Assembly (NCBI GenBank): GCA_008330645.1
Contig: VLTN01000044.1
Span: forward strand, 243,114 to 307,113
Direction: 5' to 3'
Length of the DNA: 64,000 nt
DNA from: Cafeteria roenbergensis
Lineage: Eukaryota; Sar; Bigyra; Bicosoecida; Cafeteriaceae
Under the pieces are notes generated by a model. It was not told the DNA's origin, ran no database searches, and worked only from the letters and a program-made list of their open reading frames with translations. Below are positions 1 to 64,000 of this stretch, in pieces; the first letter of the stretch is position 1; each line of letters begins with the position of its first letter. Made by a program: the position numbers and the translations under genes.

Positions 1-3000
1 TCGCGGGCCCGGGTCCGGCCCCGGCGAAACCGCTGCCCCTGTCCCATGTGCCGGATCCACGTCGCGTCACGGAGTCAGAACGAGACCTGCGATCGGCGTG
101 AGACGGCGAAACCGCCCGGTAGGCCGACGGTCCGTCTCGCGACGGCGATGCGGTGTCGCCATCGCCGCCGCCGTTGCCGCCATCGGCTGTGGCTGCGTTG
201 GCGCCCGCCCTGCCGTGCCGGCCCGTCTCAACCTCGACCGCTAGCCCGCGCCTAGGGGGCCGTGAGCGAGGTGTACGCTCGCCCCAGCCACCGCCACCTC
301 CACCGCCGCTGCCACTGCCACTGCCACTGCCACTGCCACTGCCACTGCCACTGCCACTGCCACTGCCACTGCCCGTGCCCGTGTTGGCTGCAGCGCTCTC
401 TGATGAAGGCTTCGGCTCCGTGCCTGACCCTGCCTGCGGGGTCACTGACGTGGTTGGGTCTGATTCCGACTTGGCAGATGCCTCGGGGTCGACAGACACA
501 GTTGCAGTTGCAGCAGATGCGGGTTGCGCTTCGCCCGACTTGGCAGCTGCTGGCACAGCCGACCACTCTCGCCGGCAGAGCATTGCATCGATGACGTCAT
601 CCACCGACACGGTTGCGTTGGAGTTTTTACGAAGGCACTCCCACGCGTCGGCGGAACTATCATCCGTCAGCAGGCCGGGGCCAGCGAGAAGTGCGACAGC
701 GACGTCGGCAACCTGGTCGGGAGGCGCGGCACTCCAGAGGCCCCGCCGAAACAGACCGCAAAGGCCCGCGAAACCGCAGCGGGGAGAGCGACGCCGAGTC
801 GATGACGAGCGACTCTCAGAGGGGTCGGAGTCAGACACCGGCAGCGACGCCGTTGCGATGGACCGCCACCAAGCGACTCTGATCAGCGACTCCACCATGG
901 CTGCCTCGAGCTCGCCGTCGTTTCGGTCCCTTGTTCGGCCGAACGACGACCTGCTTGGGGTCACTGTGGCAGAGCCGCATGCAGCCTTGAGGGCAGATCC
1001 AAACGCAAGAAGGACAGACGCAAAATAGAGCCGTTGAGACTTGGCATCGCTCGACAATGCAGGCAGAGCCGCAGCCGCTGACTGGGAGGCTGCCGACGCC
1101 GACCGCCGAGGCGTTGCCGCCCCACCCTTGGGCTCTGCCGCCTGCCTGGGAGGCACTGGGGAGAGGCCGCTGCCTTGCGCCCAGCGCCAGAACGACCACC
1201 ACTCTGCGCGCGCCCCGGCGAGCCCGGCAGAGAAGGCTGTTGATGCAGCGGTGATGGCGTCTGTCAGGGCCCTGTCAAGCGACCCTGCCCTTGACTGGGC
1301 GTCCCTGGCGGTGTCACTCAAAGCGTCGCTCAGGATACGGCGCGACACGACTGGCCCAAACGCCGCCACGGAGACGGGGTCCGACCCCGACGACGACCCG
1401 CGGCGTGCCCTGGCGCTGCTGCCGCCTCCAGTTGCATTGGCATTTGCAGCTGCTTGCAGGGCCGGGATCATTCGCCGGAATGCAAGAGTGGTGGACCAGG
1501 ATGCGGAGGCGGAGATGATGCCTGCAGCGGCGATCTTGCGACGAGGTCCGGCGAAACCGTCGCGCATAAACTCGGCCGTGGCTGACGACGTTGTGGAAGC
1601 AGCGTCCTTGGCCCCACCAGCAGCAGCAGCACCAGCAGAGCCGCCTCCGCCCCCGCTGCCGCCGCTGCCACCGCTGCCTCGACCAGAGCCGGACGGCGTA
1701 GGGGGCACATCGGCAGGCGCCTGTGGCAGGCCACAGAGGCACGCGGCCGCCTCCGCGGCACGACAGCGGGTGCCCCCAGCGGCCCCCGGCCCGCTGGCCA
1801 GCAGGGGCCACACCGTATCGGCCAGGCTGTCAGCTGACGCCTCCCACGCGGCCAGCGGAGGGACGACTGAGATCGAAGTGGCAGAGCCACTCCTCGATCC
1901 AGAGGATGACGGTCCATCTTCGACGGGCAGCTCAGGCATGAACGACAGAGCCATTGCGGCAGAGCCACTTCGCGACAAGGACGAGCCCTTCAGAGCCATC
2001 AGGCGCGCATCAACCGCCCAGGCACGCGCAGCCAGCCGGAGGCCACCTCGACTCAACCACGTTCCGCCGGGGGCGAGCCGGTCAGTTCGCACCAGAATCA
2101 GCAGCGGAGTCCACCCCGCCGACCCCACCGGCGCGGCAGAGCTTTCGTCCGCGGCAGAGCCCGGTGCAGCTCTGCCCGTTGTTCTCCCTGGTCGCGACCC
2201 GCCGCGCCAGCCGCTGGAGGGCCCCCCGCGATACGCCAGCGACTCCTTCATTGCTGCATCAGCAGCCAGTCTTGCTGCGGTCACGAGGGCATCGTCCGCC
2301 GCGGCGCCCGCACCCGACCCGCCGGAAGCGCCCCGTGGTGTCGAGCTTGGGCCACTGCTGACACGCTTGCGATGGCTAGACGATGCCGATTTGATTGCAT
2401 CGGCCGTTGCGTCGACGTCCCCTGATCCGGCGTCTGACCCCGACAAGTCGTCCCAAATGCCGGCTCTCGGGGGTTTGCGCGCAGGACCATCATTCAGCGA
2501 TGCCGCCGACCTCCGCACGAGAGACGCCGCGTCGCTCAGCACCTCGTCCGACGCCTCCTCAACGCTGATGCCCTCCCGCCGCGCCCAAGCCAGACACGCC
2601 CACGCGCCGAGAGTGTAGCTAGCCCACTGCGCGCGCTCCAGAGCGAGAGACGCCGCGTCGCTCTCTGCGGAGCCGGCAGCGCCAGCAGCGCCAGCAGCGC
2701 CGGCAGCGCCAGCAGCGCCAGCAGCTGCTGCATAGCGAGTGATGTGGGGCAAGCCGTCCGATCGCCGGCCAGGCACCAACCAGGCCGGATCCACGGCTGA
2801 TGGCGCGCTGATGGATCCGCCGACGTCGGCCTCAGGATCCGTTGCACCGCCAGCGGTGCCTGCAGCTGAGCTGTGGTACCACCGCACCGGCGACCGGAAC
2901 GGGCTGCTGGCTCCACCGGTCGCCGCGGCATCACCCGCTGCTTGCTGCAGCGCCGTCTTGATGGATCTGGACACATCTGAGTCGCTCTCCGCCGACGAGC

Positions 3001-6000
3001 CCGCAGACGCCTCCCCCCCGCTGGGTCCGTCGGCTCTAGCACTTCGATCTCCGAGACGTCGACCAAAGGCAGAGCCCGCCCTTGGCGTGGTTCGTCGATC
3101 GCCAGCCTTGGGCGATGGCGACGCGCCACCTGCCGTCGCGATGCGACGCGACACCACGCTCACGGAGGAACGAAGTGCCGATAGAGGAAGGACCCCGTCA
3201 GCTGACTGATCAGCTGATGCGACGGCAGCTGCTGCAAGCAGCATCAGGGCCCAGCCAGGGCCAGCGACCATGAGCGACTCTGACCCAACATCGCGCCCGC
3301 TGTTGCTGGCAGAGCCATCTTCCCACTTCGCGCATCGAAGAAACGTGGCAACAGCATCGCTGGCCTCGACGGGATCGATCTTTCGGGCGGCTGAAAGTTT
3401 CGCCGACGCCTCCTCGAACCACTTCCAGCCGCCACCGCCGGCGCCGCTGGCCGAGCCGCTACCAGCAGTCGTGCCCGCAGCCGCAGCCGCAGCCGGCGCC
3501 GCAGCCGGCCCCGGCGCCTGCACGGGGCCCGGCGCCACTGGCAGGGCTGCGGCGCCCGCCACGGCCGCTGCTTCCGATGTGACGTCGTCAGCGTCTCGCC
3601 GCGCATCCGAGCCGCCGGCACCGGGCGCGTCCGCGGAGCCACTTCCCGTGCGGGAGTCGCTCGATGTTGCGCCAGTTGCAGTTGCAGTTGCAGCTGCGGC
3701 CCGCACTCGACGGCAGGCTGCCAGCGCGCCTGGCAGCGCAACGAGCGACACGCTCCGACCCCGAAGCAGCGCAGTCACTGCCGAATCACCCGCAGTCAGC
3801 AGTCCATCACCGGATGACTTCTTGGCCCTCCCGCGAGCTGCCCGCCCGGAAACTGCAGAATCATCGTCGAGCTCTGCCTGCGGTTTCACGTCGTGTCTTC
3901 CTGCCGCCATCGCGACGGCGGCCCACCGCGCCATGAGGCAGGCGACTCCCCCAACGCTCACAGCGGACCCGAGCAAGCCGCTGCCCGCTGCGTCCAGCGC
4001 GGCAGGGAGCGACACTGAGCGACGCCATGAAGACGGCTCTGCCGAAGACGTTGCCCGCGTTGCCCCTGATGCTGCAGCAGCTGACGCTGCGCCAGCGTCC
4101 GCTGCCCCGGGGGATGACGGGGCCCCGATGACGATGCCTGCCTCTCTGGGGGCCCTCCACGCTGGCAAGGCGGATCTGCTCGCCGTCCCGTCACGATCGC
4201 CAGAGGTTGCAGTTGAAGTTGCAGTTGAAGTTGCTTCGGCGAGGGCCCTGACCAGGGACCGCAGGGCCCTCCTGCCAATGGACCCGCCCCACGACGCCGC
4301 TCCCTCCGTCTTGGCAGAGCCCCCGGTAGAACCGGCCTCGAGAGACGCCTTGATGTCAGCGTCGAGCTCTGCCGACCGGACCCACTTCATCAATCGCACG
4401 ACGTCAACGCCGTCACGGCCGGACGACGACGACGCGTCGCCGCTTCCGCTCCGACGCGAAGTGTCCTGCAGAGCCGGCAGAGCACACGCGAGCTTCGCTG
4501 CGATCCCCGCCGTCGCCTTGGGCGGAACCCGGCCGGCGCTGGCCCGGGCAGTGACTCTCCGCCACGCGGCCGGAGTCACTCCTGCGGATGTTCCGGGGGA
4601 TAGTTTCGCCGCCCAAGCCCGGAGGGCGGGTGTGCCTCCCAGCTCCATCTCCGCGCGCCGCAGGCACGACTCAAGGGTGGCAGGAAGAGCCGTTGCGGGG
4701 AGGCAGAGCCAGCCCTCCCCGTCCTCGCGTCGCTCCCACCCGCGGCGCAGCCGCGAGTCGGAAACCGCCATCTCGCCAGGTCGGGATGCCATCAGCAGTC
4801 CATCAATGACGGCATCGCGCGCCTGTCGGCTGGCTGCCGCTGCAGCCCGTCTGGGTGCCGAGGACGACGTCCCCGACGACGTCGACCCAGATGTCGGTCC
4901 AGCCGACGGTTTCAGCGCCCGTACGAGCCTCATGCGGAGCAAAAGCTCCGCAGCGCCTGCCTCCGCGTCGCTCCAGGAGTCGCTCCACCCGCCCCCCTCC
5001 TGCTCCTCCTCCGTGGAGCCCGCCGCCGCCCCAGCCGCCGGATCCTCATCGGCCGCGGCAGCAGCGGCAGAGCGACGCTTCGCGGCCGACGTCGGCCGTG
5101 ACGGCCGCCACGGGGCCGGACGTGAAGAAGCGTCGCTCTCGCCAGCAGGCCGCGCCGACGCCCCGCCAGCGCCAGCACCAGCACCAGCACCAGCGCCAGC
5201 GCCAGCCTTTGGGGATGTTCCGGCCCGCTTGTCGGCGTTAAGATCCGCCGATTCCGGGGCCGCCTTGTAGCCCGGGCGGGGAGGATGGGGCTTGCCCGCG
5301 GCGACCCGACCCTTGACTCCCAGGTCGTATCCGTATCTCGCGGCGTCGGCCACGGAGTGCGGTTTCGTCTGGTCGTCTGACCGGGGCTTGATGGCCTGCT
5401 CGGGGACGTCCTGATTGGTGTCGCCGTCGGTGAAGAGAATGTCGTATACCCAGGGGCCCTGCCAGGGGCCCCCCGGAAACCGGTCCGGAAACTGCGTTGC
5501 CTTGGGGCCCGCCGTCCTGTTGATGGTCCTCGACCGGATGTCCCTCTCCGCAGCCTCGTTGATCGATTGCCGCTTCTCCGCAGACACTCGCGAAACCGCC
5601 GTGATGTTTCCAGGAAAGAACTTTTTGTACATGGACCCCTTCCAGTGGGCGAAGACGGCATCGCCCACCTTGTAAGCCGACGTCTCGGCAGAGTCGTCTG
5701 CGGGGGGCTTTGCGTCAGCGGCGGCGTTGGCGCTGTCCCCGGCAGCGGCTGTGGAGGACTTGGCCCCGGCCGCCTCCGCCTCCGCCTCCGCCTGCCGCTG
5801 CCGCGCCCCCAGCCGTCGATTTCGACGCTGACGCCGAATCAGACTGCTGCTCCGACCGGGCCGCAGTCCGAGCGGACTTCCAGTCGTCGCTGACGATGGA
5901 CTTGTCGCCGACCCGGCGCAGGCATGATTTGAGGGCGCTGATGGCGGCGAGGCCGGGGTCGGGGCCGGGAAAGGCCTTTGCAAGCGTGTCAGCGGCGCGG

Positions 6001-6756
6001 GCGCGGCTGCCGAACAGCGCGCCGCACTCCTCGAGGGCACCAATGACGCGCGTTGCAGCGCGGTGCCTGTCTTCTGCGTGGGGCGGGGCGGCGGCGGGTG
6101 CGAGCGAGGCCGCGGGCGGGCGGGAGCCGTGGGGAGGGTGAGCGTGGCCGGTCGGCCGGGGAGCCACGGCGGGGGCGCGTGGCTGGACAAGGATGGATGC
6201 GGATGCGATCGAGCGAGGCTGAGCGAGCAGGGCGTGAGGGGTGGGGTCGTCCGGGGGCATCGCGCGGGGTCCGTGCCCGCAGCACGCTGCGTCAGCAACC
6301 CGCCGCCGGGACGGGTGCCACGCCCAGGCCCGCGCGCCCGGCTCCCGCCCTATCGCACCGCCCGCGCTGGATGCCTCGGCACCCGGGCTCACCGGCGGGG
6401 ATGACCATCTCAAGGGCGTCTGCGATTTCGGCTGCCGCCGTGTGCGTGAGTCCGCCCTCCACGCCGTCCGAGAGCATTTTCAGGAAGGCCAGCGCCTCGG
6501 CGCTCGGAGCAGCCGACATGGCCGACACGGTGCGCAAGCTCGCGCGCCAGGCCGGCTGGGAAGCTGTGTGCGCGCCGCGGGGGGGCAGCGACTGCCCGGC
6601 GCCGTTGGCGACTGCCAGCCGTTTGCCTGGCGGCAACTCTGCCCAGTTGAACACAACTGATCGACTCGTCCTCGGCGTACTCCCGCCGGGCAGCCTCCAA
6701 CTACGCTGCTCAACTATGGCTCTGCAGGCCGCCCGGCGTGCTTCCCAGCCGGGCAT
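1..6756 (-). CDS. Very large disordered protein with Tudor-like domain, 3' end beyond window (partial)
   Basis: Function not recognised. On the minus strand a frame is open without a stop from about 5800 down to base 1, so the gene continues past the left edge (over 1,900 codons here). Around 5430-5680 it encodes YKVGDAVFAHWKGSMYKKFF followed by YDILFTDGDTNQDVPEQAI, which has the form of a Tudor/Agenet-like barrel; this suggests binding of a modified peptide or chromatin, an inference. The rest is Gly/Ser/Ala-rich with isolated Trp-containing helices. An upstream exon (to 6393) joins across a GT-AG intron to an exon starting at 6073, giving a helical N-terminal region. A one-base frame change is needed near 5791, inside a GGCGGA repeat: removing one base links the exon-2 frame to the Tudor frame. 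The ATG at 6756 is only a candidate start; an ATG at 6922 followed by SGEGEAAAATPAAV could be a first exon. Plus-strand ORFs over this stretch are judged to be shadows. Confidence 0.6.
308..373. repeat. (GCCACT)n microsatellite in coding sequence
   Basis: About ten tandem GCCACT hexamers followed by two GCCCGT variants. Read on the minus strand in the frame of the large gene it encodes an alternating Gly-Ser tract, so length changes of whole units would stay in frame. Confidence 0.85.
6074..6392 (-). other. Spliceosomal intron of the Tudor-like gene
   Basis: Donor CCG|GTGAGC and acceptor CCCCACGCAG|AAGAC read on the minus strand, 319 nt, phase 1. Splicing joins EIADALEMVIPA to EDRHRAATRVIGALEE, a continuous helical-looking sequence, whereas reading through gives Arg/Pro-rich low-complexity residues. 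Length and borders resemble the other introns in the window. Confidence 0.6.
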
Positions 6757-7565
6757 GCGCGTGCGGCACAGCCGCGCCTCGCGAGCGCCAGCGCGCTCCG
6801 ACCGGCAGCGAGGCTCCCTGAGCAGGCCGAGCCGCCCGGACCACGCGCGTGAGTGCCTCGTCCCGCCCCCCTGCGGGAACCGCTGCCGGGGTCGCAGCCG
6901 CAGCCTCCCCTTCCCCGGACATCACGCCGGCAACACATGCCCCAGTCTCGCGTTTTGCCGCGTTGCGGCCCTTCCGGGGTCGCGGAACCCAGGCTGACGC
7001 AAGCAGGGCGTCAGTACCTGCCTCTTGGCCCGCGCCGTCCCCGTATCTGCCGGTGCCCCGGGCGCTGAGGGCGCCTGCAGTCCCGGGAAAGCGGGCGCGT
7101 GCTAGTTGAACCAGACGCGGCCCGCTTTCGCCCTCGCAGCGCATCCCTGCGCACCCATGCCAGCGCGGCGCAGCCGCGTTTCGTGTGAACGGTCGCTGGC
7201 ACCGCTCCCGGGGCAGCGCGGAGCGCGGGAAGCCGCTCCGCGCTGCGCCCGCACCGCGCCCGCGGCACTTTTTTCGTGCGGCCTGTGGGAGTCTCCTTTC
7301 CCCCGCCCTCAGCGGCACTGGCAGCGCCCGCGCCCCGGCAGCCGCACCGCCCGGCAGCCTCTCCCGCCCTCCCCAGGAGGACCAGGGCCCCTGTCCGCCC
7401 GCCCCGCTTCGTCACCAGCACTTCCCGCGCCGCCCGGGTTGCGCCGCGGCCCCGCGCTGCCAATCTGACTGCGCCCCCGCCGCCTCACTCCGCCCTCCCG
7501 CCGCCGCCCCGCCCCCCCAATGACCCACAGACGAGCCCCCGCGCCCGAGCGCGCGTCCGGAAGCC
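6757..7565. promoter_or_regulatory. Divergent intergenic region between Tudor-like gene and PQ-loop gene
   Basis: 809 bp between the candidate start of the minus-strand gene and the ATG of the plus-strand transporter, so it should hold both promoters. No TATA-like box stands out. Long ORFs here have Arg/Pro-rich GC-driven composition and no recognisable domain. It may also contain a 5' exon of the minus-strand gene starting with ATG at 6922. Confidence 0.35.
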
Positions 7566-9245
7566 ATGCCCAGCTGCCACTGCCTCTACCCCAACTATGT
7601 GCCCTGGGTGTATGAGACGTTCAGCGACTGCATTTACACGACAACTGACCAGGTCGCCTTTTACTTCGGCCTGTCGTCCATGGCCTTCTGGCTCGTGTGC
7701 CAGCTCCCCCAGTTCATCAAGAACTGCCGCCGCAAGTCAGCCGAGGCCCTCTCCCTCTGCTTCCTCGTCGAGTGGCTGGGCGGCGACATTCTCAACTTCA
7801 CCGGCTCGGTTCTCACTGGCATGCTGCCCACCCAGGTGTGGCTTGCCGGCTGGTTCGTCGTGATGGACGTGTTCATCCTCGGCCAGTACATCTACCTGTA
7901 CCTGCTCAACAGAGGCCGCCCCAAGGACGCCGCCATCGTCGACTCGGACTCGGACGCAGAGATCACCGAGCCGCTCACCGGCGGCGGCGGCGGCGGCGGC
8001 AGCGGCAGCGGCGCGGGCCGCGGCGGCAAGCGATCTGGCACGGTCCCGGGCACGATCAACGCCGCCACCGCCAAGTACGGCTCCGTGGCAACCACGCTCG
8101 CGACCCGCACCTCGGCCTTGGAAGCTGACTCCTCCGCCGCGGACGCGGCCGCCGCCGAAGCCGCCACCTCCCGCCCCGGTGCCAGCGCCCTCCCCCGCGG
8201 CGCCGGCAGAGCCCGCACCACCGCGACCGGCTCAGCTGCCGACAGCGCCGCGGCCCAGGCTCCCGCCCGCCGCTCCGCCGTCCAGGCGGCCGCCGCCTCC
8301 ACCTCGGCCGGCGGCGACGACGACGACACGCCCCCGCCGGCCCCCCGCCGCAACGCGTCGCTCGCCTGCGGCCGGGGCGCACCGGCTCTTTCCGCGCTGT
8401 CCGTCGCCTGTGTTGCCATGTGCGTGGCTCTGCCCGCCGCCACGCGCCCCGACGGCTACTGGTCGGGCCGTGCAACGACGCACGCCGGCTCTGCCGTGCG
8501 CCGCTCTGCCGGCTGGCACATTGCTCACGGCATCATGTCGGCGGCGGGAGCCACGGACGGCTCTGCCGGATCCTTCGACGATCGCGAAGTGCTCTTCGCC
8601 GGCTCTGCCGGTGCCAGCTACGGAGCCGGCTACGGCGACGTCAGCGGCGAGTCGCGCGCGCGTCGTCTGGAGATCCACTCGTGCGTGTCGAACACGAACG
8701 CCACCGCAGAGGACCGCACCCTGGGCGTGGTCGGGGACGTGTTTGGGTGGATCTCCTCGGCGCTGTACCTGACGTCGCGGCTTCCGCAGGTGTACAAGAA
8801 CTACCAGCGCGGCTCTGTGGAGGGGCTGAGCTGGCTGATGTTCCTATGTGCGTTCCTCGGCAACACCACGGCGCTCATCGGCATCCTTCCGCGCATGTCC
8901 ACGCAAGAGGACTGGGCCTCGGAGGCGCCATTCCTGCCCGGAATGATGGGAACCATCGTGCTAGACTTCACCATCATGTTCCAGTGGTTCTGGTACACTG
9001 CCCGCGCCACCCGCCGCCGGGCGGAGCGCAAGCAGCTCAGAGACGCGGCGAAGCGGGCTGCTGGCGGCGACGGCAGCCGCGGCGGCGGCGCGGAGGGCGG
9101 CGTGCTCGGCGCCCCCACCGGCGCAGAGGCCGCCCTCCTCCTAGACACCCCGGATCTCATCAGCGCAAACGCCCGTAGAGGCCTGTACGACATGGTCGAG
9201 AGCCCGCCCCCGCCCCGCTCGCTCCCGGCGCCGGTCGAGGTTTGA
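7566..9245 (+). CDS. PQ-loop repeat transporter, lysosomal cationic amino acid type (SLC66A1/Ypq1-like)
   Basis: 559-codon intronless ORF with an ATG start. Two PQ-loop repeats are visible: CQLPQFIKNCRRKSAEALSL followed by VEWLGGDILNFTGSVLTG (residues about 43-90), and SRLPQVYKNYQRGSVEGLSW with FLCAFLGNTTALIGIL (about 400-440). The paired PQ motifs and the WLGGDxxNF segment are typical of the Ypq1/PQLC2 branch, which exports cationic amino acids from vacuoles or lysosomes; substrate here is inferred from family. Usual members are about 300 residues with seven helices; this one carries an insertion of roughly 250 residues between the repeats, Gly/Ala/Ser-rich but with one extra hydrophobic stretch near residue 280. 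The C-terminus is a charged tail. Five copies of the GGCTCTGCC/GGCAGAGCC word lie in the insertion. The next gene starts 262 bp downstream on the same strand. Confidence 0.85.
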   Translation: MPSCHCLYPNYVPWVYETFSDCIYTTTDQVAFYFGLSSMAFWLVCQLPQFIKNCRRKSAEALSLCFLVEWLGGDILNFTGSVLTGMLPTQVWLAGWFVVMDVFILGQYIYLYLLNRGRPKDAAIVDSDSDAEITEPLTGGGGGGGSGSGAGRGGKRSGTVPGTINAATAKYGSVATTLATRTSALEADSSAADAAAAEAATSRPGASALPRGAGRARTTATGSAADSAAAQAPARRSAVQAAAASTSAGGDDDDTPPPAPRRNASLACGRGAPALSALSVACVAMCVALPAATRPDGYWSGRATTHAGSAVRRSAGWHIAHGIMSAAGATDGSAGSFDDREVLFAGSAGASYGAGYGDVSGESRARRLEIHSCVSNTNATAEDRTLGVVGDVFGWISSALYLTSRLPQVYKNYQRGSVEGLSWLMFLCAFLGNTTALIGILPRMSTQEDWASEAPFLPGMMGTIVLDFTIMFQWFWYTARATRRRAERKQLRDAAKRAAGGDGSRGGGAEGGVLGAPTGAEAALLLDTPDLISANARRGLYDMVESPPPPRSLPAPVEV

Positions 9246-9432
9246 CCCGCCACATCAGCGAGCCATCACAGCCCGATCGCATGCCCATCATCATCACCGG
9301 TGCGCTCTCGCGTTCTCTGTCGCGGCCGCGGCCGCCCGGGCGCGCGGTGTCCTTCGAGACGCTGCCGCTGATGTTCCTGCTGCCCCCTCCTGTGTGCGCG
9401 CATGTGCCCTGAATCAGCCACGGCGTGGCTTG

Positions 9433-9447
9433 CCCCCCCCCCCCCCC
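9433..9447. repeat. Homopolymer of 15 C in the Nudix gene 5' region
   Basis: Run of 15 C bases between the PQ-loop stop and the Nudix ATG, followed by a pyrimidine-rich leader. It probably lies in the 5' UTR or core promoter; length may be uncertain in the assembly. Confidence 0.7.
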
Positions 9448-9507
9448 GCGCCGCCCCCCTCTCCTCGCCAACACATACAAATATCCAACCTCTCACACTC
9501 CCGGCAA

Positions 9508-11935
9508 ATGCCGCGCGGCCAGAGGATGGAGAATGGTTTTCCCACAAAACCAAGTGCAGCTCGGAACACGTCATCGGCGGCGTCGAGGCCAGGCGGCGGA
9601 CACTTGCCGGAGCCCGCCCACTCCCGCGCCCCCAGGCAAGCGCCCGACATGATCTCGCCAGCAAACCCGGCGGGGAAGCTTCAGCAGGGCGCTGCACGGG
9701 CCGTGTCGGCGATCGGCCCGGCGGCGGCAAGTGTCCGGGATTTCTCGAGCGGCATTTGGTTTGCGGGGAAAATCGTTCCGGCCGCTGGCGGCCGCATCAG
9801 CCCCGAGGACCCGTGGAAGGGAGGGCGAGTCCAAGGGGGTGCCGCTCTGGATAAGCTGGGCGAAGGGGGAACGCGCAAGGCTCGCGGCCTGCTTGCAGAG
9901 GCGGCCTCGCACCCCGCGGCGCTGGCCCTCCTCTTTTCCAACCTGGAGCCCCTGTGCGTGCGGGACGAGCGCGGAGCGATGGACCCTCTTTTGCTGCCTG
10001 CGGGCGCCATGCTGCGGGCAGTGGGCGCGCTGGAGGCGGTGCGGGCGCAGGAGGTGAAGGTCGCTGCCGGCGATGCTAGCGGCGCCACGGGCCTGGCAAG
10101 CGGTTCTGCGGGTGCTGCCTCTGCGGCCCACGCTGGCGCGGACGCTGGACCGCCCGCTGGCAGTGAGCCTGTGTCGGCTTTTCTCGGAATTCTGACCACA
10201 CTGACCGACGCCGCGGACCGCCAGCCAGCTGCCGCCGGACCCCGGCCCATCGACTCCACGTCGCTCTTCGGGGCGCTGCCCCCTCCCTCGGCCACCCCAG
10301 GTCCGCGCCCCCTCCTCGTGGTCGACGTCGGCGACGCCACCTCCCTCGAGCGAACCAACCCTGCAATCGTCGCCGACGTCCTCGCCCGCCTCGGCCTGGC
10401 CGGCTTGCCGGTGCGCCAGCAGGCCGCACCCCGAGCCTCTGCCCCTGTCCCTGCAGCCGCCACCGCCACCGCTACCGCCGCTGCCACCGCTACCACCGCT
10501 GCCTCCGGAGACAAGCCCGCCAGCCGCGACAGCGCCTCTTGGGGACTTGGTGGCGAGGCCGTTCAGGGGCCACTGAGCGGAATTCTGCAGCCCGGCGAAA
10601 CCGCCCAGTTCGCCGGTGTGCGGAGACTTATCCGATCTCCGCGCGGGCAGGTATCACGAGCCCGCAGGGCCCTCGAAGCGGTGGACGCTGGCACCGTGAC
10701 GGCTCTCGAGGCGCTGGCGTCGGCTCTGCCGAGGGCCTCCGGCTCGGATCCTTCCGGCTCGGATCCCTCCGACGCGGCAGCCATGGCCGGAGCGCGCGCT
10801 GCCGCTGGGGTGCTGGCGCAGGCACGCTCCCTGCTCACGTGGCACTTGCGTAGCAGGCGCTGCGGGGTCTGCGGCGAGCCCACGGTGTCATACGACGCGG
10901 GCGTGAAGCGTGCCTGCCGTGCGTGCGGCACCAGAGTTTACCCGCGGACGGACTGCGTGGCCATCGCTGCCGTCCTGCACGGAAACGGGCCTGACCAGCG
11001 GCTGATGGTCGGGAGACAGGGCGGCTGGCCGGAGGGCATGCACAGCTGCCTCTCGGGATTCATCGACGCGGGCGAAACCGCCGAGGAAACGGTTCGAAGG
11101 GAAGTTGGAGAGGAGACCGGTGAGTGACATGCGCCTGACCCGCGTGTGACCGCCTTGCGCCAGTGTTCGCCCCGCCGCAACTGCCATCGCCAGTGCCTTG
11201 CATCGCCCGACCATGCCCTATACCCCATGCTGCTGTCGCCGTCGCCGTCGTCGTCGTCGTCGCCGGCGCCGTCGCGTGCCGCTGCTGTTGCTGCCCTCTC
11301 TGGCAGCGGTGCGGCAGGCACGACCAACTCACCCCCTTGTGGGCTCCCGCCGTCGATCCGCGCCTCGAATTGCGCGAATGTGCTGCGCCGCTGCGCCGCG
11401 CTGCCGGATTCGCTAACTGTCCGCAGGCTTGGAGGTGGGGCCGGTTCGTCTGCACGCCACCCAGCCGTGGCCCCTTCAGCGAGGGACGTTCGGCCAGCTC
11501 ATGGTCGGGGCGGCGGCGGCAACGCCTGGGACGCGGTTCGGAAGCGGCTCTGCCGAAGCGGCAGCCGGCGCGGCAGGGGCCCTGCCTGAAGGCGTGTGGA
11601 AGGCGCCGGCGACTCCGCTTGCAGGTCCGGGACGCGAAATTGAATCGGTACTCTGGCTGACTCGGGAGGCTGCAGCCCGGGCCGTGCTGGAGGGGGTGGC
11701 TTACGGCATCGGGGCGCCGCGCCCAGCCGCGCCCCGCCCTGAGACTGACCCAGCTGCACCGGCAGCAGCAGCATCGCCCGCAGCAACAGCACTGGCAGCA
11801 GCGCGCTCGTTCGTGCCTGGCCCATACGCCATCGCCCACTTCCTTATTCGAGACTGGATCGACGGGCGCGGTGTGTTTGCTGGTGACCACGACGGGTGTG
11901 GGGGTGGGGACTCGCCTGGCCGTAGCCGCCTGTGA
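9508..11935 (+). CDS. NADH pyrophosphatase / NAD-cap decapping Nudix hydrolase (NudC/NUDT12 type)
   Basis: Two exons (9508-11119 and 11427-11935) give about 706 residues. Family members cleave NADH, and RNA NAD caps, at the pyrophosphate. A zinc ribbon is seen at residues about 452-473 (CGVC ... CRAC). It is followed by YPRTDCVAIAAVL and the Nudix box GFIDAGETAEETVRREVGEE, completed across the splice site as TGLE, matching GX5EX7REUXEEXGU. Exon 2 supplies TQPWP, matching the SQPWPFP signature of this subfamily, and ends with PGPYAIAHFLIRDWI, like its C-terminal AIAHxLI helix. The first 440 residues are long and low-complexity compared with the roughly 260-460 residues of known members, though LLFSNLEPLCVRDERG and LLVVDVGDAT resemble the family's N-terminal domain. 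Start: first in-frame ATG at 9508; ATGs at 9526 and 9649 are alternatives. Confidence 0.85.
11120..11426 (+). other. Spliceosomal intron inside the Nudix box codon
   Basis: Donor GACCG|GTGAGT, acceptor CTGTCCGCAG|GCTTGG, 307 nt, phase 1. It splits the Gly codon of the Nudix box (EET-G-LE). The motif is only complete after splicing, which makes this intron very secure. Confidence 0.92.
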
Positions 11936-12033
11936 CAGAGCATCGCTGATTCCGATTCAACTCGTGCCTAGTTGATACCAGAGTTAAATAAGACTTGGCC
12001 GACGCTGCAACACACACGCCTTTGACTCGCAGC

Positions 12034-14568
12034 TCACAGCTTTGCAGCAAGCCGCACCACCCCGTGTGGCCCCCTCCCACCGCCGCCGCCGCCACCTCCT
12101 CTGCCAGCTCTGCCAGCAGAGCCAACACCCAGCGCGCCGCCAGCTCTAGCAGTCTGCGCGCGACTGGGCGCGGGCGGGTACCCGCCCAGCCCCGCACTGG
12201 TCACCGGCAGCGCTCCCCGCTTCCGTTCGAAATCGGCCAGCAGCGCCCCTTGGATGGAAGGATTCTTCACGTTGCTTGGTCGGTCGCAGCCCGCGATATT
12301 GACAGCTGCCGTGTCTGCCAGCGCGCGCGCGATTGACGAACCGGCTCTGCTTCCGGCCCTCGAACGGCCCGGTGATGTATTGCTGAGCGCGGCCCGGAGC
12401 GGCTTTGGCTCAGCGGGGGCGGCGGCTCGGTGCCCAGGCGAGGCCCCTAGCCTGTCGGGCGCGCCTCTCTGGTCTGTCGTCGCCGTCGCGCCCGCAGCCG
12501 AGGGCCGCGCAGTCCGGACCGGCGTCACTGGCCTGCTCGCCGACGCCCGGGTGGATCCTTCCGTTGCAGAGCTGGGGTCGGCCAAGTGCTTCTGCTCCCG
12601 CTGCTCCGAGCGGACACGGCGGGCCAGCGCTGCGGACAGCTTCGCCGACCTGACGGCGTCAGATTCACCGGAGACTGCGAACCGACCGGCGGCTGATCGG
12701 GCCGACTGGGGCCTGACAGGCGCATGATGGGCGCGCGGCCTTCTCGGTCGCGCCGACACCTTGGCAGCCCCTGCTGTGAGCGGCCGATGCGGCCGTGACT
12801 CCGGGTGGCCGCCACAACTCGGGCGGTCAAGCGGTGAAACCGCTGGTGGTGAGGCGGCCGAACGCGCTTTCGGGCCGAAGCGACCCCAGGCATGGGCTTC
12901 CGCACCAGCAGCCTCCCCGGCCAACGCGGGCAGAGCCGGGCCAGCACGCACGGCTTCGGCAGTGACGCTTGGCCCAGCAGCAGCAGTCCCTGCACAGGCA
13001 ACGCCGCCAGCACCGCCAGCGCCGCTAGCAGGGCTATCGGCTTCACCAACGCCACCACCGCTAGCGGCTGTAGCAGCGGCGGCGGCGGTGACGGGGACGC
13101 CAGAATCAGGGCTCCAGCCAGACCAACCAGCGGAGGCGTCGCCGGTGGCTGGGGCTGCTCTCAGTGGAATTGCGGGTGCGGCAGGCTGGATCGCGGCTCT
13201 GCCAATGGAAGGATCAGCGCCCGGTGCCACAGCGCGCAGTGGCCCATTGGGCTGCAGCGACAGCCGGGGAGAGACGGTCGGCACCGGATGGACGCGAAAC
13301 CGCTGCAGCGCCGAAGTCGGGCGTCGCTGTCGGGCCGGCGGGGCGGCCGCGCCCCTCACGGCAGTCTGGGCTCCGCTGCAGGCAGGCTGGCCGCGCGCGC
13401 TGTGCTGTCCGTCGCCCGGCGTCCAGTCAGTCCCAGCTGCCCCGGCAGGTTGCCCGGGGACGCCAACAGCGGCGCCCAGCCCGTGATGCGTCGGCCGTGG
13501 CCCCCGCCTCGGACCGCAGTTTCGAGTGGAGGAGGGTTCTGCCGTGACGTCAGGGACCATCATTGCTCCCTCTTCGCCCCCCACAGAAGCACCGAGCCCT
13601 TCTGGTGGCGCCCCCTCCGAACGGTCAGCTGACCAAACTCCAACGGACCGGTCCCTGACGCCGGCAGAGCCGGCGATCGGCCACGCGCCCGACCGTTCCG
13701 TCGACCGGAACTGGCTCTGCATCTCGCCCAGCCGTCGAACGCTGCCAGCAGTCACGGGCCGCCTGGAGCTCTGCCGAACGGGTGACGTCATCGGACGCGC
13801 GGTTGCAGGTCGGCCACGTGAAACCGCCATGCGAGCCGTTGCGGGTCGCTGTGGGCGGCGAGTTCCTGTCGCGGCAGGGGCGTTCCGGTGACGACTGTCA
13901 GGCGACGACCCGAACGCCATGACGAGCGAGTCAGCCCAGCGTCGCGACGGCGACTCCGAGAGCGACTCCTGGGCAGGCGTAGCGCGGCTGGTGAGCGCAT
14001 CAGAATCCCGATCAGAGTCCCGCTGGGTGCCGTGGGGCCCCGGGGGGGCACGGGGGCCCTGAGGACCGGGAGCCCCTTCGAATTCACGGGTCCCGCGGTT
14101 CCCCTGAGAGTCTCTCGGCGTCGCTCCGCCAGCACATAGAACCGCCGATCCTGCAGCCAGCACCGCTGTCCAGTACAGCAAGCGGTTCACAGCTCTGCCA
14201 CCGAACGCATCGGTCAGCGCCTCGCGGGCCGCGCCGTCGGGCCCGCCGTGCGCGGAGTCTGGCCGCGCCTGAGGGACCCTGAGAAACTCCGCACGAAAAG
14301 GCGGAGCCGAAATCGCGGCCAACGCATCAGCTGCAGTGACTGTCGGCCCGGCAGGCATGGCGGCATCCCGGTCGGGCCCTGAATGCGAGAAGCCACCGCC
14401 ACCGCCACCGCCACCGCCACCGCTGCCGCCACCGCCACCGCCACCGCCACCGCCACCGCCACCGCCACCGCCACCGCCACCGCCACCGCCACCGCCACCG
14501 CCACCGCCACCGCCACCGCCACCGTCACCGTCACCGCCACCGCCACCGCCACCGCCACAGTCACCGCC

Positions 14569-14607
<39 letters not shown>

Positions 14608-17600
14608 GCCACCGCCACCGCCACCGCCACCGCCGCCGCCGCTCTTCAGCTTGCCTCCTGTTCCGGCTCTACCCGGCAGGATCGACTGGGCTCGACGCCG
14701 AAACGCCTGCCCTAGCTGCGTCAGCTGCCGCCGAAGCGACGCTCGAACGCGCCTCGCCCGCCGGCTCTGCCGCGACAGCCCGGCAGTGCCCACTGCTGCC
14801 GCGAGCCGCGCAACCAGCGCAAGCAGCCGCAGGCTTGCCTTCTCCAACGCGCCGGCAGAGCCGATGAGACCGGCAGAGCTGACGGCACCGCTTCGACTGA
14901 TAGCGCTGGCACCAGCACCAGCACCAACACCAGCGCCAACACCAGTGCCGTCGCCAGAGCCGGCGCCAGAGCCGCCGCCAGCACCAACACCAGCGCCAAC
15001 ACCAGTGCCGTCGCCAGAGCCGTCGCCGAGCCCAAGCGGCAGGCCAGTCTCCGTGGCGTCTGGTGTCGGCCTGGGGGCTGGATGGGACTCGACGGTCGTT
15101 GCCTGGAAGAACGCCGTGGCTTCCTCCACGGCCAGCGAGAGCATCACCACCGCATCAAGGTCCTCTGCTGGCAGAGCCGCCGCCCAGCTGCGAGCCACGG
15201 GGCCAAGCAAGTCGCTCACCGCTGCCTTGGCGGAGCTCGGCTGTGTCGCTTGTGAGGGCTCGGGCAGCTGAATGCCCTCGCGATGGGTCTGACGCCAGCC
15301 TGGGGCTGCAAGGCTGCCATCGATGTGACCCAGTCTCGAACCGGTGGCAGAGCCACGACCTGTGACAGAGGGTGCTCGACACGATGAAGGCTCCTCCGCA
15401 CGCTGCGGGGCCGCGGCAGGACTCCGCACCGCCGCCGCACCGCCGCGCTGTGCGGCAGCGACCGCCTCTGCGGCAGCCGCCTCTTCCGGTGGCGGCATCA
15501 ACCCGACATCAGCAGCGGGTCGGCCGCCATCGAACACCTCCACCACCCGAACCAGGGGCCGAGCAGATCCCAACACCGGCGTCCCCGCGCCCTGCGAGGG
15601 AAGCGTCCCCGGGCCGCCCCTGGCCGTTCCTGGCCCCACGCGGCTCTGCCGCACGAGGAGGTAGCTGCTCTGCTTGCGGGAATTAGTGGTTCGGTACCAC
15701 CTAGTCCCACGCGCGCCGCGGTCCCGGCCTCGGTGCCCTGAGGCTCTGCCGGCCCACTGCAGCTGCTGCGGTTCAGACGCGGCGCGCTCCCGCTCGGCCG
15801 CAGCGCGCCCACCAGCGCTGCCGCCAGCGCTGCCGCTGGGGCCGCCTGTGGCGCCTTGGGCCCTGAAGCTTTCGCCAGCAATGGCCAGGTCGCCCCCGAA
15901 CCGCAGCCTGAGAGCCATGGTCGGTGCTTGCCCGGACAGCTGCCCGGCAGCCTCCGGGTCTGCCAGCCACTCCCGGCGGCCGGCTGCTGACCCGCTGGCA
16001 CTCGCCAGCCTGGAGCCAGTCATGGCTCGATCAAGTGGCGGGTCGCTTGGCACACACGAGGCCTCGCTGGGTCGCCGGTGGAACAAGAGCTCCCCGCTCT
16101 GCGGACGGCCGACGGAGGCGAAACCCCGCCCCGCGCTGCGGCCGTGGCTCGTACTGCTGTTGGGGCGGCGACTGGCTCCGCTGGCTGAAAACGTCCTCCC
16201 AGCGGCGGCAGCGGTGGCCGACGACGCAATGCCGGCGACGACAGCGACGTCGACGCCCCTGCCGGCGCCGGCGCCGGCTCCGTCCCTCCAGCTGTGGCGA
16301 CCGAATCGGCCCGGGCCCGGCGCGCTGCTGAGGTCGAGGCTCTCTTCGCTTCCCATGCGGAGCACTGCTCTGCCGGACTCGCTGAGAGACAGCAGAGCAG
16401 AGCTAGCGGAGTCGCTTGCAGAGTCCCCTCCCGAGTCACTCAGGCCCAGCGCAGCACTGCCGGCGCTGCCCCCATCCGCCACTCCAGCCAAGCTCTCCCT
16501 GGCTGTGCCACTGGCCTGGGAGTCCTGGTCGCGCGAACGGCGGCGGGGCTCCGCTCCGGCGCCGGCGCCGGCTCCGGCGCGCTTGCGGGCAGGCCCGCCC
16601 CCTTGCCGAGCCGCGTCTGACGCCCTGCTTGGCGGCCTGCCCCGGCGGCCTCGCCTCCCGCCGCTGGCAGAGCTTGTGGGCCTCGTCGAGTGGCTCTGCC
16701 GAGACCGATGCTGGCTCGCTCCGGATTGAGCCGATGGCGGCCGTGGCTTCCTGTCGCGTTGGCGCTGCCGCTCTGCCTGCCACTCCTTCCATGCCTGCCC
16801 TTGGGGTCGCTGGGGCCGCGCCTGCGCCCACTCCTTCGCCCGACGAAGCACCTCCGCAGCGTCGGCCAGCTCCTGGCCAGCAGCGGCACCGGCTTCCGCT
16901 CCAGGCTCGGGCTCCTGCTGCGACCAGCCGCCCATGGCCTCGCCGCTGTCCGCACACTGGCCCTGCCCGGGACTGGGGGACGGCGCCATCCCGGCAGAGC
17001 CCAACCCTTGGGCGGATTCATCTCCGGGGCCGAACAGCCGATGCGCGGACTCACGCTCCTGCGAGCTGAAGCGGTCGCCCGCCAGGAGCGCTGCCACGCG
17101 GAGCGCAGGCCCGCGCCGCCGGCCGGCAGCGGCCGCCTCCTCCGCCACGACCACGAACCGGCGCCTCCACATTCGCCGCGCTCTTGCCTCGGCCCTGCGA
17201 GCTCTGCCTGACTGCTGTGAGCCCGCAGAGCCATCGCCCGGCCGGTCGCATCTGTCGTCGTACTCGCTGCCGTCGCCGTCGTCGTCGTCGTCCCCGCTGC
17301 TTGGGGGGAGCAGCTCTCCACCCTCCCACAGCGGCAGGCCGAGCCGGCGCAGCGCCCTGATGTACGCCTCCACGCGCTCTCCGCCACGCGAAACCGCAAC
17401 CGGAACGGACACGTCGCTGAGGCGCTGGCGCCGATCCGGCCACTGGAAGGGAGCGGGCGCCCCGCTGCCGGCCTGCTGGTCGTCGCTGCCACCGCTGCCG
17501 CCGCTGCTTGGACCAGCGTCGCCATGGCGCCCCCCGTCGGTGCTGCGAGCGCCTGGCCCGACAGGCGTGGTCCCGCCGGTAGAGCTCCCGGCAGAGCCGG

Positions 17601-20600
17601 TTCCTCCCCACCCGCTTTCCCAGTCGCTCTCTGGGGTGACCGCCCGGGTCCACGCCGACGCCCCGCTCGGCGAGCCATCCGGCCGCGACGGCAACGGCCG
17701 GCTGGCAGCGCGCTCGCGCGCGACTCCGACCTGACGAAGGCTCGTCGCGCGGGCAATGGCGGCCGGATGCTCGCGGAGCCGCTCGCCTCTGGAGGGCGGG
17801 CTGGCGGAGCCTGACGCCGCAAACGTTTCAGCTCTGCCCAGAAACCGACGAGGTACTGCTCTGCGGTCGGAAGCCGCCGACGGTGAGGCGCCTGGTGGGT
17901 ACCACATGGCAGGCGGGGAGCCTGGGGACCTTGCCCCGGCTGGAGGCACGCTGTCAGGCCGCTGTCCCGCCGGAGACCCTCTCGACATCGCTCGCTTGCC
18001 TGTCGCTGACCCGGCCTCACGCAGCGCAGCAGCGCTGGCAGGCGCCTCTCCCGCCGCGCCGTCGCTGCTCCGACGCGCAGCAGACACCCCGATGCGCAAA
18101 GACCCGCCCGCTATGCGCTCCGGCGCACCCGCAACCAGCCCCGCCGCTGGTGGCGTGAAGGCGTGAAACCGCACAGACCGCGTGTCCTCCTCCGCACCTG
18201 TCCGTGCGGGCCCCGGCCGGCCCACGGTCGGGCGCTGGCGGCCCAGCTCCGCGGCATCGCCGACCGCCCTGTCGGCCACTGCGTCTGCGCCCGCGGCGGC
18301 CGGCCCTGGCCGGCTCGAGCCAGGCATGCTGCGCTCGCTCGGCCTTCCAGCGCCGGGTGTGCCGATGCTGGAGCGCGTGCCGGTCCCGGGCCCTTCGGAG
18401 TCGGACGTCGACGACGACGCCCCCCTTCCTCGGCCCGGCGGCTCTGCCATTGACCGCATAGATGCGTTGAACACGGCTAGTCGGCCGAGCAGACCTGTCT
18501 CCGGAACAGCCGGCCGCCGGCGCTCGGCCTCGGCTGCGAGCTCTGCCCAGGCGAAACCGCGCTCTGCCAGTGCCTTTCCGTCGGCAAGGACCTCCCAAGC
18601 GCGGCGCCGGCGCCAGCGGCGTCTGGATCTCCGCATCTGCCGCAAGGCGCGGTGCCACGGCCCACCGGCGTATGCCTCGTCGAGGCCGAGCCCTGAAGGC
18701 AGAAAGGGCGGCTCTGCCGACCGCAGCACGCGGGTGGCCTCCGCCTCGGCCGCTTCGAGCAGCTCTGCGGCGAGCGCAGCCGCTTGCTGCGGGTGGGAAA
18801 GCCCCTGCTCTGAGTGCATCGCCGCTGGCGCGGCCGCTCCTGCAGAAGCGGCTTCAGATGTTGCTGGCATCGAAGGCGATGGTGGTGGTGTTGTTCCTGC
18901 TGGTGCTGCTGCTGGTGCTGCTGGTGCTGCTGGTGCCGGTGTTGGACCTGGCGCTGGCTGAGTCACCGTTTCTTGTGAATCCGAGCGAGCAGCCTGCAGC
19001 GTCTGTCGCGACCTCTGGCCGGGAGCGCCCCCAGGATCGGTCATCGCCATGCCGCCGCTGGCACAACCGCTTGCCATGGGACCGTGGAGTGCGTTCGATC
19101 GGGCTGACATGGAGCCCCATGCCGCGCCCCGAATCCCCACGGCACCAGCGTTGAACCGACGGAGCTCTGGCCTGACCGCGAACAACAGCTCAACCTCGCT
19201 CGTGGAGCCGCCGAGACCTCGCTCCCATGGGCGTTGCTCGGGAGGTGCCCTCCGCAAGGTGGCGTCGGTGGCCGATGAGTCTGCCGCGAGTTGCGTCGCG
19301 CAGCGCGGCGCTGCCGAAGTGCGCGACACGTGTCCCGCGAGCTCCGCCTGCGCGAGCGCTGACACAAGGGGCGCATCCTCGGCACTCGGGAGCAGCCCTC
19401 CCACGCCGCCCGCCCAGCGGCCCCGAGCCGCCTGGCTGGCTGATTCCGCGGCTGTGCCCAGCAGCTGGGACGGCGGCCTTGATCGCCGGGCAGTCGCGGC
19501 GGCCCGCAGGCGAGCGACGCGGAGGTCGCGGCCCACTGCGGCAGCCTCTGCAGCCCCAATGTGGAATGCTGCCAAGTCGATCGCGGCTTGGCGGGCGCGC
19601 TGCTCCTCAGCCAAGGTCTCCTCGTCCTGCTCCTGCCCCTGCTCCTGCGCTAGCTGCTGCTGCTCCCTCTTTGCCTGCCCCGCTCTGCTGGAGGCAGCAG
19701 AAACAGCGTCAGCGACACGAGCCGCACTTGCACCGCAGGCTTGCAAGCCAGAAGCGCTTGTTTTCGCTTGAGCCTCCCCGGCGCTGCTCCCCGGCTCTGC
19801 TGGTCCTGCCGCCGGGTTTCCACGCAAGCCGCCTGAAGTGCCACGCGGGCCGGCCAGCGGACCGCGTGACCATGCCCCCGCCTCAGAACACCACTCGGCG
19901 CGCGCTCGCTCCACGGCCCAGGACCCCTGCGGGGCGGCACTGTCGCCCTCGCCCGCACTGCCGGCGCGAACAGCAGCGGTGGACGTTCCGCCACTGGGGC
20001 TTCCGGGGGGCTCTGCTGGCCGCCGCATGCTCCGGGTGCTGGGACTTCGCCTGTAGTCTGGCGCTTCCAGCCAAGAGCAGAGCCTGGGGGCGAACGGATC
20101 GACGGCGTCGGGCGGCAGGCTGATAATTGCTGCTAGCTCCTTGCCAGCCGCCGTAAGGCTGGCCTTCCAATCAATTGCATCACAGGGGGCGGCTTCCGAG
20201 GGCTGGGACTGACGGCTCTGCCGGATGGCAGCCAGAGGGGCAACGTCAAATTCGTCCAACGTGCACTGCCAGCGAGCGGGGAAGGACGGCCCCTCCGGAC
20301 CCCACAAGCGAGGCACCAGCGCGGGTGTGTTCGTGCTAGCCGCTTGCGAGGCACTGTCGGTTGCTGTCGAATCCTGCACCTTGCTTGGTAGGGCCTTGCC
20401 CTGACGACGCTTTGAAGCGGCATCACTCGGCAAGGCTGCAGCTGCGGTTGCCCTGGTATGGGTGGGCGGGCGCATGGACTGGCGGCGGTAGCGTAGGACC
20501 TCGGGCCGCGAGGCCGAAGCCGCTCGCCGCTGCCGAATGACCTTGCTCGCGGCCGAGCCTTCCTCAGCGTCCACATGGGGAGTCCACCTCGGAGGCAACA

Positions 20601-21759
20601 GCACTGGCGTGCGGTTCTGTGTGCTGGTATGTCGGCCAGTTGACCGGGGCCGTGGAGGCTGTGCAGCGGGTGCCGTGCCAGCAGCCACGCGGAACGAAAC
20701 CGCGGGTGTGTACGATTGCGACTCTGCGCCCTTGGCTGCCTGCTCCGCGTCCTCTGCCTCTGCTGCGGCCCTTGACGCATACCCCGTGAATGGGGAAGCA
20801 AAGAGCCGGCCCTCCAATCCGCCAGGGGCAGCTCCGGCGTCAGCCAGCGCGCCTGGACTCGCTTGCACTTGCTCGCCAGTTCCTGCCGTGGGCACTTGCC
20901 CGCGGTTTGCCGCCGCCTCTCTAACTCGCGCCTCCCACATCTCCAGAACGCGGGGTAAGAGCCGAACCCGTAGCTCGTCTTTCATGGCTTCTTGTGCGCG
21001 CACCGCACGGAAATAAAGCACCATCCGGTTGACTCGTGAAGGAGCGCATCGAGCGGCTGCCAGCGCTTCTCGGAGCGAAAGGCCTGGAGCCGCAGCTGCT
21101 GCCCGTGCCACCAAGACAACCTCGGCCACCCGGTGGGAAGCCTTTTCGTCGAGTCCGGCCACGACGGAGCCTCGGCGCCGGGCGCGGACCGGCGTGGCCG
21201 CCTCGCGGGTGACATCGCCGCATTGCGCCTCCACTCTGGACGACATCCCCGCCGCAGACCCGGACGCCTCATCAACTGCCGTGTTGCCGCTTGGACCAGC
21301 GGGCTGGAACCTTGCCGCGCTGCTGGGCGTCTGGCGCGGCTTTGCCCGCGCGACAACTCGTTGCAGCAAGCGTTCCCAGCTGGCGCCGCGCCAGCCGCTT
21401 CGGCCAGTCAACGGCGCGTTGGGGCAATTCAGAGGCCCCCGTTCGGGCGGCTTGGGGCCGGGGATCGTCTGACCCAAGCTTTCGGCCGCAAGAGCACTCG
21501 GAGTTGCTGGGTCGGACGCTGAGTCGTTGCTGATGCGCGCCGCCGCGTTCGCGTCCGCTCGCTCCCAGGCCTCCTTGGCCATTTCACCCAACATCTCGCG
21601 CTCGACAGCCTCTGCCAGAGTCCGCCCAGTGGGAAGCGGCGGACGCCACACGCTGTCTCCGAACAAGGCTGCGCCGTCCGTTGCCAGCCGGGACAGCAGC
21701 TGGGGGCCGTCCTCCATGGCCAGCAGCGCCAGCACCGTGGCCCCAACACCGTCAGCCAT
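12034..21759 (-). CDS. Giant disordered protein, 3,241 codons, with RPxTA-like motifs
   Basis: Single open frame of 9.7 kb with an ATG start (MADGVGATVLALLAMEDGPQ) and no introns. In DNA this GC-rich stops are rare, so length alone is weak proof. However, islands of normal composition support a real protein: YFRAVRAQEAMKDELRVRLL (residues about 250-270), CDAIDWKASLTAAGKELAAI, an Arg/Trp-rich segment RRSRRRWRRRRAWEVL, and RRMWRRRFVVVAEE. The C-terminal 600 residues contain many RPQSA/RPVTA/RPLTA/RPTSA motifs, a pattern I have seen in axonemal and cytoskeleton-associated proteins of flagellates; that link is inference. A poly-Gly tract and a 20-residue duplication lie in the middle. No enzyme domain is recognised. 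It is downstream of the DEP-oxidoreductase gene (404 bp gap) and convergent with the Nudix gene (98 bp gap). Fifteen exact copies of GGCAGAGCC occur here, about half in each orientation. Confidence 0.6.
14393..14640. repeat. (CCACCG)n expansion encoding poly-Gly
   Basis: About 250 bp of almost uninterrupted CCACCG hexamers with CCACCGTCACCG and CCGCCG variants. On the coding (minus) strand it gives a long Gly tract broken by rare Cys, Asp and Ser. Unit length is a multiple of three, so expansion keeps frame. Confidence 0.9.
14921..15022. repeat. 60-bp direct tandem duplication
   Basis: The 42-base block at 14921-14962 is repeated exactly at 14981-15022, a spacing of 60 bp. It encodes repeated GDGTGVGAGVGAG-type segments of the giant protein, so it is an in-frame 20-residue duplication. 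Confidence 0.85.
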
Positions 21760-22163
21760 GGTCTGCAGTCAAGCGGCGGACCAGCCTGCCCTCCTCGCCG
21801 TCCGGCAGCTGCTCAACGTGCGGGAGTGGGCGGCACCTGTCGCAGCACCGAAACAGAGCCGATGCTTCAGGGTCGCTGCGACTCAGCACGCCGCTGGCCA
21901 GCGCCAAGAGAGGTGGCCAAAGCAGTTTCGTCGGCGTCGCAACTCGCCACTGTGTGCGCGGGCAGGTGCTAGCCCGACTGGTTCTCGAGAGTGTGGCCGG
22001 GGAGCGGCGGCAGCCCGAAGCGAGACAGCGTTTGGCGAGCACGACAGGAATTGGGAGCACGAGCTGGACGGACGCACGTGGGCCCTCTCTCTCGCCCTCA
22101 CGTTCTCCCTCACTCTGAGCGCAGCGGTGCGTGCCACCGCGCGCTGCCCGTGGCAAGGCACGC
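21760..22163. promoter_or_regulatory. Intergenic region upstream of the giant ORF
   Basis: 404 bp between the stop of the DEP-oxidoreductase gene and the ATG of the giant ORF, both on the minus strand. It should hold the 3' UTR of the former and the promoter of the latter. It contains a CCCTCACG/TCCCTCACTC pyrimidine stretch near 22090-22120. No gene or box is recognised. Confidence 0.3.
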
Positions 22164-25100
22164 CTACTCCCCCGGGTCGGACTTGCGGTTCTTCCGCGCC
22201 TTCCTGTAGAAGCCGTTGATGATGGAGCCCACGGTGGAGCTCTGGAACAGCTCGCTGGCAGCCATGCTGCAGACTTGCTGCAGGGCGAACATGTGTGCCG
22301 GGTACGGGAGCACCGTCAGCGCAATATCCTTCACCTTGAGGCCATGCGTCATCGCGACGGCTCCCTGCGAAGCGATTTCGCCAGCCCTGCTGCCGACTGC
22401 TGTGACGCCGACAAGCTTGCCCGTCTCCTTCAGCACGGAGATGGACACGTAACCGTCCACGTCGTCCTCGGCCAGAGACCGGTCCACCGTGTTCAGCTGC
22501 GAATTCAGAACGGTGGGCAAGCAGTGGCACGAGCACATTCAGTCAAGCTGGCTGGCGACGGTGGCCGCCAGTGCCGCCCCCGGCGTGCTCCCAGCGCCAG
22601 ACCGGGTGCTCACGGCCTTCTTGTACGTTTTCACAGCGTCGCCATACTTGGCAGCCGCCTGTTCGGCAGTCAGGCCAACTGCCGCGACCTCAGGCGCCGT
22701 GAAGGTGCATCGGGGCAGCGCGGGCACGGTGCCGGCGCTTGTTCCCCAGAACATAGCGTTCCGAGCTGCGACGAAGCCCTGCTTGCCCGCGAGGTGCGTG
22801 AACTGCTCGTTCCCGTCGATGCAGTCGCCGGCAGCGAAGACACGAGCTCTTGTCGTCTGAAGCCGGTCGTCGACCAACACTCCGCCGTGGGCCCCAACGC
22901 TGATGCCTGCGTTTCCGAGCGCGAGCGACGCTGTGTGGGCAGTCCTGCCCACCGCCAGCAGCAGCATGTCGCACTGGACCTCTTCCTCGCCCACCTTGAC
23001 CCTGCGGTGTGGTGGAGCGCCGCCACGAGCAACACGGAGGCGCAGACGCTTGGCTCGGCGGCCTGCGACGCCGAACTGGGAATCAAGCCGACGCGTGCTG
23101 GCTCAAGCCACGCCTGCTAGCAAGCTGTGATCGCGCAGCGGCAGCAGGGCTAAGCCGGGTCTTACCGGATGTCAGGCTCGTCGTCCGTGTGACTGGCTCC
23201 AGGGCGAACAGCGCTCGGTCTGCCAGCGACGAAACGCAGTCCCTCGCGCTCGAAGACACGAGCCATGACTTCGCGGGAGGCCTCCTCCTCCTTAGCGAGC
23301 AGGCGGCTCCCGATGAGCGTGACGTTGGCCCCCAAGTGGGAGTATGCCTGCGCGAGCTCGCAGCCAATGGGGCCGGCGCCGACCACGACCAGCCGCTTTG
23401 GGAGGCGCTCGTTCGCCCAGACTGACTCGTACGTGAAGTGGGGCACGGTCTCAATGCCGGGGAGGCCAGGCGTGCGAGGAGTGGCGCCCGTCGCCAGAAT
23501 CACGTTGGCGGCAGTAATGCGCCTGACGGACACGGCAGGCGGTGACGACGACTCGAGCGCGCCCCCTGATGCAGGAGGATCGGTGCTCATCGAGGAATGG
23601 TGGCCGGTGGTTGTCGCAGCGGCCCTGGCAGCGCTGGAGCAGCCAGCGGGGTTGGCGGCATCGTCGGCATCGCCGCTGGAATCGTCACCAGTGTCAGCCA
23701 CGCCACCTGCCGCGTCTGGCTGAGAGGTGACGGAGATGGACGCCACGGCCATGGACCCTGCCGATGCGCGAGCAGCCGCAGCCACGGCAGGCCCCGCTGC
23801 AAATGCTCCGGAGCCAGCCGCTTCCTCGGCAGCAGCTGCAGTGGCCGCAGCCACAGGCCTCGAGGCTTTGCGAGCACCGCCGACGCCGCCGTGACATTCT
23901 GCCTCACGAGAGCCAGCCTGCGCGGAGGACGTCCCACCGGGGCAGCAGCCTGGGAACACACTGTCCACGCCGAAACGGAAGGTGACATCGATGGCTATGG
24001 CGCCGTCTGCGGAGGCCGAGCCAGCCGAAGCCGCTGAGCCCCCTTCTCCCCCCGCTGGGGGGAGCGCAGTGCCTGGTGCTGCAGCGGTGGTGGCGGCCTT
24101 CGACGAAGCCGCGCCTGCGCGAGAGACCGCTGGCCCCGGAGGCGCCGCAAACGATGCCTCGCCGATGATGACATCGACTCCCTTGCGCGCGATGGCGGCT
24201 GGGTCCTCTTCAGCATAGATGCGCTGAATGACGCTCTGGATCTTGGCCCGCACCTGCCGCATGTCAACTGAGACGTCGCCTGCCAGCGAGACGCCATTGT
24301 GGAGCGGCACGTACGGCCCGTGCGGGTCCTCGTGTCCGGCCGCGTCTGCCATGGCGCTTGCAGCGGTCACGGACTTGCGAAGGGTGTGAGCCTGCTTGGC
24401 GATGGACAAAAGGGTCTTTGACGGGACGCATCCGGACCAGGTGCAGTCTCCGCCAAGCCGCGCCTTCTCGATCAAGGCCACCCTGGCGCCCAGCTTGCCT
24501 GCGAACGAAGCGGCCGTCAGCCCAGCGGCGCCGCCTCCGATTACGACAAGGTCGTACTCAACGGCGCGCCGCTCGACAGAATTGAGCTGGGCATCCGCTG
24601 AGCCTGCGAGGAATCGGTCAAGACATGACAACGTCTCACGGTTACAGCAGGCAAGAAGCGCCACTCCTCCGGCCGCGGCCCAGACAGCGTCGCGCCGCGT
24701 GCCAACAAACACGGCAACAAGGCAGGCCAAGAAGCGATCGGCAGCCGGCCCGTGGGTGAGAAGCCTCACCTGGGGCCAAGGGGCGCAGGCGGTAAAACAA
24801 GTCTTCGTCCTTGAATGGGTGCTCGTGGGTCACATGGTGCAGAAAGCCGGCATCGACGAGCTTCTGGCCAATCTGGACGGCGTGGTCCCGGCTTGAGCAG
24901 TATGGCCTAGACGCGATCCAGTCGACGACCTCGGAGCCGACGAGCACGTTTCTGCGCCAGACAAGCACCGATCGCGGTCTCGGCGGCAGGAAGCAGTTGC
25001 TGAGCAACAGTTGCCACGCAGGACCATCAAGTGCTCTTTCACGCCAGCGGACGGGCGCCCAGCACAAAGCCAGCGCATGGACCGTATACACGTCCTGGCG

Positions 25101-25401
25101 AGGAAAGCGAAGTGGGGAAGGCGGCTGGAGCTGCTGCCCGCAACAGCAGTTTCTCGCAGGTGGGTCCGTGGCAGCGTCACGAAAGCTGCGCCGCAAATTC
25201 ACCGATCCCCTCGCTTGCCGGATCGCCTCGGGTATAACGTCACGGCCACAGCATATCTCACCGATATGTGCGAAGGTAGTACTGGCGGTCGCTTTGGCGA
25301 ATGCCGCCTTCAAGCTCGCGCAGCACTTGGTGCAAGGCAGGCTCGGCCTCGGACGCAGGCCGTCCGCTGCCCGCCCCCGCAGTCGACTGAGTCGTTCCCA
25401 T
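22164..25401 (-). CDS. N-myristoylated(?) DEP domain fused to FAD/NAD(P) pyridine nucleotide-disulfide oxidoreductase (MerA-like)
   Basis: Five exons (25401-25262, 24951-24770, 24603-23166, 23001-22614, 22496-22164) total 2,481 nt, exactly 826 residues plus stop. The protein starts MGTTQS, matching the N-myristoylation pattern. A DEP domain follows (residues about 23-105): HQVLRELEGGIRQSDRQYYL, then VLVGSEVVDWIASRP and HPFKDEDLFYRLRP. The enzyme part has an FAD motif VVIGGGAAGLTAAS, redox-active Cys pair GGDCTWSGCVPSK, NAD(P) motif RLVVVGAGPIGCELAQAY, second FAD motif VFAAGDCIDG and a dimerisation domain. Closest class is mercuric reductase/dihydrolipoamide dehydrogenase-like enzymes, but the C-terminal vicinal Cys of MerA and the His-Glu dyad are absent (LPYPAHMFALQQ instead), so mercury reduction is unlikely. 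About 200 disordered residues are inserted before the NAD domain. DEP domains usually target membranes or GPCR/Rho partners, so a membrane-tethered redox enzyme is inferred. Confidence 0.85.
22497..22613 (-). other. Intron 4 of DEP-oxidoreductase gene
   Basis: Donor AAGGCC|GTGAGC, acceptor GAATTCGCAG|CTGAAC, 117 nt, phase 0. It joins DAVKTYKKA to LNTVDRSLAEDDVDGYVSI at the start of the dimerisation domain. Confidence 0.88.
23002..23165 (-). other. Intron 3 of DEP-oxidoreductase gene
   Basis: Donor ATCCG|GTAAGA, acceptor CACACCGCAG|GGTCAAG, 164 nt, phase 2. It joins DEPDIR to VKVGEEEVQCDMLLLAVGR, the expected family sequence. Confidence 0.9.
24604..24769 (-). other. Intron 2 of DEP-oxidoreductase gene (domain boundary)
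   Basis: Donor CCCCAG|GTGAGG, acceptor TTCCTCGCAG|GCTCAG, 166 nt, phase 1. It lies exactly between the DEP domain (FYRLRPLAP) and the oxidoreductase (GSADAQLNSVERRAVEYDLV). Retention keeps the frame from a GTG inside the intron, so ORF calling alone would miss the DEP fusion. Confidence 0.85.
24952..25261 (-). other. Intron 1 of DEP-oxidoreductase gene (splits DEP domain)
   Basis: Donor ATATCG|GTGAGA, acceptor TCTGGCGCAG|AAACG, 310 nt, phase 2. It rebuilds YYLRTYRNVLVGSEVVDW, a canonical DEP core, from two different frames. Confidence 0.92.
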
Positions 25402-25599
25402 CGCGAAAAAGTCTTGGCGCGCGCGGTGGCAGGAGCTCGGATGAGATTGGCCACGAGCTGTGCCCGAAGAGGCGCAGGCAAGGCGGGAGAGTGGGCTGCG
25501 CAAGGGGCAACTGGCCGCCCCGGTCGGCAGAGCCAGCAGCGCGGACAACAAGGGCGGCGAGGTTCAACAGGCGTTCGACAGCGAGCTTGCGGGCGGCAC

Positions 25600-28500
25600 T
25601 CACTGGTCGCTGTCGCTGTCTGCGACGCCCAACAGCGCGTCGACAAGCTGGGCACCCGTCACGGGCTTGCGGAGCATGCCGTCCGCGCCCGCCCGCAGGG
25701 CCTCCGCCTCCCCCTCCGCCGTCACGTCGCCCGTCACCAGCCACAGCCGAGGCTCCCACCACGGCGCCCGGGCCTTGCCCAGCGCCACGATCGCGCGGAT
25801 CGCGTCCACGCCCCCCAGCACGGGCATGCTCCCGTCCACCAGCACGCCGTCCGGCAGGCCCCACACGGCGCCCGTCTCCGCCCCGCTCGTCCCCGGCGGA
25901 CCGCCCCCCGCCTCGAGCTCCGCCTCGCCGGCGTCGAGCGCCGCCTCCACGGCCGCCACCAGCTGCGCCCCGTCGGCGAAGGTGCGCGTTGCGGCGCCGC
26001 TGCGGCGCACCACGAGCGCCGACACGCGGGCCGTCGTGGGGTCGTCGTCGGCGACCCACACCCGCCACCCGGACAGCGGCGCGTTGGCCCGGTTCGTCGG
26101 CGAGCGAGCGCTTAGCACGGCCGCTGAGCTACGACGACGTTGCCCCATGGAATTCGACGCGCTGCGGCGGGGCTCGGCTGCTGGAGAGCTGGGGGACGCA
26201 GGCACCGAACGCACAAGCGCGCTCACGCTGGTTGCGATGGCCCCGCTCCGCGACGCCATGGTCGCCCGCGGTGACACCGCACCGCGGCCTTCGCTCCGCC
26301 GCAAGTGCTCCGCCCACGACTCAGACGACCGACGGACCACCGTCACTGGCACGCGCAGCCACAGGTGCGCCCCGCGGTCCTCCCCCCCGCTCGCAAGCCC
26401 GGCCTCGCCCTCCAGCGACGACGCAACCCCGCGCACAACAGCGAGGCGGAGCCCCGACGACCCCAGACGCAGGCTCTCGTCACCGTGGCGGAGCCGCCCG
26501 AACGGGTCGAACGGGTCCCCGTCCAGCTCCGCCGCCGAGTACCCCTGCCCCGTGAACCGCACCTCCACGCACAACACCCCCCGCTCCGACCCGCGCATGC
26601 CCCGGCGCGGCGCCGACTGCTGCGACCAGCCCAGACCCGACAGCGCGCGCCGGCCCGTCGACACCGACACCGACACGCACACGTGCCCGGGCCTCGAGCG
26701 GGAGCTGCGCGTGGCGGCCGCGTACGTGCCGATGGCCACCATGGCGACAGCCGCCTGCATGACGCGGGCGTGGTCCGTGTACACCGCCCACGGGAAGGCA
26801 GCTCCGGGCGCATCATGGGTCGCCTCGGACGCGCCAGAGCCCGCCGAACCGACTCCAAAGCATGACGGCGACGGCGACGGCGCCGCCGGCCCGGAAGGCG
26901 GCCGCTCCGCCCACGAGCTGCGGACCGCCCTCAGCCGGCCCTGCGGGGTAGAGGAGCCCGCCACGTCCGAGCCTCCTGGTGTTGCCGGGTTGCTGGGCGG
27001 GAGGGCGACGCGGTGCGGGTTGGATCTGCTCGTGAACCACGCTGGGGGCTGCCGCCCACGGCAGTCCTCGCAGCCGCAGCCGGGCGAGTGGCCCCGTGAC
27101 CTGCGAGCAGTGGGGGATGCGAGAACGCCTGCGAACCGCTTGGGAGGGTTGCCCTCTGGGCCCTCGCGATTGCTTGGCTGCGTCGGCACTGCGGTGCTGC
27201 CGCTGGCCTTGCTCGCACTCGCAACGTGAGGCTCCCTCGTCCTGCCATCGCCCTTGACTGCAATATCATCGACCTGGACAACTGGGCCCGACGACGGCGC
27301 TTCGAGCACGGGCTCATCCGGCGGCGCTGGGCCACCACCGCCCAGGCTCCTTGGCGAGGGTCCCCACGGCCCCCGTGGCGAGGTTGCGGGGCTCCGCGCG
27401 CCCGCGTGACACCCCCACACGTCCAGCACCAACGCCGCCGCCCGACGATGCCTCGCAAAGTGCCCGCACAGACGCGCCGCCCACGAGTCGGCGATGGCGC
27501 CCCACGACATGAGCGACGACGAGTCCTTCGCGGACAGCCGCTGCCACAGCAGCAAGTCGTCCAGCTCCTGCTTGGACGACTCGAGCGCGATCTGGAGGTC
27601 CCGCATGATGGAGGACGAGCTGAGCGTGGGGGTGCAGCTGCCACTCGACGGCACGCTGCCGAAATCGCCGTCTGCCATGGAGGGCACCTCAACAACGGGC
27701 CCATACAGAGCGGAGTGTTGCATCCTGAAGCTTGCTCGCCCGGCAGATGGCAGCAGCCCTACTGCTGGCACCGCGAACCCTTCGGGGGGCGTCGCGCAAG
27801 CACCAGCAGCAGACGATGCTCCCCGCTCCTCTCCCATGCCTGAGACGGAGAGCTGAACTCCTCGCTGTTGGCTCGGGGACCCATATGCACCACGGCGAAC
27901 CTTCATCTGGACGTGGCTGCTCTTGGATACCGACGACCCGCCGCGAGCGCTGGCCGGCTCGTTGGCGAGCGCCGCGTCGGCCTCCAGCACCGCCATGCAC
28001 AACACCGCCGCGTTCAACGGACCCCGCGCGTGGTGGCTCACGTAGGTGACGGCACGCACCAGAGCGTCGGACTGCATGCGCGACTGCTCCGACCGGACGT
28101 GCGCCACGCTCGACTGCAGCTCCAGCACCATCGACACCGATGGAATGAACGCAAATGCCAGGATGCAGAGCGCTATCACAGCGCCCAAGGTCCCCACGCT
28201 GACCACGCGGTCCCGCAGAGCCTGCGACCCCGACAGGTCGAGGCCGTCGGGCCACGTGCTCCCCGCCGGCGCCGCCGCCTGAACCGCGCGCCACTCGTCG
28301 CACCCGCGGGTGTCGATGCCAGACGCCACCAGCGCGACCATCAGCGCCATGAACACGCACAGGCTCAGCACCGACAGCCCCAGCTCGATCGCGGCGCGCG
28401 TTGAGTCGCCGCAGCGAGGCTTGGTCGAGCCAGGCACGTCCTCAGGGCGAAGTGCTCCAGCTGGCTCGGAGCCCGCCGCGGTCGCTTCGCCACCTTGGCC

Positions 28501-29662
28501 GCAACAGCTGGATAAATTGCAACAGCGACTGTCGCCTTGAGCGACCCCGCCCGCGCCTCGCGACTCCGAAAGGGGAGACCACGGACTGCGGACCTTATCA
28601 GCAGCCCCGCCAGCACGCTCCGCGGCCGCTGTCGGTACATCCTCGCGGGCACTGCAGCAAGCCATCGCGGCGATACCCCCAATGTGCAGGGCGAAATGGC
28701 ACGCTGCAGCAGTCCACGCGATGGCTGGGCTGGCAAGGCCGCCTGCAGACGCAACGACTCCCAGCACGCCCATGGTCACCGCGGGGAGCGTGCTGCTACA
28801 CCCACCACGGGAGCACGAGCACAGCACCCCGCGGCAAAATGCCAGCCGGGAGCCGCAGACCACGTCCTCGTCAGACTTGGGGCTCGCGCTGCCGATAATC
28901 AGAGCGGCAATGGCCGCGAGGAAAGCGCGCGCGACGGTCGCCGCAGGAGCGTACAGGCAGTTCCCAGGTACGAAGGCCATGGGCACGAGCCGTCTGTCAG
29001 AGCTGGTGATGGGCGGCCACATGAGAACTTGGCAACATGTCAGGACGCCGAAGGCAAAAATACTGCGTTTCGAAGCGAACCACGGTCGTCGCGACGGACG
29101 CTCAAGGCCGCACGCCGCGGGCCTGGGATGCAGCTGGGACTGCCAACTTCCACGGTGAAGTGGCTGCATCGCGGCGCTGGTTGCGGGGCGATTGCATTAA
29201 GGGCACGGCTGAGCAGGCTCACCGGCTGCGCAGCGTCCGCGTAATGGCCGACGGCGAGGCCAGCGAGAGCATCAGCACCAGCGCCGCCACGCCCAGCGAT
29301 CCCACCACGGCAGACTCAGAGAGGCCAACACTTCGGTTCACGGCGCGCGAGGCGACTTCGATGGCGCCGATGGCTGAGGCGTTGCGTGCAAGCCGGAGCT
29401 CGGTGAAGCGAGTCTGCGCGCTTGTCACCAGGCCCCCTCGGGCTCGGAGCCATGGAGGCACGAACTGGGTCCTGGCTCCGACCACAAAGCACACTGGGAA
29501 GCAGACCGCAACCGCGATCAGGACGGAGAACCTGCTCCAGTGACAACTCAAGGCCTTGCCGTCCAGGCTGGGTCTCGCACTCGTCCTTGCCAGCGCGACG
29601 GCTTGGTGCTCGCCTTCTCGGGATAGCACCAGGCTGGGCGGCGACTCGTTGCGAGAGAGCAT
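25600..29662 (-). CDS. HK1: membrane hybrid histidine kinase with degenerate ATP-binding domain
   Basis: Two exons (29662-29223, 29062-25600) give 1,300 residues. The N-terminal part has about eight hydrophobic segments, two in exon 1. A signalling helix leads to the H box TYVSHHARGPLNAAVLCMAV (His near residue 490). Linkers are disordered. The catalytic-domain remnant is present (YTDHARVMQAAVAM, VRFTGQGYSAAELD, DPFGRLRHGDESLRLGSSGL), but the N-box Asn residues, the Asp of DxGxG and the second Gly of GLGL are lost, so ATP binding is doubtful. The C-terminal receiver is intact: acidic pair in VADDDP, phospho-Asp in LVDGSMP (about 1222), Thr in VTGDVT and Lys in RKPVT. Role inferred: sensor or phosphorelay partner that must be phosphorylated by another kinase. 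Start chosen at ATG 29662 because it aligns with HK2/HK3 starts. The end TGAQLVDALLGVADSDSDQ differs from its paralogues. Confidence 0.85.
29063..29222 (-). other. HK1 intron
   Basis: Donor CAGCCG|GTGAGC, acceptor CGAAACGCAG|TATTTT, 160 nt, phase 2 within an Arg codon just after the second hydrophobic segment (TLRS-R-IFAFGVL). The same position and phase are seen in all five kinases. Confidence 0.88.
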
Positions 29663-30000
29663 CCCGTGCCGCGCTGCCGCGATGGGGCCGCAGTTGGCCG
29701 GCACCCGGCGGAGTGCGAGGAAACGGGCTGGCAGATGGGCGGAAACGACTCGGTCGGAGTGAGTTCGGCCATCGACAACATTTGAGTCGTTGCTGCGGAT
29801 CAGCCGCACTTGACTCGCCCACGTCGCGTGTGCCAGTGCTGTGGTCAGAGAGAGTGAGCTGTTCTCGCAATACCGGGCCTACGGCGCGCTTGGAATGGCC
29901 TACAGCACGCACGGCGACGCCACTGGCCGCTGCTACCGTGCGCTCCGTCGGGCAACGCGCGCCCCGCATGGGCAGCGCGCATCGCCCGGAGCGAAACATC
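29663..30000. promoter_or_regulatory. HK1 upstream region / HK2 3' flank
   Basis: 338 bp between the HK2 stop and the HK1 ATG. About 105 bp next to HK2 (from 29895) is near-identical to the equivalent flank of HK3 and HK4 and belongs to the tandem unit; the remainder is unique to HK1. No box is recognised. Confidence 0.35.
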
Positions 30001-33000
30001 TCACCCAACGGCGCCCAACAAGCTCAACACCAGGCGCTCGCCCGTCACGGGCTTGCGGAGCATGCCGTCCGCGCCCGCCCGCAGGGCCTCCGCCTCCCCC
30101 TCCGCCGTCACGTCGCCCGTCACCAGCCACAGCCGAGGCTCCCACCACGGCGCCCGGGCCTTGCCCAGAGCCACGATCGCGCGGATCGCGTCCACGCCCC
30201 CCAGCACGGGCATGCTCCCGTCCACCAGCACGCCGTCCGGCAGGCCCCACACGGCGCCCGTCTCCGCCCCGCTCGTCCCCGGCGGACCGCCCCCCGCCTC
30301 GAGCTCCGCCTCGCCGGCGTCGAGCGCCGCCTCCACGGCCGCCACCAGCTGCGCCCCGTCGGCGAAGGTGCGCGTGGCGGCGCCGCTGCGGCGCACCACG
30401 AGCGCCGACACGCGGGCCGTCGTGGGGTCGTCGTCGGCGACCCACACCCGCCACCCGGACAGCGGCGCGTTGGCCCGGTTCGTCGGCAAGCGACTACTCC
30501 TCGCCGGCGCAAGGCGGAGAGCGGCCCCCGGCGCAAGGCCCACCGCCCTTCCCAGCCGTCCCGATGCTGCTCGGGCACCGCGGCCTCCGGGGGACTTCGC
30601 CGCTGTCCACGCCCGTGCAACCGGCTCCACAGTCCCAGCCGCGGGTGCGGCTTTGCGCGACCCCGAGCCAAGCCCAGCATCATCCGCCGCACACTGGCGC
30701 CGCAAGTGCTCCGCCCACGACTCAGACGACCGACGGACCACCGTCACTGGCACGCGCAGCCACAGGTGCGCCCCGCAGTCCTCCCCCCCGCTCGCAAGCC
30801 CGGCCTCGCCCTCCAGCGACGACGCAACCCCGCGCACCACAGCGAGGCGGAGCCCCGACGACCCCAGACGCAGGCTCTCGTCACCGTGGCGGAGCCGCCC
30901 GAACGGATCGAACGGGTCCCCGTCCAGCTCCGCCGCCGAGTACCCCTGCCCCGTGAACCGCACCTCCACGCACAACACCCCCCGCTCCGACCCGCGCATG
31001 CCCCGGCGCGGCGCCGACTGCTGCGACCAGCCCAGACCCGACAGCGCGCGCCGGCCCGTCGACACCGACACCGACACGCACACGTGCCCGGGCCTCGAGC
31101 GGGAGCTGCGCGTGGCGGCCGCGTACGTGCCGATGGCCACCATGGCGACAGCCGCCTGCATGACGCGGGCGTGGTCCGTGTACACCGCCCACGGGAAGGC
31201 AGCTCCGGGCGCATCATGGGTCGCCTCGGACGCGCCAGAGCCCGCCGAACCGACCCCAAAGCATGATGGCGACGGCGACGGCGACGGCGCCGCCGGCCCG
31301 GAAGGCGGCCGCTCCGCCCACGAGCTGCGGACCGCCCTCAGCCGGCCCTGCGGGGTAGAGGAGCCCGCCACGTCCGAGCCTCCTGGTGTTGCCGGGTTGC
31401 TGGGCGGGAGGGCGACGCGGTGCGGGTTGGATCTGCTCGCGGACCACGCTGGGGGCTGCCGCCCACGACAGTCCTCGCAGCCGCAGCCGGGCGAGTGGCC
31501 CCGCGACGGCCCTCTCGTCAGCAGCTGGCCGCTCAGCTGAAGCGGCTCTGCGGGAACAGAGCCCTTCGCCTCGTTCGCTTCGCCGAGCTCAACCGAATCA
31601 CGCATGCCCTCGCGAGCGCGGTCGCGAAGCGCCACAGCGGAAGCGTCGCCCTCCCGATGCCGGTGCGATGCCGCAGGAGACCTCCCCCTGCCCTCGTCCG
31701 AGCGCCGCGTCCCCTTCTGGCGCCCCTCTGACGACAATGCGGCGCCCCGCGTGCCCGCGTGACACCCCCACACGTCCAGCACCAACGCCGCCGCCCGACG
31801 GTGCCTCGCAAAGTGCCCGCACAGACGCGCCGCCCACGAGTCGGCGATGGCGCCCCACGACATGAGCGACGACGAGTCCTTCGCGGACAGCCGCTGCCAC
31901 AGCAGCAAGTCGTCCAGCTCCTGCTTGGACGACTCGAGCGCGATCTGGAGGTCCCGCATGATGGAGGACGAGCTGAGCGTGGGGGTGCAGCTGCCACTGT
32001 CGAGCTCATCCTCGCTTGCAAACGGCGCCTCGCCTGCCCGCGAGTAGCCATCCACAGACTGGCCGTGAGACGCGGACGGAGCAGGATGCTTGCCGCGCAC
32101 GTGGGCTGGGCGCTGGGGCATGGAGCACGCCGCGTCATCCTCCAGCACCGCCATGCACAGCACCGCCGCGTTCAACGGACCCCGCGCGTGGTGGCTCACG
32201 TACGTCATGGCGCGCACCAAAGCGTCGGACTGCATGCGCGACTGCTCCGACCGCACGTGCGCCACGCTCGACTGCAGCTCTAGCAGCATGGATACAGAGG
32301 CGATGAACGCAAAAGCCAGCGTGCAAACCCCAACTACCACGCTCACCGTCCCCACGCTGACCACGCGGTCCCGCAGAGCCTGCGACCCCGACAGGTCGAG
32401 GCCGTCGGGCCACGTGCTCCCCGCCGGCGCCGCCGCCTGAACCGCTCGCCACTCGTCGCACCCGCGGGTGTCGATGCCAGTCACCACCAGCGTGACCATC
32501 AGCGCCACGAACACGCACAGGCTCAGCACAGACAGCCCCAGCTCGATCGCGGCGCGCACAGAGTCGCCGCAGCGAGGCTTGGTCGAGCCAGAAGCGCGAG
32601 CCGGACTCGCGCGTCCAGCGTTCCCGAGGCCCACAGGGCGAGCACGCCCGGAGCAACAGCCGCGCCGTGGTGCAGAATCGACGGACCCTTGCTCGAGGAC
32701 GTGCGGCTTGGAGCTCTGCGTGGGAGGCTGGCCTCGCACGAGGCCGGTTGCGTGCGGAGCCTGCTCAGCCGGATGCACCGTCGCCCGAGCGCGAGACTCT
32801 TGCCGGCCGATGCAGCAGGCTGTCGCGACAAGGCCGCCAACGCGCAGCGCAAGATAGCACGCAGTTGCCGTCCAAGCAACCGCCGGACTCGTGAAACTGC
32901 CAGAGCACGCCATCAGCCCGAGGACAGAGAGTGTGGTCGCCGGCACCGCACTGTTCCACCCGCCTCGGGAGCACGAGCACGCTATCCCACGGCACCAGGC

Positions 33001-33833
33001 CAATCGCGTGCGGCAGATGACGTCTTCATCTGACTTGGGCCTCGACATGCCCACAATGAGCATTGCGATTCCGGTGAGGAACATTCGGGCTGTCATGGAC
33101 GACGGCGCAAACGAGCAGCTGCCGGGCACAAAAGGGACCGGGACAAGCTGTCGATCGGACGCCGTGAGGGGAGGCCAGATAGCTACGAAAGCCAGCGCCA
33201 CCACTCCGAAGGCGGTGATCCTGCGGGAGCGACGGGGCTTGCTCGGATGACGCCGCTGCAGTCAAACAGGTCTGGGCCGCGCTAGGGCGTATGCCCGGGT
33301 CCCGCCACGCCCTCGCAGCCCCCCGAGCGGGGCGCAACACCTGCCCGACCACCAGCATACCCATGCGTCTCGCTGCGTTGCCGGCTGCCAGCTCACCGGC
33401 CTCTCAATGTCGGGGTAAGGGCCCGCGATGAGGCAAAGGTCAAGATGAAAAGCAGGGCCGCGACAGCCAGCGAGCTGTACATCACAGCATCCACTTGGTG
33501 CACTGCACGGTCCATCGAACGCAAGGCCACTGCGATCGCCTCCCCCGCTGACGAATTGCGCCCCAGGCGAAGCTCGGTCAACCGCGCTTGCGCCAGGACC
33601 AGCATGTTCGACCTCGACCGCAGCCACCCCGGCATCGTCCCGCTCTTCACAATTGACACTGCAACGAGACCGTACGCAACCGCCATCACCGTGAGCACGG
33701 TGGCCCGCGTCCAGTGGCAGCTGCGCGGTTCAGCACAGTTGCGTCGCTGCCTGCTGCCCGCCGAGGCCCGAGCCGGAGCCTGAGCCTGATGCTCTTCGGC
33801 CTGAGCGAGAGCCAGGCCCGCCGGCAGGCTCAT
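30001..33833 (-). CDS. HK2: membrane hybrid histidine kinase with degenerate ATP-binding domain
   Basis: Two exons (33833-33397, 33220-30001), 1,218 residues. Same architecture as HK1: two hydrophobic segments in exon 1 (AVYGLVAVSI-type and AALLFILTFA), about six more in exon 2, H box YVSHHARGPLNA (His about 488), disordered linkers, degenerate catalytic remnant (about 820-980) and intact receiver (Asp about 1146 in LVDGSMPVLGG). Missing residues are those listed for HK1. Sequence is nearly identical to HK3 apart from scattered substitutions and an 18-bp difference in the linker before the receiver (RLAPARSSRLPTNRAN against RPASPTNRAN). ATG 33833 (MSLPAGLALAQAEEHQAQ) aligns with HK1; the ATG at 34112 would leave only 18 bp after the HK3 stop and is less likely. 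Confidence 0.85.
33221..33396 (-). other. HK2 intron
   Basis: Donor AGGCCG|GTGAGC, acceptor GCTCCCGCAG|GATCAC, 176 nt, phase 2 in the conserved Arg codon (TLRG-R-ITAFGVV). Confidence 0.9.
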
Positions 33834-34130
33834 GGCCGCCGGCAAGTCGGCCTGTCGCGGTCCTGGCGGCGAGTGCTCAGGCCTCTGCGTGGCGCCGTGT
33901 TGTCGTTGCTGTGGGCTTGGGAGTTGCTGGGACAGCAGAGCCTCGCCAAACTCGCTGCTGAGTGACGCGGCGAAAGAATTGCCCCACAAGAAGCCAGCAG
34001 GCTCGCCACTTGAGGCCACGCCCATCGGCCTACAGCACGCACGGCGACGCCACGGGCCGCTGCTACCGTGCGCTCCGTCGGGCAACGCGCGCCCCGCATG
34101 GGCAGCGCGCATCGCCCGGAGCGAAACATC

Positions 34131-37100
34131 TCACCCAGCGGCGCCCAACAAGCTCGACACCAGGCGCTCGCCCGTCACGGGCTTGCGGAGCATGCCGTCC
34201 GCGCCCGCCCGCAGGGCCTCCGCCTCCCCCTCCGCCGTCACGTCGCCCGTCACCAGCCACAGCCGAGGCTCCCACCACGGCGCCCGGGCCTTGCCCAGCG
34301 CCACGATCGCGCGGATCGCGTCCACGCCCCCCAGCACGGGCATGCTCCCGTCCACCAGCACGCCGTCCGGCAGGCCCCACACGGCGCCCGTCTCCGCCCC
34401 GCTCGTCCCCGGCGGACCGCCCCCCGCCTCGAGCTCCGCCTCGCCGGCGTCGAGCGCCGCCTCCACGGCCGCCACCAGCTGCGCCCCGTCGGCGAAGGTG
34501 CGCGTGGCGGCGCCACTGCGGCGCACCACGAGCGCCGACACGCGGGCTGACGTGGGGTCGTCGTCGGCGACCCACACCCGCCACCCGGACAGCGGCGCGT
34601 TGGCCCGGTTCGTCGGCGAGGCTGGCCGGAGAGCGGCCCCCGGCGCAAGGCCCGCCGCCCTTCCCAGCCGTCCCGATGCTGCTCGGCCACCGCGGCCTCC
34701 GGGGGACTTCGCCGCTGTCCACGCCCGTGCAACCGGCTCCACAGTCCCAGCCGCGGGTGCGGCTTTGCGCGACCCCGACCCAAGCCCAGCGCTATCCGCC
34801 GCACACTGGCGCCGCACGTGCTCCGCCCACGACTCAGACGACCGACGGACCACCGTCACTGGCACGCGCAGCCACAGGTGCGCCCCGCAGTCCTCCCCCC
34901 CGCTCGCAAGCCCGGCCTCGCCCTCCAGCGACGACGCAACCCCGCGCACCACAGCGAGGCGGAGCCCCGACGACCCCAGACGCAGGCTCTCGTCACCGTG
35001 GCGGAGCCGCCCGAACGGATCGAACGGGTCCCCGTCCAGCTCCGCCGCCGAGTACCCCTGCCCCGTGAACCGCACCTCCACGCACAACACCCCCCGCTCC
35101 GACCCGCGCATGCCCCGGCGCGGCGCCGACTGCTGCGACCAGCCCAGACCCGAAAGCGCGCGCCGGCCCGTCGACACCGACACCGACACGCACACGTGCC
35201 CGGGCCTCGAGCGGGAGCTGCGCGTGGCGGCCGCGTACGTGCCGATGGCCACCATGGCGACAGCCGCCTGCATGACGCGGGCGTGGTCCGTGTACACCGC
35301 CCACGGGAAGGCAGCTCCAGGCGCATCATGGGTCGCCTCGGACGCGCCAGAGCCCGCCGAACCGACCCCAAAGCATGATGGCGACGGCGAAGGCGACGGC
35401 GCCGCCGGGCCGGAAGGCGGCCGCTCCGCCCACGAGCTGCGGACCGCCCTCAGCCGGCCCTGCGGGGTAGAGGAGTCCGCCACGTCCGAGCCTCCCGGCG
35501 TTGCCGGGTTGCTGGGCGGGAGGGCGACGCGGTGCGGGTTGGATCTGCTCGCGGACCACGCTGGGGGCTGCCGCCCACGACAGTCCTCGCAGCCGCAGCC
35601 GGGCGAGTGGCCCCGCGACGGCCCTCTCGTCAGCAGCTGGCCGCTCAGTTGAAGCGGCTCTGCGGGAACAGAGCCCTTCGCCTCGTTCGCTTCGCCGAGC
35701 CCAACCGAATCACGCATGCCCTCGAGAGCGCGGTCGCGAAGCGCCACAGCGGAAGCGTCGCCCTCCCGATGCCGGTGCGATGCCGCAGGAGACCTCCCCC
35801 TGCCCTCGTCCGAACGCCGCGTCCCCTCCTGGCGCCCCTCTGACGACAATGCGGCGCCCCGCGTGCCCGCGTGACACCCCCACACGTCCAGCACCAACGC
35901 CGCCGCCCGACGGTGCCTCGCAAAGTGCCCGCACAGACGCGCCGCCCACGAGTCGGCGATGGCGCCCCACGACATGAGCGACGACGAGTCCTTCGCGGAC
36001 AGCCGCTGCCACAGCAGCAAGTCGTCCAGCTCCTGCTTGGACGACTCGAGCGCGATCTGGAGGTCCCGCATGATGGAGGACGAGCTGAGCGTGGGGGTGC
36101 AGCTGCCACTGTCGAGCTCATCCTCGCTTGCAAACGGCGCCTCGCCTGCCCGCGAGTAGCCATCCACAGACTGGCCATGAGACGCGGACGGAGCAGGATG
36201 CTTGCCGCGCACGTGGGCTGGGCGCTGGGGCATGGAGCACGCCGCGTCATCCTCCAGCACCGCCATGCACAGCACCGCCGCGTTCAACGGACCCCGCGCG
36301 TGGTGGCTCACGTACGTCATGGCGCGCACCAAAGCGTCGGACTGCATGCGCGACTGCTCCGACCGCACGTGCGCCATGCTCGAATGCAGCTCCAGCAGCA
36401 TCAAAACGGAGACAATGAACGCGAACGTCAGCGTGCAAACTCCCAATACCACGCTCACCGTCCCCACGCTGACCACGCGGTCCCGCAGAGCCTGCGACCC
36501 CGACAGGTCGAGGCCGTCGGGCCACGTGCTCCCCGCCGGCGCCGCCGCCTGAACCGCTCGCCACTCGTCGCACCCGCGGGTGTCGATGCCAGTCACCACC
36601 AGCGTGACCATCAGCGCCACGAACACGCACAGGCTCAGCACAGACAGCCCCAGCTCGATCGCGGCGCGCACAGAGTCGCCGCAGCGAGGCTTGGTCGAGC
36701 CAGAAGCGCGAGCCGGACTCGCGCGCCCAGCGTTCCCGAGGCCCACAGGGCGAGCACGCCCGGAGCAACAGCCGCGCCGTGGTGCAGAATCGACGGACCC
36801 TTGCTCGGGGACGTCCGGCTTGGAGCTCTGCGTGGGAGGCTGGCCTCGCACGAGGCCGGTCGCGTGCGGAGCCTGCTCAGCCGGATGCACCGTCGCCCGA
36901 GCGCGAGACTCTTGCCGGCCGATGCAGCAGGCTGTCACTGCAATGCCGACGATGCGCAACGTGAAATGGCATGCAGCTGTCGTCCAAGCAACCGCCGGAC
37001 TCGTGAAACTGCCGGAGCTCGCCATCAGCCCAACGACAGACAGTGTGGTCGCCGGCACCGCACTGTTCCACCCGCCTCGGGAGCACGAGCACGCTATCCC

Positions 37101-37945
37101 ACGGCACCAGGCCAATCGCGTGCGGCAGATGACGTCTTCATCTGACTTGGGCCTCGACATGCCCACAACGAGCATTGCTGTGCCGGAGAGGAACATTCGG
37201 GCTGTCATGGACGACGGCGCAAACGAGCAGCTGCCGGGCACAAAAGGGACCGGGACAAGCTGTCGATCGGACGCCGTGAGGGGAGGCCAGATAGCTACGA
37301 AAGCCAGCGCCACCACTCCGAAGGCGGTGATCCTGCGGGAGCGACGGGGCTTGCTCGGATGACGCCGCTGCAGTCAAACAGGTCTGGGCCGCGCTAGGGC
37401 GTAAGCCCGGGTCCTGCCACGCCCTCGCAGCCCCCCGAGCGGGGCGCAACACCTGCCCGACCACCAGCATACCCATGCGTCTCGCTGCGTTGCCGGCTGC
37501 CAGCTCACCGGCTCCTCAATGTCGGGGTAAGGGCCCGCGATGAGGCAAAGGTCAAGATGAAAAGCAGGGCCGCGACAGCCAGCGAGCTGTACATCACAGC
37601 ATCCACTAGGTGCACTGCACGGTCCATCGAACGCAAGGCCACTGCGATCGCCTCCCCCGCTGACGAATTGCGCCCCAGGCGAAGCTCGGTCAACCGCGCT
37701 TGCGCCAGGACCAGCATGTTCGACCTCGACCGCAGCCACCCCGGCATCGTCCCGCTCTTCACAATTGACACTGCAACGAGACCGTACGCAACCGCCATCA
37801 CCGTGAGCACGGTGGCCCGCGTCCAGTGGCAGCTGCGCGGTTCAGCACAGTTGCGTCGCTGCCTGCTGCCCGCCGAGGCCCGAGCCGGAGCCTGAGCCTG
37901 ATGCTCTTCGGCCTGAGCGAGAGCCAGGCCCGCCGGCTGGCTCAT
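34131..37945 (-). CDS. HK3: membrane hybrid histidine kinase with degenerate ATP-binding domain
   Basis: Two exons (37945-37509, 37332-34131), 1,212 residues; every landmark of exon 1 and the intron sits exactly 4,112 bp from its HK2 counterpart. H box YVSHHARGPLNA (His about 488) and receiver Asp (about 1140) are kept, while the N box, G1 and G2 are degenerate in the same way as HK2. Differences from HK2 cluster in the membrane region (FAFIVSVLMLLELHSSMAHV against FAFIASVSMLLELQSSVAHV) and around CHFTLRIVGIAVTACC against CYLALRVGGLVATACC. The latter change brings HK3 closer to HK1, which suggests patchy conversion. Ligand unknown. Confidence 0.85.
37333..37508 (-). other. HK3 intron
   Basis: Same borders and length as the HK2 intron (GTGAGC ... 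CCCGCAG, 176 nt), phase 2, shifted by 4,112 bp. Confidence 0.9.
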
Positions 37946-38242
37946 GGCCGCCGGCAAGTCGGCCTGTCGCGGTCCTGATGGCGAGTGCTCAGGCCTCTGC
38001 GTGGCGCCGTGTTGTCGTTGCTGTGGGCTTGGGAGTTGCTGGGACAGCAGAGCCTCGCCAAACTCGCTGCTGAGTGACGCGGCGAAAGAATTGCCCCACA
38101 AGAAGCCAGCAGGCTCGCCACTTGAGGCCACGCCCATCGGCCTACAGCACGCACGGCGACGCCACGGGCCGCTGCTACCGTGCGCTCCGTCGGGCAACGC
38201 GCGCCCCGCATGGGCAGCGCGCATCGCCCGGAGCGAAACATC

Positions 38243-41200
38243 TCACCCAGCGGCGCCCAACAAGCTCGACACCAGGCGCTCGCCCGTCACGGGCTTGCGG
38301 AGCATGCCGTCCGCGCCCGCCCGCAGGGCCTCCGCCTCCCCCTCCGCCGTCACGTCGCCCGTCACCAGCCACAGCCGAGGCTCCCACCACGGCGCCCGGG
38401 CCTTGCCCAGCGCCACGATCGCGCGGATCGCGTCCACGCCCCCCAGCACGGGCATGCTCCCGTCCACCAGCACGCCGTCCGGCAGGCCCCACACGGCGCC
38501 CGTCTCCGCCCCGCTCGTCCCCGGCGGACCGCCCCCCGCCTCGAGCTCCGCCTCGCCGGCGTCGAGCGCCGCCTCCACGGCCGCCACCAGCTGCGCCCCG
38601 TCGGCGAAGGTGCGCGTGGCGGCGCCACTGCGGCGCACCACGAGCGCCGACACGCGGGCTGACGTGGGGTCGTCGTCGGCGACCCACACCCGCCACCCGG
38701 ACAGCGGCGCGTTGGCCCGGTTCGTCGGCGAGGCTGGCCGGAGAGCGGCCCCCGGCGCAAGGCCCGCCGCCCTTCCCAGCCGTCCCGATGCTGCTCGGGC
38801 ACCGCGGCCTCCGGGGGACTTCGCCGCTGTCCACGCCCGTGCAACCGGCTCCACAGTCCCAGCCGCGGGTGCGGCTTTGCGCGACCCCGACCCAAGCCCA
38901 GCGCTATCCGCCGCACACTGGCGCCGCACGTGCTCCGCCCACGACTCAGACGACCGACGGACCACCGTCACTGGCACGCGCAGCCACAGGTGCGCCCCGC
39001 AGTCCTCCCCCCCGCTCGCAAGCCCGGCCTCGCCCTCCAGCGACGACGCAACCCCGCGCACCACAGCGAGGCGGAGCCCCGACGACCCCAGACGCAGGCT
39101 CTCGTCACCGTGGCGGAGCCGCCCGAACGGATCGAACGGGTCCCCGTCCAGCTCCGCCGCCGAGTACCCCTGCCCCGTGAACCGCACCTCCACGCACAGC
39201 ACCCCCCGCTCCGACCCACGCATGCCCCGGCGCGGCGCCGACTGCTGCGACCAGCCCAGACCCGACAGCGCGCGCCGGCCCGTCGACACCGACACCGACA
39301 CGCACACGTGCCCGGGCCGCGAGCGGGAGCTGCGCGTGGCGGCCGCGTACGTGCCGATGGCCACCATGGCGACAGCCGCCTGCATGACGCGGGCGTGGTC
39401 CGTGTACACCGCCCACGGGAAGGCCGGCCCTGGTATGGCTGCGCCTGTGGAATACTGTCGTCGCGCCTGCAAGCTCGCTGCGCTTCCGCTCCCTGCCGTG
39501 GGAGTTGGCGACACCCTGGCAGGCATGTGCCAACATCCTGCACAGGTGTGCTGCTTGGTTGCCTTCGCTGCGTTGGTCGCCCACAGCTCGACTGCAACGG
39601 CTGATTGCGAACCGTCAGCCGCGCGTTGCTGCGGCTCTGGGTCTGGCATGTCCCACTTGCCGAGTGGGACATCGTTGCAGCACCCTTGGGTTGACAGCAC
39701 AAGGTCTGCGGCTAGTCTATGCCGGGAGAAGTGGCTGCAAAGTCTCTCCTCCCACGAAGCATCGAAGGTGGCCCAGGAGCGGATTGTGGTCGCTGTCTTT
39801 CGGAATGCGAGCCGCTGCCACAAGAGCAAATCGTCAAGCTCCTGTTTTGCCGACTCAAGCGCAATGTGAAGGTCCCGAAGGGTCGCCTGCGAGGATGGGG
39901 TAGCACTGTCAACGGCTGCTCCGTGGGGAAGCGCTCTGGAGTTCTCTGCGGGTGCGCCCGTGGTTTCGGAAACGTGGGCACAGTCCGTGACCGGTCTCCT
40001 TGGGTACTCGTCGGTGGCCTCGCTTGGCCACCTCGCTGGTAGCTTTTTGGCGGGAGCAACAGCTCCAAAGCCGAGGCCATTGGGATCGGCGCTCGGTGTT
40101 GGCGGCAGATGGCGGCAACCGTTGCGCTGGTCCTCCGCCTTGGAAACTGTGTTCATCTCCAGCAGGGTCATGCAAAGCACTGCTGCGTTGAGTGGCCCTC
40201 GCGCGTGGTGGCTGACATACGTGACTGCGCGCCCGAGCTTCTGGCCTTGGCTTCGAACGGCCTTGGCCTGCGTCGAGGCTAAGGTCGCCTGGAACTCGAG
40301 AAGCAGTGAGAGGGCTAGAAACACTCCTTGGTACGTCGTAAAAGTTGTGAACAGCAAGGTGAGGCGCGACACGTCTGTCAGTCGCTCCCTCTCCGGGGAT
40401 GGGATAGAAATGTCGATTCCTGCTGGCCATCGATGGGCTGGGTTCGTGACGGCGAGCTGCGCATCCCACGCCGCGCAGCCTTCGCTCTTGGAGGAGTAGT
40501 CCCCGAGCATCGCGAAGAACACGACTGTGATCCCAAAGCGGATTGCCACCAAGACCTGGTCCAGAACAACGGCTGAGCATGCCATCGTGTTCCGGTGCCG
40601 ACGGCGAGATACCCACGCCGGCTCGTCCGTCGACCATGCGCAGCATCGTCGCCCCCACGCAAACCAGGTCTCTCTTCCATCTGTAGGGAGCTCAAAAGTC
40701 GAGCGAATCCACCTGAGAGAGAGGCTGCTGAGCGCGACCACGACAGCCACAGACGCCCATGCCGAGCCAACCCGTCGCAGCCATCCAAACCCCAAAGCCT
40801 GCACCAGAGCAAAGTGCGCAGCGACCGCAACTGCTGACTTGGCACCGCCACGGGTGCAAACGCAACACGAGCAGCAGCGGCAGCAGCTTCCCCCGCTGCT
40901 GTACGGAAGGTCGTCAGACGAGGGCCACGCGAAGCCAACAACTGCCGTGCCCAACGACGCAATCACGGCCTGCATCACGATGAAGTAGTCGGCAAACGAG
41001 CAAGCGCCCGCGAAGAAGCCCATCGGAGTGAGCCACCGAGGCACGTCCATGAACAGTGGGGAGACAAGGAGCTCGCTGAGAACGACGAGGCCGCTGCTGA
41101 TCAGCCTGAGAAGCGCACGTGGAACGCTCGGGCCGCAAGCGACACACAGCGGGCCGTGGCGATTTGCCCGCACTGCGAGCCACGTTGGGGCGCCGCATGG

Positions 41201-41730
41201 CACAGAGCATCCCTCCCTGGCACATTGTGCGGTTTGGGGGCCCGCGCCGAAGCTTGGCGCCGCGGGTCAAAAGTCGCTTACCTTGCGCGCAGCGCTGGCT
41301 TGGCAGTGATTGGCGAACAGCTCAGCAGCGCCACAACGATCCCCACGACAGCCAAGGCGCCGGCGGTGAAGGTGAGCATAAGCACACGGCGCATCTGGGC
41401 ATCGGCTGCGGCAGCCGCATTCCCTGCAGCCACGGTGGCGTTGGGGCTGCCGACGATGGCCAGCACTTGCAGCGCCTCGTCCATGATCGTCAGCGGACTC
41501 GAGTCCATGCGTTGCCACGGCGAGCGCCGGCTCGCCCCCAAGGCAGTCCAGAGCCAGGCAAGGGCTACAAAGGAGGGCGCCGCAACGCTCAAGACGGCGC
41601 CCCGGCCACACTGAAGCTTGCTTGCAATGCCTGGGCCTTGCGTGCGGACTGACGTGACTCCGTGGCGATCAGTCGCTGCACACCCATCCCCATGGGAACT
41701 GAGGACGAGGAGTCGGTGCGAAGGCTGCAT
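38243..41730 (-). CDS. HK4: chimeric hybrid histidine kinase (unique sensor half, HK3-like C-terminal half)
   Basis: Two exons (41730-41282, 41105-38243), 1,103 residues. The sensor half is clearly diverged (for example SSGLVVLSELLVSPLFMDVP, SKSEGCAAWDAQLAVTNPAH) but keeps the multi-pass layout and the H box RAVTYVSHHARGPLNAAVLC (His about 449). From GPAFPWAVYTDHARV to the stop it is almost identical to HK3 at the DNA level, and homology ends abruptly at about 39425. The ATP-binding remnant is therefore degenerate like HK3 and the receiver is intact (Asp about 1031). It has a shorter linker between H box and catalytic remnant, with a Cys/His-containing segment (NAAKATKQHTCAGCWHMPAR). ATG 41730 chosen; the in-frame ATG at 41967 overlaps the HK5 start codon on the other strand and is less plausible. 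Confidence 0.82.
41106..41281 (-). other. HK4 intron
   Basis: Donor GCAAG|GTAAGC, acceptor GCGCTTCTCAG|GCTGATC, 176 nt, phase 2 in an Arg codon (ALRA-R-LISSGLVV). Homologous in position to the other kinases although the sequence is unrelated. Confidence 0.88.
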
Positions 41731-41965
41731 CGCCTGCCAGAATCGCCGACTGGCCTGTGCCCCCGGGAGGCGCCCGCCAGGGGGCCGGGCCAGGCGCAGC
41801 TCACAGGAGCAGCGTGGCACGGCAGCAAAGAACCGCCGCGAGGCAGAGCAGCTGGGGCAGTGTGTCGCCTTTTCGCGATGCCGGCTTCTTTCAAGGGGGC
41901 GCGCTGGCCGCCACTGCTCGGCAACGGGGCTCGCGGCACCGCTGCAGGCGAGGCAAAATTCACGC
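41731..41965. promoter_or_regulatory. Short bidirectional promoter region between HK4 and HK5
   Basis: 235 bp between the chosen HK4 ATG (minus) and HK5 ATG (plus). Both genes must be transcribed from it if the starts are right, which fits co-regulation of the cluster. The HK5 ATG lies in a palindromic GCATGC that also creates a minus-strand ATG in the HK4 frame. Confidence 0.45.
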
Positions 41966-44900
41966 ATGCCGTCTCGGACCGTTCGCCTGTTGACGGGCAG
42001 CTCGTCGTGGCCCCGGCGCGAGATCCGGCCGGGCGCTTCGGGCACGGGCGAGGCCGCTTCTGTTGCGCAAGCGCTTCTCTCGCCGGCGACCGTCGCGTTT
42101 CTCGTGGTGCTGCTGGCCGCCTTCGTGGCCGGCCTGGTGCCCCCGCCCCCGGACGGGGGCTGGACAGTTGTCCCCGACAATGTGTTCACCGCGGTGCAGA
42201 ACTGGCTGGCGGAGGCCCGTGACGTCGAGGCCATTTTGCCGGCCGCCCGGGAAGCGCAGGGCTTCTCGCTCTCCCGCTCCGTGGCCGTGGCTGTGATGCT
42301 GGTTAGCGCGCTCGTGGCCGTGCTTCACAGCGCAGCGTTCGCCGGGCAGGCAGCCCCGGAGACCCGTTCACGGTGAGCAGCCCGGCGCCGTCGTTCGGCT
42401 GTCGCGAGAGCGCGTGCGAGCCGTCTCGCGCGCTGCTTTCCTGCTGCCGGCTTGGCCCGCCCCGACCACGGCCGCTGGCGTCCAAGCCAGACGCTGCTGA
42501 ACCAGGGGTTGAGGCGCCTGCTGCCCTGTGGTTCTCCCAGTCGCAAGCGCCGCGACGCCTGGTCGCGACGAGGGGGAGGCACGCGAAAAGGCGTTGTTGC
42601 GCGCTGCCCCCGCCGTCGCGCTCGCTGCCCGCAGAATGCTCGTCTTCCTGGGCCTCCTTGTGGTTGTCCTGTCGGACCCAGCCATCTGGGTGCGCCCAGT
42701 GTCCTTGACTCGCCTGTCAAGCGCGCCCGGGTCGTGTCTGTGGGTTACTCGCGCTGACTTGCGGCTGGCGGTCCTCATGTCCATCGCGGCGCTGTACTTC
42801 GCCCGGACTCCCGAGCGCCAGGCCGAGGGCGAGGACTCTGAGCTCATTAGCAGTCCCAAGACGTGCGGCTCCAGGCTCAGGGCACGCGCGATGGAGTGGG
42901 CAGGGGCGGTGGGGATCCTGGCAGTCGGGCTTGGCGCCATCGCCTGGAGCTTCCGCCGCGAGACTGGAGAGATTGCCGAGGTCCGCGGGAAGCAGGCCAT
43001 ACCCGCCGCCATTGCCCTGATGTTCGTGGTCGCGCTCCTGGTCTGGAGGCGCACTGTGGTCCAGCACATCACCAAGGCGGTTTGCAAGCAGCAGTCCCTC
43101 GAGCACCGCTTGCGCGTCCTCCACGTCGTCCTCGCCCTCGTCCCCGTGGTTGGCGTCATGGTCATAGTCTTCCTGCAACCAAGCGCCGACGGGTGCCCCG
43201 CCTGGTCATCCACGCCTGCCACAGAGTTCACGTCCCTCCCGGCGCCGCCTGCCAACGCCTCGGCCGGCTGGCCGTTCGGCATGCACCCCGGCAACGTGGA
43301 TGCCCGGAACCGGGTCTTCGACGCCCTCATCGTAATGCAGTACGCTGCGATCGTCAACTGCGGCGTGGTCATCGTCCTGTCCTTCTCGCACATCCTGCGC
43401 GTGCAGATGGAGCTGACTGCGACCCTCGAGGCGGATGAGCTCACCGCCGCTGAGGGACTCCGAATCACAATCGGGTCAGTGTCCCACGAAGCGCGCGGCC
43501 CCCTCAACGCGGCAATGCTCAGCCTGGAGCTGCTCGACGCCCCCGGGAACAGCCCCGGCCAGACTCCCGACCACGACGCTCTCCGCCCCCATGCGCCAGT
43601 CGACAGCGCGACCCGCGTGGCCCTGCTGGCAGAGCTCCGGCAGGCCGTGCTGTCCTCGAAACGTCACCTGGACGACCTGCTGCTGTGGGAGAACGCAGGC
43701 GCGGCCACGGCCAGCAGCACCGCGTCGCCGGCCTGGGGGGGATTCGGGCCCGACGCGGTCCAGCTCGTGCGTACCTTCCACGGTGCCTGCGAGAGCGCTG
43801 GCATCACCCTCGTGGTCCACACGGCGCCTCCGGCGCGCTTCGCGGACAGCGGCAGCCGCAACACCGCCCGCTCGAACCATAACTCCACGGGCCGCTCGCC
43901 CGGGCCCGCCCCGCACGGGCCCCGAGCGGCCAAAGACGCAGCCGCCGGCCAGGGCGCGCCGCCCGGCACCGCCTCCAAGGACCGCACGGCCACCCTGGCC
44001 TCCGGGAGCACCGCAGGCCGGCTGCTGGACGGCGCCGCGACGGCAGCCCCGGAGCGGGCTGCGGGGCCCTCCGGGCGGGCCGGCAGCTCGACGCTCCCCT
44101 CAGGAGCTGCCGCGCGTGCGACAGCAGCAGCCAGGGGCTACAGCCGGACTGCCTCCTCCCCGAGCTCTGCCACTGACGCAGCCTCTGCGGCGACGAGCCT
44201 TCGCGCGGAGGCCGGCGCCCCCACGCGCTTCCCCCAGCATGCTGGCTCGGACGGGCGCGCAATGCCAGCTGCCGCGACGGACCTCACGGAGAGCGCGCGC
44301 GACCACATCCCGCTCACCCACCGCGGGGCACCCCTGTCCACCCCGACCTCGTCAGCCGGCCTCGCCGCCGCCGAGGCGTCCAAGCCGACGGGCAGCCTCT
44401 CCCTTCGCAGCGCCTCGGTCAACACCTCGGCGCCCGGAGGGGGCGTGGTCCCCGCCGCCCTTGACGCCACGTCGGCTCCCGCCGGTGCCCACATATCGTC
44501 CGCTCCCTCCCTCATCGCCTCGCGGGACGGCCGGGTGCGTCGCCACTACCAGCGCACGTCGGACGGAACCGCGCAGGCGGGCCGCTCCCGCAGCAGCAGC
44601 GCCAGCAGCGGCGAGTCTACCGTGCCCCCCTTGCGCCCCACCGCCTCCTTTTCCCGCCCGTTCGCGACCCGCGGTGGCGGTGGTGGCGGTGGCGGTGGTG
44701 GCGGCGGCGGCGGCGCTGTCAAGCCCGGCACGCCCTCGGGCGTCACGGGCAGCCGCGCTTCCGACATGACCAGCGCGAGCCGCGTCAGCCCGGCCCCGCG
44801 CTACTTTGAGTCGGTAGAGCCGGCGCAGGAGGCCCTGGCGCGGAGCGCCACCCTGCACAGCTCCGACGTGGTGCCTCCCGGACAAGCCACCGCGGACGCG

Positions 44901-47900
44901 GCCGCCGCAGCGGGGCGGGCCGGCGCCTCTGCCAGCGTCTCCGGAATCCCAGTCCATTCTCAGTCCGAGTCCGGCGTCCGAAGCGTTGCCTCGACCGCTT
45001 CCGCAGGGCCCACCGGCTGCTGTCCCTTGGGCATGTCAGCGGCCGAGGGAGCCCGGGCCGACGCCCGCGCCGCGGCCGCCCTCGCCGCCGCCAACCAGCG
45101 CGAGCGCGAGCTGAGCCGCCTCTTCCGCCGCATGGACGAGTGGGACGTGTTCACCGACCACACGCTCCTCACTGCAGCGGCTGCGAACAGCATCAGCAAC
45201 GCCGTCAAGCACTGCCCGGAGGGCTCCGGCCGCATCGTCGTCACGGCCGCTGTCGCCCCCGGCGAGGAGGCGCTCGCGCTCTCGGGCCTCCCGCTCCCCG
45301 TCGGCTGGGCAGAGCTGCAGGCGGAGCACTCCCGCATGGTGGCCGACTACGAGGCGCAGCTGCAGATCCACCACCAGCTGCGGATGCACGGCGGAGGAGG
45401 CGTCGGCCCCGACAGCTCCACGCTGCGACGGCGGCGAGGAGCCAGCAGCCAGCAGCCCCTCATCGGGTCGTCCCCGGCGGGCGGGCGCGGGGCCTCCATC
45501 GCGACTCCTGCGCCCACCCCAACGGGGCCAGGGGTCGCCGCCGACGCGGCGTCGCCCGCCTCCCCCCGCGCCCGGGCAGCCACACTCCAGGGAGTGACGT
45601 CAGGCTCCGACGGCGTGGCCGGCGCCCGGGACACGGCGCCGAATTCCCTCGCCCGGATTCCAGGCCGTGACTACAGCCACAGCCGCAACCGCAGCCGCCG
45701 CCGCGCCTCCTCCTCCTCCTCCGACTCCAACCCCTCCTCCATTTCCGCCGCCCCCGCTCTGCCTCCACCCCCAGCCCCCCTCGTGCTCGGCGTGGTGCAA
45801 ATCGAGGTGTTCGACAACGGCCAAGGCATCCCCGCGGCCATGCTCGCGGGAGGCGGCCTCTTCTCGCCATTCGCGCGCCTCAGAGACGACGACGAGTCCA
45901 GGCGGATGACCTCCTCGGGCCTCGGCCTCTCAATCGTCCGGCGGAGCATCGTTGACGCGCTCAGAGGCGTGGTCGGCCTTGCGTCGGTGGAGGGCCGCGG
46001 CACCGTTGCCTACGCCAGGTTCCCTGTCGTCCTCCGCAAGGCCGCCGACGTCCCGCAAGCCTCTCTGCCGGCGTCTCTCAGCGGTTTCCCAAGCAGCTTC
46101 GCCGGACCCGCGGCCGAGCAAGACGCAGCCGCAGCCGCAGCCATCGGCAGCGGCAGAGGGCCCGCCGCCTCTGGGTCGCGCGGCCGCGGCGCCTTGCTGC
46201 GAGGCGCGGGCTCTGACATCGGCGCGTCCCGCGCAGACATTCCCCTCGGCATCCTGGCGGCCCAGATGGCGCGGGAGGAGCAGAGCGCTGGTGCCGCCGG
46301 CTCTGCTGCAGGCGGCCCTGGCCCGGGACCTGCAGAGGCTGCGGCTGCATCGAACGGCGCAGCACGCGATCCCCGCATCACAGGGACTGGCAGAGCCCTC
46401 GTCACAGTCGGTGGCTCGGCCGGGCGGCAGGAGCCAGCGAAGCAGCTTCACCTGGCAACGTCGCGGTCAGCTGACGACGCCCCCGCGCAGGTGCCGGGCG
46501 TGGACACGGCAGCCGTTGCGGACGGGGGGCGGGGCAGGCGGCAGCGCGATCGCGATCGCGTCCCCCGGCGAGAGGTGCGGCGCGCCGCTGCTGCGGGGAT
46601 CGCGGGGGTTCAGGGCGCGACGGCGGCGGCGGCAGCAGCAGCAGCAGCGGCAGCAGCGGCTGCGGCAGCAGAAAGTGCTGCCACAGATGCGGCCACGACG
46701 GCTCCAGCTGCCTCAGGCGGCAGGCCACGAGACAGAGGGCGTGGGGGCCAGCCCGCCACCACGCCGGGCGGCGGGATCGACTCGATGTCTGCGCTCACCC
46801 CGGCAGCAGTCGAGGCTGGCTCGTTCAGCGACAGCAAGTCGTCACCGGGCACGAGCTCGCCCTCAGCCGGCCTGTCCGCCGCCCCTGCGGCCACCGCGCA
46901 GTCTGCCGGCAAGGGCCGGGCTCGAGGGAGGGTTTCCAGTGCGCGTGTGTCTCCTGAGCCAGGCGATTCCCAAGAGCACCACCCGCCGCACGCCCCGTCC
47001 CGCGCGGAGGGCGTGGCGGCGGCGGGGGCTTCTGAGCTGGAGCAGGGTGGTGGCAGAGGCGCAGGGACGGTGCCCGAAGATGGAGGCGAGGGCGGGGCAG
47101 CTGGTAGGGCGGGCGCCTCAGAGGCGGGCAGGCCGAGGCGAAGGCAGCAGAGGCCGGGCCGCGAGGACAGGCGGGCGGCGCGACGCGCAGGCAAGGCCGG
47201 CGCCGGTTCGGCAGCCACTGCTGGCGCAAGTGCAGGTGGCAACGACGATGGTGACAACGATGGCGAAGGCGCCGATGCGGGTGCCGCCTCTCGCCGAGGC
47301 GGCGGGTCTGGGTCGGGAGAGGACTGTGGGGCTCAGGCGGGGGCGCCGGGGGGGAGCGCGCATGGACCGGCCGCCTCCTCAGCTGAGAGCGCTGGTGCCG
47401 ACGACAAGCCGCTCGACGCCCGGGCCGCTCGCGAGGCCCGCCGCATCGCCCGCCGAGCAGAGCGCGAGGCGGCCAAGCAGGAGGCCGCGGCGGCAGCTGC
47501 AGCCGCAGCAGCGTCTGCGGCGCCCAGCAGCGGCAAGGGCACAGCGAGGGGCTCCCACGCCTCGCACTCCAGCGCAGCGGGGGCAGGGACTGCCCCGGTG
47601 GCGACCGCCGCCCCCCAACCCATTCGCGGCGTCGTTCCCTCGCTGCGCGGAAAAGTGGCCTTCGTGGTCGACGACGAGCGCATCAACCGCACGATGCTTT
47701 CGGCCCTGCTGCGAAGGTGGGGGCTCGAGGTGCGCTCCTTCGAGGACGGCCTCAAGCTCATCAACGCGCTCACAGTGGCCGCGCAGTCCTCGGCCCCGGC
47801 CGCGACCGCGGCCCTCGAGTCCGGCCCGGCCACGGCCGAAGCTGCAGCATGGGCCACATCGCAGGCAGCGGCCGCTGGGGCGGCAGTAGCTGCTGCCGAC

Positions 47901-48476
47901 GCCGAGCCGGCGCCGTCCGTTGACGGCAGGCTGACTGGCACGGCAGGCGATGGCGCCGCGGCCTCGGCAGGCCGCGGCCCAGCCAAGTCGCGCCTCGCCG
48001 CTCGGGCCCGCGTCGGAATGATCGACACGTCATCGGACATACACGTGGTCTCTGCCCCAGCCTCTGCAACCAGGTCCGGAACCGCAATGGGCGGGCACTC
48101 GCAGCGCACACCGGCATCGGCTGGAGCAGCCGCAGCAGCCGCAGGGGCGGGCCCCGAGTCCGCCCCTGCCTCGCCCGACCACCGCTCCGTCGCCCAGGCC
48201 ATGCCTGCCGTCATCACCCTGGACATCTCAATGCCCCGCTGCGACGGCTTTGAGGCCATGCGCCTCATTGGCGAAATGGTCGCCGCCGGCAAGCTACCCG
48301 CCATCCCGCCCGTCATCGCCGTCACGGGCAACGCCACGCAATCGGACACGCAGCGCATGCTCGACCTTGGCGCCATCGACGTCCTCCACAAGCCTATCGA
48401 CCCCGACGCCCTCCTCGTCAGAATCAACCGCGTTCCCGAAGACCGGAGGTCAGTCAGGAAGCCCGGACGGGCCTAG
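41966..48476 (+). CDS. HK5: large hybrid histidine kinase with intact catalytic motifs
   Basis: Two exons (41966-42372, 42635-48476), 2,082 residues. It has about eight hydrophobic segments, then SVSHEARGPLNAAMLSLELL (His about 419), matching the H box. The ATPase domain is complete but split by a roughly 570-residue Ser/Ala/Gly-rich insertion: N box AANSISNAVKHCPEGSG (about 988), G1 VFDNGQGIPAAM (about 1195), then FARLRDDDES and SSGLGLSIVRRSIV. The receiver has FVVDDERINRTML (about 1814), phospho-Asp in TLDISMPRCDG (about 1998), VTGNAT and HKPID, with about 140 disordered residues inserted before the Asp strand. Known chemistry: ATP-dependent His autophosphorylation and His-to-Asp transfer. 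It is the only paralogue here able, by motif, to make phospho-His, so it is a candidate trans-kinase for HK1-HK4 (inference). ATG 41966 gives MPSRTVRLLTGSSSWPRRE. Confidence 0.88.
42373..42634 (+). other. HK5 intron
   Basis: Donor TTCACG|GTGAGC, acceptor CGCTGCCCGCAG|AATGCTC, 262 nt, phase 2 in the conserved Arg codon (TRS-R-MLVFLGLL). It confirms common ancestry with HK1-HK4. Confidence 0.88.
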
Positions 48477-48814
48477 GGCGGCCGCCCCCCTCCCCACGGC
48501 GCACGCAGGCCCGGTCTGGGCGCAACTTTCGGCGCTTTGAGATTTGCGCTGAGCGGCTGCGGCTCACTTTGTCCGGCGCGCAACTCGCACGCGCGTTGCA
48601 TCACAGCGGGTTGGCCTGCAAACTCGTCCGCGTGCCGGTTGTGTGCGACAGCGAATTATAATCGATCGCAACCTCACACGCTCGCTTGTAGGCAACGCAC
48701 ACGCATAGGGAGCACCAGCTCGAGCGGGCGGCGTATAAGAGCGGATGGGCAGGCAGCGGGCACAGCACATCTCGAAGTGTCCCGCCAGCAACGGAAGCGA
48801 TCCTTTGGCCGCGG
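48477..48814. other. Convergent intergenic region with TATA-like elements
   Basis: 338 bp between the 3' ends of HK5 (plus) and the RS-rich gene (minus). It is AT-richer than its surroundings and has AATTATAATC near 48655 and GGCGTATAAGAGCGG near 48731. TATA-like boxes are unexpected between two 3' ends, so an unannotated short RNA gene is possible. I could not fold a tRNA cloverleaf from it. Confidence 0.35.
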
Positions 48815-51800
48815 TCACCCCAGCTTGGGGCCCCTTCCGAGCCTGGAGGCCGACAGAGCCCGCGTGGCAGCGCCGTCAGGGCCCCACAGGTCCCTGCCCG
48901 CGACCAGCTCGCGGCAGGCGTCGCATCGCTCGGGCCTCGCCCCCGCACTGCACGGCCCTCCGCCCCCGAGGCGACCCTGGCCGTCGCACAGTCCTTCCTT
49001 GCGCCACCCGCCCGCCCCGCCCACGCCAGGCTGTCGACTGTCGCGGTGGACGGCGCAGTAGCAGGGAGCGGGGCTGCCTGCCGGAGTGACGTCGCGCGAG
49101 CCGCTTGGTCGATGGCGCTCCCGCGCCCTGCCGCGGCTCCGTCCGGACGACCCGCGTGCAGGCGGCGGGCCGATTCCACGCGCGGCATACCCGTGACTTG
49201 CGCGCGACGCGTACTTGACATCTTCGAGACCGTTCCACTCCACCACCGAAGTCAGGGTCGGCTCTGCCGGCAGAGCCCATGCCATACTTGAGAGGCTGGC
49301 TTCCGCGTCGCCGGCAGCCCGCTCGGCCCGTCGGCGCGCCCTGGCCGCGGCGTCCGCGGCCGCGGCGGCCCGACCGGCCGCCCTGGCATGGCTCGAGAAG
49401 ATCCATCGCGGAACTGACGCAGCGCGGCGCCGGGCCGCAGCGGCAGCGGCAGCGTCGGCAGCTGCCCGCCGTCCCGCCTCGGCCGCCACCACCTCTGCCA
49501 GCGCCGCCTCCGTTCCCTGCAGAAGCAGGAACATACCCTGCGCCCTCCTGGCGTCAGCTGCCGCCTGCTCCTCCTCTCTCGCCCGCCGAGCTTGCCTGAT
49601 CAGCTGACACCGCGCCCGCTCCTCCGCCGCTGCTGCGGCAGCCAGCCTGGCCTTGCGTCGCTCCCTGCGTCGCTCCTTCCGGCCGTCTTCCCAGGCCTGC
49701 CTCCGTACGGCAGCGGCCTCGCACTTGGCCGCCGCTGCCTCCTTCGCCGCCCACACCGCCGCCCGGCTCAGCTCTCGAAGCCGGCCCTCCATCGCCGCGG
49801 CGCTGCCGGCAGCCACGCGGGCTACCCTGCGCGCCTCGGCCGCCTCCGCCTCCGCCAGCCGTCGCCGCTCGACCTCTCGCCCGCTGTCAGGCGGAATCAA
49901 GCCGCTGCCGGCTCTGCTGCCGCCGCCCCGGCTTGCGCCACGGCCGCCGCCGCCTCCCCCCCTCGGCCCGCCACGCGACTCTTCCCCCCGCAGCGCCGTT
50001 GCCGCACGCCGTACCGCCCCGCGGAGGTCCTTCCCGGCGCGCTCCCCGGCAACGAGCACCCCCGCCAGCCGCGCTGCGACCCACCCCTCGCTGGCGTCCG
50101 AAGGCACGTCCGACGTCCCGCTCGTCAGCTGCGGCGAAACCGCGCGATGGTGCGTTCGGGACCTGGCCGAGGCGGCGCGTCTGCCGCCGTGGCGCTCGCT
50201 CCCGCGCTCTGCCCGGCCGCGGGACAGGCTGCGCTGGTGGCGCCGGCCGTGCCGCCGGCCACGGCGGCCCGTGGACTGGCTGGCGGCGGAGTGCTCATCC
50301 GACAGCCCGCCTTGCCAGGACTCCTGGGCAGAGTCCCGCCTGTGGCCCGTGCGGCTGCGCCGACTGCCGCCGCGGTCGCGGTCCTCCCTCTCCTGGCGCG
50401 AGCTCGTTGACCGGCGGCTCCGCCTCGGCTGCGTCAGGGACAGGCGGGCCCGGCCGGCCGCGGCGGTGGCCGAGCCCGACCGAGTCCGCCCGCGAGCCCC
50501 TCCGCCACGATGCGTTGGCTCGCCGGACATGGCCGCTCGGCGGGACTCTCGGCCACCATTTGATGACTCGGAGTCCAAGGAGGCGGCCGACCCGCTCCGT
50601 GGCTGCCCCCCCCCCGCGTGGACCCCGGTCGCATCCCCTGGAGCAGCAGCGACTGCGTCCGCTGTCCGACCGGTCGGGCGATCAGTGCCCCGGACGCTTG
50701 CACCTCTGTGTTCACTCAATTCTGCGCCTGCGCCTGCGACTACGCTGGAAGCACCAGCAGTGGCGGGGGCACGTCGCCCGGGCTGGGGAGCGCCACGCCG
50801 CCCGCCCGCCAACGCAGTCCCGGCGGTGTCGCCAGCACCGTGAGTTGGGTCGGCCGAGTTCGCCGCTGCTGGCGCCGGAGTCGGCGCTGGAGCTGCAGGC
50901 GGCTGGGGCTGAGACTGCAGCTGAAACTGCAGCTGAAACTGCGGCTGCGAGACCTGCGGCGGAGGCTGCTGCTGCAGCTGATGTTGGGCGGCAGGCTCGC
51001 TGGTACAGCCAGCAGGCGTTGGCTGGCCGGCGAGCGGAGGACGGGCGCCGCGCACCGCGCTGGCTGACTCGGTGGACGACCCTGAATCGCCGGGCGATTC
51101 TCCGGGCGCACCGGCACTGCCCGGAGTCCCAATGGGGCGGACGGCGAACCGTGGCCGTGCCGGCGACCGGCCAGCGGAGCCGCTGGAGCCGCTGGGGACA
51201 GCCCCCTGCGGCCTCTGGGGTTCACCAGCCGCTACCGCGGCGGGATGCTGGCCGCGCCCCGCCGCCTGCACCGCTTGCAACAGGGACGCCAGAGGGCCGA
51301 GCAGCTCGCTGCTGACGTCATCCGACGACGGGTCGTTGCTCGCTGCTCCAGAGCCAGCCCCGCGAGCGTCCGCGAGTTCCACAGAGTCCGGAGACGCTGC
51401 TGCCTTGGCCCTTCTCCGGCGGCGGGTCTGATTGTCCCGTGTCTCTTCGGCAGGCTCACCGCGAGCGCGGCTCGGACCCCGCCCGCGATCCGAGTCGCTC
51501 GAGTCCTGGCGTCCTCTGCTCCGGCTGCGGTTGCGGCTGTGGCTGCGGCTGCTCCGGCTGTGGCTGCTCCGGCTGCGGCTGCGGCTGTGGCTGCTCCGGC
51601 TGTGGCTGCTCCGGCTGTGGCTGCGCTTGGGTTCACGTCGATCGGCTCGCCTCCCGCCAAAGTCGCTTCCACCCCGGCCCTGCCGCGTTGGCAAGGCGCG
51701 ATGGTGACTGCGCCCGCGCCCGCCCGCTCCGCCGTCGCCGTCACGGACACCATCGCTTTGCCTCTCCACGGCTTCGTCCTCGTCGTCGCTGGCCGACCGG

Positions 51801-53170
51801 GCACGCCCGTGCCTGGTGGCAGAGCCGCTTCTCCCGACCGATGGGCGAAACCTCACGCCGTGGGAAGTGCTGGAAGACTGACCCCCAGCTCTGCTGCTAG
51901 CTCTGCTCACGCCTGCGGACCGCGAACGCGACCCTCCCCGCCTTCCGCCGCCGCTTGTGGATGCATCACTCTCGGTGTCATGATGCCGGCGTGACCGGCT
52001 CCTAATTGGGCTTGCTGAAGGCGACCCAGCAGCCCGGTGCCAGCCTCGTGGAGAGGGCGCCTGACGCCGGCCCCGCGGCGACAAGTCGCGGCTGACAGGA
52101 GCGTAGTCCCGGGCGGTTTCGTCGTATCCGTGAGTCCAGCCACGGGGGTGACGCCCCGTGCCGTCCGAAGCAGCAGCAGCAGCTGGCGCCGCCGGATGCG
52201 CTGTCCAGAGGTTGGTCGCGCTGCTCCGGCGAATAGCAGAGCGGGCCTGGATGGCAGCCTCGGCGGCCACACCAGCGAGGCGAGCTGCCACGTCCCGCTG
52301 CGAGGCGTCCGTGCGCGCGCGCGCCACCGCCTGCTCCGCAGCCCGCGCCGCCGCGGTCGCTGCGGCTATGGCCGAACGCACGGAGGCGTCGGCCGTGGAG
52401 GCGTCTGCAGGACCATGCGGGGACCAAGGGCGGGCGGCAGGGCCTGCGTGGCTGCAGCAATGGTCCTGGGCCGCGCTGCTGCGCGCCAGCCTCATGCCAG
52501 ACTGCGCTGCCGCTGCGAGCAGGGACCGGCAAGCTTCAACCGTCGCGGACGACGACTCAGATGAGACCGTGGCGGCGTCATCCCCGCGACCGTGCGGCAC
52601 AGCAATGCCTCGCCTGTCGTCTGGGGCATACCAGCCCGCTCTTAGGCCTCGTGACTGGGCAATCGCGGCGGCAACGGCCTTGCGCTCGGAGTCCCACACA
52701 CCCATGTCGCTCCCGCTGTCGGAAAGCTGCTCGCCGCTTGCAGGAGTGGCACCTCCGGCGTGACGTTCACGCCTGCGAGGCTGGTTGTGCTCTGTGCGCT
52801 CCATAGCGCCCGCCGGCTCCCACGCGGCGCCCGGAGAAAACGGCTGGCGATGGCCGCTCGGCCGCTCGGCTGTCCACAGACTCTGGGCGGCCAGCCGCGC
52901 CAAAGACGCCATGGTTTGCACGTCTTCCTGTGGTTCCGGGCTGTGAAATCGCCACTGCACCCAGCGGTTCCGAAAGGAGGGCCGCCGCGGTGAGTTTAGC
53001 TGCCGCCGTTGCAATTGCTCTGGCGGCTCTGCTTCGTCACTCAAACGTGGGATCAACAATCGACGCAACGGCAAGCCCCGCGGCCAGTGGGCGCATTGCA
53101 CACCCAAGCCGAGCCAGGATATGCGAACCAAGCCACATACCTTGAACAGCGCCACGCAGTCGGCATGCAT
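48815..53170 (-). CDS. Arg/Ser-rich (RS domain) protein with C-terminal Ala/Arg coiled-coil
   Basis: Two exons (53170-53141, 52954-48815) give about 1,389 residues; without the intron the frame opens only at a TTG. No enzyme domain is recognised. Residues about 420-650 hold repeated SRSRS, SHSRSS and RSRSRGR stretches typical of SR-type splicing and RNA-processing proteins, then a Gln/Pro-rich region (QFQLQFQLQSQPQPP) and a second RS-like block with REREDRDRGGSRR. Residues about 1080-1300 are Ala/Arg/Glu-rich and helical (AEERARCQLIRQARRAREEE), a likely coiled-coil. The C-terminus has spaced Cys/His (CYCAVHRD, CDGQG, CDACRELV), possibly a zinc site. A nuclear RNA-related role is inferred from composition only. 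Promoter space upstream is just 125 bp. Confidence 0.6.
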   Translation of the reverse strand: MHADCVALFKVCGLVRISWLGLGVQCAHWPRGLPLRRLLIPRLSDEAEPPEQLQRRQLNSPRRPSFRNRWVQWRFHSPEPQEDVQTMASLARLAAQSLWTAERPSGHRQPFSPGAAWEPAGAMERTEHNQPRRRERHAGGATPASGEQLSDSGSDMGVWDSERKAVAAAIAQSRGLRAGWYAPDDRRGIAVPHGRGDDAATVSSESSSATVEACRSLLAAAAQSGMRLARSSAAQDHCCSHAGPAARPWSPHGPADASTADASVRSAIAAATAAARAAEQAVARARTDASQRDVAARLAGVAAEAAIQARSAIRRSSATNLWTAHPAAPAAAAASDGTGRHPRGWTHGYDETARDYAPVSRDLSPRGRRQAPSPRGWHRAAGSPSASPIRSRSRRHHDTESDASTSGGGRRGGSRSRSAGVSRASSRAGGQSSSTSHGVRFRPSVGRSGSATRHGRARSASDDEDEAVERQSDGVRDGDGGAGGRGRSHHRALPTRQGRGGSDFGGRRADRREPKRSHSRSSHSRSSHSRSRSRSSHSRSSRSHSRNRSRSRGRQDSSDSDRGRGPSRARGEPAEETRDNQTRRRRRAKAAASPDSVELADARGAGSGAASNDPSSDDVSSELLGPLASLLQAVQAAGRGQHPAAVAAGEPQRPQGAVPSGSSGSAGRSPARPRFAVRPIGTPGSAGAPGESPGDSGSSTESASAVRGARPPLAGQPTPAGCTSEPAAQHQLQQQPPPQVSQPQFQLQFQLQSQPQPPAAPAPTPAPAAANSADPTHGAGDTAGTALAGGRRGAPQPGRRAPATAGASSVVAGAGAELSEHRGASVRGTDRPTGRTADAVAAAPGDATGVHAGGGQPRSGSAASLDSESSNGGRESRRAAMSGEPTHRGGGARGRTRSGSATAAAGRARLSLTQPRRSRRSTSSRQEREDRDRGGSRRSRTGHRRDSAQESWQGGLSDEHSAASQSTGRRGRRHGRRHQRSLSRGRAERGSERHGGRRAASARSRTHHRAVSPQLTSGTSDVPSDASEGWVAARLAGVLVAGERAGKDLRGAVRRAATALRGEESRGGPRGGGGGGRGASRGGGSRAGSGLIPPDSGREVERRRLAEAEAAEARRVARVAAGSAAAMEGRLRELSRAAVWAAKEAAAAKCEAAAVRRQAWEDGRKERRRERRKARLAAAAAAEERARCQLIRQARRAREEEQAAADARRAQGMFLLLQGTEAALAEVVAAEAGRRAAADAAAAAAARRRAASVPRWIFSSHARAAGRAAAAADAAARARRRAERAAGDAEASLSSMAWALPAEPTLTSVVEWNGLEDVKYASRASHGYAARGIGPPPARGSSGRSRGRARERHRPSGSRDVTPAGSPAPCYCAVHRDSRQPGVGGAGGWRKEGLCDGQGRLGGGGPCSAGARPERCDACRELVAGRDLWGPDGAATRALSASRLGRGPKLG
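49260..49277. repeat. 18-bp perfect palindrome made of two GGCTCTGCC words
   Basis: GGCTCTGCCGGCAGAGCC, the two orientations of the dispersed word placed head to head inside the coding region of the RS-rich gene. Confidence 0.9.
52955..53140 (-). other. Putative first intron of the RS-rich gene
   Basis: Donor TTCAAG|GTATGT is a strong consensus; acceptor CTGGGTGCAG|TGGCG; 186 nt, phase 0. It joins MHADCVALFK to WRFHSPEPQE. Retention also keeps the frame, so support comes from the splice consensus alone. Confidence 0.6.
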
Positions 53171-53295
53171 TCCAGTTCGCACATGCAAGTCTAGCGATTC
53201 GCAAGTCAAAAACGCGTCAACATTCAACCAATGGTCAACCCAGCGGGGCTTCTCTCCTCGCCAGCAGCAGTGTGGAGCCAGGGTGCTTCGCGATG

Positions 53296-56200
53296 TCAGT
53301 CATGACGGCGCCGCACCCGAGTGCCCGCAAGCGAAGAGCGCAGAAGCTCCGGCTTGCTTGCCTCCCCCACATGCGGCCGTGCGGAGCCCAGCCGCACCTG
53401 TGAAGCCGGCAGGCCTCCTGCCAGGAGCCCTCCACCAGCCTGGAGCCCAGACAACCCACCGGGCGCCCCTGCCATGGCCACCTGCTGCGTCGCGGGCTGC
53501 GCCGCAGCCGGAGCCGCGGCCTTCGAGGACAGCGATGGATGCATCGCCACTTCCCCATTCGACGCGGAGCCCAGCTGTCGCCGGTGGCAAGCTCTACGGC
53601 ATTGCCGCCCGCACCAAATCGCCACTGCCGTGTCCTGGCCAAGCGCGCCGACCACAGCGGACAGCAGCGCGGCGAGCAGCACGCAGCCCAGCGCCAGCGC
53701 GCCAAAGGCGAGCGGGCCGACCACAGACGCCGCAGCGGCTGCACTGATCAACGTGTTGGACCCGGCATCCCCGCCAAGCGATCCTGACGCCGCCAGCTGC
53801 GCCAGGTTCAGCCACGACGTCAGCGCCGCAAGCAGCAGCGTCAGCGCCCGCAGCCACCGCTTCCACACGTGCCCAGGCGCGTAGGGCTGATCCCACAGCA
53901 CTCCCAGCGACAGACACACGCATACCACCGTGACTACCGCACACCCGACCAGAACAGACACGGGGGAGCGGGCGGGGGAGGCCACCAGCAGCTCGCCCGA
54001 CACGCCCATGGCTGCCAGCGAAAGCAAGCCCACTGGCACCTGCCACCCCCTGGAGGGTCTGTAGTCGCGAGCCACACACGCCGACAGCGCGCGGTCTTGA
54101 CGCACGGCAGCACTGCCGTCCAGCGCCAGTCCGCCATCCGTGCGGCCGCAGCAGCCGCAGCCCCATCTCCGCGGCAGTGCGACTCGGTCCAGAGGACGGG
54201 CGCCCGCCGTGCGCTGGCTGGTGGCCTGCCGCCCGTCTGGCCGGGGTGCGGCTGGCGGAGCAGCGGGTGCTCCGCTGGCTGTGCGAGCATTCATGGGGTT
54301 GGACAGCATCGTGACCCCGGGTCCTTGATCCAGAGGTGCAAGCTGGCGCGGCCGCCCGGGCCCAGGCGATGAATTGCTGTCTCGCAGAGGCGCCGCCTGG
54401 GTATGCTTGCCCCGCCCATGCAGCGGGTTCGAGGTCGCTCGTGCTGCCGACCGCGGGGCCGGGCGGCCGGTTACCAGTGTTGGCAGTCGCAGCTGTTGTG
54501 GTGACTGCGCCCCCGTGCTGCCCGAGCCAGGCTTCCGTGCCGCAGCAGGGGCTTCGGTTGACGGGGACGCCGTCCGCAGCTGCGCGAGAGGCGAAACGAC
54601 GGTCTGCGCCAACGCCGAGTCGCACCGCCGAAGCACTGCCAGAGAGGCACCGCCTGGCGTCGCGCCCGTGCGACTCGGCAGAGACGCGCTGCCTGGCCGC
54701 CCCTTGCGCTCCACCGTCGAGCCTGCGCCTTGCAGGCCGACGGGCTCGTTGCACTCCCGCAACGCTGCCGGCCCGCTCTCGCCGCGCCGCAGCCAAGCGA
54801 CGCGCCAACACAAGAACGACAGCGACGCGACCGGCAGCCCCGCTGCCACCACCACCAGCACGCCAATTGCCAGCTCGCTAGCCAGCACGTGCGGACCCAC
54901 GCCACACTCCACAAAGGGGTTGGCAGCCATCACCAGGCCTGTTGACCCTTGCGGCGAGCCAGCCACAAGCGCGTCAACGCAGTTGAGGACGCCCACGGCA
55001 GTGTTGGTTCCCAGCACGTATGTGAGCGATGCCAAGGTGAAGAGGCCGGGCATGGGCGCTGCTGCCCATCCAAGGCGGCGGCTGCCGCAGCAAGAGCCAA
55101 GCGAAAGCGCCATGGCGCTCACGGCCAGCAGCCCCGACACCGACAGCACCCCGAGCATCACTGCGACCTCCACAGTCAGCGGCGCCGCGGACAGGCACTG
55201 CTGGTGAACAGCCACCGACGGCGACAGCTCGAAGATGGACAGCAGCGAGAAGGCCTGCGCCACCACGGCGGGCACGCCAGTCGCGAGGGTGCGCGACACC
55301 TGCACCAGCGCCTGGACGCTCAGCACCGACCAAAGGCCCAGCTGCGCCGCGCGCTTGGCCGCTCGGATCATGGCGGAGCGCCCGCAGGCGCACCTCGGGA
55401 CGCCGCCAGCGCGTGCTATGGCACGCGCTACCTTGGAAGACGCCTCCTTGCGGGCGGCCGGAAGCGCTGCACCCCGCTCCAGGGCCCCAGCCTCTGCCGA
55501 CCGGCGGAGGGCCTCTTGCCGGTCCTGCGCGGGAGCCGCGCTCTGAAGAACTCCGTACAGCCCCAGTGTTGACACAACAAGTCCCAGCCCCAGTCCTCCG
55601 TACAGACCCAGTGGTAGCAGCATGAGCTCCAAGGGCGTGCCGGTCGGGCACAAGGCGCAGCCCTGCGTTGGATGCGGGAAGAACCCCCCGCGGCAGCCGC
55701 TGCATGCCTCGCCTGTGAAGCCCTCCCCACACACGCAGCGGCCCGCTGAGGAGTTCCACCCGAGGCACCGCAGCTCCGCGGGAGGCTGGCAACGCAGCGC
55801 CTCGCCCGCCCCCTCGCCGTCCGTCCAGAACCCTGCCGAAGGCCAAAAGCGCTGTCCGCCGGGGCAGGTGCCACAGCCACCCGCGCTGGACGGCGCGCCT
55901 TCCCCGCCGATCATGGAAGCCGGGCACAGCGACCAGCACGGTCGGCACGAGTCACCTGATCCGTGGGCACACACGTCGGCGCTCGTTCCGTCCGCGCAAG
56001 CCGGCCCGGGCGGGGCAAAGCCCTCGCACTGGTCAGTGAAGTACACGGCGAGAGCCTGCGCCGCTTGCGCCCCACATGCCACGGCAAGCTCTCGCCCGCC
56101 CCCGTGTTGCTCGTACCCTGCAGCACTCGCTGCTGACGCCGAGGACCACTCCCACGGGATGCCGGACAGCGACAGCAGCTGGCCGGAAGCTTGCACACGC

Positions 56201-59200
56201 GCCCGCTCCGCACCCGCGAGGCACAGCGCAGCCAGCGCGCCCTCAGGCACCAGATCCAGCCGAGGCGGGGCCTCCGGGCACAGGCCGACCACGCGTGCGC
56301 TTGACGTCAAGCTCGGTCGCCACGACCGCCCCTCCAGCCCCGCGCCCGTTGGCAACACCGTGATGCTCTGCCACCCGCACTCACCGCCGCTCGCCCCGGA
56401 GGGTGGGAGCCCGATCCACAGCCCCCCGGCGGCAGGCCTGCTGTCCTCGCCGTCGGACTGCGCTTTCCAGTCGCACGCATCGGCCTGCCTCGGCAACTGA
56501 ATCCGCACCGTCGATCCGTCAGCGGCCACGCCCAGCACCCTGGCCTCGCTCGCTCCCACAAGCACGCGGACCAGCGCTCCAAAGCATGGCCCCGCCACCT
56601 TTGAGCACACAAGGATCACCTCGCTCGATCCACTTGACGTCAGCTCTGCCCCGTGCGTGCGCGACCCATCGCTCAGCTCCACTCCAGCAGCAGCCGCCTC
56701 CCCGTCCCGCCACAACCCGCCCAGTCCGGCGCCGGCCAGCTCCCCAGCTGACGGCGATGCAACCATCGGAGTTGGCAAGGAAAGTTCCACCTGCTTCATT
56801 GCCGATGACGCCCACCGTGACTGGTTGGCAGACTCGTCCGCGTCAGGCAGCCGGACCAGCGCATCCGCCACGCTGGGAATCACGGCGCCCACGAGCCTGA
56901 CGACTGAGGCCACGTCGACCAAGCGGTCGAACATGGCTCCATCTGGTGGCCCCGGCAGCACCTCTAGCCCCTCCCCCGCTGCGCCAAGCAGCCGCCCAGC
57001 TCCTTGCGCCGGAGTCGCGCGCGAGCTCGCTGCGAGTGCGCCCAGGGCCACGCTTGCCAATGCCGCAGTTGACCGGAACGAGCACGCCACGCCGAGCTCA
57101 CTGGCCTCGGCAGCTCCTTCCACCAGCCGCAGCACAACGAGCAGCTCCGCGCCGGGGAGCCAGCTCGCCGAGTCGGTCACAGCGCCGCTGTGATCCGCAA
57201 CCACGTCAGAGGACTCGGGCTGGCACGCCACCAGCACTGTTTCGCCCGCTGCAGGCTGCCGAGGAACCAGGAAACGCAGCGTTGCCTCGGGCGACGACGG
57301 GCCAAGCACCACCGAGCCTGCCGCAGAGGCCGCGGACACGCCAGGCACTGTCACGCGCAGTGGCAGCTGACTGCACGACCCCGTGCTAACAGCCACGATG
57401 TTCGATGACAGAGGACCGGCGACAAGTCGCTCAGCGTCCCACAGCGTGGCGCTGGGGCCCGAGCTATTGCCCGCAGTGGCGAAGAACAGCAGCCGCCGGC
57501 CTTCGAGTTCCTCAGACAGCGTCAAGCGCAAGCGCACGCGCAGCGTTGCGTGGCCGACTAGCGCCACAGGGACCGCGTCGCACCCGTCGACGGCACCGCC
57601 GAATCGTGCTTGGTCTGCCGCGCTTGAGCTCACAATCCCCGGGCTCACTGCCACTGACCCCGCCGAGTCTTCCAGGTCGCCCCCGGCCAAACGCGACACT
57701 CTGACCTGGCTGACTTCGCCGGCTATCTTGCCCAGCTGCAGGGTCGCCAGTCGCATCGCCGACCCGCCCCACCCGCCATCGCCCGGGCTCTCGGGCGGCA
57801 ACGGCCAGCCCGACACCAGAGCAGAGGGCACGTCGGCCAGCGCTTGCTCGCCAAACACCGCTACCTCGTCCACAGCGTACACTTCAACCGTGCCGGTGCG
57901 CCACCGGCTCGCGCCCGTCCACCCCACCGCGCCGGCCGCCGAGCAGGACGATGCGTTCGCGGCCGCACCGACAGGTCCCTCGAGCAGCCCGCTGGCGACA
58001 GACAGCGGCCACCCCGAACGTGGTGACGCCAGCCTGACGCCCAGCGGCACGTCCACCAGCACGCTTGCCACCCTCCCGCAGGACTCCACCTGCGGACGCA
58101 TCGGTGGCTGGATCCCTGCCTGGACGCACGCAAGTCCCTCTCCACGAGCATCCGATGCCGTCAGCGCGCCCGACCCGCCGTCGATGACCCAAGCGCCCAT
58201 GGATCCACTGCAAACCAGCGTTTGGTTCAGCACCAGTGACGCTCCCAGCCCTGTGTTTGCCGCGTCGGCCAGGCTCCAGCCGGCGGACCCTTGCACGAGG
58301 GCCACAGACATCCGCTCTCGGTCAGCCGCCCCCAGCGCCTCAAGCAGCGCTTCACCGCCAACGGCAGCCCATCCATCGCTGCACCACACGCGACAGCGAG
58401 TTCCAGCGGCCCACTCTCCCGTCGATGGCGTGGTGCACTGGGTTTGCACCGCAACTGCTTTTGCCAAGAGCGGCGGGCAGAACGCTGCAGGAGAGGGCGT
58501 CGCGGACGCTGTGCCGGACGGGGTGGCAGAGGCTGTTGGCGTGGGGGATGCAGCCACGGAAGCAGTTGGAGAGGCGGTGGCCGATGAAGAGGGTGTTGGC
58601 GTGGGGGTTGCACTGGATGAGGCAGAAGGTGAGGGAGTCGCTGTGGGCGAACGCGTGGGTGTCACTGACGGGCTGGCCGTGCCCGTGACGCTGGGCGATG
58701 ACGTAGAGGACACTGACGGCGTAGGGGTGGCGGTCAGCGATCCAGTGGGCGTGCCTGTGGCCGACGACGTGGGGGAGACCGTCGAAGAAGGCGTGGGCGT
58801 GTGTGTCGTCGTCGGCGACGGGCTTGGCGAGAGTGACGCTGTCGGGGAAGCGGTGGGCGAAGGCGTGACAGACGGCGACGGCGACGGGGTGCTCGTGACC
58901 GTGGAACTGGCCATGGCCGTGGCCGACGGCGACCGACCACAGTGAAACGGCCACCGTCTCCCTGATCAGGCTCGCCAAGCAAAAGGTAAGCGCGTCGAGT
59001 TCCCTGCTTGAGGAAGCTTCATCAGAGTGAAGCTTTGTCCAGCTGAGCCGCCGGGGTCGACAATTCCTGCGAGCGGCATGCTGGCCTCTGCCGTGATCAG
59101 GCTGATCCCTCGAACCTGCAACGTGTCAGCCCCGGAAGGCAATGCAAGGTGAAGGATTGCGCAGCCGCCGAGCTTGTCTTGCTCAGTTGCGTACTTGGCT

Positions 59201-61415
59201 CCGGCTCGAAAAGCTGCCACCCACAAGTCGGGCACGCCGTCGCCATCCATGTCGCCATAGTTTTTGATCGTAGTGCCGAGCTGCGGCCCCTGCCGCTCCA
59301 GGCTTTGCAGCTGCGGCTGTGGGGCGGCAACGACGTTAAGCAGCCTTGATCTCTTGACCACCGGCGAGTTCAGGCCTGCAGCAAAGGCATTCCCCGAGAG
59401 ATCAATTGACAGCAGCCAAATGCATCCCATGTCGTCGTCGTACGTATCGCACAGCTCCGCGCCGACCACCAAGAGCGGGAGGCTCGGGTTTTGGGGGTCC
59501 AGACCGGGCTCTAGCACTGCTACAGAGCGGCCCAAACGAGTCTTCTGGTGATCTGCACGAATCACACTCGTCGTTTATGCTTGGCATGCCTTCAGAGCCG
59601 TCCGTGATCCCAATGACAGAAGTCGCCGCCGGGCCAACCGTGCCATTGGCCTGGAGCTTGACAAGAAGCAGCACCCCAGCATTGCTGCTCGTGATTGCCT
59701 CCGATAGTCCCGGGAATGAAGTGCACTTGGCCCATGACGACGACATCACGACGACGTCAGATGCTGCTGCCCTATCGCCTCGCTTCGGAGCCCACTGGGC
59801 CGGAATTGTCGTCATCGCAAGACCCATGAATGCGTTGCCATCCCATGTGATGCTCGTCGACTCTGCTGACCAAGTGTGCAGGTGAGTCAGGTCGCCAGTA
59901 GGCCGCCACAGGCGGTAGAGCACGAGTCCTCCCGGGCCAGAGCTGCTGAAGGGACCCTTCAGCGCCCCGACCATGATCGTCATGTGCTCCTGTGGCGCCT
60001 GCGGCCTGCCGACGAAGTCGTCGTGCAGCAGGTCTCCTTTGATGCGAACCACCGATATGTCGCGCCCGAAGAGCTGGTGGCCAGAGCCCAGCCCTTCCGG
60101 GTTTCCAGCCAGCGGCAGCTTGAAGCTTGGGCTCTGGCCGTGAGCGAGAATCGGCGCTTCGCCTGCGTTGGTTTGGTTGAGCCTGAACACCCAGACTCCT
60201 CCAGTGTTGCCCGGGTTCCCCTTCAACGAAGACACAAAAAGCAGATAGCCGACTTGCATGGACACAGCGCCCAGACCGTCGCCGTCCGACAGGCCGAGGT
60301 CGTCCCCACTGACTTGGATGGGAACCGCGCCGTCTCTGGCGAGGTTCAGCGGGAGCGTTGGGAGCTGCGACAGCATGCGGTTCCCGGCATCCCCGGCTGG
60401 CTTCACGTCTATCGAGGTTGCCGTCACCAGTCCATCACGCCGCGCCTGTTGATTGAGCTTCCGTGGCTCATCACCGAGCAGCCACTCCCATGGCCAGCAA
60501 ACGCCCTGTGCGGATCGGCCGTCTCCATAGAGCCAAACTGACACGAGCGGAGTCGCCTGCCGCCGCGCTTCTGCCAGGACAAGCGGCACGCCCTGCCACG
60601 TTTGCCTCTATGACCATGCGGTCGGCGCCGCACCGGCTGCTCTTGGGCCGCTGAACGAGCGCCAGCGTGTCTCCGGCCCTGACGACCAGCGGCGACGCGG
60701 GCGCAGCCGTGAGCCAAGTCTCAGTGCCTGCCCGGGGTGCCTCTTCAGTGCGCGAGAAGGCCAAATCGGCGTACCGGCGCTCAGTGGAGGTCGGGCAGTC
60801 GCCGACGGCGCGGCAGCGCGCCCGGGAAGCAACCAGTTGCAGCGCCAGAGGGCACGGCGCGTCCGGGTCGAGCATGTTCCGGTTCGCAGGAGCGATGGCA
60901 TGGAGCTGCGGACGATTCCGCACAACGCGCGCAAGGGAGGGGTGGTGGTGGGGGTGGTGAGGAGGGTGTGGGCGGCTCGGGCGACGAAGACTGGGGCAAG
61001 CGCGCGGTGCACTGACAAAGCGCTGTGCCGCGGCCAGCTTGCGCACCGGGCTTTGGCCAGGCGCCTGGGGCCCGAGGACAACACTCACACGCACGTTAAC
61101 CCGGTGGACGGCGAAGGTGGAGTCCAAGGGGTCACTTGACGCAAGCGGAGCCTGCGACGCTTCAAGTTCGCTTCGCACCTCTGGGGCTCCCGCTCGGGTG
61201 CTCGCGCCGGAGCCTGCGGACTCCAGGCAGCGCCCCCCATCTCCCGTTCGCAGCAGCGATCCCCTTGACTCAACAAACCTCACCTCTGAGAGGCGGCCGC
61301 GCAAGGCGGGCGCTGAGCTCGGACACGACAATAATGGCGTGGCAGGGGCGACCGCAAGATATAGAGAGACGGCGGCCAAGATCGAGAGTGCCTTGAGCAC
61401 GAGCGCCGCAGGCAT
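53296..61415 (-). CDS. Large surface receptor-like protein: signal peptide, FG-GAP propeller, S/T/P stalk, EGF-like, multi-pass membrane end (frame interrupted)
   Basis: Read as one gene of roughly 2,700 codons in four pieces. Piece A starts at ATG 61415 with a signal peptide (MPAALVLKALSILAAVSLYL). Pieces B and C hold beta-propeller FG-GAP-like repeats (KNYGDMDGDGVPDLWVAA; DSFG then RSVAVLEPG). Piece D (58914-53296, 1,872 codons) starts with a mucin-like Ser/Thr/Pro tract, then a long extracellular region, a Cys-rich part with an EGF-like CVCGEGFTGEACSGC, about nine hydrophobic segments and a disordered tail. A to B and B to C each need removal of one base, at CCC 60591-60593 and CCC 59531-59533; both repairs restore sensible sequence across the join. 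C and D share a frame but are separated by a TGA at 58966-58968 that I cannot explain by a clear intron. A GT-AG intron inside piece A (near 60900-61015) is possible. Function: probably adhesion or sensing at the cell surface, inferred from domains. Confidence 0.65.
58966..58968 (-). other. In-frame TGA between propeller and S/T/P stalk
   Basis: The reading frame of the FG-GAP part (ending LPFAWRA) and of the S/T/P part (starting near MASSTVTSTPSPSP) is the same, interrupted by this single TGA. It could be a missed intron, a pair of indels, a true gene boundary or a disabled allele. Confidence 0.6.
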
Positions 61416-61728
61416 GGAGGGAGGGGGCGCGCGAGAAGTTCACAGGGCAACCCTCCCCGCTCCCCGCGGCGGCGCTGATGCTGGGCAAGTGCCGCGCGCC
61501 AGCAGCCGCGCAGGTGACAGTTGCACTGCGTTGCGAGATGGCTGTTTCTTGGCAGAGCGGCAGTTGCTGTTGGTCAGAGGTTTGGGTTCTGCAAGTTCGG
61601 GACTCGCGGGCACGGCTTCGAGCGCTGCAAACGCAATCGGCGGGCCAGACACGCAGCCAGCACAGCCCCCGAAAGCACGATCCACGGGGAGCGAGGGCCA
61701 TGCTGTAGGAAAACCTTTGCCCGCGCCA
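61416..61728. promoter_or_regulatory. Intergenic region upstream of the receptor-like gene
   Basis: 313 bp between the stop of the membrane protein gene and the ATG of the receptor-like gene, both minus strand. It is slightly AT-richer than its surroundings. I see no box or small gene with support. Confidence 0.3.
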
Positions 61729-63791
61729 TCACGCCGCCTTGACTGCAGGAATGAGGAGCGAGGGGAGGGTGGCAGCGAGAATGACCCCCACCCAGGTGCC
61801 GAAGAGGCGGGGCAGGCTCTCGGGGAGAGGGATCACGCCGAGGAGCTTTGGGAAGCCCCGCCATTTGGCGACGGCGGTGAGGAAGTCCCCGTCCGCCTTG
61901 GGGCCTTTGTGGGGCCTCGGGGTGAGTGCATGCACCCAAGCTGGCATATCAGCCCCGCTGGGCGTGCCGGGCCTGTGGCCTGCGATGTGAGGCCCCCCGG
62001 GGGCGTCTTCCCAGCTTGCCCCCGGGGTGCAGAGCCTGCGCACCGTGCCTTGTAGAGCCAGCAAGTCGAGGCCCGCTGTGAGCTCAGACTGGGTCATTGC
62101 TGTGGCATAGAACGCTGCAAAGGCGGCCGCCGTGGTGTACAGCACGGGGTCGGCGAGTGCGTCCAAAATGTTGGCTGGGTTGCTCAACCAAGCTTGCAAG
62201 CCGCCGCTGCTGTACACGGCAGAGACGAGGTTGCCAGCGTAGGCGATCGCACTGAAGACTGTGACGAGGAGCACTGGCGAGGCCAGGTCCAGCACCGCTT
62301 GGGCCCTGTCGATGTGGATGACGAGGGCGCCGCCGAGGACCATGCGGCGAGCGGCCCGCAGCTCCCGCTCAGAGGCAGATACGCCGCCGGCAGCCGACGC
62401 AGCCCCGGGGGCGGATGCAGCCGCCGCGGCCTCGGCCTCAGTGACGCGGTCTAGGGCGAGCCGCTCGAGAGCGGAGGCGAGGGCAGGGCGGGCGCCTGCG
62501 TAGGCAGCAACCACACGAACCGTCTCCTCGTCGACGTTGTCCACGCGCTCCCGCCGCAGCTCCAGCGGGGTCACGCCGGCCTGCAGCAGCAGGCGCGCGC
62601 GCTCGGCCCATGCCTGCGCAAGCGCGATGGGCTCCTCGAGGCACCGCACCAGCTCTTGGGCGGCAAGCAGCGACACCACAGCGCCGAGGACGAGGGCGAG
62701 GATCACGCAGGGGCGCCGAAGATGATGGGCGAGTTGGCGGGGCTCGCGAGCGGGTTGTACACGCAGGCGGAGGCCGGGCGCACGACGGCGTCCCCTGCCC
62801 ATGAGTAGGCAACTGCCAAGGTCGACAAGAGGATTTCGGGCCGGAACAGACCGTACCCGTCACCGATAGACAGCGAGGACTCCTCACGGGTCGCAGCATC
62901 GGGGCGCTTGCGCCGAGGGCAGCAGGCAGCCTTGCAAGTGCCCTTGAGCCGCATGCTGATGTCTGCGTCCACAAACTTGACAGCTGCCTCGAGCCCTTCT
63001 GGCCCGTCGAGGAGCTCGGCGCCTCGCTTCAGGTCCAGTGCGATGCCGTCGCGGGCCATGGACTGCGCGCGATCGGACGCCTGCGTGCTGCCGCCGAGGA
63101 GAATGGTCGAATCCCAAAGCGCCGAGCGCTTGAACCACACAATGGGAAGGAGAGCTCCGATGATGCGCAGCACAGGCGCGTCGGCAATGGTCTGCAGCGC
63201 TGCAGCGCAAGTACTGCGCTGGGCTGCCACAGTGAACACAACACCGGCGCTGTTCAAGCCCTCCAGCACGTCCACGTACTGCTCCAGCACCAGCAGGACG
63301 AGTGCCAGCACGGTGACAAGGGCGCCCACAGACAAGCCCACGCTGTCCCGGAACGCAAGCAGGCGCTGCAGCAGGCCGCACATCCGTGTGCCGGTAGCCA
63401 CAGCCGCCGCTTGGGCGAACAAGAAAGTTGCGATCAGGACGCCAACAGCCAGCGCGGCCGACGTGCCCAGGGCGACCGCTGGGTCCGCAGTGTACGGAAA
63501 TGTGCCGAACAGGTGGTACTGGTGGGTACCACGGTGCTCCACGGCGGACATGGCCGCGCCGGCGAACAAGTACCCCGCCAGCAACGCCCACACGCTGACG
63601 ACCACAGGACCCACGCGAACGCGGAAGCCGGCGCAAGGAAGCGCGGACTCTGCGATGCCGTCCCCGAGGGCCGCGTTGTACGCGTGCTGCTGCATGGGAA
63701 TGCCGCCGTCGTCGCGGATGCCGTCAACGCGGGAAGCCGGGCCGCCGAGCTCGATGAAATCCGCAATCAGCACGACGCGGCAGCGCGACAT
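61729..63791 (-). CDS. Multi-pass membrane protein of unknown family (one frame change)
   Basis: Not recognised. About eight hydrophobic segments are visible, for example VSVWALLAGYLFAGAAM, VGVLIATFLFAQAAAV, VGALVTVLALVLLVLEQYV, VILALVLGAVVSLLAAQELV, VLLVTVFSAIAYAGNLV and WVGVILAATLPSLLIPAV, with soluble loops containing a short Cys cluster (GTCKAACCPRRKRP). Two overlapping frames join near 62710-62713 (GGGG on the plus strand): adding one base turns SPIIFGAPA-stop into SPIIFGAPCVILALVLGAV, a continuous membrane segment, so a homopolymer error is likely. Start taken at ATG 63791 (MSRCRVVLIADFIELGG); the frame stays open to at least 63899 with a Cys-rich stretch (CCQCAGPCMSRC), so an earlier start or an exon beyond the window is possible. 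Confidence 0.6.
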
Positions 63792-64000
63792 GCACGGCCC
63801 AGCGCATTGGCAGCACTGGGCCAGCTTGCCCGCAACGACGAACGGCGAGCGCGACAGCTTTTGCGTGAAGCTGTGGTGCCTGTCAGGCCGCCCGTGCACG
63901 CCGGACGGCTGTTCCGTGCTTTCCCGCCATCGCGGCGGTCTCGGAGTACGTGGAGGGGCTCGCAGCGACCTCGCGCTCGCTGCCAGCTGCTCCGACCCGA
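63792..64000. other. Right edge, upstream of the membrane protein gene
   Basis: About 209 bp. It may hold the promoter or more N-terminal coding sequence of the minus-strand membrane protein (the frame remains open upstream). Nothing else is recognised. Confidence 0.3.

Follow-up and report, generated by a model that had tools for sequence, protein, structure and literature searches.

Gene layout and motif state of HK1-HK4 and HK5

The window analysed here, a stretch of 64,000 nucleotides of the marine flagellate Cafeteria roenbergensis (contig VLTN01000044.1, positions 243,114 to 307,113 of the forward strand), contains four histidine kinase-like genes on the minus strand, HK1-HK4, and a divergently oriented canonical hybrid kinase, HK5. 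Judging from open reading frames that end at GT donor-like sites, the HK1-HK4 genes probably extend beyond their main exons through an upstream exon. The main exons were assigned from motif positions and Pfam matches, as was HK5, and the catalytic remnants from motif coordinates:

25600..29169, minus strand: HK1 main exon, with TM region, DHp with SHHARGPLN, degenerate CA and receiver
29219..29809, minus strand: HK1 probable upstream exon, two TM-like segments, ORF end at a GT donor-like site
30001..33204, minus strand: HK2 main exon
33393..34112, minus strand: HK2 probable upstream exon, two TM-like segments, ORF end at a GT donor-like site
34131..37316, minus strand: HK3 main exon
37505..38224, minus strand: HK3 probable upstream exon, two TM-like segments, ORF end at a GT donor-like site
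38243..41203, minus strand: HK4 main exon
41278..42234, minus strand: HK4 probable upstream exon, two TM-like segments, ORF end at a GT donor-like site
38969..39409, minus strand: HK4 catalytic remnant (VYTDHAR ... WLRVPV)
26344..26784, 30745..31185 and 34857..35297, minus strand: equivalent remnants of HK1, HK2 and HK3
42528..48476, plus strand: HK5, canonical hybrid kinase, divergent neighbour of HK4

On the minus strand, and in the order HK1 to HK4, the H box SHHARGPLN starts at 28038, 32196, 36308 and 40213, the sequence QAAVAMVAIGTYAAAT at the N-box position at 26757, 31158, 35270 and 39382, the G1 motif RFTGQG at 26559, 30960, 35072 and 39184, and the G2 motif SGLRL at 26457, 30858, 34970 and 39082. 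These positions confirm the initial annotation, which had described HK1-HK4 as lacking the N-box Asn and as reading FTGQG for DNGQG and GLRL for GLGL. The ATP site thus lacks Asn, Lys and His in the N box, Asp in G1 and the central Gly in G2; both G1 glycines and the outer G2 residues are still there. HK5 reads SHEARGPL, NSISNAVKH, DNGQG and SGLGL, in agreement with the earlier description of an intact site, and scores 54.2 bits against Pfam HATPase_c (curated cut-off 26.4), compared with 16.9-18.8 bits for HK1-HK4. Response_reg and this sub-threshold HATPase_c match are all that Pfam returned for the main exons of HK1-HK4, and nothing was matched in three of the four upstream exons (those of HK1, HK2 and HK4).

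The receiver motifs ADDD, VDGSMP, LVTGD and KPV were found in all four genes, providing the acidic pair, phospho-Asp, Thr and Lys of a hybrid-kinase receiver. It had been claimed that H box and receiver are kept throughout and that the loss is selective for the ATP site. That holds for the phospho-His and the receiver residues, but not for the residue following the phospho-His (H+1), which is Glu in HK5 and His in HK1-HK4, so that the acid has gone together with the ATP site. A classical phosphatase role through Thr or Asn four residues after the His was rejected; that position is Gly in HK1-HK4 and HK5 alike and therefore says nothing specific about the former.

HK4 has diverged from HK1-HK3 in its sensor and DHp, with a nearly identical CA and receiver. 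The catalytic remnants of HK1-HK4 are 99-100% identical to one another and appear homogenised, which rules out four independent losses and means that the four genes count as one observation. Misreading of the catalytic region through an intron or frameshift was likewise ruled out, HK1-HK4 having a single open frame there and six paralogues showing identical residues.

A ten-gene clade with a conserved catalytic remnant

HK1-HK4 belong to a ten-gene clade (clade A) of membrane hybrid histidine kinases, spread over four loci of the genome. Its six other members, located on three other contigs, have suffered the same ATP-site losses, hence the pattern in HK1-HK4 is more than chance. Throughout the clade the phospho-His is kept (10/10) and followed by His instead of the acid of an active HisKA domain (10/10); the N box, the Asp of G1 and the central Gly of G2 that mark an active kinase are absent from all ten genes, and the receiver signature is retained in nine. 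The canonical hybrid kinases HK5, C8can, C40 and C45 share with HK1-HK4 the order H box, CA, receiver, and keep H-E, the second N-box Asn, the G1 Asp and GLGL. A C..W...WP.G motif in the hydrophobic N-terminal part is common to HK5 and clade A.

Among the kinase genes of this genome with an H box that could be read, 18 of 46 are degenerate, although two near-identical pairs, C6b/C141 and C10/C110, could represent haplotype copies, in which case the gene number would be 44. Besides clade A these comprise eight further genes, four of which lack the phospho-His; the C28 genes, which belong to this family, have lost it. In the 41 genes with both H and N boxes read (C64b, C64c, C64d, C26b and C42, whose N boxes were not read, count only in the 46), the H+1 acid is missing in 17/17 genes without the second N-box Asn and in 2/24 genes with it. 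C26c is without the acid and has its CA intact, and thus acid loss is not restricted to ATP-less members. Nor is parallel loss in clades A and B established, since a single shared origin was not rejected (p-AU 0.397), and we have dropped it as a proven fact. The tree comprises genes with a recovered H box and hence leaves aside C36, C23, C20 and C21; C40:140666, which we take to be PDK-like, was also set aside. The receiver of C44b was seen solely as a Pfam match.

Clade A was absent among the 40 HATPase_c matches listed genome-wide, a search in which 39 of 78 candidates were scored, and histidine kinase counts based on this model can miss genes of this kind. Relatives of the remnant were confirmed in none of 18 pattern matches in viral contigs and none of 25 in prokaryote contigs.

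The structure prediction that the initial annotation had proposed as a check gave for the CA remnant of HK3 an AF2 model with mean pLDDT 85.8 and pTM 0.82; the alignment behind it contained canonical relatives and may have drawn the model towards the family fold. Comparison of the remnant with canonical CA domains by hhalign gave a probability of 98.7 over 86 columns, from G1 onward only. On these models, the CA most likely keeps its predicted fold; its nucleotide pocket is rebuilt, with an aromatic residue in place of the adenine-binding Asp, Arg for the central G2 Gly and no N-box Asn.

Relaxed selection, named in advance as an outcome that would speak against the pseudokinase proposal, was not seen in the CA remnant or the receiver. 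Between the C44 and C38 loci, dN/dS was 0.32-0.33 for the CA remnant and 0.16-0.17 for the receiver; nine canonical CA pairs gave 0.10-0.41. Across four clade A lineages, invariant positions amounted to 36/77 (47%) from G1 to the end of the CA, 34/110 (31%) in the receiver, 12/27 in the N-box helix, 23/49 in DHp helix 2 and 18/187 in the sensor, and GLRLAV.RGVA was invariant among the clade representatives. Three canonical sets reached 34-39/81 (42-48%) over the same G1-to-end segment, and clade B 13/70. The ATP-less domain of the ten genes is therefore as conserved as a canonical one. By sequence comparison, the remnant is not decaying, and remnant and receiver are under purifying selection: a recognisable HATPase fold that has lost its residues under continued constraint, as in a pseudo-histidine kinase.

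Possible routes of phosphate through clade A

From their sequences, clade A members most likely cannot autophosphorylate, and HK1-HK4 are probably functional, taking part in receptor signalling as non-catalytic partners, and not broken leftovers. Decay of tandem duplicates might be read from A38_1, which lacks its receiver, and A38_3, which is broken by about 540 bases; however, the long open frames of the other eight genes and the constraint on receiver and CA described above make it scarcely credible. In four tested HisKA proteins, as far as the available passages of PMC3510030 go, a Glu at H+1 is required for kinase but not for phosphatase activity, and a kinase acting in trans would probably still need the acid on the accepting chain. 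With that acid lost, phosphorylation of the His from ATP is improbable, whether in cis or in trans, and phosphate entry is likelier at the receiver. The initial annotation had proposed phosphorelay platforms phosphorylated in trans, in the form that the CA of HK5 would phosphorylate the His of HK1-HK4 from ATP and this His then the receiver. Purifying selection and a canonical kinase head-to-head with a clade A gene at two of the four loci (HK4/HK5 at C44, A8/C8can at C8) agree with this proposal in part, and HK5 and the C8 kinase are sisters at 100/100 in the tree. The His is moreover kept in 10/10 genes when the C28 genes lost it. Yet the kinase-specific acid beside it is His in all ten, and we regard this route through the His as unlikely. 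No canonical kinase was found at C38 or C70, either in the genome-wide listing (39/78 candidates scored) or in a second search (46/46 scored), so that pairing holds at just two of the four loci.

The reading we prefer, to which we would give about an even chance, is that HK1-HK4 are non-catalytic receptor subunits with a receiver that obtains its phosphate from a canonical kinase, for instance HK5, or via an HPt. Their DHp, which has lost the acid required for phosphorylation from ATP, would dimerise or cluster with canonical kinases such as HK5; the receiver Asp might then be loaded from the phospho-His of the canonical kinase or from an HPt, for which a candidate with AHAVKGAAATV occurs on C7 (Pfam 22.3 bits, below the cut-off of 24.6). 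For the retained His, phosphate exchange with an Asp, as in Spo0B/ChpT, would be the most to be expected, and the conserved remnant could serve partner docking or allostery rather than ATP binding. If Spo0B, ChpT or PhyT keep the H+1 acid, its absence in clade A would be unlike what a phosphotransferase needs. It is also conceivable, if doubtful, that the CA of clade A has become a novel, conserved module for docking or for reading a ligand (DHAR...QAAVA, DPF.PF, GLRLAV.RGVA.SL.GEAG). About 18 of the 46 receptor kinases would then be non-catalytic and would carry or read phosphate supplied by the active ones, as parts of a receptor/co-receptor system that combines variable sensors with a homogenised output cassette.

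HK1-HK4 might alternatively bind or modulate canonical kinases or phosphorylated receivers with no phosphate passing through them, as DivL-like or dominant-negative partners. The CA remnant and DHp helix 2 are more invariant than the receiver, A38_1 has no receiver at all, and DivL offers a precedent in the accessible text of PMC4211667; but receiver residues are kept in nine of ten genes and the receiver's dN/dS is half that of the remnant, which renders such a role rather improbable. Less probable still is an atypical mode of nucleotide or other ligand binding by the remnant, or Ser/Thr kinase activity. Invariance of GLRLAV.RGVA, the surviving G1 glycines and the in vitro Ser/Thr activity of subfamily-2 ethylene receptors (as given in the portions available of PMC3611092) are compatible with it; the N box, however, has lost Asn, Lys and His, G1 its Asp and G2 its central Gly. 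Together with their canonical relatives in one genome, the degenerate genes form a natural set in which to study what purpose a dead CA serves and whether loading of hybrid receivers occurs in trans.

Comparison with known pseudo-histidine kinases

The best-known pseudo-histidine kinases are a small number of bacterial proteins and the ethylene receptors of plants. According to the available sections of PMC3611092, the subfamily-2 ethylene receptors (ETR2, EIN4) resemble HK1-HK4 as membrane receptors whose kinase domain has diverged and lost essential residues and whose receiver is intact; they coexist with active subfamily-1 receptors, and EIN4 keeps the phospho-His. HK1-HK4 differ from them in that the H+1 acid is gone, and the likeness described is one of features; ethylene-receptor and GAF families gave no Pfam match in the main exons of HK1-HK4 or the upstream exons of HK1, HK2 and HK4. 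Degenerate kinases also act as phosphotransferases: as described in the accessible parts of PMC5898713 and PMC3433190, Spo0B, ChpT and PhyT share with HK1-HK4 a DHp with phospho-His and a degenerate ATPase domain, no autophosphorylation from ATP is reported there for ChpT, whose lid is reshaped into extra helix turns, and these passages describe no receiver on the three proteins, unlike HK1-HK4. In DivL of Caulobacter (PMC4211667, same portions) the kinase fold is likewise reused without catalysis, but its phospho-His is replaced by Tyr, whereas HK1-HK4 keep the His. CCNA_03265, a Caulobacter hybrid kinase that lacks the conserved His and keeps the receiver Asp in the excerpted account of PMC11481889, is comparable to the C28 genes and unlike HK1-HK4, where the His is kept and the ATP site lost. 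As non-catalytic receptor subunits, HK1-HK4 would be similar in principle to the subfamily-2 ethylene receptors or to Spo0B, ChpT and PhyT.

Members of the degenerate clade

The four tandem hybrid histidine kinase genes HK1-HK4 had been described in the initial annotation as having lost the motifs of the ATP-binding (CA) domain, and the motifs it reported were all found where it had placed them. As read by eye in the alignment, the two N-box Asn of the canonical neighbour HK5 are replaced by Ala and Ile, its Lys by Tyr and its His by Ala; the G1 Asp is Phe, with the G1 glycines kept, and G2 reads GLRL instead of GLGL. All four genes score below the curated HATPase_c cut-off, and HK5 well above it. 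A search of the genome (36.3 Mb, 167 contigs) with the remnant of this domain returned ten genes at four loci:

C44, the contig of the window: four genes (HK1-HK4)
C38: three genes, 80-81% identity to the query
C70: two genes, 43-45% identity to the query
C8: one gene, 48% identity to the query

All ten share HH[AST]RGPLN, GLRL, an aromatic substitution of the G1 Asp and the absence of N-box Asn, and they are monophyletic (clade A; support 100/100) in a 46-gene tree built with the trait columns left out. A second degenerate group, clade B, comprises C13, C44b, C44c, C9 and four C28 genes (86/75). The receiver is intact in nine of the ten clade A genes; A38_1, on C38, ends ahead of it, and the nearby DNA contains no visible receiver remnant. 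In A38_3, on the same contig, some 540 bases interrupt the gene between DHp and CA, either a new intron or a disrupting insertion.

Within the window (G+C 70.5%), each of HK1-HK4 is preceded by an upstream ORF of 590-960 bases with two TM-like segments, called by simple hydropathy, and a GT donor-like end before the main exon. A putative splicing of ORF to main exon would fit the 1.67-1.89 introns per gene published for Cafeteria roenbergensis (PMC6972860). One neighbour was identified by Pfam near the 3' end of HK1:

23162-24769, minus strand: pyridine nucleotide-disulphide oxidoreductase

Homogenisation and constraint of the ATP-less domain

Three tandem arrays combine unlike sensors with near-identical CA domains and receivers:

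C44, window 25600-39424
C38, 95-107k
C70, 31-38k

In every neighbour pair compared, dS over CA and receiver was at most 0.05, whereas sensor dS was 0.66-1.96 in five of the six pairs and 0.10 in HK2/HK3. The switch from diverged to identical sequence lies about 30-120 bases upstream of CA in the three arrays, the recent HK2/HK3 pair being alike throughout; this comparison was ungapped and linker insertions can sharpen the edge, a limit of which the sensor and DHp dS values are independent. The tandem copies have thus been homogenised across CA and receiver, and HK1-HK4 do not amount to four independent cases of the loss. Since at least one canonical pair, C40b/C40c, likewise has zero differences in the CA segment compared, homogenisation of CA may be common to the whole family and not a mark of pseudokinases. 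Near-identical kinase gene pairs on separate contigs (C6/C141 and C10/C110) were also observed, possibly haplotype copies.

A comparison of the C44 and C38 arrays gave a dN/dS of 0.32-0.33 over CA, 0.16-0.17 over the receiver and 0.27 over the G1-G2 segment. In this segment synonymous changes exceeded replacement changes (Fisher P = 3e-4), and the ratio falls within the 0.10-0.41 measured there in nine pairs of canonical kinases. Inter-array dS was lower in CA (about 0.36) than in the receiver (about 0.8) or DHp (0.86 and above), which suggests some degree of exchange between the arrays, so that the dN/dS values reflect recent evolution. In the four clade A lineages, invariant columns numbered 36/77 from G1 to the end of CA, 12/27 in the N-box helix, 34/110 in the receiver and 18/187 in the sensor region; the figures were 34-39/81 in three sets of four canonical kinases and 13/70 in four clade B genes. 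Profile comparison of the clade A remnants with canonical CA domains gave 98.7% probability over 86 columns, from G1 onward only; the N-box alignment, outside these columns, is based on the common TD start and MAFFT alignments. An AF2 model of the HK3 remnant had a mean pLDDT of 85.8 and a pTM of 0.82, only segment 103-111 falling below 50. From the dN/dS ratios, the four-lineage invariance and this model, the clade A domain is therefore one that has been rebuilt and retained, not one that is decaying.

The phospho-His and the acid that follows it

The H box, claimed as kept in HK1-HK4, does retain its phospho-His, but the acid that follows it (H+1), a residue required for kinase activity and dispensable for phosphatase activity in four HisKA proteins tested (PMC3510030), is gone: this position is Glu in 27 of the 46 genes for which the H box was read, HK5 among them, and His in HK1-HK4. 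With the ATP site also lost, HK1-HK4 lack both parts on which autophosphorylation depends. Among the 41 genes with both boxes read, the acid is absent in 17/17 lacking the second N-box Asn and in 2/24 retaining it, namely C44b (Gln) and C26c (Ser). The C26 kinase with Ser at this position has an intact CA, and a frame change at its N box suggests an intron. In clade B the acid is replaced by Gly, Gln, Ala, Gly and Arg in C13, C44b, C44c, C9 and the C28 genes, respectively. The 46-gene tree requires three changes of the acid, and a tree constraining clades A and B together was not rejected (p-AU 0.397), so that these counts represent few events.

In the four tandem C28 receptor kinases, Met occupies the phospho-His position (SMRSRGPLN), Phe replaces the second N-box Asn, and G1 is kept. 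As RGPLN persists there without the phospho-His, its conservation alone is no evidence of phosphorylation, and the retention of the phospho-His in all ten clade A genes is more telling. Reading of the sequence showed intact receivers in three C28 genes and in C13 and C44c, and Pfam reported the presence of one in C44b; C28d has a frame ending shortly past CA, and no receiver was present in the stretch of C9 read.

Possible partners and proposed role

HK4 and HK5 are divergent neighbours, as are A8, the clade A gene on C8, and a canonical kinase. HK5 and this C8 kinase are sisters (100/100), as expected if an ancestral pair had been duplicated. On C38 and C70 no canonical kinase was found (39 of the 78 candidates of the genome-wide search scored; remnant search 46/46), leaving two of the four loci without a canonical neighbour. 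A possible phosphorelay HPt of this genome, judged from its sequence, scores below the Pfam cut-off:

C7:54236-54466, minus strand: HPt candidate, AHAVKGAAATV

In Cafeteria burkhardae, genes upregulated in stationary phase are described as enriched for histidine kinase and receiver domains (PMC7852580).

The proposal that HK1-HK4 keep both phospho-sites and are phosphorylated in trans stands as regards the presence of His and receiver. Its phosphorylation step fares less well, since the accepting chain lacks the acid, which would make transfer from ATP to His the less likely route, whether by its own CA or a partner's. We favour HK1-HK4 as non-catalytic receptor subunits whose receiver would obtain its phosphate from an HPt or a canonical kinase; the role of the His would not go beyond phosphate exchange with an Asp. 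This reading draws on the loss of the acid, on an inter-array receiver dN/dS half that of the CA remnant, and on the receivers also present in three His-less C28 genes.

A review of ethylene receptors predicts similarly for diverged monocot receptors that retain the receiver (PMC3611092). Degenerate kinases working as phosphotransferases are established in Spo0B, ChpT and PhyT (PMC5898713, PMC3433190), DivL puts the kinase fold to non-catalytic use (PMC4211667), and a Caulobacter hybrid kinase is reported to have the receiver Asp and no His (PMC11481889). No published description of HK1-HK4 or clade A was found among the papers listed on Cafeteria roenbergensis and histidine kinases, on pseudo- or degenerate histidine kinases or on stramenopile hybrid histidine kinases, as represented mostly by titles and the beginnings of abstracts. 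Pseudo-histidine kinases as a kind are already known; what is new is the size of the clade, the joint loss of acid and ATP site, and the degree to which the ATP-less domain is conserved.
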